Assembly (NCBI GenBank): GCA_013821985.1 | Contig: PNJQ01000023.1 | Coordinates: 1 to 47,805, forward strand | Source of the DNA: Opitutus sp. | GTDB lineage: Bacteria; Verrucomicrobiota; Verrucomicrobiia; Opitutales; Opitutaceae | DNA length: 47,805 nt | Direction: 5' to 3' | Shown here: piece by piece, positions 1-47,805 of the stretch | Layout: every line of letters begins with the position of its first letter | Position numbering within the stretch: position 1 is the stretch's first letter | Translations under genes and position numbers: made by a program | Notes under the pieces: generated by a model | What the model saw: the letters and a program-made list of their open reading frames with translations, nothing else | What the model was told of the DNA's origin: nothing | The model's database searches: none

Positions 1-1115
1 TTGAGACTGTCGTCGGCTCGGTGGCGGAGCAGCGCCAGATCTTCAAGGGTGCCGACCATGCTTTTTTGTGGAAACCCAAGCTGCGCATTCCCAACATTTA
101 CGAGAACCGCGACAACCAGATCGCTTTCGCTCGGTTCCTGGACACCTGCGCCTGCTGCGATTCTGAAGGCGAAGTCCTCGCGGCGATCCGGCTCCTCGAG
201 TCGCGTCAAATCAAGGGCCTCGGTCCGGCGGCGGCGAACCTGTTGTATTTCCTGCATCCGACAATCGTGCCGCCCTTCAACACGGCGATCGTCAACGGCT
301 ACAACGCACTCACGGGTGCGAAAGTGAAATTGGGGAAGTGGGCAGAATACCTCGCGATGCGAGAAGGCATTCTGCGGCTCAACGCGGAGCATCGCTCGCT
401 GTTGTCGAACGATCTGGGCGCAATCGGTGGGTTCCTGTTCGACGTGGGCAGCGAGCGCTACCCCTTGCCTCCTGCGAGTGACGACGCCGCAGCGAGGTCG
501 GCATGGGAAGCGGACCTGGCAAAGGTGCGAGAGGAAAGTGCCAGCGCACAACGGGCCCATCGGCGCAACGCGGAGGAAGAGCAATCGCACACGGAGGTCC
601 AAGGGATGCTTCGTGATTTGGGCCTGGCATTGGGGTTCAACGTATGGATTGCCGCAAACGATGCTGGTCGGATTTTTGCCGGCAACCGGTTGGGCGCAGG
701 CTGCGTGGAAACGCTTCCGCCGGCGTTGACCGGTGCGCCTGCGCTCGACGCGATTCGTCTCATCGACGTGATCTGGCTCCAGCGCGATACCGGGGCCCTG
801 GCGGCTGCGTTCGAGGTGGAGCACACCACGTCGATCTACTCCGGCATTGTTCGCCTGCTCGATTTGGCTGGGAGCGCGCCAGCCGAAGCGGTGCGCGGGC
901 TGTTCCTGGTGGCACCGGATGCACGCGAGGAAGAGGTGCGCGCCCAGCTCTCACAACCGGCCTTTCGGCACATCGGTCATCTGAAGATGCGTTTCCTTCC
1001 CTACGGCGAGTTGACGCGCAACCGTGACCACATCGTGAGATTCGGCGAAGGCCTCCGTGCGATCCACGCCGTCAGCCGCGAGCTGAGCCTTAACGGGGCG
1101 GCGGTTCCGCACTAA
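1..1115 (+). CDS. Restriction-endonuclease-like protein, 5' partial
   Basis: The reading frame is open from base 3, so the gene begins before the window; the first in-window start-like codon is GTG at 21. The visible 370 or so residues have two parts. The N-terminal part contains a helix-hairpin-helix-like stretch (KGLGPAAANLL, then PPFN), a pattern used for DNA contact. The C-terminal half contains a PD-(D/E)XK-like arrangement: an Asp in LIDVIWL, then the strand FEVEHTTSIYSG. A charged helical linker (roughly residues 160-200) joins them. The FEVEHTTSIYSG pattern resembles nuclease-like domains found near restriction and defence genes. It ends 9 bp from a convergent DUF305 gene. Nuclease fold is inferred; substrate and partner are unknown. 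Confidence 0.55.
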   Translation, partial: ETVVGSVAEQRQIFKGADHAFLWKPKLRIPNIYENRDNQIAFARFLDTCACCDSEGEVLAAIRLLESRQIKGLGPAAANLLYFLHPTIVPPFNTAIVNGYNALTGAKVKLGKWAEYLAMREGILRLNAEHRSLLSNDLGAIGGFLFDVGSERYPLPPASDDAAARSAWEADLAKVREESASAQRAHRRNAEEEQSHTEVQGMLRDLGLALGFNVWIAANDAGRIFAGNRLGAGCVETLPPALTGAPALDAIRLIDVIWLQRDTGALAAAFEVEHTTSIYSGIVRLLDLAGSAPAEAVRGLFLVAPDAREEEVRAQLSQPAFRHIGHLKMRFLPYGELTRNRDHIVRFGEGLRAIHAVSRELSLNGAAVPH

Positions 1116-1124
1116 TGTGCAGCG

Positions 1125-1721
1125 TTACTGCTTCAAGCGCTTCAGCTGCTTGATGCCTTCTTGCTGGTGCGTGACGGTTTTCTCCGCGAAGGACTTTACT
1201 TCAGGGGCGCTGGCGCGGCGCTCGGCGAGCTTTGCCATCTCGACCGCCATTTGGTGATGCTGCGTCATCGTTTCGACGAACTGCCGGTCAAATTCCGGTC
1301 CCTGCGCGCGCTCGAGCTTGGTCATCATCTCGTGCTTCATCGCCTGGTGGTCTGATCCTTTGCCGTGGTGGGAAGTATCCGAGTTGGCGGAAAGCGCGCC
1401 CGACTGGGAGTGCGAGGAGGCATGGCCGGAACTGCGACCGCCATGCATTGCTTCCAGCGCTTCAATTTCCTTCTGCTGCTCTTGGATGGTTTTCTGGGCG
1501 AATTGCTTGACCTCCGACCGCTGGGCGCGCTGCACCGCCATTTCGGCCATCATTACTCCCTGTTGATGGTGTTCGATCATGTGGCTAACGAACGTGTGGT
1601 CGAAATCGGGGCCCTTGAGCCCTTCGAGACTTTTCATCATCGAGTCTTTCGCCAGCGCGGGAACGGCAAAGATCGCCGCGGCGGCGATCGCAGCAAGTGC
1701 AACGTGTTTGATGGATTTCAT
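1125..1721 (-). CDS. Secreted tandem DUF305 protein
   Basis: The product is 198 aa with a clear N-terminal signal peptide (basic MKSIKH, Ala-rich core, likely cleavage after PALA). Two DUF305 repeats follow, at about residues 30-95 and 130-195. Each carries the family pattern FDxxFVxxMxxHHQ, then MAxMA, then a second His-bearing helix (repeat 1 has HMIEHHQQG, repeat 2 has TMTQHHQMA). A His/Ser/Gly-rich linker separates them. DUF305 proteins are periplasmic four-helix bundles of the ferritin-like type, often linked with copper or other metal stress. Here the role is inferred to be periplasmic metal binding. Most DUF305 proteins have one repeat, so this looks like an internal duplication. Confidence 0.85.
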   Translation of the reverse strand: MKSIKHVALAAIAAAAIFAVPALAKDSMMKSLEGLKGPDFDHTFVSHMIEHHQQGVMMAEMAVQRAQRSEVKQFAQKTIQEQQKEIEALEAMHGGRSSGHASSHSQSGALSANSDTSHHGKGSDHQAMKHEMMTKLERAQGPEFDRQFVETMTQHHQMAVEMAKLAERRASAPEVKSFAEKTVTHQQEGIKQLKRLKQ

Positions 1722-1786
1722 GGTAATGGAGTTTTTATGCCTGACCTGCTCGAGGGGTTAAGGTTCGTAGACCTGTAGCCTTCTCA

Positions 1787-1807
1787 GTTGCCCACCTGAT
1801 GGGCGAC
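1787..1807. other. Small hairpin between divergent genes
   Basis: GTTGCCCA and TGGGCGAC form an 8-bp stem (one G-T pair) around a 5-base loop, in the 135-bp space between the divergent DUF305 and winged-helix genes. No T-run follows, so it is not an obvious terminator. It could be an operator or an RNA hairpin in a leader. Confidence 0.35.
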
Positions 1808-1856
1808 CCTGGGCAAGCCGGGCGATAACTTTCTACTTGTCAAGGGTGTCGAAGCC

Positions 1857-2408
1857 ATGTTTCAAGGCTTCATGAGTCAAGCCATCCGGAAAATAGATTT
1901 GATCGAGGCGATTAAGCGTAACCGGGAGGAAAAGGATCACCTGAGCAGCCGGTTGGCCGAGCTTGAACGGGAGTGGGATGGATTACAGATGACGCTCGAG
2001 CGGTTCGACAAAATCGCTGCGGCTTGCGGGCGCGGGAACGGCAAACTTGGAGACAATGCCCCGGGTTCTGCCAAGAACAGTGGAAAAAAATCGGTGCAGC
2101 GGGCGCAAACGCGTCCGCCGCCCCCGCAAGGGACCGGAAGTAAAGGAGCACATGGCTCCTCGGCTGGACGGCGGAGGCGTTCCTCGGATGTATCTGTGGC
2201 ACTGCGACGCTTGATTCAGGTGCAGACCGACGAGTTCACGGGCCCTCAAATTGTCGGTCAGCTTGAAAAAACGGATGCCGCTCTCGCTGAAAGGATCCCC
2301 GACGGCTACATGTCGACGTTGCTATGGAGAATGGCCCAAGCGCGGCAAATTTCGTTGGTCCGACGGGGAGCTCCCGGTGAGCCCCACGTTTACTGCACCG
2401 CCAAGTAG
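1857..2408 (+). CDS. Coiled-coil and winged-helix-like protein
   Basis: Not a family I recognise by name. It is 183 aa (179 if the second in-frame ATG at 1872 is used). Residues about 10-60 are a charged heptad-like coiled coil. Residues 65-115 are Gly/Pro/Arg/Lys-rich and look disordered. Residues 118-183 resemble a winged helix: FTGPQIVGQL, then STLLWRMA, then a basic turn before the final HVYC strand. Such C-terminal modules occur in small regulators and host-factor-like proteins. A terminator follows at 2452. Its 3' end points at the tnsAB side of the transposon, the same geometry as a Tn7 target gene relative to the tns operon. It may therefore be the attachment gene (inference). DNA binding is also inferred. 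Confidence 0.55.
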   Translation: MFQGFMSQAIRKIDLIEAIKRNREEKDHLSSRLAELEREWDGLQMTLERFDKIAAACGRGNGKLGDNAPGSAKNSGKKSVQRAQTRPPPPQGTGSKGAHGSSAGRRRRSSDVSVALRRLIQVQTDEFTGPQIVGQLEKTDAALAERIPDGYMSTLLWRMAQARQISLVRRGAPGEPHVYCTAK

Positions 2409-2451
2409 TGATTTTTGCTACCTATCCACCATGAAACCTTCCAAAAAGAAA

Positions 2452-2486
2452 CCCGTCACTTAACTTTCATTAAATGACGGGCTTTT
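2452..2486 (+). terminator. Rho-independent terminator
   Basis: A 12-bp stem (CCCGTCACTTAA with TTAAATGACGGG, one mismatch) closes a 6-base loop and is followed by CTTTT. It lies 43 bp after the stop of the winged-helix gene. An A-rich stretch just upstream (AAAAAGAAA) means it may also stop transcription from the other side. Confidence 0.8.
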
Positions 2487-2707
2487 GATCGCTAACGCGA
2501 TCGGCACAGCCTTTTAGCAGGAGGATGTGCCGTGAGCGTGTGCGCGGCTGAACCAGTGTCAAGCACAGACTTGGCGCGTGGGCGGCGCCGTAGCGATCGA
2601 GGCCAGTCGCATCGCTATGATAAACACCTACGTCCCTGTTCGGTGCCGCAACGCTGCGGCTCGATATTCCGCGGCACGTGCCGCTTTCACTTCTGAGAGG
2701 ATCGGCC
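2487..2707 (+). promoter_or_regulatory. tnsAB leader; probable transposon end with dyads
   Basis: This 221-bp stretch has no gene and several dyads. A hairpin GATCGC-TAAC-GCGATC lies at 2487-2502. CGGCACA at 2502-2508 pairs with TGTGCCG at 2526-2532. GCCGCA-ACGC-TGCGGC is at 2645-2660. A perfect 14-bp palindrome GCGGCACGTGCCGC is at 2671-2684. The hexamer CGGCAC or its complement occurs five times. The heptamer ATCGCTA or its complement occurs three times (near 2488, 2591, 2611). A transposon end with TnsB sites and an operator for the tns operon are expected here in Tn7-like elements. Which repeat does which job is not resolved. Confidence 0.5.
2695..2700 (+). promoter_or_regulatory. Shine-Dalgarno sequence that sets the tnsAB start
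   Basis: GAGAGG lies 7 bases before the GTG at 2708. The other in-frame GTG at 2678 sits inside the 14-bp palindrome and has no such sequence, so 2708 is preferred. Confidence 0.65.
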
Positions 2708-5134
2708 GTGGCCTCACCGTTTAAGTGCATCGTCGGGGAGTGTTCCCTCGCCAATGGCGGGGGCCACTACCGCAGTCAAAATGAGCGCCGTGGCTCGCCC
2801 CACTGGGCGCTCGAGCCCGACGTGCAATCATTCGTCTATCAGCAGCCTGTGGTTCACTATTCTTTTGAAGGACAACCGCGGCGCTACACCGGCGACACGC
2901 TAGTCCACTTCTGGTCGCCGCGGCGGCCTCTAGTAGTCGAATACAAGCTGGCGAGCGCGATTGAGAAAGACCCCTCTCTTAAACCCTATCACGAAAGGAT
3001 TCGGGGGATACTGAAAGGGCGTGGGCTCGATTTCGTTGTTCTGACGGATCTGGATATCATGACCGTCTCGCTAAAGAACAAGGAGTTCTTCCTCCGGTTT
3101 CAGGCAGATCCCGAATCTCCCTTTGAGGGCGAAGTGTTCCGGGCGGTCTCCGCCGCCGGCGCGATCCCGCTGAACGACCTATTGTGTAAGTTGCGGCCGA
3201 CGCCCGATTCACAGCTACAGCTTGTGCCTGTCGTGTGGCGGCTCGTGGCGTGGCGACGCCTGTTTGTGGATTTCAACGTCACCCCGTCTCGCGAGTCCCT
3301 GGTTTCGATAAAACCCCTGACCCCCCCCTTTTCTATGATCGCGCCCCGTAAATTTGAGTTCGGCGGCAAGAATCAAGCCGAGACTGACTTGGAAATCGCG
3401 CAGTTCCGAAAGGACCGGCTGCTGCCCTATGCGCACTGGCGTCTTCGCCGCCCGGACGCTGAGAAGCGCTGCCTTAGTGCAGACATTAACTCCCTCGCGT
3501 CGGAACTCGGCTGCGGTGCCGATTGGATTCGAGTTCGTGTTAGAGAAATGATCGACGCCGGACCGGAGAACGTCGATCTGCAAAAATTTCTCAAGCGTGC
3601 TCCGGATGGAGGTAAGGGCAAATCGAAGCTCCGCGAGGAACTGAGGGAACCGGTGGCCAAGGCGATCGACCACGCGATTTCACGTGGGGCTGAGCCGGGC
3701 TCGAGAGCCGCCAACAGGATAGTCCGTCGTTTTCTTGAGCAGCACGGAATTCCTCGTGCCCGACAGCCCTGCGCCAAGGCGTTGAAGCGCGTCTCAAACG
3801 CTCCGCACATCACGATCAAATTTAACCAAGCCGTGTTCGGGGAGCACATGACGCGTGTTCTCGGGAAATCGGCCGATTCGTTCGCTCCGAACGAAGTCAT
3901 GTTTCTCGATTGGAGCACCTTCAGCTCCGAGGACGACGATCCCACCTTAACCCTTCGCGTCTACGATCGCTATCGCCGGTTCATGGGTGTAGCTAATGCT
4001 TTGTTCGGCGTCTGCGGTGGCACGCGAGGCCTGTGGACGCTGCTTCCGATTGTTGGCGCTCAGAATACCTATTTGACCGCCTGGGGCATTCGGCGGGGCT
4101 TGTTGTCGAAACAGTCGCTCCTCGAGAAATATGGACTCAGCGGAGCGTGGCCGTTTCACGGGACGCCTGGACGGTTTGTTACTGACCGCGGCAGCGAATT
4201 CATCGGGGAGCAGATCGTCCGCACGCTCGAGGAGATGGGCATTCCATATCGCGACCTTTCTCCAGCCGAAATGCCTTACATGCGCGCGAAAAGCGAGCGA
4301 TTCAACCGCACGGCGCACCTCGGCATGGCTGACTTCATGCATTCCGAGATCGGCCAAAAATACTTCTTCCCGGCGCCGGATGTGCGGGGCGCAATGGGTA
4401 TTCTGTTCGAGCACCTTGACCGCGCATTCCTAGAGTGGGCGATCGTCGCGTATCACCCCAAGGGAAACAAAGGGCTTGGCGGTGCCTCTCCGCTCGAACG
4501 CTACTCTGACATGGTGCATGGGCACCGCGGGTTTCCTCTCTCGGGGCCGGTTATTGCTCGGCCTGAAAGTGCTACGCCCATGTGGAATTTCCTTTGGGAA
4601 GAAAAGCGTATCATCAACCACACCGGTATCAGTATCGCGAACCGAAACTATGCCTGCGATGAGTTGACGAGATTCTTGCAGCCCGGAACGCGATCCTCTG
4701 GCAGGCGCCAATCCGTCCGCTTCAACCCCTACGCGCTCGGCCGTGTGCTGGTGCGAGATCCGGATACAGCGGAGGTGCTTCCCGTCCCTTATCGACACCG
4801 CAACGATATTCTTCCGCTCACCGCAGCACAGATTGAGGAGACGAAGAACCCATCGATTTGGGAGTGGAACGTTGCCTACAGGGATTTGAAGCGCGTGGGC
4901 AACCCGCGCCCTGAACCCGAACAAGTTTTCGAGGTGATCTCAAAACGCGAAGCTCTGATCAAGGACCCCGAAACGGTGATTTCGGCGACGGTCACGCGGC
5001 GCGACGTGGCGAACTTCGAGATGCGCCAGACGTTCGCGCAAGACGGGCTCGCGCAGTTGCCTAATCCAACCCCCCATCCCCCGCGGCCGTCGGCTATGCT
5101 TCCAACCGGGCGTGGCGGAGCTGACGAATACTGA
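2708..5134 (+). CDS. tnsAB: TnsA-TnsB fusion transposase
   Basis: This single 808-aa protein should cut both strands at the transposon ends. Residues 20-100 form a TnsA-like nuclease: QQP at 45-47, D63 in YTGDTL, and E78-Y79-K80, spaced as the Asp and Lys of Tn7 TnsA. The usual first catalytic Glu is unclear; E26 or E36 are candidates. Residues 100-190 match the TnsA C-terminal domain (VVWRLVAWRRLFVDF). After a helical DNA-binding region, the TnsB DDE core has D401 (FLDWS), D493 (TDRGSEF) and E530 (KSERFN). The final 200 residues form the barrel and tail that in TnsB contact TnsC. Fusions of this kind are known in some Tn7-like and type I-B2 CRISPR-associated transposons. tnsC begins 9 bp downstream. 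Confidence 0.92.
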   Translation: MASPFKCIVGECSLANGGGHYRSQNERRGSPHWALEPDVQSFVYQQPVVHYSFEGQPRRYTGDTLVHFWSPRRPLVVEYKLASAIEKDPSLKPYHERIRGILKGRGLDFVVLTDLDIMTVSLKNKEFFLRFQADPESPFEGEVFRAVSAAGAIPLNDLLCKLRPTPDSQLQLVPVVWRLVAWRRLFVDFNVTPSRESLVSIKPLTPPFSMIAPRKFEFGGKNQAETDLEIAQFRKDRLLPYAHWRLRRPDAEKRCLSADINSLASELGCGADWIRVRVREMIDAGPENVDLQKFLKRAPDGGKGKSKLREELREPVAKAIDHAISRGAEPGSRAANRIVRRFLEQHGIPRARQPCAKALKRVSNAPHITIKFNQAVFGEHMTRVLGKSADSFAPNEVMFLDWSTFSSEDDDPTLTLRVYDRYRRFMGVANALFGVCGGTRGLWTLLPIVGAQNTYLTAWGIRRGLLSKQSLLEKYGLSGAWPFHGTPGRFVTDRGSEFIGEQIVRTLEEMGIPYRDLSPAEMPYMRAKSERFNRTAHLGMADFMHSEIGQKYFFPAPDVRGAMGILFEHLDRAFLEWAIVAYHPKGNKGLGGASPLERYSDMVHGHRGFPLSGPVIARPESATPMWNFLWEEKRIINHTGISIANRNYACDELTRFLQPGTRSSGRRQSVRFNPYALGRVLVRDPDTAEVLPVPYRHRNDILPLTAAQIEETKNPSIWEWNVAYRDLKRVGNPRPEPEQVFEVISKREALIKDPETVISATVTRRDVANFEMRQTFAQDGLAQLPNPTPHPPRPSAMLPTGRGGADEY

Positions 5135-5143
5135 CCCCCTGCC

Positions 5144-6040
5144 ATGAATACTCCGAACGAATTCCAGCTACATGAGTCCGCTCAGCAGCTCCTCGACAAA
5201 GATCTTTCTGCTAAACTCGACTGGGTTTACCGAGACAAATTCGTCGTTCACGCGCTCGTGAAAGACCCCCTGTCGACGCTGAAAGAGTCTCTCCAGCGGC
5301 CCCGAGTAGAACGGCCGGTGTGCTGGCTCATCATCGGTCCGGTAAACTCTGGAAAATCTGCTCTGGTTCACCGCCTGCAGCGCGACCTCGGCGGCGATGC
5401 CGAAAAGAAGGTCGGGGCGACGAATGAATTTCCGTTGTTGGTGATCGAGGTCCCAAGTCGCCCCACAGAGCCGCGGCTAAACCTCGCAATTGCGCGGGCA
5501 TTGCGGATGCCCGTGGCGAGCGAGCATGAGTCTCGAAAGATCAGTGACACGATCCTTCGCAATCTCATCCAGCGAAAGGTGCGGATGGTCGTGTTCGTCG
5601 AAATGGATCACTTCGACCCGCTGCCGGAGGATGAGCAGACCGTGGTTTTCGATTTCATCAAGAACATCACAAATGAAGGGATTGTGGTGGTGGGCGTCGG
5701 CACTGAGAATTGCCGCGAGTCGATCGAAAAGCACGAGGCGCTGGCGTCTCGCTTCCGGCTCAAGTTTCTCACCGGCTTCGCGCAGGGTGCGGAGTTTGGC
5801 GACTTCCTGACAACGCTTGAATCATTCTATCCGTTGCCCGCGCGGAGCTTTCTCGATAGCGAACCTCTCCGGACCACTATCTTCAAACGGACGAACGGCG
5901 TCGTTGGAGAAGTGACGCTGCTCCTGAACGAAGCCGCGGCGTGGGCTCTCCGACAAGGCCGACCCTGCATCGATGATACTGCGCTCAAGAGCTGCGCATA
6001 TACAGAATCACTACTTCGGAGCGAAAAACGAAAATCATGA
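5144..6040 (+). CDS. tnsC: TnsC/TniB-type AAA+ transposition regulator
   Basis: The 298-aa protein is an AAA+ ATPase that links target selection to the transposase. Walker A is GPVNSGKS (residues 65-72). The Walker B strand is VVFVEMDH (149-156): the catalytic Glu is present, but the position normally held by Asp (hhDE) is Val. Sensor 1 follows in VVVGVGTEN. It is about half the size of Tn7 TnsC and matches TniB and the small TnsC proteins of CRISPR-associated elements, so it lacks the long extensions Tn7 TnsC uses to bind TnsA and TnsB. Its start has no Shine-Dalgarno sequence. The stop overlaps the next start as ATGA, indicating translational coupling to tniQ1. Confidence 0.9.
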   Translation: MNTPNEFQLHESAQQLLDKDLSAKLDWVYRDKFVVHALVKDPLSTLKESLQRPRVERPVCWLIIGPVNSGKSALVHRLQRDLGGDAEKKVGATNEFPLLVIEVPSRPTEPRLNLAIARALRMPVASEHESRKISDTILRNLIQRKVRMVVFVEMDHFDPLPEDEQTVVFDFIKNITNEGIVVVGVGTENCRESIEKHEALASRFRLKFLTGFAQGAEFGDFLTTLESFYPLPARSFLDSEPLRTTIFKRTNGVVGEVTLLLNEAAAWALRQGRPCIDDTALKSCAYTESLLRSEKRKS

Positions 6041-6969
6041 GGAGAAAAACCGCTGCACGACGGGTCGATCCGCTGCCCGAAGAAACGCTCATGTCCTACT
6101 TATATCGGGTATCCGAAGACTGGTGCTTGGCATGGACTGATTTTCAGCGCGAAGTCTTGGGCACGACTTTTGTGTCGGCGCGGAGCGGTGAACGTCGCCC
6201 GCTCGATTTCCAGCGTCTTGCGGAGGTCCTGGCTGTAGCGCCCGAAGTGCTGTTTTCGATGTCGGAGCGATCGTTTTACCTCCAGCTGACCGACACTGAG
6301 AGATTGTCGCGACGGAGAATCGCGATCGCCCCTTGGGCCGTAACTCCGGGTTATCCGGTGTATTCGCCTGCAGCACTTCACCGCAGCCCGCATATCCGCC
6401 TCGGCTGGCTTCGCCCCGACGCACTCGTCGACCCAACCAGCGAGACGCTTTTCCTGCGGCACTGCTTTGATTGCGGTGTCGAGCTGGCGACCGTCAACTG
6501 GAGCCACGCCCTAACGCTCTGTCCGGAGTGCTTGGCTCCGCTTGCCGCCGGCCCTCAGGTCAAAGCGCCTGCGAGCCTCGCCAAATTCACCTCATCTTTC
6601 GCCGCGAAGATCCAACATCAGTATCGTTGGAAGCCCGTGAATTTCTTCTCCGATACCATGGTTCGCGCGGCTGCCGTGTGGCACGTGGCCTCACTATTCG
6701 ATACTCGGCCGGACCTCGGCGCGTTCGTAGCCAAAGTGGCTGAGGAATCTGGCTTCGGCCCCATCCCGGCGCGTTCGGAGGAGACCGCCGACGCCGCAGC
6801 GGCTGCGGCTTTGAGATACGCCCTCCTTTTTGCTGCCGCTGACTTTGCGTGCGACAATTATCCGGAGATCTCGCTGAGATTCGAGCGGCTGGCGCATTAC
6901 CCCAACAATTTGCATCGTGCGCCGAGCGCGATCGAAAAGGGCATTGCGGACGCGATGCTCAAAATCTGA
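6037..6969 (+). CDS. tniQ: TniQ-family target-selection protein 1
   Basis: The 310-aa product starts with the TniQ signature (PLPEETLMSYLYR, residues 12-24), the N-terminal helical domain that contacts DNA or partner proteins. A zinc site follows: C143-x2-C146 and C162-x2-C165, separated by 15 residues. The C-terminal third is Ala-rich and helical. TniQ/TnsD proteins choose the insertion site, either by reading a specific sequence or by joining a Cascade complex. No Cascade is present, so direct DNA recognition is inferred. It is coupled to tnsC by an ATGA overlap and lies 4 bp before the second tniQ gene. Confidence 0.85.
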   Translation: MRRKTAARRVDPLPEETLMSYLYRVSEDWCLAWTDFQREVLGTTFVSARSGERRPLDFQRLAEVLAVAPEVLFSMSERSFYLQLTDTERLSRRRIAIAPWAVTPGYPVYSPAALHRSPHIRLGWLRPDALVDPTSETLFLRHCFDCGVELATVNWSHALTLCPECLAPLAAGPQVKAPASLAKFTSSFAAKIQHQYRWKPVNFFSDTMVRAAAVWHVASLFDTRPDLGAFVAKVAEESGFGPIPARSEETADAAAAAALRYALLFAAADFACDNYPEISLRFERLAHYPNNLHRAPSAIEKGIADAMLKI

Positions 6970-6973
6970 ATGG

Positions 6974-7828
6974 ATGAGAGTCTGCGTCCAATCACCCACC
7001 GGCGTTGTTTGGCGTGAGGCGTCCCGAGCCGGGCTGCTGCTTGACGAATACGTTCGTTACGTCCTCCGCGCAGACTGGAACAAAGCTCATCAGAACCTCG
7101 ACGATGTTATCACGGGAAACAGTATTTTTTACGAGGGAAATGAGCAGCTCATCCGGGCGGTCAATACTTACCGGGGAACGCCACGGGAGTGGCTTCGGAA
7201 CACGTGGGACCGAGGCCGTAACGCCCACGTAGCTCCGGTGTATTTCTGTCCCGATTGTCTTCGGACCGGAGAAGGTGAATTAGACCTTCGCTGGCAACTT
7301 GGCTTCAGCTGCGTCTGTCTCAGACACGAACGGTTGCTCTTGAATGCATGCCCTTTTTGCGGAGAGCTACAACGCTACCGCAAAGGATCAGGCGCCGGCG
7401 TTCACTGGCTCGATTCGTGGCGATTTTGCAGCTCATGCGGGACTGAAATCGAGTTGGCCCCGTATGCCCCGGCTTGGTTGCGTGAGACTGGGGAAATGCT
7501 CGGCGGGGCGTTAGGACGAGATAACCTGGCGCAAGCGGCCTGTCACCGATTTCTGACCTTGTTGCACGCGGCTCCAAGAGCCGTTGCTGCCTTTGCCGAG
7601 CTCACGGAGGTGCCTGCATGGTCTGACCCAAAATCCTGGTGCGCATGCGCGCTCCTTTGGGCAACGATCGGTTCTGGTGCGGAGCGTGGCCATCATCAAC
7701 AATCGCTAAATCGATTCGCGTTGGTCGGCGTTGATGCGGAAGATAACTTGGGACCGAGGTTGGCGGAAATTGTGCGGAATGGGGTAGGCTGGCGGCCTAG
7801 GCCGAGGACGGTGCCAGCCACAGTGTGA
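6974..7828 (+). CDS. TniQ-family protein 2 (zinc-ribbon type)
   Basis: The 284-aa protein has the zinc pattern of TniQ/TnsD: C92-x2-C95 (FCPDCL), C115-x2-H118 (CLRH), C126-x2-C129 (CPFC) and C152-x2-C155 (CSSC), with the RWQLGF stretch between. The N-terminal P-x-ESLxS-type motif of TniQ is missing; an unrelated helical segment of about 85 residues precedes the zinc domain. The ATG at 6974 is chosen because it follows the tniQ1 stop by 4 bp; the frame stays open upstream to 6917, inside tniQ1. Two TniQ proteins in one element usually mean two targeting routes, or a split recognition complex (inference). A fragment of a longer TnsD is also possible. Confidence 0.8.
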   Translation: MRVCVQSPTGVVWREASRAGLLLDEYVRYVLRADWNKAHQNLDDVITGNSIFYEGNEQLIRAVNTYRGTPREWLRNTWDRGRNAHVAPVYFCPDCLRTGEGELDLRWQLGFSCVCLRHERLLLNACPFCGELQRYRKGSGAGVHWLDSWRFCSSCGTEIELAPYAPAWLRETGEMLGGALGRDNLAQAACHRFLTLLHAAPRAVAAFAELTEVPAWSDPKSWCACALLWATIGSGAERGHHQQSLNRFALVGVDAEDNLGPRLAEIVRNGVGWRPRPRTVPATV

Positions 7829-7900
7829 GCGCGCGGACTCCGCTGATCGGAACCACCGCCATGGGTCGTCTTTTGACGGCCGCCTAATGATTGCTGGAGA

Positions 7901-8515
7901 TCACGGTTCTCGAGGACGCCATTCGGTCGCATGAAGGAGGGAGATTTTCGACGGATCCACCACGATTTCCTTCTCTTTGCGGTGAGCGAGATACGCGATC
8001 ACGTCCGCTTTTGAGCAGGTCGCCTTTGCCAAGACCGGCCACTGGCCCGCCTGACCGGGACACAGAATTCGACGGCGCGGTCCGCAGCTATAGGCGGCAA
8101 AAAACTTGGCTCGCTCGTAACTAAGCGTCCAAGACAGCCCGAAAACTCCGTCAACGTGGCCACAGCCGCGATAGATCGTAAGCACCTCGGGAAGGCGTTT
8201 CAGGAACCGACGCTCGCTACAAATCATGAAAGCCTCCCGTTCGGGTTGGGCGGCCTGCAGGAGATCCAACCACGCCTGCTTTTGGGGCAACGTCACTTCG
8301 GCGCTAATCCAGACATCGCGCAGTAGAGTCCAGTAGCGTCGCGCGCTGAGGCGCGGAAGGATGCCCAAGAATGCATCGAGGCGCACATGGGAATCGAAGG
8401 TCATCAGGTATTCCTCGAAGCACCCGAGTTGCAGCATTTCTTCACGTGCCTGATCGAGCTGCTTGGAAACGTTCGGGCAGATGGGCGTAGTGATGTAGTC
8501 CAGTTGAGGTGTCAT
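7901..8515 (-). CDS. ADP-ribosyltransferase-fold cargo protein
   Basis: The protein is about 204 aa. The C-terminal 90 residues show the R-S-E layout of the ADP-ribosyltransferase fold. Counting from the GTG at 8518, R117 lies in IYRG, S129 in GLSWT followed by ERAKFFA, and E182/E184 in KEKEIVVDP. The N-terminal 110 residues are helical. I recall similar small proteins in prophages and plasmids with the order YRG, GLSWT, AxxFA, K-x-D-V-x-A-Y, E-x-E-I-V-V. It faces the tns operon convergently with 72 bp between stops. AGGAGG ends 2 bases before the ATG at 8515; the GTG at 8518 overlaps it, so 8515 is preferred. Toxin, phage-defence or host-modification roles are possible. No antitoxin gene is visible. 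Activity is inferred. Confidence 0.6.
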   Translation of the reverse strand: MTPQLDYITTPICPNVSKQLDQAREEMLQLGCFEEYLMTFDSHVRLDAFLGILPRLSARRYWTLLRDVWISAEVTLPQKQAWLDLLQAAQPEREAFMICSERRFLKRLPEVLTIYRGCGHVDGVFGLSWTLSYERAKFFAAYSCGPRRRILCPGQAGQWPVLAKATCSKADVIAYLAHRKEKEIVVDPSKISLLHATEWRPREP

Positions 8516-9001
8516 CACCTCCTACTAACACTATCAGCCCTGCTCTTTTTTTGTGGCTGGAAATGCTGCTGAAATGCGGGCGCTGACACACCGACGGTGA
8601 TTGATGCCGAAAACGTCCCAGCGGCCGTGTCCGGCACGGCAAAGATTCGGCGTTGGGCCTTTACCGGTGGATTATGCTTCGCCGGTCTCGCACATTCGTC
8701 GGGCCGAATCGAAAGGGTGGGTCGGTATCGAAGGATGTCGAAAGCCGTAGCATTTCTACAGCTCCCGCAGGATCAGTGTAAGACGACGTGCTCCGCCAGA
8801 AGTTAGTATTGCGTGTGGGTTGTCCGCGATTTCCTACGCAATCCACTGTGTCACCCGAAATTAAGTCTGCATGCACGGCAGACGAGTGCGGGTGAGTTGG
8901 TCTACTTCGGGGTGGGCTGGTGCTTCCTACATCGGAAGGTCTGGTTGTCAGGAGTTTGTGAATAAGAATCTGCAATCCTGGCCGGGTTTTTACTTGAGTC
9001 T
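8516..9001. other. Long non-coding stretch before mraZ
   Basis: About 490 bp with no convincing gene on either strand. Contents: the AGGAGG site of the cargo gene; two direct GCTG(G)AAATGC copies (8556-8566, 8568-8577) next to TGACA at 8584; a hairpin GCCGTG-TCCGG-CACGGC at 8624-8640; three copies of RTCGAARG near 8708, 8727 and 8737; an inverted pair ATTGCGT/ACGCAAT about 20 bases apart starting near 8808; and a CTTCC-TACATC-GGAAG hairpin near 8924. The left part probably holds the far transposon end. The right part should hold the mraZ promoter, but I see no clear -35/-10 pair. No tRNA, SRP RNA or tmRNA signature was seen. Confidence 0.5.
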
Positions 9002-9037
9002 TGGGAGTAAAATGGGGACAAATGGGGCGTTCTGGGG
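9002..9037 (+). promoter_or_regulatory. Four phased TGGG boxes, probable MraZ operator
   Basis: TGGG occurs at 9002, 9013, 9023 and 9033, with spacings of 11, 10 and 10 bp (the last three read TGGGG). MraZ proteins bind direct TGGGN repeats separated by about 5 bases upstream of their own gene. The array ends 36 bp before the mraZ ATG, so autoregulation of the dcw cluster is strongly suggested. Confidence 0.75.
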
Positions 9038-9073
9038 CAGATCGCATTTCGAGCCCAAGGACGAACCCCTTCC

Positions 9074-9526
9074 ATGGCGCAGTCTGGCACAACCGTTTAT
9101 TCCGGCCGTTTTGAGCACACGCTCGACGACAAGAATCGTCTCACGATTCCGTCGCTCTGGCGTTGGGTGCACTCGGACACGGAGACGTTTTTAGCCATGC
9201 CGCACCCGGATGGTTACATCGCGGTGCTGCCGCCGGCGCGCGTGGAGAAACTGCTCGCGCAGATCGGCGAGATGAAACTTTCCGACCGCGATGCGCAGGC
9301 GGTGAAGGCGCGCATCTTCTCGAGCGCGCTGCAGTTCACGTTCGACAAGCAGGGCCGCTTCGGCGCGAACGCCGATCTGCTCGCTCACGCCGGGATCGCG
9401 AAGGACGCGGTGCTCGTGGGCATGGGTGACACTTTCAACATCATGAGCCCGACGCGCTGGCAGGATATGCAGCGCGCCACGGCAGGAGAAAACTTCGGCG
9501 ACATGATGCGCCGGATTGGCCTTTGA
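9074..9526 (+). CDS. mraZ: Transcriptional regulator MraZ
   Basis: The 150-aa protein has the two AbrB-like swapped-hairpin domains of MraZ: the first with [18 protein letters not shown] (residues 9-26), the second with [11 protein letters not shown] (86-96). MraZ is a nucleoid-associated regulator that forms a ring and binds repeats upstream of its own operon. It is the first gene of the dcw cluster, as in most bacteria, and has four matching boxes upstream. The start (TTCCATG) lacks a Shine-Dalgarno sequence, like many genes in this window. Length and motifs fit the family. Confidence 0.95.
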
Positions 9527-9544
9527 GCCACGAACCCCACGACC

Positions 9545-9673
9545 ATGCGCATTACTCCGATCCGTTCCCAGCCGTTGCAGAAATTGTCCATGGTCGCGTG
9601 CGCGCAGCGCCGCAACTTGCGGGGCGTCGTTCCCACTCGCCGCAAGAAAGCCCATGTCCGCCGCAGCGCTTGA
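9545..9673 (+). CDS. Possible 42-aa basic small protein
   Basis: A short frame fills the mraZ-rsmH gap: it starts 18 bp after the mraZ stop and overlaps the first 20 bp of rsmH in another frame. The product has 11 Arg/Lys in its last 21 residues (for example [10 protein letters not shown]). By my count 32 of 41 codons after the start end in G or C, similar to true genes here. It has no Shine-Dalgarno sequence. It could be a coupling peptide, a small nucleic-acid-binding protein, or chance in GC-rich DNA. Confidence 0.3.
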
Positions 9674-10604
9674 GATTCTTCCGGCAAAAATGACAGGCGG
9701 TCACCAGCCGGTTCTCCTGCACGAGGTCCTTGAATACCTCGCGCCCGAGAGCGGCCGGACCTACCTCGATTGCACGTTCGGCGGCGGTGGCCACACGCGC
9801 GAGATTTTGTGCAGTGGCGCTTCCGTCGTCGCGCTCGATCGCGACCCGGCGGCCCAAACCCGGGCTGCGCCGGTGCAGGCGCAGTTCCCGGGAACCTTTA
9901 AGTTCGTCGATTTGAACTTCGGCGATCTCGCCGCGCTGCCGGACGCCGGCTTCGCGGGCATCCTGTTCGATCTCGGCGTGTCGTCGTTCCAACTCGACGA
10001 AGCGGAGCGCGGCTTCGCGTTCCGCAGCGACGCCCCCGCCGACATGCGCATGAATCCGCGTGAAGGCCAGCCGGCCGCGCGCTGGCTCGAGATCGCGCCG
10101 CACGACGCACTCGTCCGCGCCATCCGCGATTACGGCGAGGAACAGAACTGGCGCCGCGTCATCACCGCGATCGAGGCCGCGCGCGGCACCGGCCGGCTCG
10201 CGCGCACGTCGTCGCTCGCCGAAGTCATCTCCGACGCGATCCCCAACGCCGTGAAGCGCGAGAGCAAGATTCACCCGGCCACGCGCAGCTTCCAAGGCAT
10301 CCGCATCGCCGTGAACGACGAACTCGGCGCCATCGAGCGCGCGCTGCCGGCGGCGTTCGAGCGTCTCGCCTCGGGCGGCGTGCTCGCGGTCATCAGCTTT
10401 CATTCGCTCGAAGACCGGCCCGTGAAGCAGTTCTTCCGCCGCGTGTGCGGCCTGCCGGTCGATCAGAACGACTCCACGCCGCAGCAGCTCCGGGCGAAGC
10501 ACGCCGAGTTGCTTACGCGCAAGCCGGTCATTCCGTCCGCCGCCGAAATTTCCACCAATCCCCGCAGCCGCTCCGCCAAGCTGCGCGTCCTTCGCAAGCT
10601 CTGA
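9654..10604 (+). CDS. rsmH: 16S rRNA m4C1402 methyltransferase RsmH
   Basis: The 316-aa enzyme methylates N4 of C1402 in 16S rRNA using S-adenosylmethionine. The AdoMet-binding loop is [11 protein letters not shown], the next motif is [14 protein letters not shown] with ERGFAF, and the C-terminal signature is [12 protein letters not shown]. The start at 9654 is chosen because the family begins about 10 residues before the [12 protein letters not shown] stretch; the open frame back to 9516 has no family match. Second gene of the dcw cluster. The start context is GCCCATG with no Shine-Dalgarno sequence. Confidence 0.95.
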
Positions 10605-10615
10605 CACGCACCCCG

Positions 10616-11026
10616 ATGAAACCCCCTCCGCCCAACGCGCTGGTCAACAAACTCGTCGCGCTCTCGCTCGTCCTCCTGATGTTCGCCGGAACCCTCGGCC
10701 TCGGCGCCGTGTGGGTGCGCCAGGAAATTTTCGCCACCGCCAACCGCAGTCGCGTCGTCGAGGCTCAGCTCGGCGATGTCGAGCGCAAGCTCGACGAGTT
10801 GCGCGCGCAGGTCGCCACCGCGGAAAGCGTCGCGACGCTCTTGCAGCAAAACGACGCGATGCACCTCGCGCTGGTTTCGCCGCGCGAGATTCAAGTCGCG
10901 CGTGTCGCGCAGGACCCGATGGTCGAGCTGAGCCGCAAGCGCGCCGCCGAGGCAATGTTCGGTCGTGCCACCGGCACGGACGCCTTCCCGCAATTCCGCA
11001 TCATCGCCGCTTCCTACAACCCCTGA
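10616..11026 (+). CDS. ftsL: FtsL-like division protein
   Basis: The 136-aa protein has a short basic, Pro-rich N-terminus, one membrane segment (about residues 14-33, LVALSLVLLMF onward) and a coiled coil (about 36-75). This is the FtsL/DivIC layout; the protein acts in the inner membrane as part of the FtsQLB complex. Sequence identity in this family is always low, so the call rests on topology and on position between rsmH and ftsI, where ftsL always sits. The 60-residue tail after the coiled coil is longer than in E. coli FtsL. It lies 3 bp before ftsI. Confidence 0.75.
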   Translation: MKPPPPNALVNKLVALSLVLLMFAGTLGLGAVWVRQEIFATANRSRVVEAQLGDVERKLDELRAQVATAESVATLLQQNDAMHLALVSPREIQVARVAQDPMVELSRKRAAEAMFGRATGTDAFPQFRIIAASYNP

Positions 11027-11029
11027 GCG

Positions 11030-12832
11030 ATGTCGAAGGGCTTTGCCTCCAACTTCCGAATGGCCCTCCTCGCGTCGGCCGTGCTCGCGTGCTTCAGCGC
11101 CGTTTGCGTGCGGCTCGTGTATTTGCACGTGCTCGACCGCGAAGAGCTGTTGAAGTTTGTGGATAAGGCGCGGCGCCAGATCGTCGTCGAGCACGCGCGC
11201 CGCGGGGCGCTCCTCGACGCGAAGGGCAATGTGCTCGCGACGTCGCGTTCCTACGTCGTGCTCGGGGCCGATCCGGAAATGTTGCGCGACACCGACAGCG
11301 CGAAGTGGGGCAAACTCGCGCAGCTGCTCAACATTCCCTATCTTGAGCTCGACCGCACGCTGCGCCGCAGCATCGCCGCCGCACAACTCGCGCTTGCGGG
11401 CACCGACCCGGCGCTGAAGGAAAAACGCGTTCGTTACGTGAAGCTCGCCGACGAAGTCGATGAGCGCGTCTATGACCAGATCACCGCGCTCGGCATCAAG
11501 GGCGTTTACGGCTCGCGCGGCTACAAGCGCGTCTATCCCGGTGGTCAGCTCGCGGCGCATGTCCTCGGCTACATCAACAAGGAAAACACGTCCGTCAGTG
11601 GCGCCGAGAAGCACCTCGATCTCTATTTGAAGGGGCAGGACGGCTGGATCGAATCCGAGAAGGACGGCGCTCGCCGCGAACTGGCGCAGTTCCGCACGCG
11701 CGAAGTCGATCCGATCGACGGCCACGACGTCGTGCTGACGATCGACGCCGTCATCCAAAACATTATTGAGCGCGAACTCGAGGGCATCGCCGCCAAATAC
11801 AACCCGAAATTCGCGACGATCATCGTGAGCGATCCGCGCACCGGCGCGATCCTCGGCATGGCTAACTACCCGACGTTCGACCCCAACAATTTCGCCAAAG
11901 CCCCGCTCGATCATCAGCGCAACTACGCGGTCACGGACATCATCGAGCCGGGTTCCACCTTCAAAATTGTCGCCGCCGGCGGTTCGCTGAATGACGGCGT
12001 CGTCAACCCGTTCACCACCTTCGATTGCGACTTTCCGACCGTCCTGGTGAACGGCAAGGAGCGCAAGCTGCCCAAGGAAGATCACTCGATGGGCACGCTT
12101 ACGGTCGAGCAGATCGTCAGCCACTCGAGCAATCGGGGCGCCGCGCACCTCGCGATGAAACTCGGCGACCGCCGCTTCTACGAATACGCGCGCGCCTTCG
12201 GTTTTGGCGAGACGACGAAATGGCCGCTCGGCGCCGAGGTGCGTGGCATTCTCGATGATCCGAAGCGTTGGGACGGGCTGACCATCACGCGCATGCCAAT
12301 GGGTCACGCGGTGGCGGCGACGCCGTTGCAGATTCACATGGCGATGAGCGCCGTCGCCAATGGCGGCGCGTTGCTTCGTCCGCAAATCATCCGCGAGATT
12401 CGCGATCCCGAGGGCAACATCGTCCGCCGCTTCGAAACCGAGAAGCGCGCGCAGGCCCTCAAGCCCAGCGTCGCGGCCGAACTCGCGCAGATGCTCCACG
12501 GTGTCGTGCAAAAGGGCGGCACCGGCGACGGTTTCGACATCGAGGGCTTCGAGATCGCAGGCAAGACGGGCACGACGCAAAAAATCATCGACGGTCGTTA
12601 CGTGACTAACCGCCACGTCGCGTCCTTCGTCGGCTTCTTTCCCGCCAGCCGCCCCGAGGTTGTCCTCTCCGTCATCGTCGATGATGCCAAGGTCCCGGGC
12701 GGTCTCGCCTACGGTCGCGCCGTCGCGGCGCCGGCCTTCAAGCACGTCGCGGAACAACTGATCCAATATATGGACATCAAGCCCGTGCGTTCGTCGCGCG
12801 GCCTGCTTGCCCTGACGGGAGGTCCGCGATGA
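11030..12832 (+). CDS. ftsI: Septal transpeptidase FtsI (PBP3)
   Basis: The 600-aa class B penicillin-binding protein crosslinks septal peptidoglycan. One N-terminal membrane anchor (about residues 10-30) precedes a dimerisation domain (GALLDAKGNVLA) and the transpeptidase domain. The active-site motifs are S309-x2-K312 in EPGSTFK, S366-S367-N368 in SHSSN, and K512-T-G-T515. Because it lies beside ftsL, it is FtsI rather than the elongation enzyme PBP2. The stop overlaps the nominal ATG of murE as ATGA, so translation may be coupled. Confidence 0.95.
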   Translation: MSKGFASNFRMALLASAVLACFSAVCVRLVYLHVLDREELLKFVDKARRQIVVEHARRGALLDAKGNVLATSRSYVVLGADPEMLRDTDSAKWGKLAQLLNIPYLELDRTLRRSIAAAQLALAGTDPALKEKRVRYVKLADEVDERVYDQITALGIKGVYGSRGYKRVYPGGQLAAHVLGYINKENTSVSGAEKHLDLYLKGQDGWIESEKDGARRELAQFRTREVDPIDGHDVVLTIDAVIQNIIERELEGIAAKYNPKFATIIVSDPRTGAILGMANYPTFDPNNFAKAPLDHQRNYAVTDIIEPGSTFKIVAAGGSLNDGVVNPFTTFDCDFPTVLVNGKERKLPKEDHSMGTLTVEQIVSHSSNRGAAHLAMKLGDRRFYEYARAFGFGETTKWPLGAEVRGILDDPKRWDGLTITRMPMGHAVAATPLQIHMAMSAVANGGALLRPQIIREIRDPEGNIVRRFETEKRAQALKPSVAAELAQMLHGVVQKGGTGDGFDIEGFEIAGKTGTTQKIIDGRYVTNRHVASFVGFFPASRPEVVLSVIVDDAKVPGGLAYGRAVAAPAFKHVAEQLIQYMDIKPVRSSRGLLALTGGPR

Positions 12833-14421
12833 TCGGCTATCTCACTCCCAATTATCCGCTCGTCGCCGCGTTCCGCTCGCTGCCCGCGACCCGCCGCCGT
12901 CCGGCCGACCGCGTCTCCCAACAAATTTTCAAAATGGCCCCGAAGCTTTCGGACTTCCTCAACGACGAGGAGATCGTGGCGAGCAAGGGCGACCTCGACC
13001 GTCCGATCTCCGGCTTGGCGATCGACAGCCGCCGCGTGATGCACGGCAACGTCTTCTTTGCCCTTCCGGGCCGCCGGGCGGACGGCAATCTCTTCATCGA
13101 CGAGGCGATCAACCGCGGTGCCATTGCCGTGGTCGCCGAGCGCATCCCGGCGGTGACGTCGGCGCGCGTCACTTACGTGCAGGTCAAGGATGCCCGCCGC
13201 GCACTCGCGCGCGTCGCGCAGCGCTACTACAAGTTTCCGGACAAGTCGCTCGACGTCGTCGGCATCACCGGCACCAATGGCAAGACCACCGTTGCCGCGT
13301 TGACGAAGCATCTGCTGACCGACAGCCAGCAACGCGTCGGCCTCATCGGCACGATCAACTATGATCTCGGCGCGCGCATCGTGCCGTCGTATCGCACGAC
13401 ACCCGAGGCGCTGGAGCTTTTCGGCATGCTGGCGCAAATCCGCGATGCCGGCTGCCGCCAGGCGGTGATGGAAGTGAGTTCGCACGGCATCGAGCAACAC
13501 CGCCTGCTCGGCCTGCAGTTCGCCGTCGGCGTGTTCACCAACCTCACGCAGGACCACCTCGATTTTCACGGCTCGCTCGAAGCCTACTTCGAAGTGAAGG
13601 CCCGCCTGTTCAACGGCGGCATCGGCTCTGCCCCACGCGCCGCCGCGATCAACCTCGACGATCCGTTCGGCCGGCGCCTCGTCGCCGAAGCCCCGGCACC
13701 GCTCAAGGTGGTCACGTTCGGCGAAGCGGCTGACGCGATGATTCGCGCCGAGAACGTGCATCTGGATTTCAAGAGCACGTCGCTGACGCTCGTCTGGCCG
13801 GAAGGTCGCGTCGAACTGGAGAGCCCGCTCATCGGACGCTACAATCTCAGCAACCTCCTCGCGGCGTTCGCCGCGTGCTACGCGCTCGGTCGCGACCCGC
13901 AGGTGATTGCGATGCGGCTCAAGACATTCACGGGCGTCGCTGGCCGCATGGAGCGCGTCGAGGAAGGCCAGCCCTACAACGTGCTCGTTGATTATGCGCA
14001 CACCGACGACGCGCTGCGCAACGCGCTCGGCATGCTCCGGGCCATCACGCCCGGCCGGCTCCTCGTGGTGTTCGGCTGCGGCGGCAACCGCGACCGCAAC
14101 AAGCGCGCGCTCATGACCGCCGCCGTGCAGGAATTCGCCGATCACGCGTGGGCGACCGCCGACAACCCGCGCAGCGAAAAGGTCGCGCAGATTTTTGCCG
14201 ACATGAAGCCCGGCCTCACCGATGCGACCAAGGTCGCCTTCGTCGAGGACCGCCGTCGCGCGATCAGCCTCGCGCTCGACGCCGCGGGCGCCGGGGACTG
14301 CGTGTTGATCGCCGGCAAGGGCCACGAGACTTACCAGGAATTCGCGGACACCATCGTGCCCTTCGACGACCGCCAAGTCGTGCGCGAATTGATCGGTCTG
14401 AAGCGCATCAAGCCGGTCTGA
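12829..14421 (+). CDS. murE: UDP-MurNAc-tripeptide synthetase MurE (mDAP type)
   Basis: The cytoplasmic ligase adds the third residue to the peptidoglycan stem. Motifs: GITGTNGKTT P-loop, VMEVSSHG, the carbamylated-Lys region YFEVKARLF, and ATADNPRSE. The DNPR motif is diagnostic of meso-diaminopimelate addition, indicating Gram-negative-type wall chemistry. The frame gives 530 aa from the ATG overlapping ftsI, but the family starts near MAPKLSDFL at 12934 (495 aa, the usual length). Either the first 35 residues are an extension or 12934 is the true start; I lean to 12934. Confidence 0.93.
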   Translation: MIGYLTPNYPLVAAFRSLPATRRRPADRVSQQIFKMAPKLSDFLNDEEIVASKGDLDRPISGLAIDSRRVMHGNVFFALPGRRADGNLFIDEAINRGAIAVVAERIPAVTSARVTYVQVKDARRALARVAQRYYKFPDKSLDVVGITGTNGKTTVAALTKHLLTDSQQRVGLIGTINYDLGARIVPSYRTTPEALELFGMLAQIRDAGCRQAVMEVSSHGIEQHRLLGLQFAVGVFTNLTQDHLDFHGSLEAYFEVKARLFNGGIGSAPRAAAINLDDPFGRRLVAEAPAPLKVVTFGEAADAMIRAENVHLDFKSTSLTLVWPEGRVELESPLIGRYNLSNLLAAFAACYALGRDPQVIAMRLKTFTGVAGRMERVEEGQPYNVLVDYAHTDDALRNALGMLRAITPGRLLVVFGCGGNRDRNKRALMTAAVQEFADHAWATADNPRSEKVAQIFADMKPGLTDATKVAFVEDRRRAISLALDAAGAGDCVLIAGKGHETYQEFADTIVPFDDRQVVRELIGLKRIKPV

Positions 14422-14431
14422 GACACTTTCC

Positions 14432-15829
14432 ATGCCCACGTTCTCTCCCGAGAAACTCGCCGCCGCCTCGGGCGGCCGCTGGACCCGTTCACCGGGTGGG
14501 GCACTCGTCGCCTTCAACCAGGACACCCGCACGCTGACCGCCGGTCAGGTGTTCGTCGCGTTGCAGACCGAAAAGCGCGACGGTCACGAGTTTCTCGCCG
14601 ACGCTGCGGCAAAGGGCGCCGCAGCGGCCGTCGTCAGCCGCGCCGTTGCGAACGCGCCGCTGCCGCAACTCGTCACGACAGATGCCCTCGCCGCTTTCCA
14701 AAAAATCGCCGCCGCGCACCGCCGCGAATTCACCGGCCCGGTCATCGGCGTGACCGGCAGCGCGGGAAAAACTTCGACGAAGGACCTGCTGGCGCTGTTG
14801 CTCGACGCGCGTCCGGTGGCAACCGACCCGACGAGCGCAGGGCGCGTCCTGAAAACGGAGGGCAACCTCAATAATTTCCTCGGCGTGCCGCTGACGCTGA
14901 CGCAGCTCGATCCCGCGCGGCACGACTACGCGGTGATCGAAGCCGGCATCAACGAGCCCGGGGAGATGGCTACGCTCGCCAACATGATTTCGCCCGACCA
15001 CGCGGTCGTCACGCTCGTCGGGCCGGCGCACTTGGAAAAACTCGGTTCGACCCAGGGCGTTGCCGCCGAAAAAGTCCAGTTGCTCACGGCCGTGCGCGAC
15101 AACGGCCTGCAGGTATTTCCGGTCGGCGCCTGGCAGTATGCGCCATTCCGCGCGCTGAAATCGCCGCTCGTGCTCGTGCCGGCGAACGAGGCGATGGTCC
15201 GCGTGGACGGGCCGACCATCATCTTCACCGTGTTACACCGGCCTGACCGCACTGAAGTCACGCTCGGAGCCAAGCGGACGTTTATTCTCCGCCGCGTTTC
15301 GAGCGGCATGGCGCAGAACGCGGCACTGGCGCTCGCGCTCGCCTCGGAACTCGGAGTGCCTGACGCGATGCTGCAACCGCGGCTCGCGGCGTGGGCGCCT
15401 TCGAAATGGCGCGGCGAAATGCAGCGGGTGGGCGAGACGGAGGTCTATTGCGATTTCTACAATGCGAACCCGGCTTCAATGCAGGACGCGATCCAGACGT
15501 TCGCCAGTCTGGCGCGTCCGGAATTGCCGCGGCTCTACGTGCTCGGGGGGATGGAAGAACTCGGCGCGGCTGCGGCGGAGTTTCATCAACAACTCGGACG
15601 CACGATTCTGCTCCGGCCGGGCGATTTTCTGTTCACGATCGGCACGCACGCTGCCGCGCTGCGCGAGGGCCTGCTCGAAAACGGCAACGACCCCGCGCAG
15701 ATCGCGGTGGTCGCCGACCTCGAGCCGGTGCGCACGAAACTCGCGACGTTCCGCGGCGTGGCGTTTCTCAAAGGCAGTCGCCGCTATCGTCTGGAAACGA
15801 TTCTTTCGCCGGAGGTCGGCGCGCATTGA
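14432..15829 (+). CDS. murF: UDP-MurNAc-pentapeptide ligase MurF
   Basis: The 465-aa ligase adds D-Ala-D-Ala to the UDP-MurNAc tripeptide, the last cytoplasmic step before MraY. The P-loop is GVTGSAGKTSTKD, the next conserved block is TEGNLNNFLGVPLTL, then EAGINEPGEM, and the C-terminal domain has DFYNANPASM (the family's DxYNANPxSM). It lies 10 bp after murE and has no Shine-Dalgarno sequence (TTTCCATG). Full length and intact. Confidence 0.95.
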   Translation: MPTFSPEKLAAASGGRWTRSPGGALVAFNQDTRTLTAGQVFVALQTEKRDGHEFLADAAAKGAAAAVVSRAVANAPLPQLVTTDALAAFQKIAAAHRREFTGPVIGVTGSAGKTSTKDLLALLLDARPVATDPTSAGRVLKTEGNLNNFLGVPLTLTQLDPARHDYAVIEAGINEPGEMATLANMISPDHAVVTLVGPAHLEKLGSTQGVAAEKVQLLTAVRDNGLQVFPVGAWQYAPFRALKSPLVLVPANEAMVRVDGPTIIFTVLHRPDRTEVTLGAKRTFILRRVSSGMAQNAALALALASELGVPDAMLQPRLAAWAPSKWRGEMQRVGETEVYCDFYNANPASMQDAIQTFASLARPELPRLYVLGGMEELGAAAAEFHQQLGRTILLRPGDFLFTIGTHAAALREGLLENGNDPAQIAVVADLEPVRTKLATFRGVAFLKGSRRYRLETILSPEVGAH

Positions 15830-15832
15830 GCG

Positions 15833-16144
15833 ATGAAGATTGCCGACCACCGCAATTGCCCGGTCGCCGTGGACCACACCGCCCGGAGCTCCGCGCCACC
15901 GCTTTCGAGGGCGGATCTTCGCTGGCTGGAATCCGCGGTGAAGAAGGGCGCCCAGAGTGCGGGATTTGTCGGGCCCGACTCGGAACACGGCTCTGGCGCA
16001 GATTGGCAGATGCGCGCCCCGAGACTCGCTGCCGCGGAAGTGCCGTTGATTCCCCGCTGCCCAACACTCTTCGCGCGTTTCATTCGCGAATCCTACGGGC
16101 GCTGCGTCAATCCACTGCGGCGCCAATTCTCGTCCCATGCTTAG
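15833..16144 (+). CDS. Possible 103-aa protein between murF and mraY
   Basis: Unrecognised. This frame starts 3 bp after the murF stop and overlaps the mraY start by 8 bp, filling the gap exactly. By my count about 73 percent of its codons end in G or C. The product is polar and soluble, with no signal peptide or membrane segment; the most structured-looking part is SRADLRWLESAVKKG (residues 25-39). The tight fit suggests a translated, coupled gene, but chance open frames are common in this GC-rich DNA and no family is recognisable. Alternatively it is a decayed gene. Confidence 0.35.
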   Translation: MKIADHRNCPVAVDHTARSSAPPLSRADLRWLESAVKKGAQSAGFVGPDSEHGSGADWQMRAPRLAAAEVPLIPRCPTLFARFIRESYGRCVNPLRRQFSSHA

Positions 16145-17252
16145 CTACCTCGCCGATTACGAGCACTCCTTCGGGCCGTTGCGCCTGCTGCGCTACCTGA
16201 CGATCCGCACGGGCGGCGCGATGCTGACGGCTCTCATCATCGGCTTCGTCATCGGACCGTGGCTGATCCGGCGCTTTCGCGAATTGAAGTTTGGCCATGG
16301 TTACATCGATGAACGCACCGGCGCGCTCGGCGCGACCTACTTCGACAAGAAGCACACGCCGACCATGGGCGGATTGATCATTTTTCTTTCGGTGTTCCTC
16401 TCCGCCGTGCTCTGGGCGACGCCGAACGTGTGGGTGTTCGTCTCGTTGTTCGTCTATGCAGCGCTGACGATTCCTGGCTGGCGCGACGACTACTTGAAGG
16501 TCGTCCATAAAAACAAGGACGGCATCAAACCCTGGGAGAAAATCGGCTGGCAGTCGCTCGCGACCGGCGTCGCGCTCGGCGTGCTCCTCTGGCATCCGAC
16601 GAGTGCGGACAAAATCCGCGAGCTGTGGGTGCCGTTCTTCAAGGAAGCGGTGATTTCTCACATGCCGTGGTGGCTGTTGCTCGGGTTGATCTACCTCTGG
16701 ATCGTCGGCTTCTCGAATGCCATCAACATCACCGACGGTCTCGATGGTCTCGCGGTGGGTTGCACCATCACCGTCGCGCTGGTGTTCGGCCTGATGGCCT
16801 ATGCGGCGGGCAACAGCATCATCTCGCAATACCTGCTCATCAGCTATGTGCCCGGCGCGGGTGAACTCACGGTGATTTGCGGCGCCTTGATCGGGGCGGG
16901 CATGGCGTTTCTGTGGTTCAACTCGCATCCGGCGGAAGTGTTCATGGGCGACACCGGCTCGCTCGCGCTCGGCGGACTGATCGGCGTGATGGCGTTCATG
17001 ATTCACCAGCCGTTCACGCTCGTGATCGTCGGCGGCGTATTTGTCATGGAGCTGCTCTCCGTTGTCCTGCAGGTGAGCTGGTTCAAATACACCAAGCGCC
17101 GCTTCGGCGAAGGCCGCCGGATTTTCCTCATGGCGCCGATCCACCACCATTTTCAGAAGCGCGGCTGGCCCGAGACGAAAGTCGTCCTGCGCTTCTGGGT
17201 GCTCTCGCTTGGCTTCGCGCTGCTCGGACTCGCCACTTTGAAATTACGCTGA
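16137..17252 (+). CDS. mraY: Phospho-MurNAc-pentapeptide transferase MraY
   Basis: The 371-aa polytopic membrane enzyme makes lipid I from UDP-MurNAc-pentapeptide and undecaprenyl phosphate. About ten membrane segments are visible. Catalytic and signature motifs: the Asp pair in GWRDDYLKV, NITDGLDGLA, FMGDTGSLALGG, and the His cluster APIHHHFQKRGWPE. KKHTPTMGG is the N-terminal signature. murD normally follows mraY; here a 477-bp gap without it follows instead. Confidence 0.96.
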   Translation: MLSYLADYEHSFGPLRLLRYLTIRTGGAMLTALIIGFVIGPWLIRRFRELKFGHGYIDERTGALGATYFDKKHTPTMGGLIIFLSVFLSAVLWATPNVWVFVSLFVYAALTIPGWRDDYLKVVHKNKDGIKPWEKIGWQSLATGVALGVLLWHPTSADKIRELWVPFFKEAVISHMPWWLLLGLIYLWIVGFSNAINITDGLDGLAVGCTITVALVFGLMAYAAGNSIISQYLLISYVPGAGELTVICGALIGAGMAFLWFNSHPAEVFMGDTGSLALGGLIGVMAFMIHQPFTLVIVGGVFVMELLSVVLQVSWFKYTKRRFGEGRRIFLMAPIHHHFQKRGWPETKVVLRFWVLSLGFALLGLATLKLR

Positions 17253-17337
17253 ACATCCGCCCGGTTCGGAGCGACCGACCTTTCGCTCCGCTTTCCGCGC
17301 GCCTCCGCATCGAAAACCCCCAATCCAAAATCTCCCC

Positions 17338-17517
17338 ATGCCCATCGATTTCAGTTCCGACCTCACCCCTTCTTTCCGCGACATTTCCCAGACCGGTCTC
17401 GTCCTGCTTCAAAAACCCCTCGTGCGCTCCGCGGCGAAGCTCCGCCGCCTGCGCCGCGGGCTGTCCTTGCCTGAGTTGCCGCTGAAATCCGCCCGCACTT
17501 TCGCCGGCGTCCGCTGA
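17338..17517 (+). CDS. Possible 59-aa small protein
   Basis: Unrecognised. The frame begins after a leader almost identical to the one before ddl (AAAATC then CCCCATG). By my count 46 of 58 codons end in G or C. The product has an amphipathic, Leu-rich middle (TGLVLLQKPLVRSAAKLRRL) and is basic overall. It could be a small membrane-associated dcw protein. A chance frame cannot be excluded. Confidence 0.35.
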   Translation: MPIDFSSDLTPSFRDISQTGLVLLQKPLVRSAAKLRRLRRGLSLPELPLKSARTFAGVR

Positions 17518-17542
17518 CAAATTCATCGACCTCGTCCGCTCC

Positions 17543-17617
17543 ATGATCGCCACCGTTGTCATCCTTTCGCTCCTCAGCGTGCTCATCTCGCTCGACGCGC
17601 TCACCGCCGAGCCCTGA
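17543..17617 (+). CDS. Possible 24-aa membrane peptide
   Basis: A very short frame encoding an almost entirely hydrophobic peptide (MIATVVILSLLSVLISLDAL then TAEP), 25 bp after the preceding small frame. It would form one membrane helix, like small bacterial membrane peptides. There is no Shine-Dalgarno sequence, and support is compositional only. Confidence 0.22.
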   Translation: MIATVVILSLLSVLISLDALTAEP

Positions 17618-17729
17618 TTGCACAGTGCGGGCGCGATCATCGCCCACGGCGTTCGCGCCGGTGGAAAACCTGTGAACAAGTCCCATTTTTAGATAGCAAA
17701 TCTCCAACCTCGCCACCCATACTTCCGCC

Positions 17730-18635
17730 ATGAAAATCCTGCAGATCTTCGGAGCCGTGGTCGCCGTGCACGTGCTCGCGTTTATCTTCATTTTTGCCAG
17801 CCCGGGCTGCTCGTCCTCGCCGCGCAACATTCCGACGCCCGACGCGACCGCGCCCACTGCAGGAGCTGTCCCCGGTCCCGTTTCGAGCGGCGTGAGCTAC
17901 ACGCCCTCGCCGGTCGATCTCGGCACGGGCGCCAGCTACTCGCCCGGCCCGCAGGCCGGACGCGCCGACCCCACGCGCCCGGGCTCGCCCAATGCCGCCG
18001 CCATCTCGACGCCGAAGCCCGCGGTCGAGGACGTCGCGCCGGTGTCCACCTACACCGTCACGCGCGGCGACAGCCTGTGGAGCATCGCGAAGAAGAACCG
18101 CTTGTCCGTCGCCGAACTCGCGCGGGCCAACAATCTCTCGACCGGCGCGATGCTGCAGCCGGGCCAGAAACTCATCATCCCGGGCAAGGCTCCGTCGCCG
18201 CAGGATCTCGCAACTACGCCCGCTCCGACAACCAAGGCCGTCGAACCCAAATCCGCGCCAGCGCGCAGCAACGAGGCGTTGCACCACACGATTCAGTCCG
18301 GTGAAAGCCTCGGCACGATCGCGCGGAAGTATCAGGTCACGGTCGGCGAACTCGCCGCTGCCAACAACATCACCGACCCCGCAAAAATTCGCGCCGGCCA
18401 GCAACTCGTCATTCCGGGCTTCAAAGCCGTGAACAATTCCCGCCCGGCCAACAGCACCGCCACCAAGTCCGCGCCCGCCACCACTCAAGCCGCCGCGCCG
18501 ACCGAGCCCACGGTGACGACGCCGCGCTTTGAAATTACGCCGCCGCCACCCGGCCAGGACCTCGACGCGGGTTTGAAGGACACGGCCACCGACGTTCCGA
18601 CCATCAAAGTCGAAGAGCCGAAGCCGAAGAGCTAA
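17730..18635 (+). CDS. Double-LysM envelope protein in the dcw cluster
   Basis: The 301-aa protein has an N-terminal hydrophobic segment (residues 5-24) ending in ASPGCSSS, which could be a lipoprotein cleavage site although the Pro at -2 is unusual. A Pro/Ala-rich spacer follows. Two LysM domains bind peptidoglycan: residues about 107-153 (YTVTRGDSLWSIAKKN to LIIPG) and 188-235 (HTIQSGESLGTIARKY to LVIPG). The tail is Pro-rich and ends PKPKS. No catalytic domain is present. Its position between mraY and ftsW implies a role in septal wall binding or recruitment (inference). Confidence 0.85.
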   Translation: MKILQIFGAVVAVHVLAFIFIFASPGCSSSPRNIPTPDATAPTAGAVPGPVSSGVSYTPSPVDLGTGASYSPGPQAGRADPTRPGSPNAAAISTPKPAVEDVAPVSTYTVTRGDSLWSIAKKNRLSVAELARANNLSTGAMLQPGQKLIIPGKAPSPQDLATTPAPTTKAVEPKSAPARSNEALHHTIQSGESLGTIARKYQVTVGELAAANNITDPAKIRAGQQLVIPGFKAVNNSRPANSTATKSAPATTQAAAPTEPTVTTPRFEITPPPPGQDLDAGLKDTATDVPTIKVEEPKPKS

Positions 18636-18654
18636 CGTCTCCGCCACCACCGCT

Positions 18655-19824
18655 ATGGTGAGTTCGACGAGCGCCGCACCTGCTCCCCGCCGCCATCTCA
18701 CGATCACTCCCGCGAGCGTCATCCTCGTCTGCGTGGCCGCCTTGCTGGCCATCGGACTGACGGTGCTCTTCAGCGCGAGTTCGACCGTGAAAGGTGCCGC
18801 GCCGACGACCTTTCTCTACAAGCAACTCATCTTCCTCGCGCTCGCTATCGGCGCCGCGTGGATGGTGGTGCGGGCGGATCTCGAGAGTTTGCGCCGTTTC
18901 GCGTGGATTATCGCCGTCGCGGCGCTCGTCCTGTTGCTGCTGGTGCTGATCCCCGGCATCGGCGTTTCCGTGAAAGGCTCGCGCCGCTGGCTCAATCTGG
19001 GCTTCACGCGCTTTCAAGTTTCCGAGTTCGCCAAGCTCGCGCTCGTCTTCGCCCTCTCGCACTACCTCGCGCTGAATCAAAACAAGATGCACGACTTCGT
19101 GAAAGGCTTCGTCGTGCCCTGCGCCGGCATCGGTGCGTTTGCCGTGCTGATCATTCTCGAGCCGGATTTCGGGACGGCGTTTCTGTGCGGCGCGATCGGC
19201 ATGATTCTGCTTTTCCTGGCGGGCGCGCGGCTGAAATTTCTGGTGCCGTCGATCCTGCTCGCGTTGACCGGGTTCGTCACCCTCGTGCTGCACAATCCGA
19301 ACCGCCTGCGCCGCATCACCTCGTTCATGGACGTCGAGGCCAACCGCAGCGAGGGCGCCTATCAGCTCTGGCAGGCGATCCTGGCGTTCGCCGCCGGCGG
19401 CATCGATGGGGTGGGCATCGGCAACGGGCGGCAGCAGCAATCGTTTCTGCCCGAGGCGCACACGGATTTCATCTTCGCCATCATGGCGGAGGAAATGGGG
19501 CTCATCTTCACGCTGTTCACCGTCATTCTGTTCATCGCGATTTTCATCGCGGGATTGGTGCACGTGCGGCGCGCGCCGAATCTCTTCCAATTCCTCCTCG
19601 TGACCGGCTGCCTGCTGCTGATCTGCCTGCAGGCGATCATCAATCTCGGCGTCGTCACTGGCATGATGCCGACCAAGGGCATGTCGCTGCCGTTCGTGAG
19701 TGCCGGCGGTTCGAACCTTCTCCTCATGGGCCTGCTTGTCGGGATCATCATCAACACCTCGCGCACGTGGGATCGACCCAAGCCGCTCCAACGCAAACGC
19801 GAGATGGCGGAGGTGGTCGCATGA
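18655..19824 (+). CDS. ftsW: Septal SEDS glycosyltransferase FtsW
   Basis: The 389-aa SEDS-family protein polymerises lipid II at the septum with FtsI. About ten membrane segments are visible. Family motifs: LFSASS near the N-terminus, GSRRWLNLGFTRFQVSEFAKLAL, the EPDFGTA region, EAHTDFIFA, and the C-terminal MSLPFVSAGGSNLL. It is FtsW rather than RodA by its neighbours. The stop overlaps the murG start (ATGA), so translation is probably coupled. Confidence 0.95.
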   Translation: MVSSTSAAPAPRRHLTITPASVILVCVAALLAIGLTVLFSASSTVKGAAPTTFLYKQLIFLALAIGAAWMVVRADLESLRRFAWIIAVAALVLLLLVLIPGIGVSVKGSRRWLNLGFTRFQVSEFAKLALVFALSHYLALNQNKMHDFVKGFVVPCAGIGAFAVLIILEPDFGTAFLCGAIGMILLFLAGARLKFLVPSILLALTGFVTLVLHNPNRLRRITSFMDVEANRSEGAYQLWQAILAFAAGGIDGVGIGNGRQQQSFLPEAHTDFIFAIMAEEMGLIFTLFTVILFIAIFIAGLVHVRRAPNLFQFLLVTGCLLLICLQAIINLGVVTGMMPTKGMSLPFVSAGGSNLLLMGLLVGIIINTSRTWDRPKPLQRKREMAEVVA

Positions 19825-20960
19825 GCAAGTTCCTCATTGCCTGCGGCGGCACCGGCGGGCACCTCGCCCCCGGCATTGCGCTGGCGGAAGCGCTGCGCGC
19901 GCGCGGGCACGAAGCCCGGCTCTTCATTTCCCACAAACGCGTCGATTCGCGGCTGTCGCAGAAATACCCGCACCTCGCGATCGAACGTGTCCCGGGGTCG
20001 CCGTGGGGTTGGCGGCCGGATGTGGCGGCAAAATTTTTCTACAAGCAGACGCAAGGCCTGTTCTTCAGCCTGAAGTCCCTCGGTGCGTTTCGTCCGCACG
20101 CGGTCGTCGGTTTCGGCGGATTCACCAACGCCGGCGTGACGACGGCTGCGCGGTTGCTCGATATCCCCGTCGCTTTGCACGAGGCGAATCGCGTGCCGGG
20201 CCGCGCGGTGCGCGTGCTTTCGCGCTGGGCGCAACGGCTCTATCTGCCGCCGGGCGTGCGTCTGCCGGGACGGCTCGGTTTGACCGTGCGCCACACCGGG
20301 CTGCCGGTGCGCTCGGAAGTGGTGCGCCTGCCGCGCGACGCAGCGCGAATTCAGCTCGGGGTCGAGCCGCGGCAAAAACTGCTCGTGGTGATCGGCGGCA
20401 GCCAGGGCTCCGGCCAGCTCAACGCGTGGGTGGAGTCCAACGTCGAGGCGCTCGCGCAGGAAGGTGTGCAAGTCTGGTGCGTGACCGGCCTTGGCAAAGG
20501 CGAAGCCGCGGTGCGCGAAATGCGTTCGAAGACCGGCGCCGTGGTCCGCTCATGGTTCGAACCCTTCACGGATCGGGTCGGTCTCCTGCTCTCGGCTGCC
20601 GACCTGGTCGTCAGCCGCGCCGGCGCGGGGACGATCGCCGAGCTGGTGCGCTGCGAGACGCCCGCCGTGCTCGTGCCGTATCCATTCGCGGCGGACAACC
20701 ACCAGTGGGCGAACGCGCGGCATTTCGAGCAGCAGGGCGCCGGGTTCGTTATCGATCAGAACAATCTCGGCGCACTCAAACAGGAGGTGCTCGATGTGTT
20801 GTTCAACGACTGGCTGCTGAACAAATTTCGCGAGAACCTGCACCGCATGGCGCACGAAAATGCGGTCGATACGATCGTCCAGGACCTTGAGGAGCTCGCG
20901 CTGCGCATCCCGCCGCGCCGCCATCAACGGCACGCGCCGGTCACCGCCCCAACGGCATGA
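19821..20960 (+). CDS. murG: Lipid II synthase MurG
   Basis: The 379-aa GT28 glycosyltransferase adds GlcNAc to lipid I on the cytoplasmic face. The N-terminal motif is CGGTGGHLAPGIALAEAL, then GFGGFTNAG, the HEANRVPGR loop, GGSQGSGQLN, and the UDP-GlcNAc site SRAGAGTIAELV with PYPFAADNHQ. It starts at the ATG overlapping the ftsW stop; the long frame continuing upstream to 18858 is only a shadow of ftsW. The stop overlaps murB (ATGA). Confidence 0.95.
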   Translation: MSKFLIACGGTGGHLAPGIALAEALRARGHEARLFISHKRVDSRLSQKYPHLAIERVPGSPWGWRPDVAAKFFYKQTQGLFFSLKSLGAFRPHAVVGFGGFTNAGVTTAARLLDIPVALHEANRVPGRAVRVLSRWAQRLYLPPGVRLPGRLGLTVRHTGLPVRSEVVRLPRDAARIQLGVEPRQKLLVVIGGSQGSGQLNAWVESNVEALAQEGVQVWCVTGLGKGEAAVREMRSKTGAVVRSWFEPFTDRVGLLLSAADLVVSRAGAGTIAELVRCETPAVLVPYPFAADNHQWANARHFEQQGAGFVIDQNNLGALKQEVLDVLFNDWLLNKFRENLHRMAHENAVDTIVQDLEELALRIPPRRHQRHAPVTAPTA

Positions 20961-21925
20961 GCGCCCCACCGGCCATCGTCGAACGCGGGTCCGCTTGGGA
21001 CGAGTTGCTCGCCGCGCTGCGCGCCCGTTTATCGTCGGCGACAAAACTCACCGAGGGCGAACTGCTCGGGCCAAAAACGACAATGCGCGTCGGCGGTCCG
21101 GCGCGCGTCTATGCGGAACCGGCGACCGAAGCTGATCTGCAGGTTCTGCTGGCGGAGTCGTCTGCACGCGGGCTGCGGGTGTTCATGCTCGGGCGCGGCT
21201 CCAATCTCCTGGTGCCCGACGAAGGGGTGGATGGTCTCGTCGTCAGCCTCGCGCACGCGGCCTGGCAGACGTTCGAGCCGCGAGCCGACGGACGCGTCTG
21301 GGCCGGAGCGGGTCTGCGGCTGAAAAATCTGTGCGGCCTGGCCGCGAAGGCCGGGCTTGAAGGCTTCGAGTTCATGGAGGGAATTCCCGCGACCGTGGGC
21401 GGCGCGTTGCGGATGAACGCGGGCGCAATGGGCGGATGGACCTTTGATGTCGTCGAGGAAGTTCACCTGCTGACGCTCGCGGGGGAGAAGCGCGTGATGA
21501 GAAAGGCCGAGATGCATGTCGATTACCGGCATTGCGCCGAACTGGCGACCGCGGTCGCGCTCGGCGCGTTCCTTCGCCCGAAAGCGCACACGGACACGGC
21601 TGCCGTCAAATTGCAGATCGAGGAGTATGCGGCGAAGCGGCAGAAGTCCCAGCCGCGCGAACCGAGCGCCGGTTGCATCTTCAAAAACCCACCCGGCACG
21701 TCCGCGGGCCGCGTGATCGACGAGTGCGGCCTGAAGGGCGAGCGCGTCGGCGGCGCGGAGGTCTCGCCGGTGCATGCCAACTTCATCGTCAATCGAGGCG
21801 ACGCAACCTGCGCCGATATCCTCGAACTCGTCCGCCGCCTCCGCGTGCGCGTGAAGGCCGCGCGCGGCATCGACCTCGAGCCCGAGGTGATGCTCTTCGG
21901 GCGCGATTGGAGGGAAGTGCTGTGA
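20957..21925 (+). CDS. murB: UDP-enolpyruvyl-GlcNAc reductase MurB
   Basis: The 322-aa FAD enzyme reduces UDP-enolpyruvyl-GlcNAc to UDP-MurNAc with NADPH. Motifs: TTMRVGGPAR, the FAD loop LGRGSNLLVPDEG, MEGIPATVGGALRMNAGA, and SAGCIFKNP, where the Ser-Ala-Gly-Cys segment is typical of short type II MurB. The C-terminal HANFIVNRG is conserved. murC usually precedes or is fused to murB in this cluster; here murG precedes it and murC is absent. Confidence 0.95.
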   Translation: MSAPPAIVERGSAWDELLAALRARLSSATKLTEGELLGPKTTMRVGGPARVYAEPATEADLQVLLAESSARGLRVFMLGRGSNLLVPDEGVDGLVVSLAHAAWQTFEPRADGRVWAGAGLRLKNLCGLAAKAGLEGFEFMEGIPATVGGALRMNAGAMGGWTFDVVEEVHLLTLAGEKRVMRKAEMHVDYRHCAELATAVALGAFLRPKAHTDTAAVKLQIEEYAAKRQKSQPREPSAGCIFKNPPGTSAGRVIDECGLKGERVGGAEVSPVHANFIVNRGDATCADILELVRRLRVRVKAARGIDLEPEVMLFGRDWREVL

Positions 21926-22096
21926 ACTCTCGAATTTGGATTTCCGATTCGAGTCGCGCGGAACGGGTCGCCCGGTGGGAGCGGCTGAATGTCGCGACGC
22001 TGGGGAAACTTCGGCGCAGAAAGCCTACTCACCCTTCAGATGCGCCGGCCGCGACTTCTGAAATCGAAAATTGAGAATCCACGAGCGAAAATCCCC

Positions 22097-23035
22097 ATGA
22101 ATCCGTCCCCCATCATCGCAGTCTTTGCCGGCGGCACGTCGCCGGAACGCGAGGTTTCCCTCGGCTCAGGCAAGGCGGCCGCGCTCGCGATGGCGTATTC
22201 GCATCCGACGGAGTTTTTCACTCTCGAAACCGATGCGATTCCCGCGGGCATCGATCCCCAGCGCCACGTCGTGTTCTCCACGCTGCACGGCGTTTTCGGC
22301 GAGGACGGTGCGATGCAACGGCTGCTGGAGGAGGCGGGCGTCAGCTACGCCGGATGCGATGCGAAGGCGAGCGACGTGTGTTTCGACAAATGGCGGACGC
22401 GGCAGGCGGTCTCCGCGATGGGAGTGCGCGTGGCGCCGGGCCGGGAGTTCGATGCCCAGCATCGGCCGCGCTCGGCCGAATTGGTTGCCCAACTCGGCGA
22501 GCAGGTCGTGTTGAAGCCGAACCGGCAGGGGAGCAGCGTGGGCTTGCAGATCGTCAGCTCGCGCGCGGGCCTGGAGATCGCGCTGGGCGGGATTCGCCAG
22601 GGAAATTGGATCGCGGAAAAGCGCATTCTCGGTCGCGAGCTGACCGTCGGGTTGCTGCGCGGACGCGCGATGGGGGTGGTCGAAATCACGCCGAAGACGG
22701 GGGTGTTCGACTACACGAGCAAATACACGAAGGGTCTGACCGAATACACCGCGCCGGCCGCGCTGTCGCAGGACGAGACCGCCGAGGTGCAGCGCGCCGC
22801 GGAAACGGCCTTCGCCGCGTGCGGTTGCCGCGATTACGCGCGCATCGATTTCATCCTCTCGAACGAGGGAGAACTTTATCTGCTCGAAATCAACACGCTC
22901 CCCGGCATGAAGGAAACCAGTCTGCTGCCGATGAGCGCCCGTTGCGTGGGACTCGACTTCAACGCGCTTTGCCGCGAGTTGGTCGCGCCCGCGATCGAAC
23001 GCTGGTCCGGAGCAGCACCCACGCCCAAAGCATGA
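22097..23035 (+). CDS. ddl: D-alanine-D-alanine ligase
   Basis: The 312-aa ATP-grasp enzyme makes D-Ala-D-Ala for MurF. Motifs: AGGTSPEREVSLGSG near the N-terminus, GEDGAMQRLLEEAGVSYAG, VVLKPNRQGSSVG (ATP-binding Lys), and LEINTLPGMKETSLLP at the end. ATG 22097 is chosen because homologues begin right before the first motif; the frame is open back to 21989 with no family match. The stop overlaps ftsQ (ATGA). The 171-bp leader contains an A-rich inverted element. Confidence 0.95.
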   Translation: MNPSPIIAVFAGGTSPEREVSLGSGKAAALAMAYSHPTEFFTLETDAIPAGIDPQRHVVFSTLHGVFGEDGAMQRLLEEAGVSYAGCDAKASDVCFDKWRTRQAVSAMGVRVAPGREFDAQHRPRSAELVAQLGEQVVLKPNRQGSSVGLQIVSSRAGLEIALGGIRQGNWIAEKRILGRELTVGLLRGRAMGVVEITPKTGVFDYTSKYTKGLTEYTAPAALSQDETAEVQRAAETAFAACGCRDYARIDFILSNEGELYLLEINTLPGMKETSLLPMSARCVGLDFNALCRELVAPAIERWSGAAPTPKA

Positions 23036-24021
23036 GTGAGGAAAAGGACAACGAGCGTTCGACACGTTCCTGGCGCACCATCCGCCAGGACGTCACGTCG
23101 CGCGCGATGTCCCGCCGCGGCCGACAGCGGCAGGTCCTCGCGTGGGTGAAAATCGGCGCGCTGGCGGGATTGCTCGGGCTTTCGTCGTGGGGCATCTACG
23201 CGGTGGTGCATACGTGGGAGAGCGACCGGGCCGCCATCGCCTCGGCGGTCAAGAGCGAGCCGGTGCGCGAAATCGTTGTGCTGACGGACGGCGTGCTCAC
23301 GCGCGACTGGGTGGCGAAATCCCTCGCGCTGCCCCAGCGCACGACTCTCATGGCGCTCGATCTCAGTGCGCTCCGCGAAAAACTGATGGCGAGCGGCCAG
23401 ATCAATGTCGCAGTGCTGACGCGCAATTTCCCCGACACGCTCGTCGTCAACCTGCAGGAGCGCACGCCGGTCGCGCGCATCCAAGTCGCGGATGGCGCCG
23501 CCACGCGGCAGTTGCTCGTGGCGAAGGACGGCGTGGTTTACGAGGGAGCGAACTACGAAAAGACGCTGATGGCCGGACTGCCGTGGCTGGCCGGTTTTTC
23601 GCTGCGACGCACGACGAACGGCGGCTACGAACCGATTTCAGGCATGGAGCAGGTCGCGGACCTGCTTTCCACGGCACAGCTGCAGGCGCCGCATCTTTAT
23701 CGCGACTGGCTCTTCGTGTCGTTGGCGCGTCTCGCCGAGCACCGCGAACTCGTGGTGAAGTCGCAGGACATCCCCGAGATCGTCTTCAGCGCCCGCGAGG
23801 ATTTTTTCCGCCAGCTGGCGCAGCTCGACTACATCATCGATGCAACGAAGCAGCAACTCGCGCAACCGCAGCTCCAGTCCGTCAACCTCGCGCTCGGACC
23901 GCAGGTGCCGGTGAAACTGGCGCAGACGCCGGACGATCTGGCGAAACAGGCCAGGAACGTCGCGCCCGCCTTCAATTTCCAATCTTCCCCTTCTTCCCGG
24001 AATCCCAAACGTGATCTCTAA
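23032..24021 (+). CDS. ftsQ: Division protein FtsQ
   Basis: The 329-aa protein has a basic cytoplasmic N-terminus (about 38 residues), one membrane segment (about 41-62, IGALAGLLGLSSWGIY) and a periplasmic POTRA-like domain (about 75-150) with LMALDLSALREKL and NFPDTLVVNLQERTPVARI. The rest matches the FtsQ beta domain. It links FtsL/FtsB to the divisome. It overlaps ddl by 4 bp and ftsA by 11 bp. The large frame starting at 22354 is an upstream extension through ddl in another frame and is not real. Confidence 0.88.
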   Translation: MSEEKDNERSTRSWRTIRQDVTSRAMSRRGRQRQVLAWVKIGALAGLLGLSSWGIYAVVHTWESDRAAIASAVKSEPVREIVVLTDGVLTRDWVAKSLALPQRTTLMALDLSALREKLMASGQINVAVLTRNFPDTLVVNLQERTPVARIQVADGAATRQLLVAKDGVVYEGANYEKTLMAGLPWLAGFSLRRTTNGGYEPISGMEQVADLLSTAQLQAPHLYRDWLFVSLARLAEHRELVVKSQDIPEIVFSAREDFFRQLAQLDYIIDATKQQLAQPQLQSVNLALGPQVPVKLAQTPDDLAKQARNVAPAFNFQSSPSSRNPKRDL

Positions 24022-25225
24022 TCGCGGCAGAATCGTCGGTGCAGTCGAAATCGGCACCGGCAAAATCGCGGTGCTCGTCGGCGAAATCGCCCGCGGGCGC
24101 GGCCTCAACATTATCGGCGTCGGTCTCGCGCCCTCACGCGGCGTGATGAAAGGCGAGGTCGTTGACTACAAGGCGGCCAGCGAAGCCGCACATCGCGCGC
24201 TCGAGATGGCGGAGAAGAAGGCGGGGGCGCGCATCGAAGAGGTCTGGCTCGCGCAGACCGGCCCGCACCTCGACGGTTTCTACAACGAGGCATCGGTGAA
24301 TGTGAAATCGGCCGACAATACCGTGACGCAACTCGACATCGCGACCGTGTGCGACCTCGCGAAGGAAAAGGAACTGCCGCCGGGTCGCTCGCGGATCCAC
24401 GAAATTCGCCGGCCGTTCCGGCTCGACGGTCGCGTTGTCACGGACCCCGAACATCTTTCCGGTCAGCGGCTCGATGTCGGTTACTGGATCGTCCACGGGC
24501 AGGAGACGAAGGTGAGCGACAACATCCATGTCGTCGGCGGTTATCATTTGGAAGTGCGCGAACTCGTCCTGTCGTCGCTCGCGTGCGGCTCGCTGCTCAC
24601 GACTCCCGAGGAGCGCGTCCACGGCGCACTCGTGCTCGATATCGGCAAGGGCATCACGGACTACGTGCTCTACCGCGACGGCCATGTGCTCGCGACCGGC
24701 ACGCTGCCGGTCGGCGGCGAACACCTGACGAATGACCTCGCGATTGGTCTGCGCGTCACCACGTCGCAGGCGGAGATGCTCAAGCTGCGTCACGGTCGCG
24801 CCACGGTGCAGACCAAGGACAAGAGCGAAAAAGTCTGGTTGAACGGCGACATGTCGTTCGGCGATCGCCAGCTCCCGAAAGGCGCAATCGAAACCATCGC
24901 AGCGGCGCGCATGCAGGAAATTTTCGAAATCGTGCAAAGAAAACTCGGGACGAAGTTATCCGCCGAGCACTGCGGCGCGGGGGTCGTCCTGACTGGCGGC
25001 ACGGCGCGCCTGCCCGGCATCGAGGAAGCGGCGAGCCGCGTCTTCGGATTGCCCGCACGACGCGGCGAAGCGCCCGGCTGGGTGAAGGACGAGTTGAAGG
25101 ATCCGATGTTCAGCACGGTGCTGGGCGTGTTCCAATTCGGCCTGCGCACGATGCACGAGCATTCGGTCCCCGCGCGCCGCAAGCCGGGCGGCATGCTCAG
25201 CCAGCTCACGAAACTTTTCTCCTGA
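24011..25225 (+). CDS. ftsA: Division protein FtsA
   Basis: The 404-aa actin-like ATPase tethers FtsZ to the membrane. N-terminal nucleotide loop: GAVEIGTGKIAVLVGE. The 1C insertion domain carries LAQTGPHLDG. The phosphate-2 loop reads LDIGKGITDY, with Lys in place of the usual second Gly of DIGGGTTD. VGGEHLTNDLAI and VVLTGGTARLPG are conserved. The C-terminal amphipathic membrane anchor is GGMLSQLTKLFS. It begins with GTG inside the end of ftsQ and lies 10 bp before ftsZ. Confidence 0.93.
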   Translation: MISNRGRIVGAVEIGTGKIAVLVGEIARGRGLNIIGVGLAPSRGVMKGEVVDYKAASEAAHRALEMAEKKAGARIEEVWLAQTGPHLDGFYNEASVNVKSADNTVTQLDIATVCDLAKEKELPPGRSRIHEIRRPFRLDGRVVTDPEHLSGQRLDVGYWIVHGQETKVSDNIHVVGGYHLEVRELVLSSLACGSLLTTPEERVHGALVLDIGKGITDYVLYRDGHVLATGTLPVGGEHLTNDLAIGLRVTTSQAEMLKLRHGRATVQTKDKSEKVWLNGDMSFGDRQLPKGAIETIAAARMQEIFEIVQRKLGTKLSAEHCGAGVVLTGGTARLPGIEEAASRVFGLPARRGEAPGWVKDELKDPMFSTVLGVFQFGLRTMHEHSVPARRKPGGMLSQLTKLFS

Positions 25226-25235
25226 GGAAACACGG

Positions 25236-26540
25236 ATGAACAACGAACTTCCTCTCGAAGCGCTGGCCGACCGCGATGTCGGCGTGAAACTCATCGGCAT
25301 CGGCGGCGGTGGCTCCAATGCCGTCGATCGGCTGAAGATGGAGAATCTCGATCGCCTCCAGCTCGCAGTGATCAACACGGATTTCAAGGCGCTGAGCAGT
25401 TCGCCGGTGCAGGATAAAATCCTCATTGGCGCCGGTCTCACGCGCGGTCTCAGCGCGGGCGGCGACCCGGCGCTCGGGTATTCCGCTGCGGAAGCGGATC
25501 GCGACAAGATCGCCGAACTCGTGCGCGAGACCGATTTGATCTTTCTCGTCGCCGGTTTGGGAGGAGGCACCGGTTCCGGCGCGGCACCGCTCGTGGCGGA
25601 TATCGCGCGCGAAGCCGGAGCACTCGTCATCGCGTTCGTCACGATGCCGTTCAGCTTCGAAGGCGGCCGCCGGCGCAAGCAGGCGGAAGATGCGCTCAAC
25701 GAACTCCGCGCAAGCTGCCACGCCGTCATCCCCCTCTCCAACGATCTCCTGCTCCAAGAAGGCACGGAGCAGACGAGCGTGCTCGACGCGTTCGGTCGCG
25801 CCGACGAGTGGATCGGGCGCGGCGTGAAATCCATCTGCGCGATGCTGTCGCGCACTGGCCTCATCAATGTCGATTTCCAGGCTTTGCGCACCGCCTTCCA
25901 GACGCGCGGCGGCAAGACCCTTTTCGGTCTCGGCATCGGCGAGGGCGAAAACGCCGCGCAGGCCGCGTTCGAGGACCTGAAGAATTGTCCGCTGCTCGCC
26001 ACGCCGGAATTCGCACGCAAAGCCGATCGTCTGATGGTCAACATCACGGGGGGACCGGACCTCAGCCTGACCAAGGTGAACGAGCTGATGACGGCCGTGA
26101 CCGAGGAATTCGGCCGGGAGGCGCACGTCATCATGGGCGCGGTGATTGACGAGAGCTTGCAGGGCAAAGTCGAAGTCTGCGTCCTCGGCGCCACCGATCT
26201 CGGTGGACGCACTTTCGTGCGAGCCAAGCCCGCGGCACCGGCCAAGCGGGTCGAGAAACCGCACGGAGCTGCCGCCGCGAACGGGGTGGATCACGACCAC
26301 ACGCCGCACGCCAAGGCCGCGGGGTCGGCCGAGTTCGGCTCGCGCGCGCCCACCAGTCACGCGAAGAGTGTGACCACGGCTGCAGGAGCAAAGCCGCAGC
26401 AGGAGGAGTTTGGCTTCGGCGGATCGGTCGAGCACGTCGCGAATCGCGGCGAGTTCGACAAGTCCGAGCGCAATCTTTTCGAAGGCCACGATCTCGACGT
26501 TCCGACCTATTTGCGGCGCGGCATTAAAGTGACCGTATAA
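25236..26540 (+). CDS. ftsZ: Cell division GTPase FtsZ, divergent
   Basis: The 434-aa tubulin homologue forms the Z ring. GIGGGGSNAVDRL and NTDFKAL are the N-terminal nucleotide motifs. The signature loop is GGGTGSG (109-115) rather than the usual GGGTGTG of FtsZ; tubulins have Ser there. The T7 loop reads N211-V-D213-F-Q-A216, so the second Asp of the canonical NxDFxD, which takes part in GTP hydrolysis, is Ala. A long variable linker (about 325-415, Ala/His/Gly-rich) leads to the conserved tail LDVPTYLRRG that binds FtsA. A Shine-Dalgarno-like GAGGAAA precedes the ATG. It is last in the cluster. Confidence 0.95.
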   Translation: MNNELPLEALADRDVGVKLIGIGGGGSNAVDRLKMENLDRLQLAVINTDFKALSSSPVQDKILIGAGLTRGLSAGGDPALGYSAAEADRDKIAELVRETDLIFLVAGLGGGTGSGAAPLVADIAREAGALVIAFVTMPFSFEGGRRRKQAEDALNELRASCHAVIPLSNDLLLQEGTEQTSVLDAFGRADEWIGRGVKSICAMLSRTGLINVDFQALRTAFQTRGGKTLFGLGIGEGENAAQAAFEDLKNCPLLATPEFARKADRLMVNITGGPDLSLTKVNELMTAVTEEFGREAHVIMGAVIDESLQGKVEVCVLGATDLGGRTFVRAKPAAPAKRVEKPHGAAAANGVDHDHTPHAKAAGSAEFGSRAPTSHAKSVTTAAGAKPQQEEFGFGGSVEHVANRGEFDKSERNLFEGHDLDVPTYLRRGIKVTV

Positions 26541-26552
26541 TTCTTTCTCGGT

Positions 26553-27101
26553 ATGCGCGAACCGGTATCGCTCCTGACCGTCCCCGGCTACACGAACGCG
26601 GGTCCACATCATTGGATGAGTCGGTGGGAAGCGGACGAACCCCGCTTCCGTCGCGTGCAACAGCGCGACTGGGATCACCCCACTCGCGCGGAGTGGACCG
26701 CCGCGCTTGCGGATGCCGCGGCCGTCGAGTCTCGACCGCCCGTGCTCGTGGCGCACAGCCTCGGCTGCATTGCCATTGCGCATCTCGCGGCGGCCGGTGA
26801 GCGGCGGGTCGCCGCGGCTTTTCTGGTGGCCCCCGCCGACGTGGAGCAGGCAAATCTCTCTGCGTTGCGCGACTTTGCTCCGGTGCCGCTCGCGCGGTTT
26901 GCCTTCCCCGTCTGCGTCGTGGCCAGTCCGGACGACCCGTATCTCGGCATTGGGCGGGCGAAGGAGTTTGCGATCGCGTGGGGCGCGGAATTTCACGCCG
27001 TGGCGCCCTGCGGGCACATCAACAGCGATTCGAACCTGGGGAGCTGGGCGACCGGCCGGGCGTTGTTGGATAATTTCTTGCATCGGCACCGGATCGAATG
27101 A
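26553..27101 (+). CDS. RBBP9/YdeN-type serine hydrolase
   Basis: The 182-aa alpha/beta hydrolase matches the small RBBP9 family. The oxyanion-side motif TVPGYTNAGPHHW lies at residues 9-21; the nucleophile elbow is VAHSLGC (Ser about 68); the acid is in ASPDDPYLG (about 128); and the His is in PCGHINSDSNLGSW (about 151). No signal peptide, so it is cytoplasmic. Natural substrate is unknown. It starts 12 bp after ftsZ on the same strand, so it may be cotranscribed. Confidence 0.85.
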   Translation: MREPVSLLTVPGYTNAGPHHWMSRWEADEPRFRRVQQRDWDHPTRAEWTAALADAAAVESRPPVLVAHSLGCIAIAHLAAAGERRVAAAFLVAPADVEQANLSALRDFAPVPLARFAFPVCVVASPDDPYLGIGRAKEFAIAWGAEFHAVAPCGHINSDSNLGSWATGRALLDNFLHRHRIE

Positions 27102-27143
27102 ACGCCGCTTGGCAAGCCGCGGGGATTCTGCACGTTTAGCCCC

Positions 27144-28175
27144 ATGTTCATCGACGAATGCACCATCAAGGCCCGCGCGGGCGACGGAGGCCGCGGCTGC
27201 GTGAGCTTTCGTCGGGAAAAATACGAGCCGTGGGGCGGCCCGAACGGCGGCGATGGCGGGCGCGGCGGCCACGTGATCCTGCGCGGCGACGACGACCAGA
27301 ACAATCTCATCGATTTCAAATACAAGCCGCACTGGACGGCCGAGCGCGGCGAGCACGGCCAGGGCAAGGATTGCAACGGCCGCGAGGGCCGTCCGGCGAT
27401 CCTGCGCGTGCCGCTTGGCACCATTTGCTACGACCTCTCGACCGGCGCGGTGGTCGCGGAAATCCTCGAGGACGGGCAGGAGTTTGTTTTGTGTCACGGC
27501 GGCAAGGGCGGCTTTGGCAACACGCGTTTCAAATCCTCCGTCAACCGGGCGCCGCGTAACTTCGGCCCCGGCGAACCCGGACAGTTCGGCGAGTATCGCC
27601 TCGAACTGAAGAGCATCGCCGACATCGGCCTCGTCGGATTCCCGAACGCGGGCAAATCTTCGCTGACCACGCTGATCACGAAGGCGCATCCGAAGGTGGC
27701 GGCGTATCCGTTCACGACGTTGCACCCGCAGATCGGCGTGATCGAGTATCCCGAGGATTACGAGCGGCTCGTCCTCGCCGACGTCCCCGGCCTCATTGCC
27801 GGCGCGAGCGAGAACCGCGGGCTCGGTCACCGTTTCCTCCGTCACATCGAACGCTGCACGCTGCTCCTCATCATCCTCGACATGGCGGGCACGGACGGCC
27901 GCGATCCGCGCGACGACTACAAGCAGTTGCTCAAGGAGCTCGAACTCTACGACAAGTCGTTGTTGAAAAAACCGCGCCTCGTCGCCGCAAACAAGATGGA
28001 TGAGGACGCCGCCGTGGTGCACCTCAAGAAGTTCAAGACGCGCTACAAGACGGTCGAGCTCGTGCCGATTTCCTGCCTGAGCGAAGAGGGGATTCCAAAG
28101 CTCAGGAAAGAACTGTTAAAACGTGTGCGTCGCCTGAAGAAGCCGGGAAAGAAATCGCCTTCCAAGGCGAGGTAA
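27144..28175 (+). CDS. obgE: Ribosome-assembly GTPase ObgE/CgtA
   Basis: The 343-aa GTPase acts in 50S maturation and stress control. The Gly-rich Obg domain (1-158) has DGGRGCVSFRREKY and GGDGGRGG. G-domain motifs: G1 GFPNAGKSSL, G2/switch YPFTTLHP, G3 DVPGLIAGAS, G4 NKMD, and G5 near VPISCLSEEG. The C-terminus is basic (RRLKKPGKK) and short; the variable OCT domain is missing, as in the shortest Obg proteins. The start follows AGCCCC with no Shine-Dalgarno sequence. Confidence 0.95.
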   Translation: MFIDECTIKARAGDGGRGCVSFRREKYEPWGGPNGGDGGRGGHVILRGDDDQNNLIDFKYKPHWTAERGEHGQGKDCNGREGRPAILRVPLGTICYDLSTGAVVAEILEDGQEFVLCHGGKGGFGNTRFKSSVNRAPRNFGPGEPGQFGEYRLELKSIADIGLVGFPNAGKSSLTTLITKAHPKVAAYPFTTLHPQIGVIEYPEDYERLVLADVPGLIAGASENRGLGHRFLRHIERCTLLLIILDMAGTDGRDPRDDYKQLLKELELYDKSLLKKPRLVAANKMDEDAAVVHLKKFKTRYKTVELVPISCLSEEGIPKLRKELLKRVRRLKKPGKKSPSKAR

Positions 28176-28193
28176 CTCCAGCATCGCACCTCC

Positions 28194-28706
28194 ATGATGG
28201 AACACCGGCCACTGCTCATGCGCGCGAACCGCCTGCTCGGTTCCGCTCTGGTCGAGCACAACCTCGTCAAGTTCGAGGATCTCGAGAGTGCCAATGAGCG
28301 CGTGCTTGACCTGGCGGGGAAGGGCGACTTTCGCCAGGCCTCCGTGCTCGGCATTCTCGCGTGCGAAAAAAAGGTTTTGAAGGAAGACGATGTGCTCCAC
28401 GTCGTGATGGAAGAGCAGGGGCTGGGCATCGTTGATCTCCGCCATTACGAGGTGCCCGAGGAAATTCGCAAAGATCTCGATCTCGGCATGTGCTGGGCGA
28501 CTTGGAGCGTGCCTTACGACAAGGAGGAGGATTTTTGGTTCGTCGCGACGGCGTATTACCTGAGCCCGGCCGTGCGCACGCATTGGGAGAAGAAACTCGG
28601 CGGCCCGATCGTGTGGCACGCGACGACGATGGATGTCATCGCCGAATTTCTCGAGAAACAGCAATCCGACCGCGAAGCTGCGGCCAAGCCGAAACCCGCT
28701 TCCTGA
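28194..28706 (+). CDS. Stand-alone GspE N-terminal-domain-like protein
   Basis: The 170-aa protein (ATG at 28194 or 28197) resembles the N-terminal domain of type II secretion and type IV pilus ATPases: [22 protein letters not shown], then [24 protein letters not shown]. There is no Walker A motif. It ends 1 bp before the start of the PilB/GspE gene, which has its own N-terminal domain. It may be an accessory subunit or a nucleotide-sensing module (such domains can bind c-di-GMP in other proteins), but the binding motif is not clearly visible. Confidence 0.65.
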
Positions 28707-28707
28707 C

Positions 28708-30438
28708 ATGCCGCTCGGACGCGTCCAGACTCAGATCGTCGATAAGCTCGTTGAGTTCGGCAAACTCGATGCCGCGCAGCGTGGCGCGCTCGTTAATCGC
28801 CCCGACGAAGCCACGGGCGAGCAGCTCGACGTGCAACTGCAGACGGATTTCAAGATCACGCCGTTCCAGCTGCACCTCGCCAAGGCCAAGGCGCTCGGCC
28901 TGACGCCATTCAATGTCGCCCGCTACCGGGTTCACAGCGCGACGTTCGAGAAGATCGATTTGGAATTCTGCCAGAAGAACACGATTCTGCCCGTCGGCCA
29001 GGTGGGCGACGTGCTGCTCGTGGCGTTCGCGAATCCGTTCGAGACGCAGCTCGCCGCGAAGATTGCGGAAAAGACCGGCCTGCGCGTGGCGCGCCTTCTG
29101 GGTGCAGACAAGGACATCAAGGAGAAGCTCAAAAAGGACAACTCGGCTGCCGAGCAGGTGCAGTTCTCCGATGTCGTCGATCAGCTTGGCGCCCAGTTCT
29201 CCGACGATCCGACGGAGATTGCCGACGAGGACCTCACGCACGAGGACTCCGCGCCGATCATCCAACTCGCGAACCGCATCATCGAGGACGCATATTTCGG
29301 CGGCGCGTCGGACATCCACATCGAGCCGCAGGAGAAGGATCTCGTGGTCCGCTACCGCATCGACGGCCTGACGCAGGAAAAACTTCGGCTCCCCGCCAAG
29401 GTCACGGGCGCGCTCGTCGCGCGTCTGAAGATCATGTGCAACCTCGACATCGCGGAACGCCGCCTGCCGCAGGACGGCCGCATCGTCTTCAAGCAATTCA
29501 ACAAGAAGGGCGTCGATATCGACCTCCGCGTCTCGACCGCGCCGCTGAATCACGGCGAAGGCGTCGTGATGCGCATCCTCGACAAGCAGAAATCGACGCT
29601 GCCGTTGCCCGCGCTGGGCTTCACGGAGGAAAACCTCGCGAAATACCGCGAATGCATCCGCCAACCCTACGGCATGATTCTGCATTGCGGCCCGACCGGC
29701 TCCGGCAAGTCGATGACGCTCTACTCGGCGATGAACGAAATCAACACGGCCGACGTCGTGATTCGCACCGCCGAGGATCCGATCGAATACACGTTGGCCG
29801 GCATCAACCAAATGCAGATGCACCGGCAGATCGGCCTGACGTTTGCCGCGGCGCTGCGCGCATTCCTCCGTCAGGACCCGGACATCATCCTCGTCGGCGA
29901 AATCCGCGACAAGGAAACGGCCAACATCGCCGTCGAGGCCGCGCTCACGGGGCACTTGCTCATTTCCACGCTGCACACCAACGACGCGCCCAGCACGGTG
30001 GCCCGTCTGACCGACATGGGCATCGAGCCGTTCATGATCTCGTCGTCGCTCGTCTGCGTGTGTGCCCAGCGCCTGATGCGCCGCGTGTGCAAAAGCTGCC
30101 GCGTCGCTTACGAACCCGACGGACGTGAAAAGGATATTCTCGAGCGCGCCATCGGCTGGACCGGCGGCACGATCTACAAGGCGAGCGCGAAAGGCTGTCC
30201 GAAGTGCAACGGCTCCGGCTACAAGGGCCGCGTCGGCATTCACGAATTGCTCGTGACGAACGAGGAATTGATCGAGGCAATCAACAAGGAGGCCGAAACG
30301 GCCGAGTTGAAAAGAATCGCGATGCGCGCCGGCATGAAGACGCTGCACCAGGACAGCGTTTTCAAGGTCAAGGAAGGCCTCACCACGATGGCCGAAGCGC
30401 TCAGCACCGTGCCGCAGGACATGGAGCTGCGCGGGTAA
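28708..30438 (+). CDS. PilB/GspE-type assembly ATPase
   Basis: The 576-aa hexameric ATPase drives pilus assembly or type II secretion. Residues 1-150 form the N-terminal domain. The ATPase core has Walker A GPTGSGKS (328-335), the Asp-box region TAEDPIEYT, Walker [12 protein letters not shown], and the His box [12 protein letters not shown] tetracysteine metal site follows: CKSC and [13 protein letters not shown] chose the ATG at 28708, right after the upstream stop. No pilin or PilC gene is nearby, so PilB and GspE cannot be separated. Confidence 0.9.
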
Positions 30439-30470
30439 GCGCTCGCGGAGCCGAGCGAATCGCCTGAATC

Positions 30471-30496
30471 AGCGACCGGAGCCTGCGACGGTCGCT
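30471..30496. other. Hairpin between pilB-type and channel genes
   Basis: AGCGACCG and CGGTCGCT form a perfect 8-bp stem around a 10-base loop, 33 bp after the ATPase stop. No T-run follows, so termination is only possible, not clear. Confidence 0.4.
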
Positions 30497-30539
30497 GGCG
30501 ATCGCGAGTTCAGCATTGGCGGTCGCGCCTTGTCGTCCA

Positions 30540-31331
30540 ATGCTCGGCCGCAACGCCATGTTCGCCGCCGCTCCTCAGCGCACGACTGCCCCGGGCCGGA
30601 TGATCTACCTCGAGATCCTCGTCCTGGTGCTGTCGATTTTTTCCATTCTCGCGCTCGCCGCGGAGTTGATGCTGCCGCTGGGAGCGGACGAACGCGCGCT
30701 TTTGAATCGACTCGACTGGGCGGTGTGTGCCGTGTTCCTGCTCGATTTCGTGGTGCACCTCTGGCGTGCACCCGACCGGCTGGGTTACCTGCGTTGGGGC
30801 TGGATCGATTTGATCTCGTCGATCCCCGTAATCGAGTGGCTGCGTTGGGGACGAATATTCCGGGTCGTGCGCATTCTGCGCGCGCTGCGTTCGTTCCATG
30901 AGGTGGCGGAGCATTTCGCACTCGCGCCGGCGAAGGGGACGTTTGGCATCGTCTCAATCCTCACCGTGCTCGTGGCGATATTCTCCGCGCTCGCCATGCT
31001 GAACGTCGAGCGCGGCGTGCCGGGAGCGAACATCCATTCCGCCGATGACGCGCTGTGGTGGGCCTTCGTCACGCTGACCACGATCGGCTACGGGGATCAT
31101 TATCCGGTCACTGGCGCGGGCCGCATGATCGCGGTCATCCTTGTCATTTGCGGTCTGAGCATTTTCGGCACCTTCACCGCTCTGGTCGCGAGCTTCTTCG
31201 TCGGACGATTTCAGAAGCGCACGGACGTCGAGCTTTCAGACGTGCTGCACGAAGTTCGCGAACTGCGGCGCGAGGTGACCGAGCTGCGGCGAAACCAGGG
31301 CGTCGAAGGCGAAGAGGAGCCGCGGGCGTGA
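30540..31331 (+). CDS. Voltage-gated-type potassium channel
   Basis: The 263-aa membrane protein has six predicted membrane segments. The S4-like helix is Arg-rich (RWGRIFRVVRILRALR, Arg about every third residue). The pore loop holds the K+ selectivity filter TTIGYGD. A short C-terminal coiled coil (LSDVLHEVRELRREVTELRR) suits tetramer formation. ATG 30540 is preferred over an upstream TTG at 30516; MFAAAP at 30558 is another option. The stop overlaps the GTG start of the next gene. Confidence 0.88.
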   Translation: MLGRNAMFAAAPQRTTAPGRMIYLEILVLVLSIFSILALAAELMLPLGADERALLNRLDWAVCAVFLLDFVVHLWRAPDRLGYLRWGWIDLISSIPVIEWLRWGRIFRVVRILRALRSFHEVAEHFALAPAKGTFGIVSILTVLVAIFSALAMLNVERGVPGANIHSADDALWWAFVTLTTIGYGDHYPVTGAGRMIAVILVICGLSIFGTFTALVASFFVGRFQKRTDVELSDVLHEVRELRREVTELRRNQGVEGEEEPRA

Positions 31332-31966
31332 ATTCGTATTGGTCCGAGTTTCTCCTTGTCGCTGGAGCGCACCTGCTCGCGGTGGCAAGTCCGGGACCTG
31401 ATTTCGCCATCGTGTTGCGCCAAAGCGTGACCCACGGACGGCGGGCGGCGATTTGGACGAGCTTGGGCATCGGCACGGGCATCCTGATCCATGTTGGCTA
31501 TTCCTTGCTCGGCCTGGGGGTGCTCGTTTCCCAATCGCCGCTCTGGTTCAATATCGTCAAATGGACCGGTGCCGCCTACCTCGCGTGGATTGGCGTGAAC
31601 GCCCTGCGCACCCGGCCCGCCGTGGTCGTGGACGGTGAAACCGCCCTACGCTCAGCCGAAGCGCCGGCGAACCACAGTGCGTTTGTCACCGGCTTTCTCG
31701 TCAACATCCTCAATCCAAAGGCGGCGCTGTTCTTCATCGCACTCTTCGTGACGGTGATCGATCCCGCGACGCCGCGGGGGATTCAGGCGGCCTATGGTCT
31801 TTGGATGGCCGGAGCGACGGCGGCGTGGTTCGCGTGCGTGTCGCTTTTCTTCACCAGGGAAACCGTCCGGCGGGCGTTCCTGCGGTCGGGCCACTGGTTT
31901 GATCGCGGCATGGGCGTGCTGCTGCTGGCCCTGGCGGCGCGGCTCGCGTTGGCGTCAGCGCACTGA
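31328..31966 (+). CDS. LysE/RhtB-family exporter
   Basis: The 212-aa inner-membrane protein belongs to the amino-acid/homoserine exporter family. The family signature near the N-terminus is VASPGPDFAIVLRQS, then GIGTGILIH, and LNPKAALFFIALF in the middle. About six hydrophobic segments are present. It starts at GTG 31328, overlapping the channel stop by 4 bp, so the two are translationally coupled. The last 12 bp overlap the convergent downstream gene. Substrate is unknown. Confidence 0.88.
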   Translation: MNSYWSEFLLVAGAHLLAVASPGPDFAIVLRQSVTHGRRAAIWTSLGIGTGILIHVGYSLLGLGVLVSQSPLWFNIVKWTGAAYLAWIGVNALRTRPAVVVDGETALRSAEAPANHSAFVTGFLVNILNPKAALFFIALFVTVIDPATPRGIQAAYGLWMAGATAAWFACVSLFFTRETVRRAFLRSGHWFDRGMGVLLLALAARLALASAH

Positions 31967-32545
31967 AGCAAGAGCGGCGGCGAGGAGGGCGGCGTCGAAT
32001 TCATGCGCGGGCGCGCGACTCACCGGCAGCGCAAACCAGTGCGGCACCGGCGCGGCGAAGGCGAATTCAATCGCTTTGGGGTGGGTCCGATTGCGGACCA
32101 ACGGAGAACTCTCGAGTCTGGCGAGCAACGTCTCTGCGTCTGCGTTCTGCGGATCAAAGCGGAGCGCGCCCACGGTGCGCCACGCGTTCACCGCACCGAT
32201 TTCTGCGAAGTCAACCTTCGCGCCCCACAGGCCAAGGCCGGTGCGGCGTTTGAGCTCGGCAAAGAAGGCGATTCCGTCACGAGCAGCGTGCGTCGCGGCA
32301 AGACAAGCACTCGCGCGGGCAATAACATCGGCCTCCTCACCGGTAATGCGCACGCCGAAAAACGCGGCGCCGAAAAACACCTCGAACGCGACCTCGCGAC
32401 GGCCCGCGAGGTAGGCTTGCCAATCGGCGTCGCCCGGCGCGCGGTCAGGCGCGAAGCTCCACGCGGTTTCCCACTCGCCGTCGCGGGCGAATTGCACGCG
32501 GGTGATCGGGCCGCCAAAGGCCGGGTGCGCGGTGAGCGGCCTCAT
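31955..32545 (-). CDS. Conserved-looking hypothetical protein
   Basis: Unrecognised, 196 aa. Soluble, with no signal peptide or membrane segment. It starts [14 protein letters not shown]; the middle has [24 protein letters not shown] and the end [16 protein letters not shown]. The ATG overlaps the mnmA stop by 4 bp (ATGA), so it is coupled to mnmA and may be part of the same transcript. The open frame continuing upstream to 32866 lies within mnmA in another frame and is not used. Its 3' end overlaps the LysE-type gene on the other strand by 12 bp. Confidence 0.6.
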
Positions 32546-33801
32546 GCGAAGACGCCGCCGCCGAGCAGTTCCTCGCCGCGGTAGAGCGCAAGAATCTGGC
32601 CGGATGCGAGAGCGCGCTGCGGTGTGGCGAAGCGAAGCGTGGCGGCGGTGGGCGCGGACGTTGCGGCGGGGCTCGTTGCCTGCGCTACGCCTGAACGTTC
32701 TGTCGTCGCGGGGGACAGCGACGACCACCTTTCGGAATCCGTCTCCGGAGTGAATTCCACCGGCACGCGCGGATCGCGATAGCGGACGCGGCACTCGAGC
32801 CTCGTGGGCGCGGTGAGCGGTTCGCCGATAAAGCTCAGGCTGTGCACACGACACTCGGTCGTCCACAGGCCGGGCGCGGTCGGACCATCGAAGGCGACGA
32901 GCAGCGTGTTGTCCGCGGCGCGTTTGCCCACGACCACGTAGGCTTGGTGGTCGGTGTTCGAAGGGATGCCGATGCCCTTGCGCTGACCGATCGTATAGTA
33001 ATGAAGACCGCGGTGCTCGCCGAGCGTCCGTCCGTCGGCGGCGCGCACGATTGGTCCGGGTTGCTCGGGCACATAGGCTCGCAGGAAATCCGCCATCTTC
33101 ACTTCGCCGATGAAGCAGATGCCCTGGCTGTCTTTTTTCTCCGCGGTCGGCAGGCCGGCGTCCGTGGCGAGGGTGCGCAGCTTTGGCTTCGCGAGGTGGC
33201 CGATGGGAAAGCGGGCAAAGGCGAGCTGCTCTTGATTCAGCAGCGCGAGAAAATACGACTGATCCTTGTTTTTGTCCGCGCCCTCGATCAGCGCGTAGCG
33301 CTGCGGGTTTGTTCCTAAAGCGTTCGGGGCCGCGGTGGGAGCGGCGTTATGCCCCGACGTTACCACATCGTTGCCGCTGGGTCGGGGCGCAAAGCCCCTC
33401 CCACCATCGACCCGTCTCGCATAGTGCCCTGTCGCGAGCCCCGTGAATCCCTCCCCGCGCGCATACGCCGCGAACACGCCGAACTTAACCCGGCTGTTGC
33501 ACATTACGTCGGGATTTGGGGTGAGGCCGCGCTGATAGCCGTCGAGCAGGTAATCGACCACGAGGCGGCGGTAGTCGTGCATCAGGTTAACGACCCGAAA
33601 CTCCACGCCGAGTTTTTCGCACACGGCCCGCGCGTCCGCGATGTCCTGCAACCACGGGCAGTTTCCGATGACGTTGTCCTCGTTGATCCAGTTCTTCATG
33701 TAGGCGCACACGACGTCGTGTCCCTGTTGCTTGAGCAGCAGGGCGGCGACGGAGCTATCGACTCCGCCGGAGAGGGCGACGAGAAGGCGTTCGCGGGCCA
33801 T
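32542..33801 (-). CDS. mnmA: tRNA 2-thiouridylase MnmA with two extra segments
   Basis: The 419-aa enzyme inserts sulfur at U34 of Lys, Glu and Gln tRNAs. The PP-loop is LSGGVDSS (10-17); the first catalytic Cys is C101 in [12 protein letters not shown]; the second lies in [17 protein letters not shown] and NKDQSYFL are conserved. It is about 50-60 residues longer than usual. Residues 133-156 are encoded by a 72-bp palindromic sequence, and residues 351-389 are a Ser/Thr/Ala-rich insert encoded partly by another dyad. Both lie in loops and keep the frame, so the enzyme is probably active. I chose ATG 33801 because homologues begin just before the PP-loop. Confidence 0.93.
32702..32725. repeat. 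Dyad inside mnmA (second insert)
   Basis: GTCGTCGC (32702-32709) and GCGACGAC (32718-32725) form a perfect 8-bp inverted pair around GGGGGACA. The dyad lies within the low-complexity insert of the MnmA C-terminal domain. Confidence 0.6.
33334..33405. repeat. 72-bp palindromic element inside mnmA
   Basis: The outer arms GGTGGGAGCGGC (33334-33345) and GCCCCTCCCACC (33394-33405) pair with one mismatch. The inner arms GCCCCGAC (33351-33358) and GTCGGGGC (33381-33388) pair perfectly. The centre is 22 bases. The element is exactly 24 codons and sits in codon phase within mnmA, encoding residues 133-156. The layout is that of a REP-like mobile intergenic palindrome. No second copy was seen in this window. 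Confidence 0.8.
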
Positions 33802-33914
33802 GAGAGAGGGGGAGCGTAGGCGGGAAATTCCCCGAGGCAACAGGAGGAATTCGCGCCTCGCGCGGAAAGCCGTTGTTGCCCGGCGCGACGAATCCGCCGC
33901 ACACTGGCGGCGTG

Positions 33915-36368
33915 ATGCAACCCGAACACCGCATCCTGCGCGCCTGGCTCACCTCGGCCAGCGGCGGGATCATCGAGCTCGATACCGACTGGACGGCGGA
34001 CCTGCTGCCGTTGCTGGCGCCCGGTGAGAAGGCATTTCGGCTCGAGTCGCTCGCGCCGGCTGATCCGGCGCTCTACGCGGAGGAGGCGGCGTATTTCGTC
34101 GATGCGGCAGGTCGCGTGGTGTTCGTGCTCGATCCGGCGGATCACGCGGGCGTGGATTTCGAACGCACCGCGGTCTATGTCGGCGGCGATTTCAACGGCT
34201 GGCAGGAGGCGATCGGTCGCCCCGAGTGGCAGCTGAAGCAAGGCGAGCTGCTCGGCCGCGCGTGCTGGCTGCTCGCGGTCGCGGCCGATCACCTGCTGCG
34301 GGACCCGGCGCTGCGTTTCAAATTCGTCACGGCCGACGCGCGCTGGCTGGCGCTGCCGCCGGACTCGACCAATCGCGTGCAAGATGATCAAGGGCGCGCA
34401 AATCTCGCGTTGCTCGCGCACCGCACGGGGAGAAATCTTTTTGCGTTCACCACGCGCGAGCCGATCGATCCGAGCCGCACCTACTCGGTGATTCACCTGC
34501 GCGACGGCCAGCAATCCCCGAAAATCCGGCTGCGCCTCGGAAAATTTTTCCACGCGCTGCATAGCAACTTGCCGCTCGGCGCGCTCGTGAAGAAGGACGA
34601 GACGATCTTTCGGCTCTTCGCGCCGCGCGCGCGCACGGTGCGCGTGGCGACGAGCGAGGAACTCGATCCGCCGGGCGGCCCGCATGTCTTTGAACTCGAA
34701 AAATGCCTGGAGGCCGGCGGGTGGCGCGGCGTGTGGGAGGTGCGCGTCGATCGCAACCTGGACGGCTGGTTCTATTGGTATTCGGTCAGCGGGCCGCAAA
34801 ACGTCTTCGGGAATTTCCATCCGAACGAGCGCATTCTCGATCCGTATGCGCTCGCCGCGGCCGGTCGCGGCGGCCCGGGTATCGTGCTCGACGCGGCGCG
34901 GGTGGGGAAGGCGGCGCGGGGCTTCCGCACCCCGCCGTGGCAGGACCTCGTCATCGCCGAGGCGCACGTGCGCGATCTCGTGGCGCATGCGCCGCTGGAG
35001 TTGACCGCCGAAGAACGACTCGGGTTCGCCGGGCTGACGAAATGGGTGGAGAGTCCGGATTTCTATTTGAAGAAGCTCGGCGTGAACGCGGTCGAGTTGC
35101 AGCCGATCCAGGAACACGACAACACGAAGCGCGACGAATACCAGTGGGGTTACATGACCACCAATTGGTTTGCGCCGGCGAGTGCCTACGCGACGGCGCC
35201 GGAACGGGCGACGCAAGTGGAGGAATTTCGCGAACTCGTCGCGGCCTTTCACCGGCAGGGCATGGCGGTCATTCTCGACGTCGTCTATAATCATGCGGGC
35301 GAGCCGGCGCACCTGATGTTCATCGACAAGCTCTATTACTTCGAACTCGGGGACGATGGCGCCCTCGCGAATTGGAGCGGCTGCGGCAACGATCTGCGCT
35401 GTCGCTCCGCGATGACGAAGCGTCTGATCATCGACAGTCTCGTTCACTTGTTGGAAACCTATGGCGTGGACGGCTTCCGCTTCGACCTCGCGGAGTTGAT
35501 CGGGGCCGGAGTCCTGGCGGAAATCGAAGTGGCGCTGAAGAAAACAAAACCCGACGTCATCCTCATCGCGGAGCCATGGAGCTTCCGCGGCCACATTGCC
35601 GACGTGCTGCGACCGACGGGGTTCGCGTCGTGGAACGACGGTTATCGGAATTTTCTCCGCGAATACGTCCACGGCGCCGGTGCGGCGGAAAAGCTCGAGT
35701 ATTTTCTCAAAGGCTCGCCGTGGCACTTCGCGTTCTGGCCGGCGCAAACCGTCAACTACACCGAGTCGCACGACGACCGCACGTGGCTCGACCAGATCAC
35801 CGAAAATGGCGGCCACAACGGCTTTCGTCCGACGCTGAACGACGTCCGGCGCACGCACCTGATGGCCGCGGTGCTGTTCGCCTCGGTCGGCATTCCGATG
35901 ATTTCCGCGGGACAGGATTTTCTCCGCTCGAAGCACGGGGTGAACAACACTTACCTGCGCGGCGACCTCAACGCGCTCGACTATCGGCGGCTGCGGCGGT
36001 TCTCCGGCACGCACCGGTATTTTGCGGAGTGGATCGCGTTTCGCCGCTCGCCGGCCGGGCGGCACCTGCGGCAGTGGTCGCGGCCGGGCGAGGGATTTTT
36101 CCGCGCGTTCATCGGGCCCGCCCTGGCGGCACTGGCGCTGGTTTACAATGCCGATGACAGCGAGGGCGGGCAGAAATTGCTCTTCGCGATCAATCCTACC
36201 GGTGAGGACACGGAGGTGGCGATCGCGCCGGAGGTGGCCGATCTGGATTGGCGGCTGGTGGCGGACCACGACCGTTTCTACGCACCCGGTGAAGCCCCCG
36301 CGGGCCGGGTGGAAAGGCAACTTTTCGTGCCGGCGCTCGGTTGCGCCTTGTGGAGTTGCGGCGAGTGA
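33915..36368 (+). CDS. GH13 pullulanase/debranching-type enzyme
   Basis: The 817-aa protein acts on alpha-glucans. Two beta-sandwich (CBM48-like) regions precede the barrel: [11 protein letters not shown] at about 87-97 and [15 protein letters not shown] at about 226-240. GH13 motifs: the first conserved region [12 protein letters not shown], the nucleophile D524 in DGFRFDLAE, the acid/base E553 in IAEPWSF, and D620 in [19 protein letters not shown] resembles the pullulanase-type YxWGY motif. No signal peptide, so it probably works on cytoplasmic glycogen or maltodextrin. Debranching activity is inferred; branching-enzyme or trehalose-pathway relatives are less likely. Confidence 0.85.
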
Positions 36369-36517
36369 TGCGCAGGACTCGGGGAAGAGCGAACCGGCGC
36401 ATCCGGCAAAATCCGGGACGGTCCGCTGCGGTGCGGCAGCGATAACTTCGCGGCGTGAGCATGCGCACTTGGATTAATGCCACACGCCGGGCGGGTATCA
36501 CACTTGCCAAAGCAGGG

Positions 36518-37613
<1,096 letters not shown>

Positions 37614-37630
37614 GTTTCACGAAACCCGAA

Positions 37631-37700
37631 ACCACAGAATACACGGAACACACAGAAAGATACTCTTCTGTGTCTTCTGGGTGTTCTGTGGTTTTTCTTT
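37631..37700 (+). terminator. Hairpin with T-run between gap and pgk
   Basis: Arms at 37631-37657 and about 37666-37692 pair over 27 positions with about 4 mismatches, then TTTTTCTTTT follows. The arms are made of 9-base units (ACCACAGAA, CACGGAACA, CACAGAAAG; TTCTGTGTC, TTCTGGGTG, TTCTGTGGT). The structure ends 20 bp before the pgk ATG. It has the form of a terminator or attenuator, yet gap-pgk pairs are usually cotranscribed, so partial read-through or a 3'-end stabiliser for gap is likely. Confidence 0.7.
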
Positions 37701-37712
37701 TCGCCCGTTCCC

Positions 37713-38963
<1,251 letters not shown>

Positions 38964-38985
38964 GGCAAAGCGTTTCGATCAGTGG

Positions 38986-39016
38986 GGCGGGGTCACCTGA
39001 CCCCGCCTTTGCTTTT
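38986..39016 (+). terminator. Terminator after pgk
   Basis: A perfect inverted repeat GGCGGGGTCA-CC-TGACCCCGCC (8 bp plus a flexible loop region) is followed by TTTGCTTTT, 22 bp after the pgk stop. It closes the gap-pgk unit. Confidence 0.85.
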
Positions 39017-39232
39017 GAGCGAGAATTGCTGTTCGCGGCGCGGCCGGGAACCCCGTTCTCCATCGGTCGGAGGACGAGCGGCACCGCATTGATGGCGCCA
39101 CGCCTCGAATCCGCGGTTCGTTTTCCAACGTCCGCCGCCGCGCTTGCGAACCGCGCTGAAGCGTTCACGTTAACGCCGTTCGTCGCCCGGTTCGCCCGGG
39201 CGCGTTTTCCACCCAACCCTGAACCGAATCCC

Positions 39233-39601
39233 ATGAAAAAACTCCTCGCTGTCCTCCTCACCGCCGCACTCTCGCTCGGCGCCATCGCCGCCCAGGCGGC
39301 CGACACCGCCCCGAAGACCGTGCTCCACGTCGTCACCGTCTCGTGGAAAGCCGGCACCACGCCGGAGCAAATCCAAGCCGCGCTCGACGGCGCGAAAGCG
39401 CTCCCCGCGGCGTATCCGGGCATTACGAAGGTCTGGACGAAGACGATCAAGCAACAGGGCGAGCGCACGCACGTCATCGCGATGGAATTCAAGGACGAGC
39501 AGGCGCTCAAGGATTACTCCAAGAGCCCCGCGCAGACGGAGTGGTATAAACTCTACACGCCGATCCGCGAGCGCAGCACGACCTTCGACGTCACGAACTG
39601 A
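39233..39601 (+). CDS. Secreted Dabb-type (stress A/B barrel) protein
   Basis: The 122-aa protein has a clear signal peptide (MKKLLAVLLTAALSLG, cleavage likely after AQA). The rest matches the dimeric alpha-beta barrel Dabb domain: VLHVVTVSWKAGTTPEQIQAALDG at the start, a central TKTIKQQG strand, and HVIAMEFKDEQALKDYSKSPAQTEW. Dabb proteins are small and often stress-linked; a secreted form suggests a periplasmic role. Function is unknown. It has its own 3' terminator. The 269-bp upstream region holds the pgk terminator and otherwise nothing I can name. Confidence 0.85.
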   Translation: MKKLLAVLLTAALSLGAIAAQAADTAPKTVLHVVTVSWKAGTTPEQIQAALDGAKALPAAYPGITKVWTKTIKQQGERTHVIAMEFKDEQALKDYSKSPAQTEWYKLYTPIRERSTTFDVTN

Positions 39602-39628
39602 CGCGATTTTCGCACCACGGATTTTTCA

Positions 39629-39655
39629 AGCCGCGCCTCACCGCGCGGCTTTTTC
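39629..39655 (+). terminator. Terminator after the Dabb gene
   Basis: AGCCGCGC-CTCACC-GCGCGGCT (8-bp stem, 6-base loop) followed by TTTTC, 27 bp after the stop. Confidence 0.88.
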
Positions 39656-39747
39656 ATTTAACACGGTGGACGACGCGAGCTTGGGAAAAGCGAGCGCCTC
39701 CAGATGAAAACGGCGGTCGAACGGCCCGAGGTAATGCGCGGCGCGAA

Positions 39748-40266
39748 TCAGGGTTGAGCGCGGTTTGCGCGCTTTATCAACTCGTCGGTGATGTCGATCG
39801 AGTCGGCCGCGAACACGAGGCCGGATTCGAATTTGTTGAAGATGGCCGCGAACCCCACCTCTTTTGCGTAGGACTCGATGATCGGCTTAAGCTTCGTCTC
39901 GAGGGCCTGAAGTTCACGATCGCGCGCGGCGCCGATTTCCCGTTCGGCATCCTGTGAGCCCTGCACCAGCCGGCGTTGTTTCTCCTCGGCTTGCGTGCGA
40001 AGGGTCTCGAGTGCCGCCGCGGAGAGTTTCGAGTTTTTGTCCTGCAATTGTTTGGTCAGCTGATCGAGTTCTCCTTGCAGTCGTTTGAGCGGAGCGACGC
40101 GGGTTTCCTGGAGCGTGGTCAGTTTGGCCGTGGCCGCTTTGCCGGCGGCGGAATCAGCGATCACGCGGTTGACGTCAACCACGGCGATGCGCGTGGGGGT
40201 TTGCGCCGCGGCAGCGCCGGCGAAAACTGCGAGAGCGAAAATGGCGAAGAGAGAGCGTAGTTTCAT
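39748..40266 (-). CDS. Skp/OmpH-family periplasmic chaperone
   Basis: The 172-aa protein has a signal peptide (MKLRSLFAIFALAVFAGAAA, cleavage near AQT) and the OmpH/Skp start RIAVVDVNRVIADSAAGKAA. A long coiled coil (about 45-130) forms the tentacles, and the C-terminus returns with FAAIFNKFESGLVFAADSIDITDELI. Skp holds outer-membrane proteins in the periplasm. Homologues usually lie between bamA and lpxD; neither is here. The start at 40266 fits a signal peptide better than the open frame to 40296. Confidence 0.88.
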   Translation of the reverse strand: MKLRSLFAIFALAVFAGAAAAQTPTRIAVVDVNRVIADSAAGKAATAKLTTLQETRVAPLKRLQGELDQLTKQLQDKNSKLSAAALETLRTQAEEKQRRLVQGSQDAEREIGAARDRELQALETKLKPIIESYAKEVGFAAIFNKFESGLVFAADSIDITDELIKRANRAQP

Positions 40267-40333
40267 CGCCCTCAGGAAGGCCGCCGGCCGCAACACCTCA
40301 ATGACGGAGTGGCCGCCGGTTCAGAAAATAGTC

Positions 40334-42070
40334 CTAGATCGCGGCGCGGGCGGCGAGTTCGGCGACGGTGCCGGATTGCTGCCCCCGGAATTCGTTGCGG
40401 AGCTGCTCGCAGTAGGCGTGCACCTGTTGTTCGAATTTCCGCAGGTTGAAGCTCGGGTAGAGACCCTCCCGCAGGATGGCCCATTCGGGCGTGTCCTCCA
40501 GCGGGGCGGCGTCCTCGACCAGCGGATCGCCCGACGTGCCCACTTCGTTTTGCCGGCAGAGATCGCGGGCGAGCGAAATGATCGCGATGAGATGTTTGTC
40601 TTCGGTCGCGGCAGCCGGGTCGTCCGTCCAGCGCATGACGTTGACGAAGCGCCGGGAAAGTCCCGCGCGCTCGGCGAAGTGCGCCGCCAATTGCGGTGTC
40701 GTGCAGCCGAGGAAAAGTTTTTCGACGGTGCGCAATGGCTGCCGGTGCACGCGGGCGTGCTCGAGGATGGCTTGGAATCCCGCGGGGCGAAGGCGGGCGA
40801 GGAGCAGCAGTCCGATGTCGTGCATCTGCCCGGCCGTCCGCGCGACGGATTCAAGGCTGTAGAATTCCAAGTCGCGACAGATCAGCTGCGCAATGCGCGC
40901 CACGCCGCGCTGAAATGTCCAGTAGCTGGCCCACGACATCGCCGGCTCGAGCGCGAAGGTGCGGCGCTCGATTTGCACGATGCGGCGTGCTTCCTCCTGC
41001 AGGCGCATTTCGCCGAGTTGGCCGACGGCGAGCCGGGCGTCCTCGATGCGGTTGAATTCGTCGTCGCTGGAATGCGCACGATTCGCCGCGACGAGCATTT
41101 GGGTCGTGAGACCGGGGTCGCGCGCTACGAGATCCATCAGCGGGTTGATGCACGAGGGGTGGCCGTTCGCGACCATCTGAAAACTCGCGACAGCCGAGTC
41201 GATGACCGGGCATCCGCCCAGCGCCTCGGATTCACGCGCGAGTTGCTCCCAGCTGGTCAACGGACATTTCCCGGCAACCGGGGCCGCGAGCCAGGCTTCG
41301 CGTTCCTTGGCAAGGCCGTCGGCCGCGGCCGCGGGTTCCCCGAGGAAATCCGGGCAAAGCCGCTGCGGGTCGATCCAGTGGGCGATGAGTTCGGCGGCAA
41401 ACTCGATGTCGGCCAGGTCGTCCTGCGCCGAATTCCACGCATCGGCGGAAGAATGTTCGGTGATTTGCGTGAGCGCTTCGACGACGCACCAGGCACCGGC
41501 GGCCTCGGCCTTGGCGTGAACGGGTGCGGCGGCGTCGGCGATGGTCTTGTGATCGCGTTGCGCGATACCCCGTTCGAACGCCGCCGCCGTGACTTGAAGC
41601 GCGCCACGCACGTCGGCGAGCATGCGCTTCAGTTGCACGCTGGAGAGCCCCATCAACTTGCAGAAGGACTTTTCCTCCTCGAAATGCCCTGCAAGCCATG
41701 GGTTCTGCACGGCCCGCTCGACCTCGGCGAAAATCGCTTCGTCCTGATACGGCTTGATGAGAAAATTCTGCACTTGGAGGTCGAGCGCGCGTTTGACGGA
41801 ATCGCGATCTGCGTGGCCGGTATAGACGGCAATGGGGAGCGTGCGCAGGAGCCGATTGGCGCGGAGAAAACGGATGAAGCCCAGTCCGCCTTCGCCGCCC
41901 GCGAGTTTCAGTTCGGTGAAGATAAGATCGATGCGCGGGTTCCGGCGGATGAGCGCCAGGGCGGCCGGCACGGAATCCGCCGTAGCGAGACAATGGCCGC
42001 CCCGCTCCAGGATGCCTTTCAAGGCTTTCCTGGCGACGTCGTTGGGATCGACCAAAAGAATGTGCGCCAT
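40334..42070 (-). CDS. Pseudo-receiver plus HDOD-domain regulator
   Basis: The 578-aa protein has an N-terminal receiver domain (1-120: HILLVDPNDV, AVYTGHADRD, FLIKPYQ). The phosphoacceptor Asp is replaced by Glu53 in LIFTELKL, so it may be locked in an active-like state or be unphosphorylated. A helical middle with a FEEEKSFCKLMG stretch leads to a C-terminal HDOD domain (about 310-510), which resembles HD domains without metal ligands and is found in signalling proteins. It starts at 42070 because the receiver begins there. It is on the minus strand upstream of the Skp gene with a 67-bp gap. Confidence 0.8.
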   Translation of the reverse strand: MAHILLVDPNDVARKALKGILERGGHCLATADSVPAALALIRRNPRIDLIFTELKLAGGEGGLGFIRFLRANRLLRTLPIAVYTGHADRDSVKRALDLQVQNFLIKPYQDEAIFAEVERAVQNPWLAGHFEEEKSFCKLMGLSSVQLKRMLADVRGALQVTAAAFERGIAQRDHKTIADAAAPVHAKAEAAGAWCVVEALTQITEHSSADAWNSAQDDLADIEFAAELIAHWIDPQRLCPDFLGEPAAAADGLAKEREAWLAAPVAGKCPLTSWEQLARESEALGGCPVIDSAVASFQMVANGHPSCINPLMDLVARDPGLTTQMLVAANRAHSSDDEFNRIEDARLAVGQLGEMRLQEEARRIVQIERRTFALEPAMSWASYWTFQRGVARIAQLICRDLEFYSLESVARTAGQMHDIGLLLLARLRPAGFQAILEHARVHRQPLRTVEKLFLGCTTPQLAAHFAERAGLSRRFVNVMRWTDDPAAATEDKHLIAIISLARDLCRQNEVGTSGDPLVEDAAPLEDTPEWAILREGLYPSFNLRKFEQQVHAYCEQLRNEFRGQQSGTVAELAARAAI

Positions 42071-42235
42071 GACAGGCTGGGAAACGCGCTGATCACCGGG
42101 CAGCGAGCGCAGGACCAGCTCCCCTCTATCGGCGCAGGTCGCGGGCGAGTTGAGGAATTCCGCGACAAAAGTGGACCGGCTGGTTCCGCATCCGCCCGGG
42201 CGGGCTGGGGTCAACGCTTTCCACCTGCCTCCGCC

Positions 42236-43036
42236 TTACAGTCGGGGAATTGTCAGCCCGCCATCGACCATGACGACCTGGCCGGTGCTGAAGGGAAAAT
42301 CGCCGCGCGCGAGGGCGGCGACAACGCGGCCCACATCCTCGGGCAACCCCCAGCGCGGCTGCACGTTTAGGCCGCCGGCGATGAGCCGGTCGTATTTTTC
42401 CGTCACGCCGGCGGTCATGTCGGTCTTGATGACGCCGGGCCGCACTTCGTAAACGGGAATGCCGTCGGAGCCGAGCCGCGTGGCGAAGAGCTGCGACAGC
42501 ATCGAGAGGCCGGCTTTGGCGATGCAGTATTCCCCGCGGTTGATGCTCACGACCGTGGCGGAAATGGAAGTGATGTTGACGATTGCGGCGCGGAATGCCG
42601 CGTCGGCTTTCTTGGCCGCGACCATGTCGCGCGCGAATGCCTGCGTGAGGAAGAACACGCCGCGGAGATTCGTGTTCACCACGTAATCGTAGCTTTCCTC
42701 GCTGGTCTCCAGCAGATCGGCGCGCACCTTGGGGGCGACGCCGGCGTTGTTGACGAGGAGATTGACGGTGGGAGTGATCTGATCGCCCGGAAGCAGGCTC
42801 CTGCAAAAGGCCCGCGTGGCGGCGAGAATGGCGGCGCGGCCCTCGGTGGAGCCGACATCGCCGCGTGCGTAGCCGACGCGGACGCCCTGGGCGCGGAGTT
42901 GCGCGAGCGGTTCTGCAACGGCGGACTCCTCGCGCACGCCGTTGATGACGAGGTCCCATTTTTCGGCCGCGAGCGCCTGCGCGATCCCGAAGCCGATCCC
43001 GCGCGAACCACCGGTGATGAGTGCGATTTTAGTCAT
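42236..43036 (-). CDS. Short-chain dehydrogenase/reductase
   Basis: The 266-aa SDR has the cofactor loop ITGGSRGIGFGIAQAL (8-23), NNAGV, and the catalytic Ser-Tyr-Lys in ITSISATVVSINRGEYCIAKAGL. The C-terminus RPGVIKTDMT is typical. It is close to FabG-like and sugar-pathway reductases; an N-terminal T-G-x3-G-x-G motif with Arg suggests NADP. It lies on the same strand as the oxidoreductase, TIM-barrel and GH88 genes, so a sugar-acid reductase role is plausible (inference). Confidence 0.88.
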   Translation of the reverse strand: MTKIALITGGSRGIGFGIAQALAAEKWDLVINGVREESAVAEPLAQLRAQGVRVGYARGDVGSTEGRAAILAATRAFCRSLLPGDQITPTVNLLVNNAGVAPKVRADLLETSEESYDYVVNTNLRGVFFLTQAFARDMVAAKKADAAFRAAIVNITSISATVVSINRGEYCIAKAGLSMLSQLFATRLGSDGIPVYEVRPGVIKTDMTAGVTEKYDRLIAGGLNVQPRWGLPEDVGRVVAALARGDFPFSTGQVVMVDGGLTIPRL

Positions 43037-43080
43037 GGGAAGAATTGGGCCGCAAAACGCGCAGAAGGCTTAGAAAATTT

Positions 43081-43252
43081 GGGCACGAAGAACACTGGAA
43101 GCACGAAAAGCACGAACCACCGATGGGATGAGATGATTAGTGATCAGTCGGTGCCGATGAGTGAATAAGTTTTGTGCCGAGATTTTTGTGCTCTTTGTGG
43201 TCGATGGCGTGCTCGGATTTCGTGTGTTTGGTGTGTTTCGTGGTGATCAGGT
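43081..43252. repeat. 9-base-periodic intergenic element (SDR/oxidoreductase)
   Basis: The left part reads as 9-base units with a CACGAA core (GCACGAAGA, ACACTGGAA, GCACGAAAA, GCACGAACC). The right part reads as their approximate complement (TTTCGTGTG, TTTGGTGTG, TTTCGTGGT). A 60-base centre separates the two. Confidence 0.6.
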
Positions 43253-43261
43253 TCGGTCGGG

Positions 43262-44410
43262 TCACTTCAGCGGCGGCACGTCGATCCACTTGCGCGCGGC
43301 CCAGGATTGCAGGCCGAGTTCGGCGAGTTGCACGCCCTTCGCGCCTTCGTGGAGCGACCACGGGAAGGGCGAACCCGTGACGACATGCTTGAGGAAGAGT
43401 TCCCACTGCACTTTGAACGCGTTGTCGTAGGTGTCGTTCGACGGGACGCGCGTCCAGCCGTCCTGGTAGTTGATGGGGCTGTCGATGTCGGGATTCCAAA
43501 CGCAGCGCGGCGTGGCGGCGAGCGACTGGGCTTTGCAATCGCGCAGGCCGGCGACGGCGGAGCCATGCGTGCCATCGACGTGCAGCGTGAGGAGATCGTC
43601 GCGATCAACCCGCGTGGCCCAGGACGAATTGAAATGGCAGATGATGCCATTGGTGAGTTCGAACGTCGCGTAGGCGGCGTCGTCGGCGGTGCATTTGTAA
43701 GGCTGAGCTTTTTCATCCCAACGCGTGGGGATGTGCGTCGCGCCGAGGCAGGTGAGGCTCTTGATGTCGCCGAAGAGATTCTGGATCACATACTGCCAGT
43801 GACAGAGCATATCGACGATGATGCCGCCGTCGTCTTCCTTCCGATAGTTCCACGATGGGCGCTGGAGTTTTTCGAATTCGCCGGTGAACACCCAATAACC
43901 GAACTCACCACGCACCGAGAGAATCTTCCCGAAGAAGCCGGTCTTGATGAGGTAGTTCAGTTTCAGCAGGCCGGGCAGCCAGAGTTTGTCCTGCACGACG
44001 CCGTTCTTTAAACCGGCGGCGGTCACCTCGCGGGCGAGTGCGAGCGCTTCGGCGGACGTGGTGGCGGTGGGTTTTTCGCAGTAGATGTGCTTTTTCGCGG
44101 CGATCGCCTTGCGCACTCCGTTGGGGCGCTGGCCCGTTAAGGTGGCGTCGAAGTAGATTTGGTTCGCGGGATTCGCGAGTTCGGCGTCGAGGTTGGTCGA
44201 GATGCGCTGCACACCGGTGCGCGCGGCGAGGGCGCGGAGTTTGTCCTCGCTGCGACCGACCAGCACGGGTTCGGGCAGGATCGTCTCGGCGTCGGAGAGC
44301 TTCACGCCGCCTTGATCGATGATCGCTTTGATCGAGCGGATGAGGTGCTGGTTGGTGCCCATGCGTCCCGTGACGCCGTTCATGATGATGCCGATGCGGT
44401 GGGTTTTCAT
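43262..44410 (-). CDS. Gfo/Idh/MocA-family oxidoreductase
   Basis: The 382-aa NAD(P)-dependent enzyme has the Rossmann start RIGIIMNGVTGRMGTNQHLIRS and the family motif KHIYCEKPTATTSAEAL, where EKP holds the catalytic Lys. The C-terminal domain carries GIIVDMLCHWQYVIQ. Such enzymes oxidise or epimerise sugars and cyclitols. It lies between an SDR and a xylose-isomerase-like gene, which together suggest a sugar or inositol-like pathway. The substrate is unknown. Confidence 0.9.
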   Translation of the reverse strand: MKTHRIGIIMNGVTGRMGTNQHLIRSIKAIIDQGGVKLSDAETILPEPVLVGRSEDKLRALAARTGVQRISTNLDAELANPANQIYFDATLTGQRPNGVRKAIAAKKHIYCEKPTATTSAEALALAREVTAAGLKNGVVQDKLWLPGLLKLNYLIKTGFFGKILSVRGEFGYWVFTGEFEKLQRPSWNYRKEDDGGIIVDMLCHWQYVIQNLFGDIKSLTCLGATHIPTRWDEKAQPYKCTADDAAYATFELTNGIICHFNSSWATRVDRDDLLTLHVDGTHGSAVAGLRDCKAQSLAATPRCVWNPDIDSPINYQDGWTRVPSNDTYDNAFKVQWELFLKHVVTGSPFPWSLHEGAKGVQLAELGLQSWAARKWIDVPPLK

Positions 44411-44449
44411 TGAAGAAGTGAGGAGCGAGTAACGGGGAGTGAGTCGGAA

Positions 44450-44577
44450 ATATTCGTCACAGACTCGGAAGGAGGGACACCGAGTTCACGGAGGATTGGA
44501 TCGTTCTCGGTGCGCTCTGTGGTTCTCTGGTCTGCCTCGGTGTCGCAGGTTTGGAGTTTGGCATTTGGTGTTTGGAG
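44450..44577. repeat. 9-base-periodic intergenic element (oxidoreductase/TIM barrel)
   Basis: The left arm ACACCGAGTTCACGGAGGA is answered by TTCTCGGTGCGCTCTGTGG, TTCTCTGG and CCTCGGTGTC. An adjoining tail alternates TTTGGAGTTT and TTTGGTGTTT units, ending just before the TIM-barrel stop codon. Confidence 0.55.
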
Positions 44578-44585
44578 TTTCTGGC

Positions 44586-45410
44586 TCACACGTGGTCGCG
44601 ATACGCGGCGACGATTTGTTTGAGATACTCGTCCTGATCGGTGGCCCAGAGGCGCGTGGAGAAAATTTCGACTTCGTTGAAGCCGCGGTAGCCGGTCGCC
44701 TCGATCCACGTGCGGATCTGGCGGAGCGGAATGCAACCTTCGCCCATGAGACCGCGGTCGTTGAGCAGGTCGAGGGTCGGCGTCCGCCAGTCGCAAACAT
44801 GGTAGGCGAAGAGCGCGTTGAGCTGACCGCAGCGCGCGATTTCGGCCTCGAGCGCCGGGTCCCACCAGAGGTGATAGACGTCGAGGGCGACGCCGACGAA
44901 GGGTGAGCCAAGTTGTTCAACCATGTCGTTCGCCTGCGCGAGCGTGTTCACGGCGGAGCGATCGCCGGCATACATCGGGTGCAACGGTTCGATGGCGAGC
45001 TTCACGCTGGCGGCGCGACATTCCGGCAACAGCGCGGCGATGCCATCGACGATTTGTTTCCGCGATTCAACCAGCGACTGGCCGGGCACGGCGCCGCAGA
45101 CGAGCACGATGAGTGGTGCACCGAGCGCGTGGGCATCGGCGATGGCGCGGCGGTTGTCGTCGAGCGCCTTGGTGCGTCCTTCCGCCGTGAGTGCCGGGAA
45201 AAAGCCGCCGCGGCAGAGTGAGACGATCGAGAGACCGTGGTCGCGCAACAGCCGACCGGTCGGCGCGATGTCGCGTCCCGTGAGTGCGTCGCGCCACACG
45301 GTGATGCCCTTGACGCCCGCGGCGGAGAATTTCGCGGCGGCCGTTTCGATCGGCCACGGCTTCGTGGTGATCGTGTGGATGCAGAGACGCGAGAAATCAG
45401 GGAGGTTCAT
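44586..45410 (-). CDS. Xylose-isomerase-like TIM-barrel protein
   Basis: The 274-aa protein belongs to the AP-endonuclease-2/sugar-phosphate isomerase superfamily. Likely metal ligands lie in KLAIEPLHPMYAGDRS (Glu and His), VALDVYHLWWDP (Asp, His) and YHVCDWRTP, with GEGCIPLRQI and FNEVEIFS near the end. These enzymes isomerise or epimerise sugars, keto-acids or inositol derivatives. It is on the minus strand in the sugar cluster, probably cotranscribed with its neighbours. Specificity is unknown. Confidence 0.88.
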   Translation of the reverse strand: MNLPDFSRLCIHTITTKPWPIETAAAKFSAAGVKGITVWRDALTGRDIAPTGRLLRDHGLSIVSLCRGGFFPALTAEGRTKALDDNRRAIADAHALGAPLIVLVCGAVPGQSLVESRKQIVDGIAALLPECRAASVKLAIEPLHPMYAGDRSAVNTLAQANDMVEQLGSPFVGVALDVYHLWWDPALEAEIARCGQLNALFAYHVCDWRTPTLDLLNDRGLMGEGCIPLRQIRTWIEATGYRGFNEVEIFSTRLWATDQDEYLKQIVAAYRDHV

Positions 45411-45531
45411 GAGTCGGTCACAACAGGCCCGAAAGCGGGGAGAAGTTTGGTTACGAAAAACACCTGAAACCCAAGGAACGGGGACGGCGCCATCCTGGTG
45501 ATCTTTGCGTTCTTGGAGGCCTGCAGCTGGG
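45411..45531. repeat. Possible 9-base-periodic element
   Basis: Units ACGAAAAAC, ACCTGAAAC, CCAAGGAAC lie on the left, and GATCTTTGCGTTCTTGG on the right as a partial complement. This is weaker than the other family members. Confidence 0.35.
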
Positions 45532-46908
45532 TTACCTCACTCCGCCGAAGAAAGTGTAGTAAGGCTTGTTCTCGATCACGCGCTGGAGATAGAGCGCGGC
45601 CTCGCGCAGGTGGTAGTCGCCCCACATGCAGGCTTCCCCGCACGGGACCTTGCGGCCGGCGGGGATGTGGTCCCAGCCGTTCGGGCGATGATAGACGGCA
45701 TGGACGAGCAGGCCTTGGTGATCGGGAGAGGTTGCCAGGTAAGCGTCGCTCAACAGCGTGCGCAGCGTCGTGAGACCGGCTTGCCAGTAATTTCTTCCCT
45801 CGCTCGTTTCGCCGAGGTGGCGACCAAGACGCAAGAGACCTTGCACGCCGATCGCGGCCGCGGACGAATCGACCGGTTCGAAATCGTTGAACGGCTCCGC
45901 GTCGCGCGTGCGCCAGTCGCCGAGACGATGCAGGTGGGGCGCGCCGCCGTCCCAGTAAGGAATGCCGTCGCGCGCGGTGTTCGCGATATACCAGTCGCAC
46001 GTCGCGCGCGCGGCTTTGAGGAGGACGGCTTCCCATTTGTCGCGACCACCGAGTGGCGTGAGTTCGGAGTCGGGCACGGTCTTGAGCAACTCCAGTTCCT
46101 CCGCGAAGCCCACCATGGCCCACGCGAGCCCGCGGGTCCACGTGGTGAAGCCGGAGAAACCCTGCTGCGAATTTGGGCAGCGGAAGCGGCCGTCGTTCGG
46201 ATTGAAAATGGCCTCATGGGTGGTGCGACCGCGTTCGGCGGGCACATCGTAGCTGTCGCGACCCTCGCCGTAATAGATCGAGTAACGCGCCGTGGCTTCG
46301 AGGTGCTGTAGGCCGCGTTCGAGGAGCGACGTCGCGACGTCGTTTTCGCCCATGAGCCGGTGGCCGAGGCGGTGCGCAACCATCAGGATCCGGATGGAGC
46401 GGACGGTATCGACAAAGAGCGAGTGCGGGCCGTTGAACGAGTAAACGTAGCCGCCGCCGCCGTGAATGGGCGACCAGCGTGCGGCTTGGACGGCACCGGA
46501 AATTTTCAGCGCGAGTTCGCAGAACTCCACCTGGTCGGCCGGCAGTTTGCCTTCACGTTGGAGGCGCAGCCAATTGCCGTAGGTGCTGAGATTGTTGAAG
46601 CCGTGGTCGTGCACGCCGACGTGCGAAACATGCGATGCCATGCGCTCGACCGTGAGCTTCTGCGCAGCCTCGGCGAAGCGGTGCTCGCCGGTGGCGTCGA
46701 ATTGCAGGAAGCCGGCGCCGTGGTTGAAACCCTCGGTCCACTCCGTCCAGCCGCGTGCGGTATATTTTCCCGCGACGGTGAACACCGGCGAACCCTTCGC
46801 AGGATCATAGGTGCCGAAGATCGAATCGATCTTCTGACCGGAGAGCTGCCAGAAGCGAGCGAGCGCGGACGCGAGGTCGGCGGTTTTCAGTGCGGAGTCG
46901 ATTTTCAT
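45532..46908 (-). CDS. GH88-type unsaturated glycuronyl hydrolase
   Basis: The 458-aa protein has the GH88 alpha/alpha-barrel pattern: WTEWTEGFNHGAGFLQFDATGE, the catalytic-Asp region HVGVHDHGFNN, the middle WTRGLAWAMVGFAEEL, the second Asp in DSSAAAIGVQGLL, and the end YHRPNGWDHIPAGRKVPCGEACMWGDYHLREAALYL. Such enzymes hydrolyse 4,5-unsaturated uronic acids left by polysaccharide lyases (pectin, chondroitin, ulvan). There is no signal peptide, so it acts on imported oligosaccharides. GH105 is a related alternative. The XRE-cupin gene lies upstream on the same strand. Confidence 0.82.
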   Translation of the reverse strand: MKIDSALKTADLASALARFWQLSGQKIDSIFGTYDPAKGSPVFTVAGKYTARGWTEWTEGFNHGAGFLQFDATGEHRFAEAAQKLTVERMASHVSHVGVHDHGFNNLSTYGNWLRLQREGKLPADQVEFCELALKISGAVQAARWSPIHGGGGYVYSFNGPHSLFVDTVRSIRILMVAHRLGHRLMGENDVATSLLERGLQHLEATARYSIYYGEGRDSYDVPAERGRTTHEAIFNPNDGRFRCPNSQQGFSGFTTWTRGLAWAMVGFAEELELLKTVPDSELTPLGGRDKWEAVLLKAARATCDWYIANTARDGIPYWDGGAPHLHRLGDWRTRDAEPFNDFEPVDSSAAAIGVQGLLRLGRHLGETSEGRNYWQAGLTTLRTLLSDAYLATSPDHQGLLVHAVYHRPNGWDHIPAGRKVPCGEACMWGDYHLREAALYLQRVIENKPYYTFFGGVR

Positions 46909-46929
46909 CGGAGCGGGATCGGGAGGTGC

Positions 46930-47025
46930 TTTGTCACCGAGTCGGAGGAGGTGGCACGGAGGTCACGGAGTCTGAAACGACTCTGGGCCCTCTGTGGTTC
47001 GCAGATTGTCTCTGTGTCCAAAAGT
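46930..47025. repeat. 9-base-periodic intergenic element (XRE-cupin/GH88)
   Basis: The left part is CACCGAGTC, GGAGGAGGT, GGCACGGAG, GTCACGGAG. The right part is GACTCTGGGCCCTCTGTGG and TTGTCTCTGTG. Located between the XRE-cupin stop and the GH88 start. Imperfect palindrome. Confidence 0.55.
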
Positions 47026-47103
47026 GGTCCTCAGCAGCGTTGGGCGACGGCGAGACAGGGCACGTGATTGGGGGTGATGGGGCATGCGGTGGTCCAACCC
47101 CGT

Positions 47104-47643
47104 TCAGTATCTCTTGTCCTTTCGGAGGTGCAGGATCACGAACTGCGAGTCGGCGAGTGCCTCGTAGGTGTGTTGTTGAATGGCGTCGAACTGGATGCTC
47201 TCGCCCGCTTCGAGAAGGCATTCCTCGTGCGGCAGGGTGAGGCGCAGTTTGCCCTCGGTGACCCAGCAGACCTCGGTGTCATCGTGGTGAATTTCTGGGC
47301 GGGAAACCTTCGCGCCGGCGGGCGCGGTGCCGAGCAGACCGACGACGTTGGCGTATTTGATCGAGCGGAAGCGAAATTCGCCGGAGCGGTAATTTTTCTC
47401 CGCGACGCGATGGGCGAGGGGAGATTCCGCCATCGCCATCAGGTCCGTCGCGCTCAAGCCGAACGCGCGCGCGAGACGGTAGAGTGTCTCGAGTTCCGCG
47501 GATTGCTGGTTGCGCTCGAGCTTGGAAATTACCGCGACTGACACGCCGGACGCGGCGGAAAGCTCGGCCAGAGTCATCTCGCGCTGCTCGCGCAGGCGGC
47601 GCAGGACGGTGAAGTCGAATTGGGGCGCTTCGCTCGTAGCCAT
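47104..47643 (-). CDS. XRE-cupin transcriptional regulator
   Basis: The 179-aa protein has an N-terminal XRE helix-turn-helix (about 12-66: LRRLREQREMTLAELSAASGVSVAVISKLERNQQSAELETLYRLA region) and a C-terminal cupin domain (about 95-178) with KVSRPEIHHDDTEVCWVTEGKL and LLEAGESIQFDAIQQHTYEAL. Such regulators sense a small ligand in the cupin. The start is AAAATG with no Shine-Dalgarno sequence. Its position upstream of the GH88 and TIM-barrel genes suggests it controls them. A TTGACA on its strand at 47678-47683 could be a -35 box, with no good -10. Confidence 0.85.
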   Translation of the reverse strand: MATSEAPQFDFTVLRRLREQREMTLAELSAASGVSVAVISKLERNQQSAELETLYRLARAFGLSATDLMAMAESPLAHRVAEKNYRSGEFRFRSIKYANVVGLLGTAPAGAKVSRPEIHHDDTEVCWVTEGKLRLTLPHEECLLEAGESIQFDAIQQHTYEALADSQFVILHLRKDKRY

Positions 47644-47805
47644 TTTCGAGAAAGAGAAGAAAAGCGTGATAATGTGCTGTCAACGAAAATGGATAAACGA
47701 TGCCGTAACGGCCCGTTTTCGAGCGCGTAGGAGAGGCTGAGTGGTCGCGCGGCAAAAAGTTTTTCAGCGCTTGCGCAGTCCGAAAACTTGGCCCAAGTTG
47801 CGGGC

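Follow-up and report, generated by a model that had tools for sequence, protein, structure and literature searches.

TnsD of E. coli Tn7 recognises the end of glmS, and the element inserts just downstream (PMC2918618). Tn6022 targets comM through TnsF, a protein of 498 aa (PMC10293859), and 998 Tn7-like loci of the dual TniQ/TnsD kind have been reported, which combine TnsA, TnsB and TnsC with two or more TniQ-family genes, one of whose products usually exceeds 400 aa (Faure et al. 2023, PMC10293859). Natural TnsAB fusions are described in type I-B2 and I-D CRISPR-associated transposons (CASTs) and sporadically in I-F3 elements, and the I-B2 and I-D CASTs further have cas genes and a tRNA-targeting TnsD (PMC11406308).

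The element described here is a Tn7-like transposon lying directly upstream of mraZ in Opitutus sp. We analysed a stretch of 47,805 nucleotides (the window), which begins at base 1 of its contig (C23), so that DNA further to the left is out of view. It likely lives as E. coli Tn7 does, inserting site-specifically next to a conserved gene, but it occupies the upstream, promoter side of mraZ, whereas Tn7 lies downstream of glmS (PMC2918618); it has a short TnsC, and we recognised no ORF resembling TnsE. It shares the gene content of the dual TniQ/TnsD loci, but both TniQ proteins, here and in a related element of a second genus (G234), have only about 280-334 aa (compare PMC10293859). Where Tn6022 has TnsF beside TniQ, the window has a second TniQ beside TniQ1, and the longest ORF between TniQ2 and mraZ encodes 205 aa. 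A plasmid element of Acinetobacter baumannii (L097), which we take to be Tn6022-like, likewise has the separate TnsA and TnsB, short TniB-type TnsC and TniQ seen in this family, but its TnsC falls elsewhere in the tree. The element of Delftia pUO1 (L098), presumably of the Tn5053/Tn402 type, also has a TniB-type TnsC and a TniQ; it has a recombinase gene and no annotated TnsA, whereas the window element has TnsA and no resolvase was seen. mraZ did not turn up as a Tn7-like landing site in the literature searched.

Organisation of the element

The operon proposed in the initial annotation is real: a single open frame covers TnsA and TnsB and is followed by a TniB-type TnsC of 298 aa and a pair of small TniQ proteins. 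The frame at 2678-5134 (818 aa) spans both TnsA-like and TnsB-like parts. Its upstream portion (2708..3334, + strand) encodes a TnsA-like PD-ExK nuclease, a component of the cut-and-paste Tn7-like groups; residues 48-171 of the frame match the solved PseTnsAB artificial fusion (E 8e-4), and the Pfam TnsA profile scores above its cut-off only in relative P0006 (PF08722 is below cut-off in relative P0005). The remainder (3335..5134, +; 599 aa counted from the relatives' start, MIAPRKF) encodes a TnsB-type DDE transposase with the Mu C-terminal domain (Mu-transpos_C, 2e-6). In the TnsA-like part, E46, D73, E88 and K90 (818-aa frame numbering) are invariant across the three aligned rows, as are D192, D284 and E321 of the TnsB-like part across four; going by their motifs, we take both sets to be catalytic.

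Downstream, tnsC (5144..6040, +) encodes a short AAA+ regulator of the TnsC/TniB type (TniB 1.7e-29). Two putative target selectors of the TniQ/TnsD family follow: tniQ1 (6037..6969, +; 310 aa) matches TniQ above the cut-off (4.2e-7), and tniQ2 (6917..7828, +; 303 aa, or some 284 aa if translation begins at an alternative ATG at 6974) falls just under it (1.3e-5; 26.3 bits against 27), with 5.2e-17 for the counterpart in G234. Structure models of the two TniQ proteins were unusable (mean pLDDT 34 and 41). A putative cargo ORF (7901..8518, − strand; 205 aa) matches phrog_4776, of unknown function (3e-33), and the host gene mraZ, identified by Pfam scan, adjoins the insertion at 9074..9526 (+).

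CRISPR components and the TnsC family

A k-mer scan revealed no repeat array across the window, Rfam gave no match in it at the gathering score, and the Pfam scan of ten proteins of 21-10601, seven of which were also run through PADLOC, revealed no Cas effector. Among the seven, PADLOC found matches to CAST-type TnsC and TniQ models; the V-K TnsC match (3.3e-8) and the TniQ matches were weak, and a Csx3 match of TnsC was at noise level (E 0.014). Nothing cas-like appeared at the G234 locus (L007), either in seven proteins by Pfam or, by eye, in the reading frames that separate the tns genes from mraZ. Array and effector, and with them the cas genes and CRISPR array that I-B2 and I-D CASTs hold within the element, were thus undetected in the material scanned, as the initial annotation had claimed, and its proposal that homing relies on protein recognition is likely right.

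We searched for TnsC relatives by scoring the 8000 candidate proteins with most words in common, and aligned 37 of them with the window protein; these came from 42 proteins including the window's own, with P0008 (the window protein itself), P0010, P0019, P0047 and P0048 left out. The name of one relative assigns it to an Opitutaceae MAG, which agrees indirectly with an origin in Verrucomicrobiota. The Walker-B aspartate is absent in all 38 rows; in the window its position is V152, and the next glutamate, E153, is kept. All family members fall in one clade (94/98), separate from the nine TnsC/TniB proteins added for comparison, a set without I-B2 or I-D members. The clade groups weakly with the V-K protein (89/46), and long branches are involved.

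Separate TnsA and TnsB in the relatives

The initial annotation had described a TnsAB fusion and read it as a sign of kinship to type I-B2 CASTs. One open frame does exist in the window, but it is not a family trait, since the close relatives found carry separate genes, and it does not support the kinship. Both TnsB relatives found (85% and 76-77%), from a search that scored the 7997 candidates with most words in common, begin at MIAPRKF; TnsA is a gene of its own in P0005 (224 aa) and P0006 (213 aa); and the two are split in the G234 element. At the junction (3318..3352, +), where both parts share one frame here, there is a C8T4 tract, and the relatives' TnsA tail (FYDR..) survives at this tract in another frame, as FYDRAP followed by a stop. 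We suggest that TnsA and TnsB normally act as two proteins, and that the window's single frame probably arose by a local frameshift or through misassembly. A genuine and functional fusion of recent natural origin would find parallels in the I-B2, I-D and sporadic I-F3 fusions (PMC11406308), and the assembled sequence does keep the frame open over the junction, with the start codon of the relatives' TnsB in frame; it is nonetheless rather unlikely, given the split genes of the relatives and a junction that is a homopolymer tract with the old TnsA tail out of frame. Much less probable still is that the element is a CRISPR-free sister of the I-B2/I-D CASTs, representing the stock from which those arose, as the initial annotation had suggested: two TniQ-family proteins, the activities of both TnsA and TnsB and a short TnsC would agree with it, but neither the fusion, nor cas genes, nor a tRNA-targeting TnsD was seen as a family trait (compare PMC11406308), and the TnsC profile scores I-F3 and V-K TnsC about alike (59.8 and 58.8 bits, solved chains).

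Copies and remnants at mraZ

A TnsC match at E<=1e-20 was found in 3 of 252 genomes of the host family: the window genome, G234 and G008. The first two copies adjoin mraZ; that of G008 is more distant and lies elsewhere. The G234 element, from a second genus, has the core operon upstream of mraZ in the same orientation as the window, with mraZ and then mraW next. Its proteins resemble those of the window at 41% over 58 aa for a TnsA fragment, 36-38% for TnsB, 42% for TnsC, and 30% and 31% for TniQ1 and TniQ2, and these five are the only genes in common (blastp of seven window proteins against the L007 frames). The initial annotation had looked to a second genome with the same gene order at a different site; the second genome exists, in another genus, but the site is the same, which fits homing.

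End arrays extend this pattern. By mraZ in G234, four sites are spaced 50/186/20, an exact pattern that occurs nowhere else in that genome. G233 has four sites with the same spacing and G005 four sites within 3 mismatches, both at mraZ and without recognised tns genes, and one further genome has a single end site there, again without recognised tns genes. The tally at mraZ is therefore two located copies with core genes, two end arrays and one single-site remnant. Across 39 mraZ loci (7 of the 46 were dropped, as no mraZ motif was recognised), 15 sites have this orientation, compared with 2 and 2 for the controls; the window locus itself contributes none to this 3-mismatch scan. The gaps between end and mraZ are 142, 140, 134, 124 and 116 bp, a spread of 26 bp.

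Wider searches revealed no new close copy, either with one TnsB as query against a 387-genome phylum sample, or with the TnsC profile against a 387-genome phylum sample and a 372-genome order sample, and scans of genome contigs and viral contigs yielded no relatives. G250 has a TnsA relative (34% over 116 aa) at a contig end, not beside its mraZ; the 2.4 kb from that mraZ up to the contig end showed no tns-like frame by eye and no end site.

Transposon ends

The boundaries 2557 and 8588 of the initial annotation are unsupported: the five bases before the one (ACCAG) and after the other (CACCG) differ. The mraZ-side end of the window element likely lies at 8931 (8886..8931, − strand), judging by the sequence pattern, with terminus 5'-TGTAGGAAG read inward from 8931 and predicted TnsB sites at +14 (8906-8918) and +34 (8886-8898). 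Position 8931 is supported because its layout is shared with G234, G233 and G005, not by the window repeats alone: pair counts as high as in the window arose in 55 of 300 shuffles, whereas the G234 pairs exceed all of 300, and the window sites match those of G234 at just 7-8 of 13 bases. The strict layout, a pattern designed from the very hits counted, was counted 5 times on the two strands of 46 sequences totalling 349,030 bases, against a mean of 0.27 and a maximum of 2 in 60 shuffles. In four of the five cases (window, G234, G233, G005) it is found upstream of mraZ, always in one orientation, and the fifth is by the 3' end of mraZ (L039).

Tn7-like elements have a terminal 5'-TGT, TnsB-site arrays at both ends and a 5-bp target duplication; here the mraZ-side end alone is supported. 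Repeat and duplication searches revealed neither a tnsA-side end nor a target duplication for the window element, and none of the six ACA in 8519-8975 could be matched to a TGT in 2409-2708 through a 5-bp duplication. A simple-repeat search for ends gave nothing reliable. A single TCGGATGT at 2184, considered as an end, lies within an intact ORF and is probably due to chance.

Insertion upstream of mraZ

The putative attachment region (8932..9073, +) covers the 142 bp from the transposon end to the start of mraZ. It holds a TTTGTGAATAAG-type motif, also present upstream of mraZ in the genus-mates inspected, and GGGG repeats, which we take to be typical of MraZ boxes. DNA shared between the window and 17 mraZ loci starts only at about 8943; likewise, one genus-mate (L041) shares nothing with the others upstream of this point, and no clean empty site was found among the mraZ loci of the genus.

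We put at about 75% the probability that this Tn7-like family, in which CRISPR parts were not found, uses the spot upstream of mraZ as a fixed site through one or both small TniQ proteins. TniQ1 and/or TniQ2 would recognise conserved DNA in the control region or at the start of mraZ. TnsC would bridge from TniQ to TnsA and TnsB sitting on the repeated end sites, and these two would then move the element by cut-and-paste to a place upstream of the promoter, so that the cell-division operon stays intact.

Since no more than two elements carrying the core genes could be placed on contigs, the copies might also descend from one ancient insertion upstream of mraZ, inherited vertically in the host family without homing and mostly lost or degraded. 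G233, G241 and G234 do belong to one genus, and G233 and G234 have a cargo pair in common at the same place (54% and 64% identity). Such descent nevertheless appears improbable. It would involve many losses: no close TnsC and no end array at mraZ are found in 11 of 13 genomes of the window's genus (among these, G008 carries its distant element at another locus, a weak single site is present in each of G002 and G012, and G012 offered only 160 bases), nor in 10 of 13 of G234's genus (G230 has one weak single site and G231 offered only 130 bases). The repeat letters shift together, from GTCGGYATGACTT in G234 to mostly GTCGTTATGRCTT in G233, as expected of separate elements each with its own TnsB, and the left flanks are unlike one another in the loci compared. 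The mraZ copies are probably independent.

Beyond recurrent use of the mraZ site, we tentatively propose, at somewhat less than even odds, that the family is a separate Tn7-like lineage with the dcw upstream control region as its safe harbour. The small TniQ pair would read this region without a large TnsD, a Cas complex or a known partner, possibly via the MraZ boxes or bound MraZ, and its TnsC would have lost the Walker-B aspartate.

Implications for target selection

To our knowledge, almost all bacteria have mraZ, which opens the dcw (cell-division) cluster. If homing at mraZ is true, it would add a nearly universal attachment site, approached from the promoter side, unlike attTn7, and small TniQ proteins could home with neither a long TnsD nor an extra selector. 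This would bear on the evolution of target selection and on the design of new tools for protein-guided insertion. The TnsC clade lacking the Walker-B aspartate offers a natural test of the ATP hydrolysis needed by the Tn7 switch.

The tns operon and the search for CRISPR components

The core operon of the window lies on the forward strand at 2678–7828. An 818-aa open frame with TnsA-like and TnsB-like parts (2678–5134) is followed by a short TniB-type TnsC of 298 aa (5144–6040; Pfam TniB, 1.7e-29) and by two tniQ genes, both with small products. The short putative cargo ORF on the reverse strand (7901–8518) matches phrog_4776, a phage protein family without an assigned function, and shows, as judged by eye only, motifs like those of an ADP-ribosyltransferase fold. 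A single copy of the TnsAB protein is present in its own assembly (117 contigs, 79% complete), and the visible DNA begins at the first base of the contig, which is window base 1. At this edge, 21–1115 encodes a protein resembling Type II restriction enzymes (PADLOC REase_II, 2.7e-12); the same segment has a 79% DNA match in contig C13 of G002, a genome of the same genus with its mraZ on contig C17. The initial annotation described the element as free of CRISPR, and the scans agree: no repeat array was found in the window, and no Cas effector among the 10 proteins of 21–10601 compared with Pfam, 7 of which were also compared with PADLOC. For the tns proteins, PADLOC gave matches to CAST-type (CRISPR-associated transposon) TnsC and TniQ models, plus a noise-level Csx3 match of TnsC.

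A second element upstream of mraZ

With the 818-aa protein as query, a set of 252 host-family genomes yielded one strong relative, in G234 (E = 1.1e-108). The contig of this genome carries, in order, the end of TnsA (at the contig break), TnsB, TnsC, TniQ1, an HTH gene, a weakly outer-membrane-barrel-like gene, TniQ2, an IrrE-type M78 protein, two unknown proteins, mraZ, and mraW. The core genes have the same order and orientation as in the window, where mraZ is at 9074–9526 (+), and among the 7 window proteins compared, those common to both elements are TnsA, TnsB, TnsC, and both TniQs. Identities are 36–38% for TnsB, 42% for TnsC, and about 30% for the TniQ proteins; the MraZ proteins are identical at 91 of 150 positions. 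The initial annotation had asked for a second genome with this gene order at a different site; the core order was found in a second genus, at the same site.

A 38-row TnsC profile (E ≤ 1e-20) matched 3 of the 252 family genomes: the window's, G234, and G008, whose element is more distant and lies at another locus. This stretch (L008, G008:C2:206000-222000), from the window's genus, holds a different Tn7-like element with separate TnsA, TnsB, and TnsC. No TniQ was recognised by eye among the frames printed for it; an SMC-like ATPase and a methyltransferase, also assigned by eye, are nearby.

The TnsA–TnsB fusion

The fusion had been read as a mark of kinship with type I-B2 CASTs, a link that is not supported because relatives have separate genes. 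Among the matches listed for the 818-aa protein against 7,997 scored candidates, there are two relatives besides the window's own, both TnsB proteins (one of 599 aa at 85% identity, the other of 600 aa at 76%); each starts at MIAPRKF, a point inside the window's long frame. The TnsA part as sole query retrieved two separate TnsA genes (224 and 213 aa, 79% and 73%) with tails reading KPLTPPFYDR. The window keeps this tail (FYDRAP, then a stop) out of frame, directly after a C8T4 tract, and in G234 the TnsA frame closes ahead of the TnsB start. Since the relatives are split and the old tail persists out of frame, the fusion is specific to the window sequence; it appears to stem either from a recent frameshift or from an error in the assembly and is probably incidental. 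The putative PD-ExK residues of TnsA and the putative DDE triad of TnsB, assigned by motif, are invariant in 3/3 and 4/4 aligned rows, respectively.

Probable transposon ends beside mraZ

Four copies of GTCGGYATGACTT lie between the cargo and mraZ in G234, with none elsewhere in that genome, and the repeat pairs are above all 300 shuffles. In G233, from the same genus, four sites have the same spacing (50, 186, and 20) and concertedly different letters, and the cargo pair is homologous to that of G234; two more weak site matches in this stretch are far off. This locus (L093, on contig C2; reverse-complement coordinates 9105–12980) is a decayed copy that kept the cargo pair and the end array beside mraZ. 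An IS21-type IstA/IstB-like pair, identified by eye, occupies the place of the tns operon. G241, another member of this genus, kept one site and the terminus. In the window's genus, G005 has an end array upstream of mraZ (L045/L016; e.g., about 10370–10754 in L045). Among the reading frames inspected over 4.5 kb of upstream DNA, none was recognised as a tns gene, and the G005 genome has no match to the TnsAB protein or the TnsC profile; the array could stand alone as a solo end, or belong to a decayed element or to one moved in trans.

In all cases, the ends are 116–142 bp upstream of the mraZ start. G234, G233, and G005 share a layout of a terminal TGTA and 13-bp sites at +14 and +34. The window also fits this layout at 8931, with predicted sites at 8906–8918 and 8886–8898. 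The strict end pattern, whose count is illustrative because it was designed after the hits were seen, has 5 matches when both strands of 349,030 bases are scanned (shuffled mean 0.27, maximum 2 in 60). Four occurrences are the mraZ-side ends of the window, G234, G233, and G005; the fifth sits next to the mraZ 3' end at locus L039 and is probably due to chance. With the spacer altered in ten ways, 3 hits arose in total. As a second measure, we scanned the DNA upstream of mraZ in 39 loci for sites at ≤3 mismatches from the G234 consensus: 15 lay in the expected orientation, versus 2 on the opposite strand and 2 with the reversed control. The locus in the window has 0 such sites because its sites are too divergent from those of G234. 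The window repeats alone are not above shuffles (55/300), and the triple at 8715/8890/8910, with G234-like spacing, arose in 0/200 shuffles. A tnsA-side end and a target duplication were searched for and not found.

Homing or inheritance

The gene mraZ is present in 13/13 genomes of the window's genus, two of which have clear traces of the element (the window's and G005), and in 13/13 genomes of G234's genus, three of which have traces. A lone weak site, about the control level, is present in each of G002, G012, and G230; for the trace-less G012 and G231, the upstream DNA available was 160 and 130 bases long, respectively. The compared loci do not share their DNA upstream of mraZ, which marks this as a variable place. 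Across loci of the two genera (L041–L050, L083–L095), shared DNA starts roughly 100–130 bp before mraZ, with a TGTGAATAAG-type motif, and gene neighbours differ further upstream.

One old insertion upstream of mraZ, subsequently inherited, would explain these traces less well than repeated homing, which we favour because the ends have a single orientation and fall within a narrow range of distances. The main counter-example to homing is a TnsA fragment in G250, albeit a distant one (34% over 116 aa), that is not beside that genome's mraZ.

The TnsC clade

A protein search gave at least 42 TnsC proteins, including those of the window and G234. Our tree of 47 rows gathers 38 family rows, G008, G035, three CAST TnsC stretches, and four plasmid TniB proteins, from Nitrosophilus, Azospirillum, and two elements that we take to be Tn6022-like and Tn5053-like. 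All 38 family rows fall into a single clade (94/98), 9 of them grouping with the window and 29 with G234; the outer joins, with long branches, are unsure. The Walker-B aspartate is absent from all 38 family rows of the TnsC alignment (A8), replaced by I, M, L, V, S, or N, and the neighbouring glutamate is invariant in 38/38. The aspartate is kept in 6/6 TniB references outside the family and in VchTnsC and ShTnsC; PseTnsC has an asparagine. The Nitrosophilus labii plasmid pHRV44 (L096) carries two tandem TnsA–TnsB-type gene pairs, then one TniB and one TniQ.

Likely attachment site and target selection

Tn7-like attachment sites listed in a review include glmS, tRNA genes, parE, guaC, yciA, ffs, and rsmJ (PMC11406308), and comM is a further one (PMC10293859); Tn7-like elements have been reported in five Verrucomicrobia host species (PMC8649781). 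We found no report of such an element at mraZ or mraW in the accessible portions of the open-licence literature. With a probability of roughly three in four, these elements represent a Tn7-like lineage that has a pair of small TniQs, in which no CRISPR parts were found, and that likely uses mraZ as its attachment site; we do not go higher because of the result of the mismatch scan at the window's own locus.

Both TniQs are among the genes common to the window and G234 elements, which makes them natural candidates for the target selector, singly or together. According to PMC10293859, one protein of dual TniQ/TnsD loci is usually over 400 aa, whereas both are small here, and that paper takes a small TniQ to point to an additional selector. 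The small TniQs may themselves bind DNA, or an unseen factor may help them; speculatively, this factor could be MraZ.
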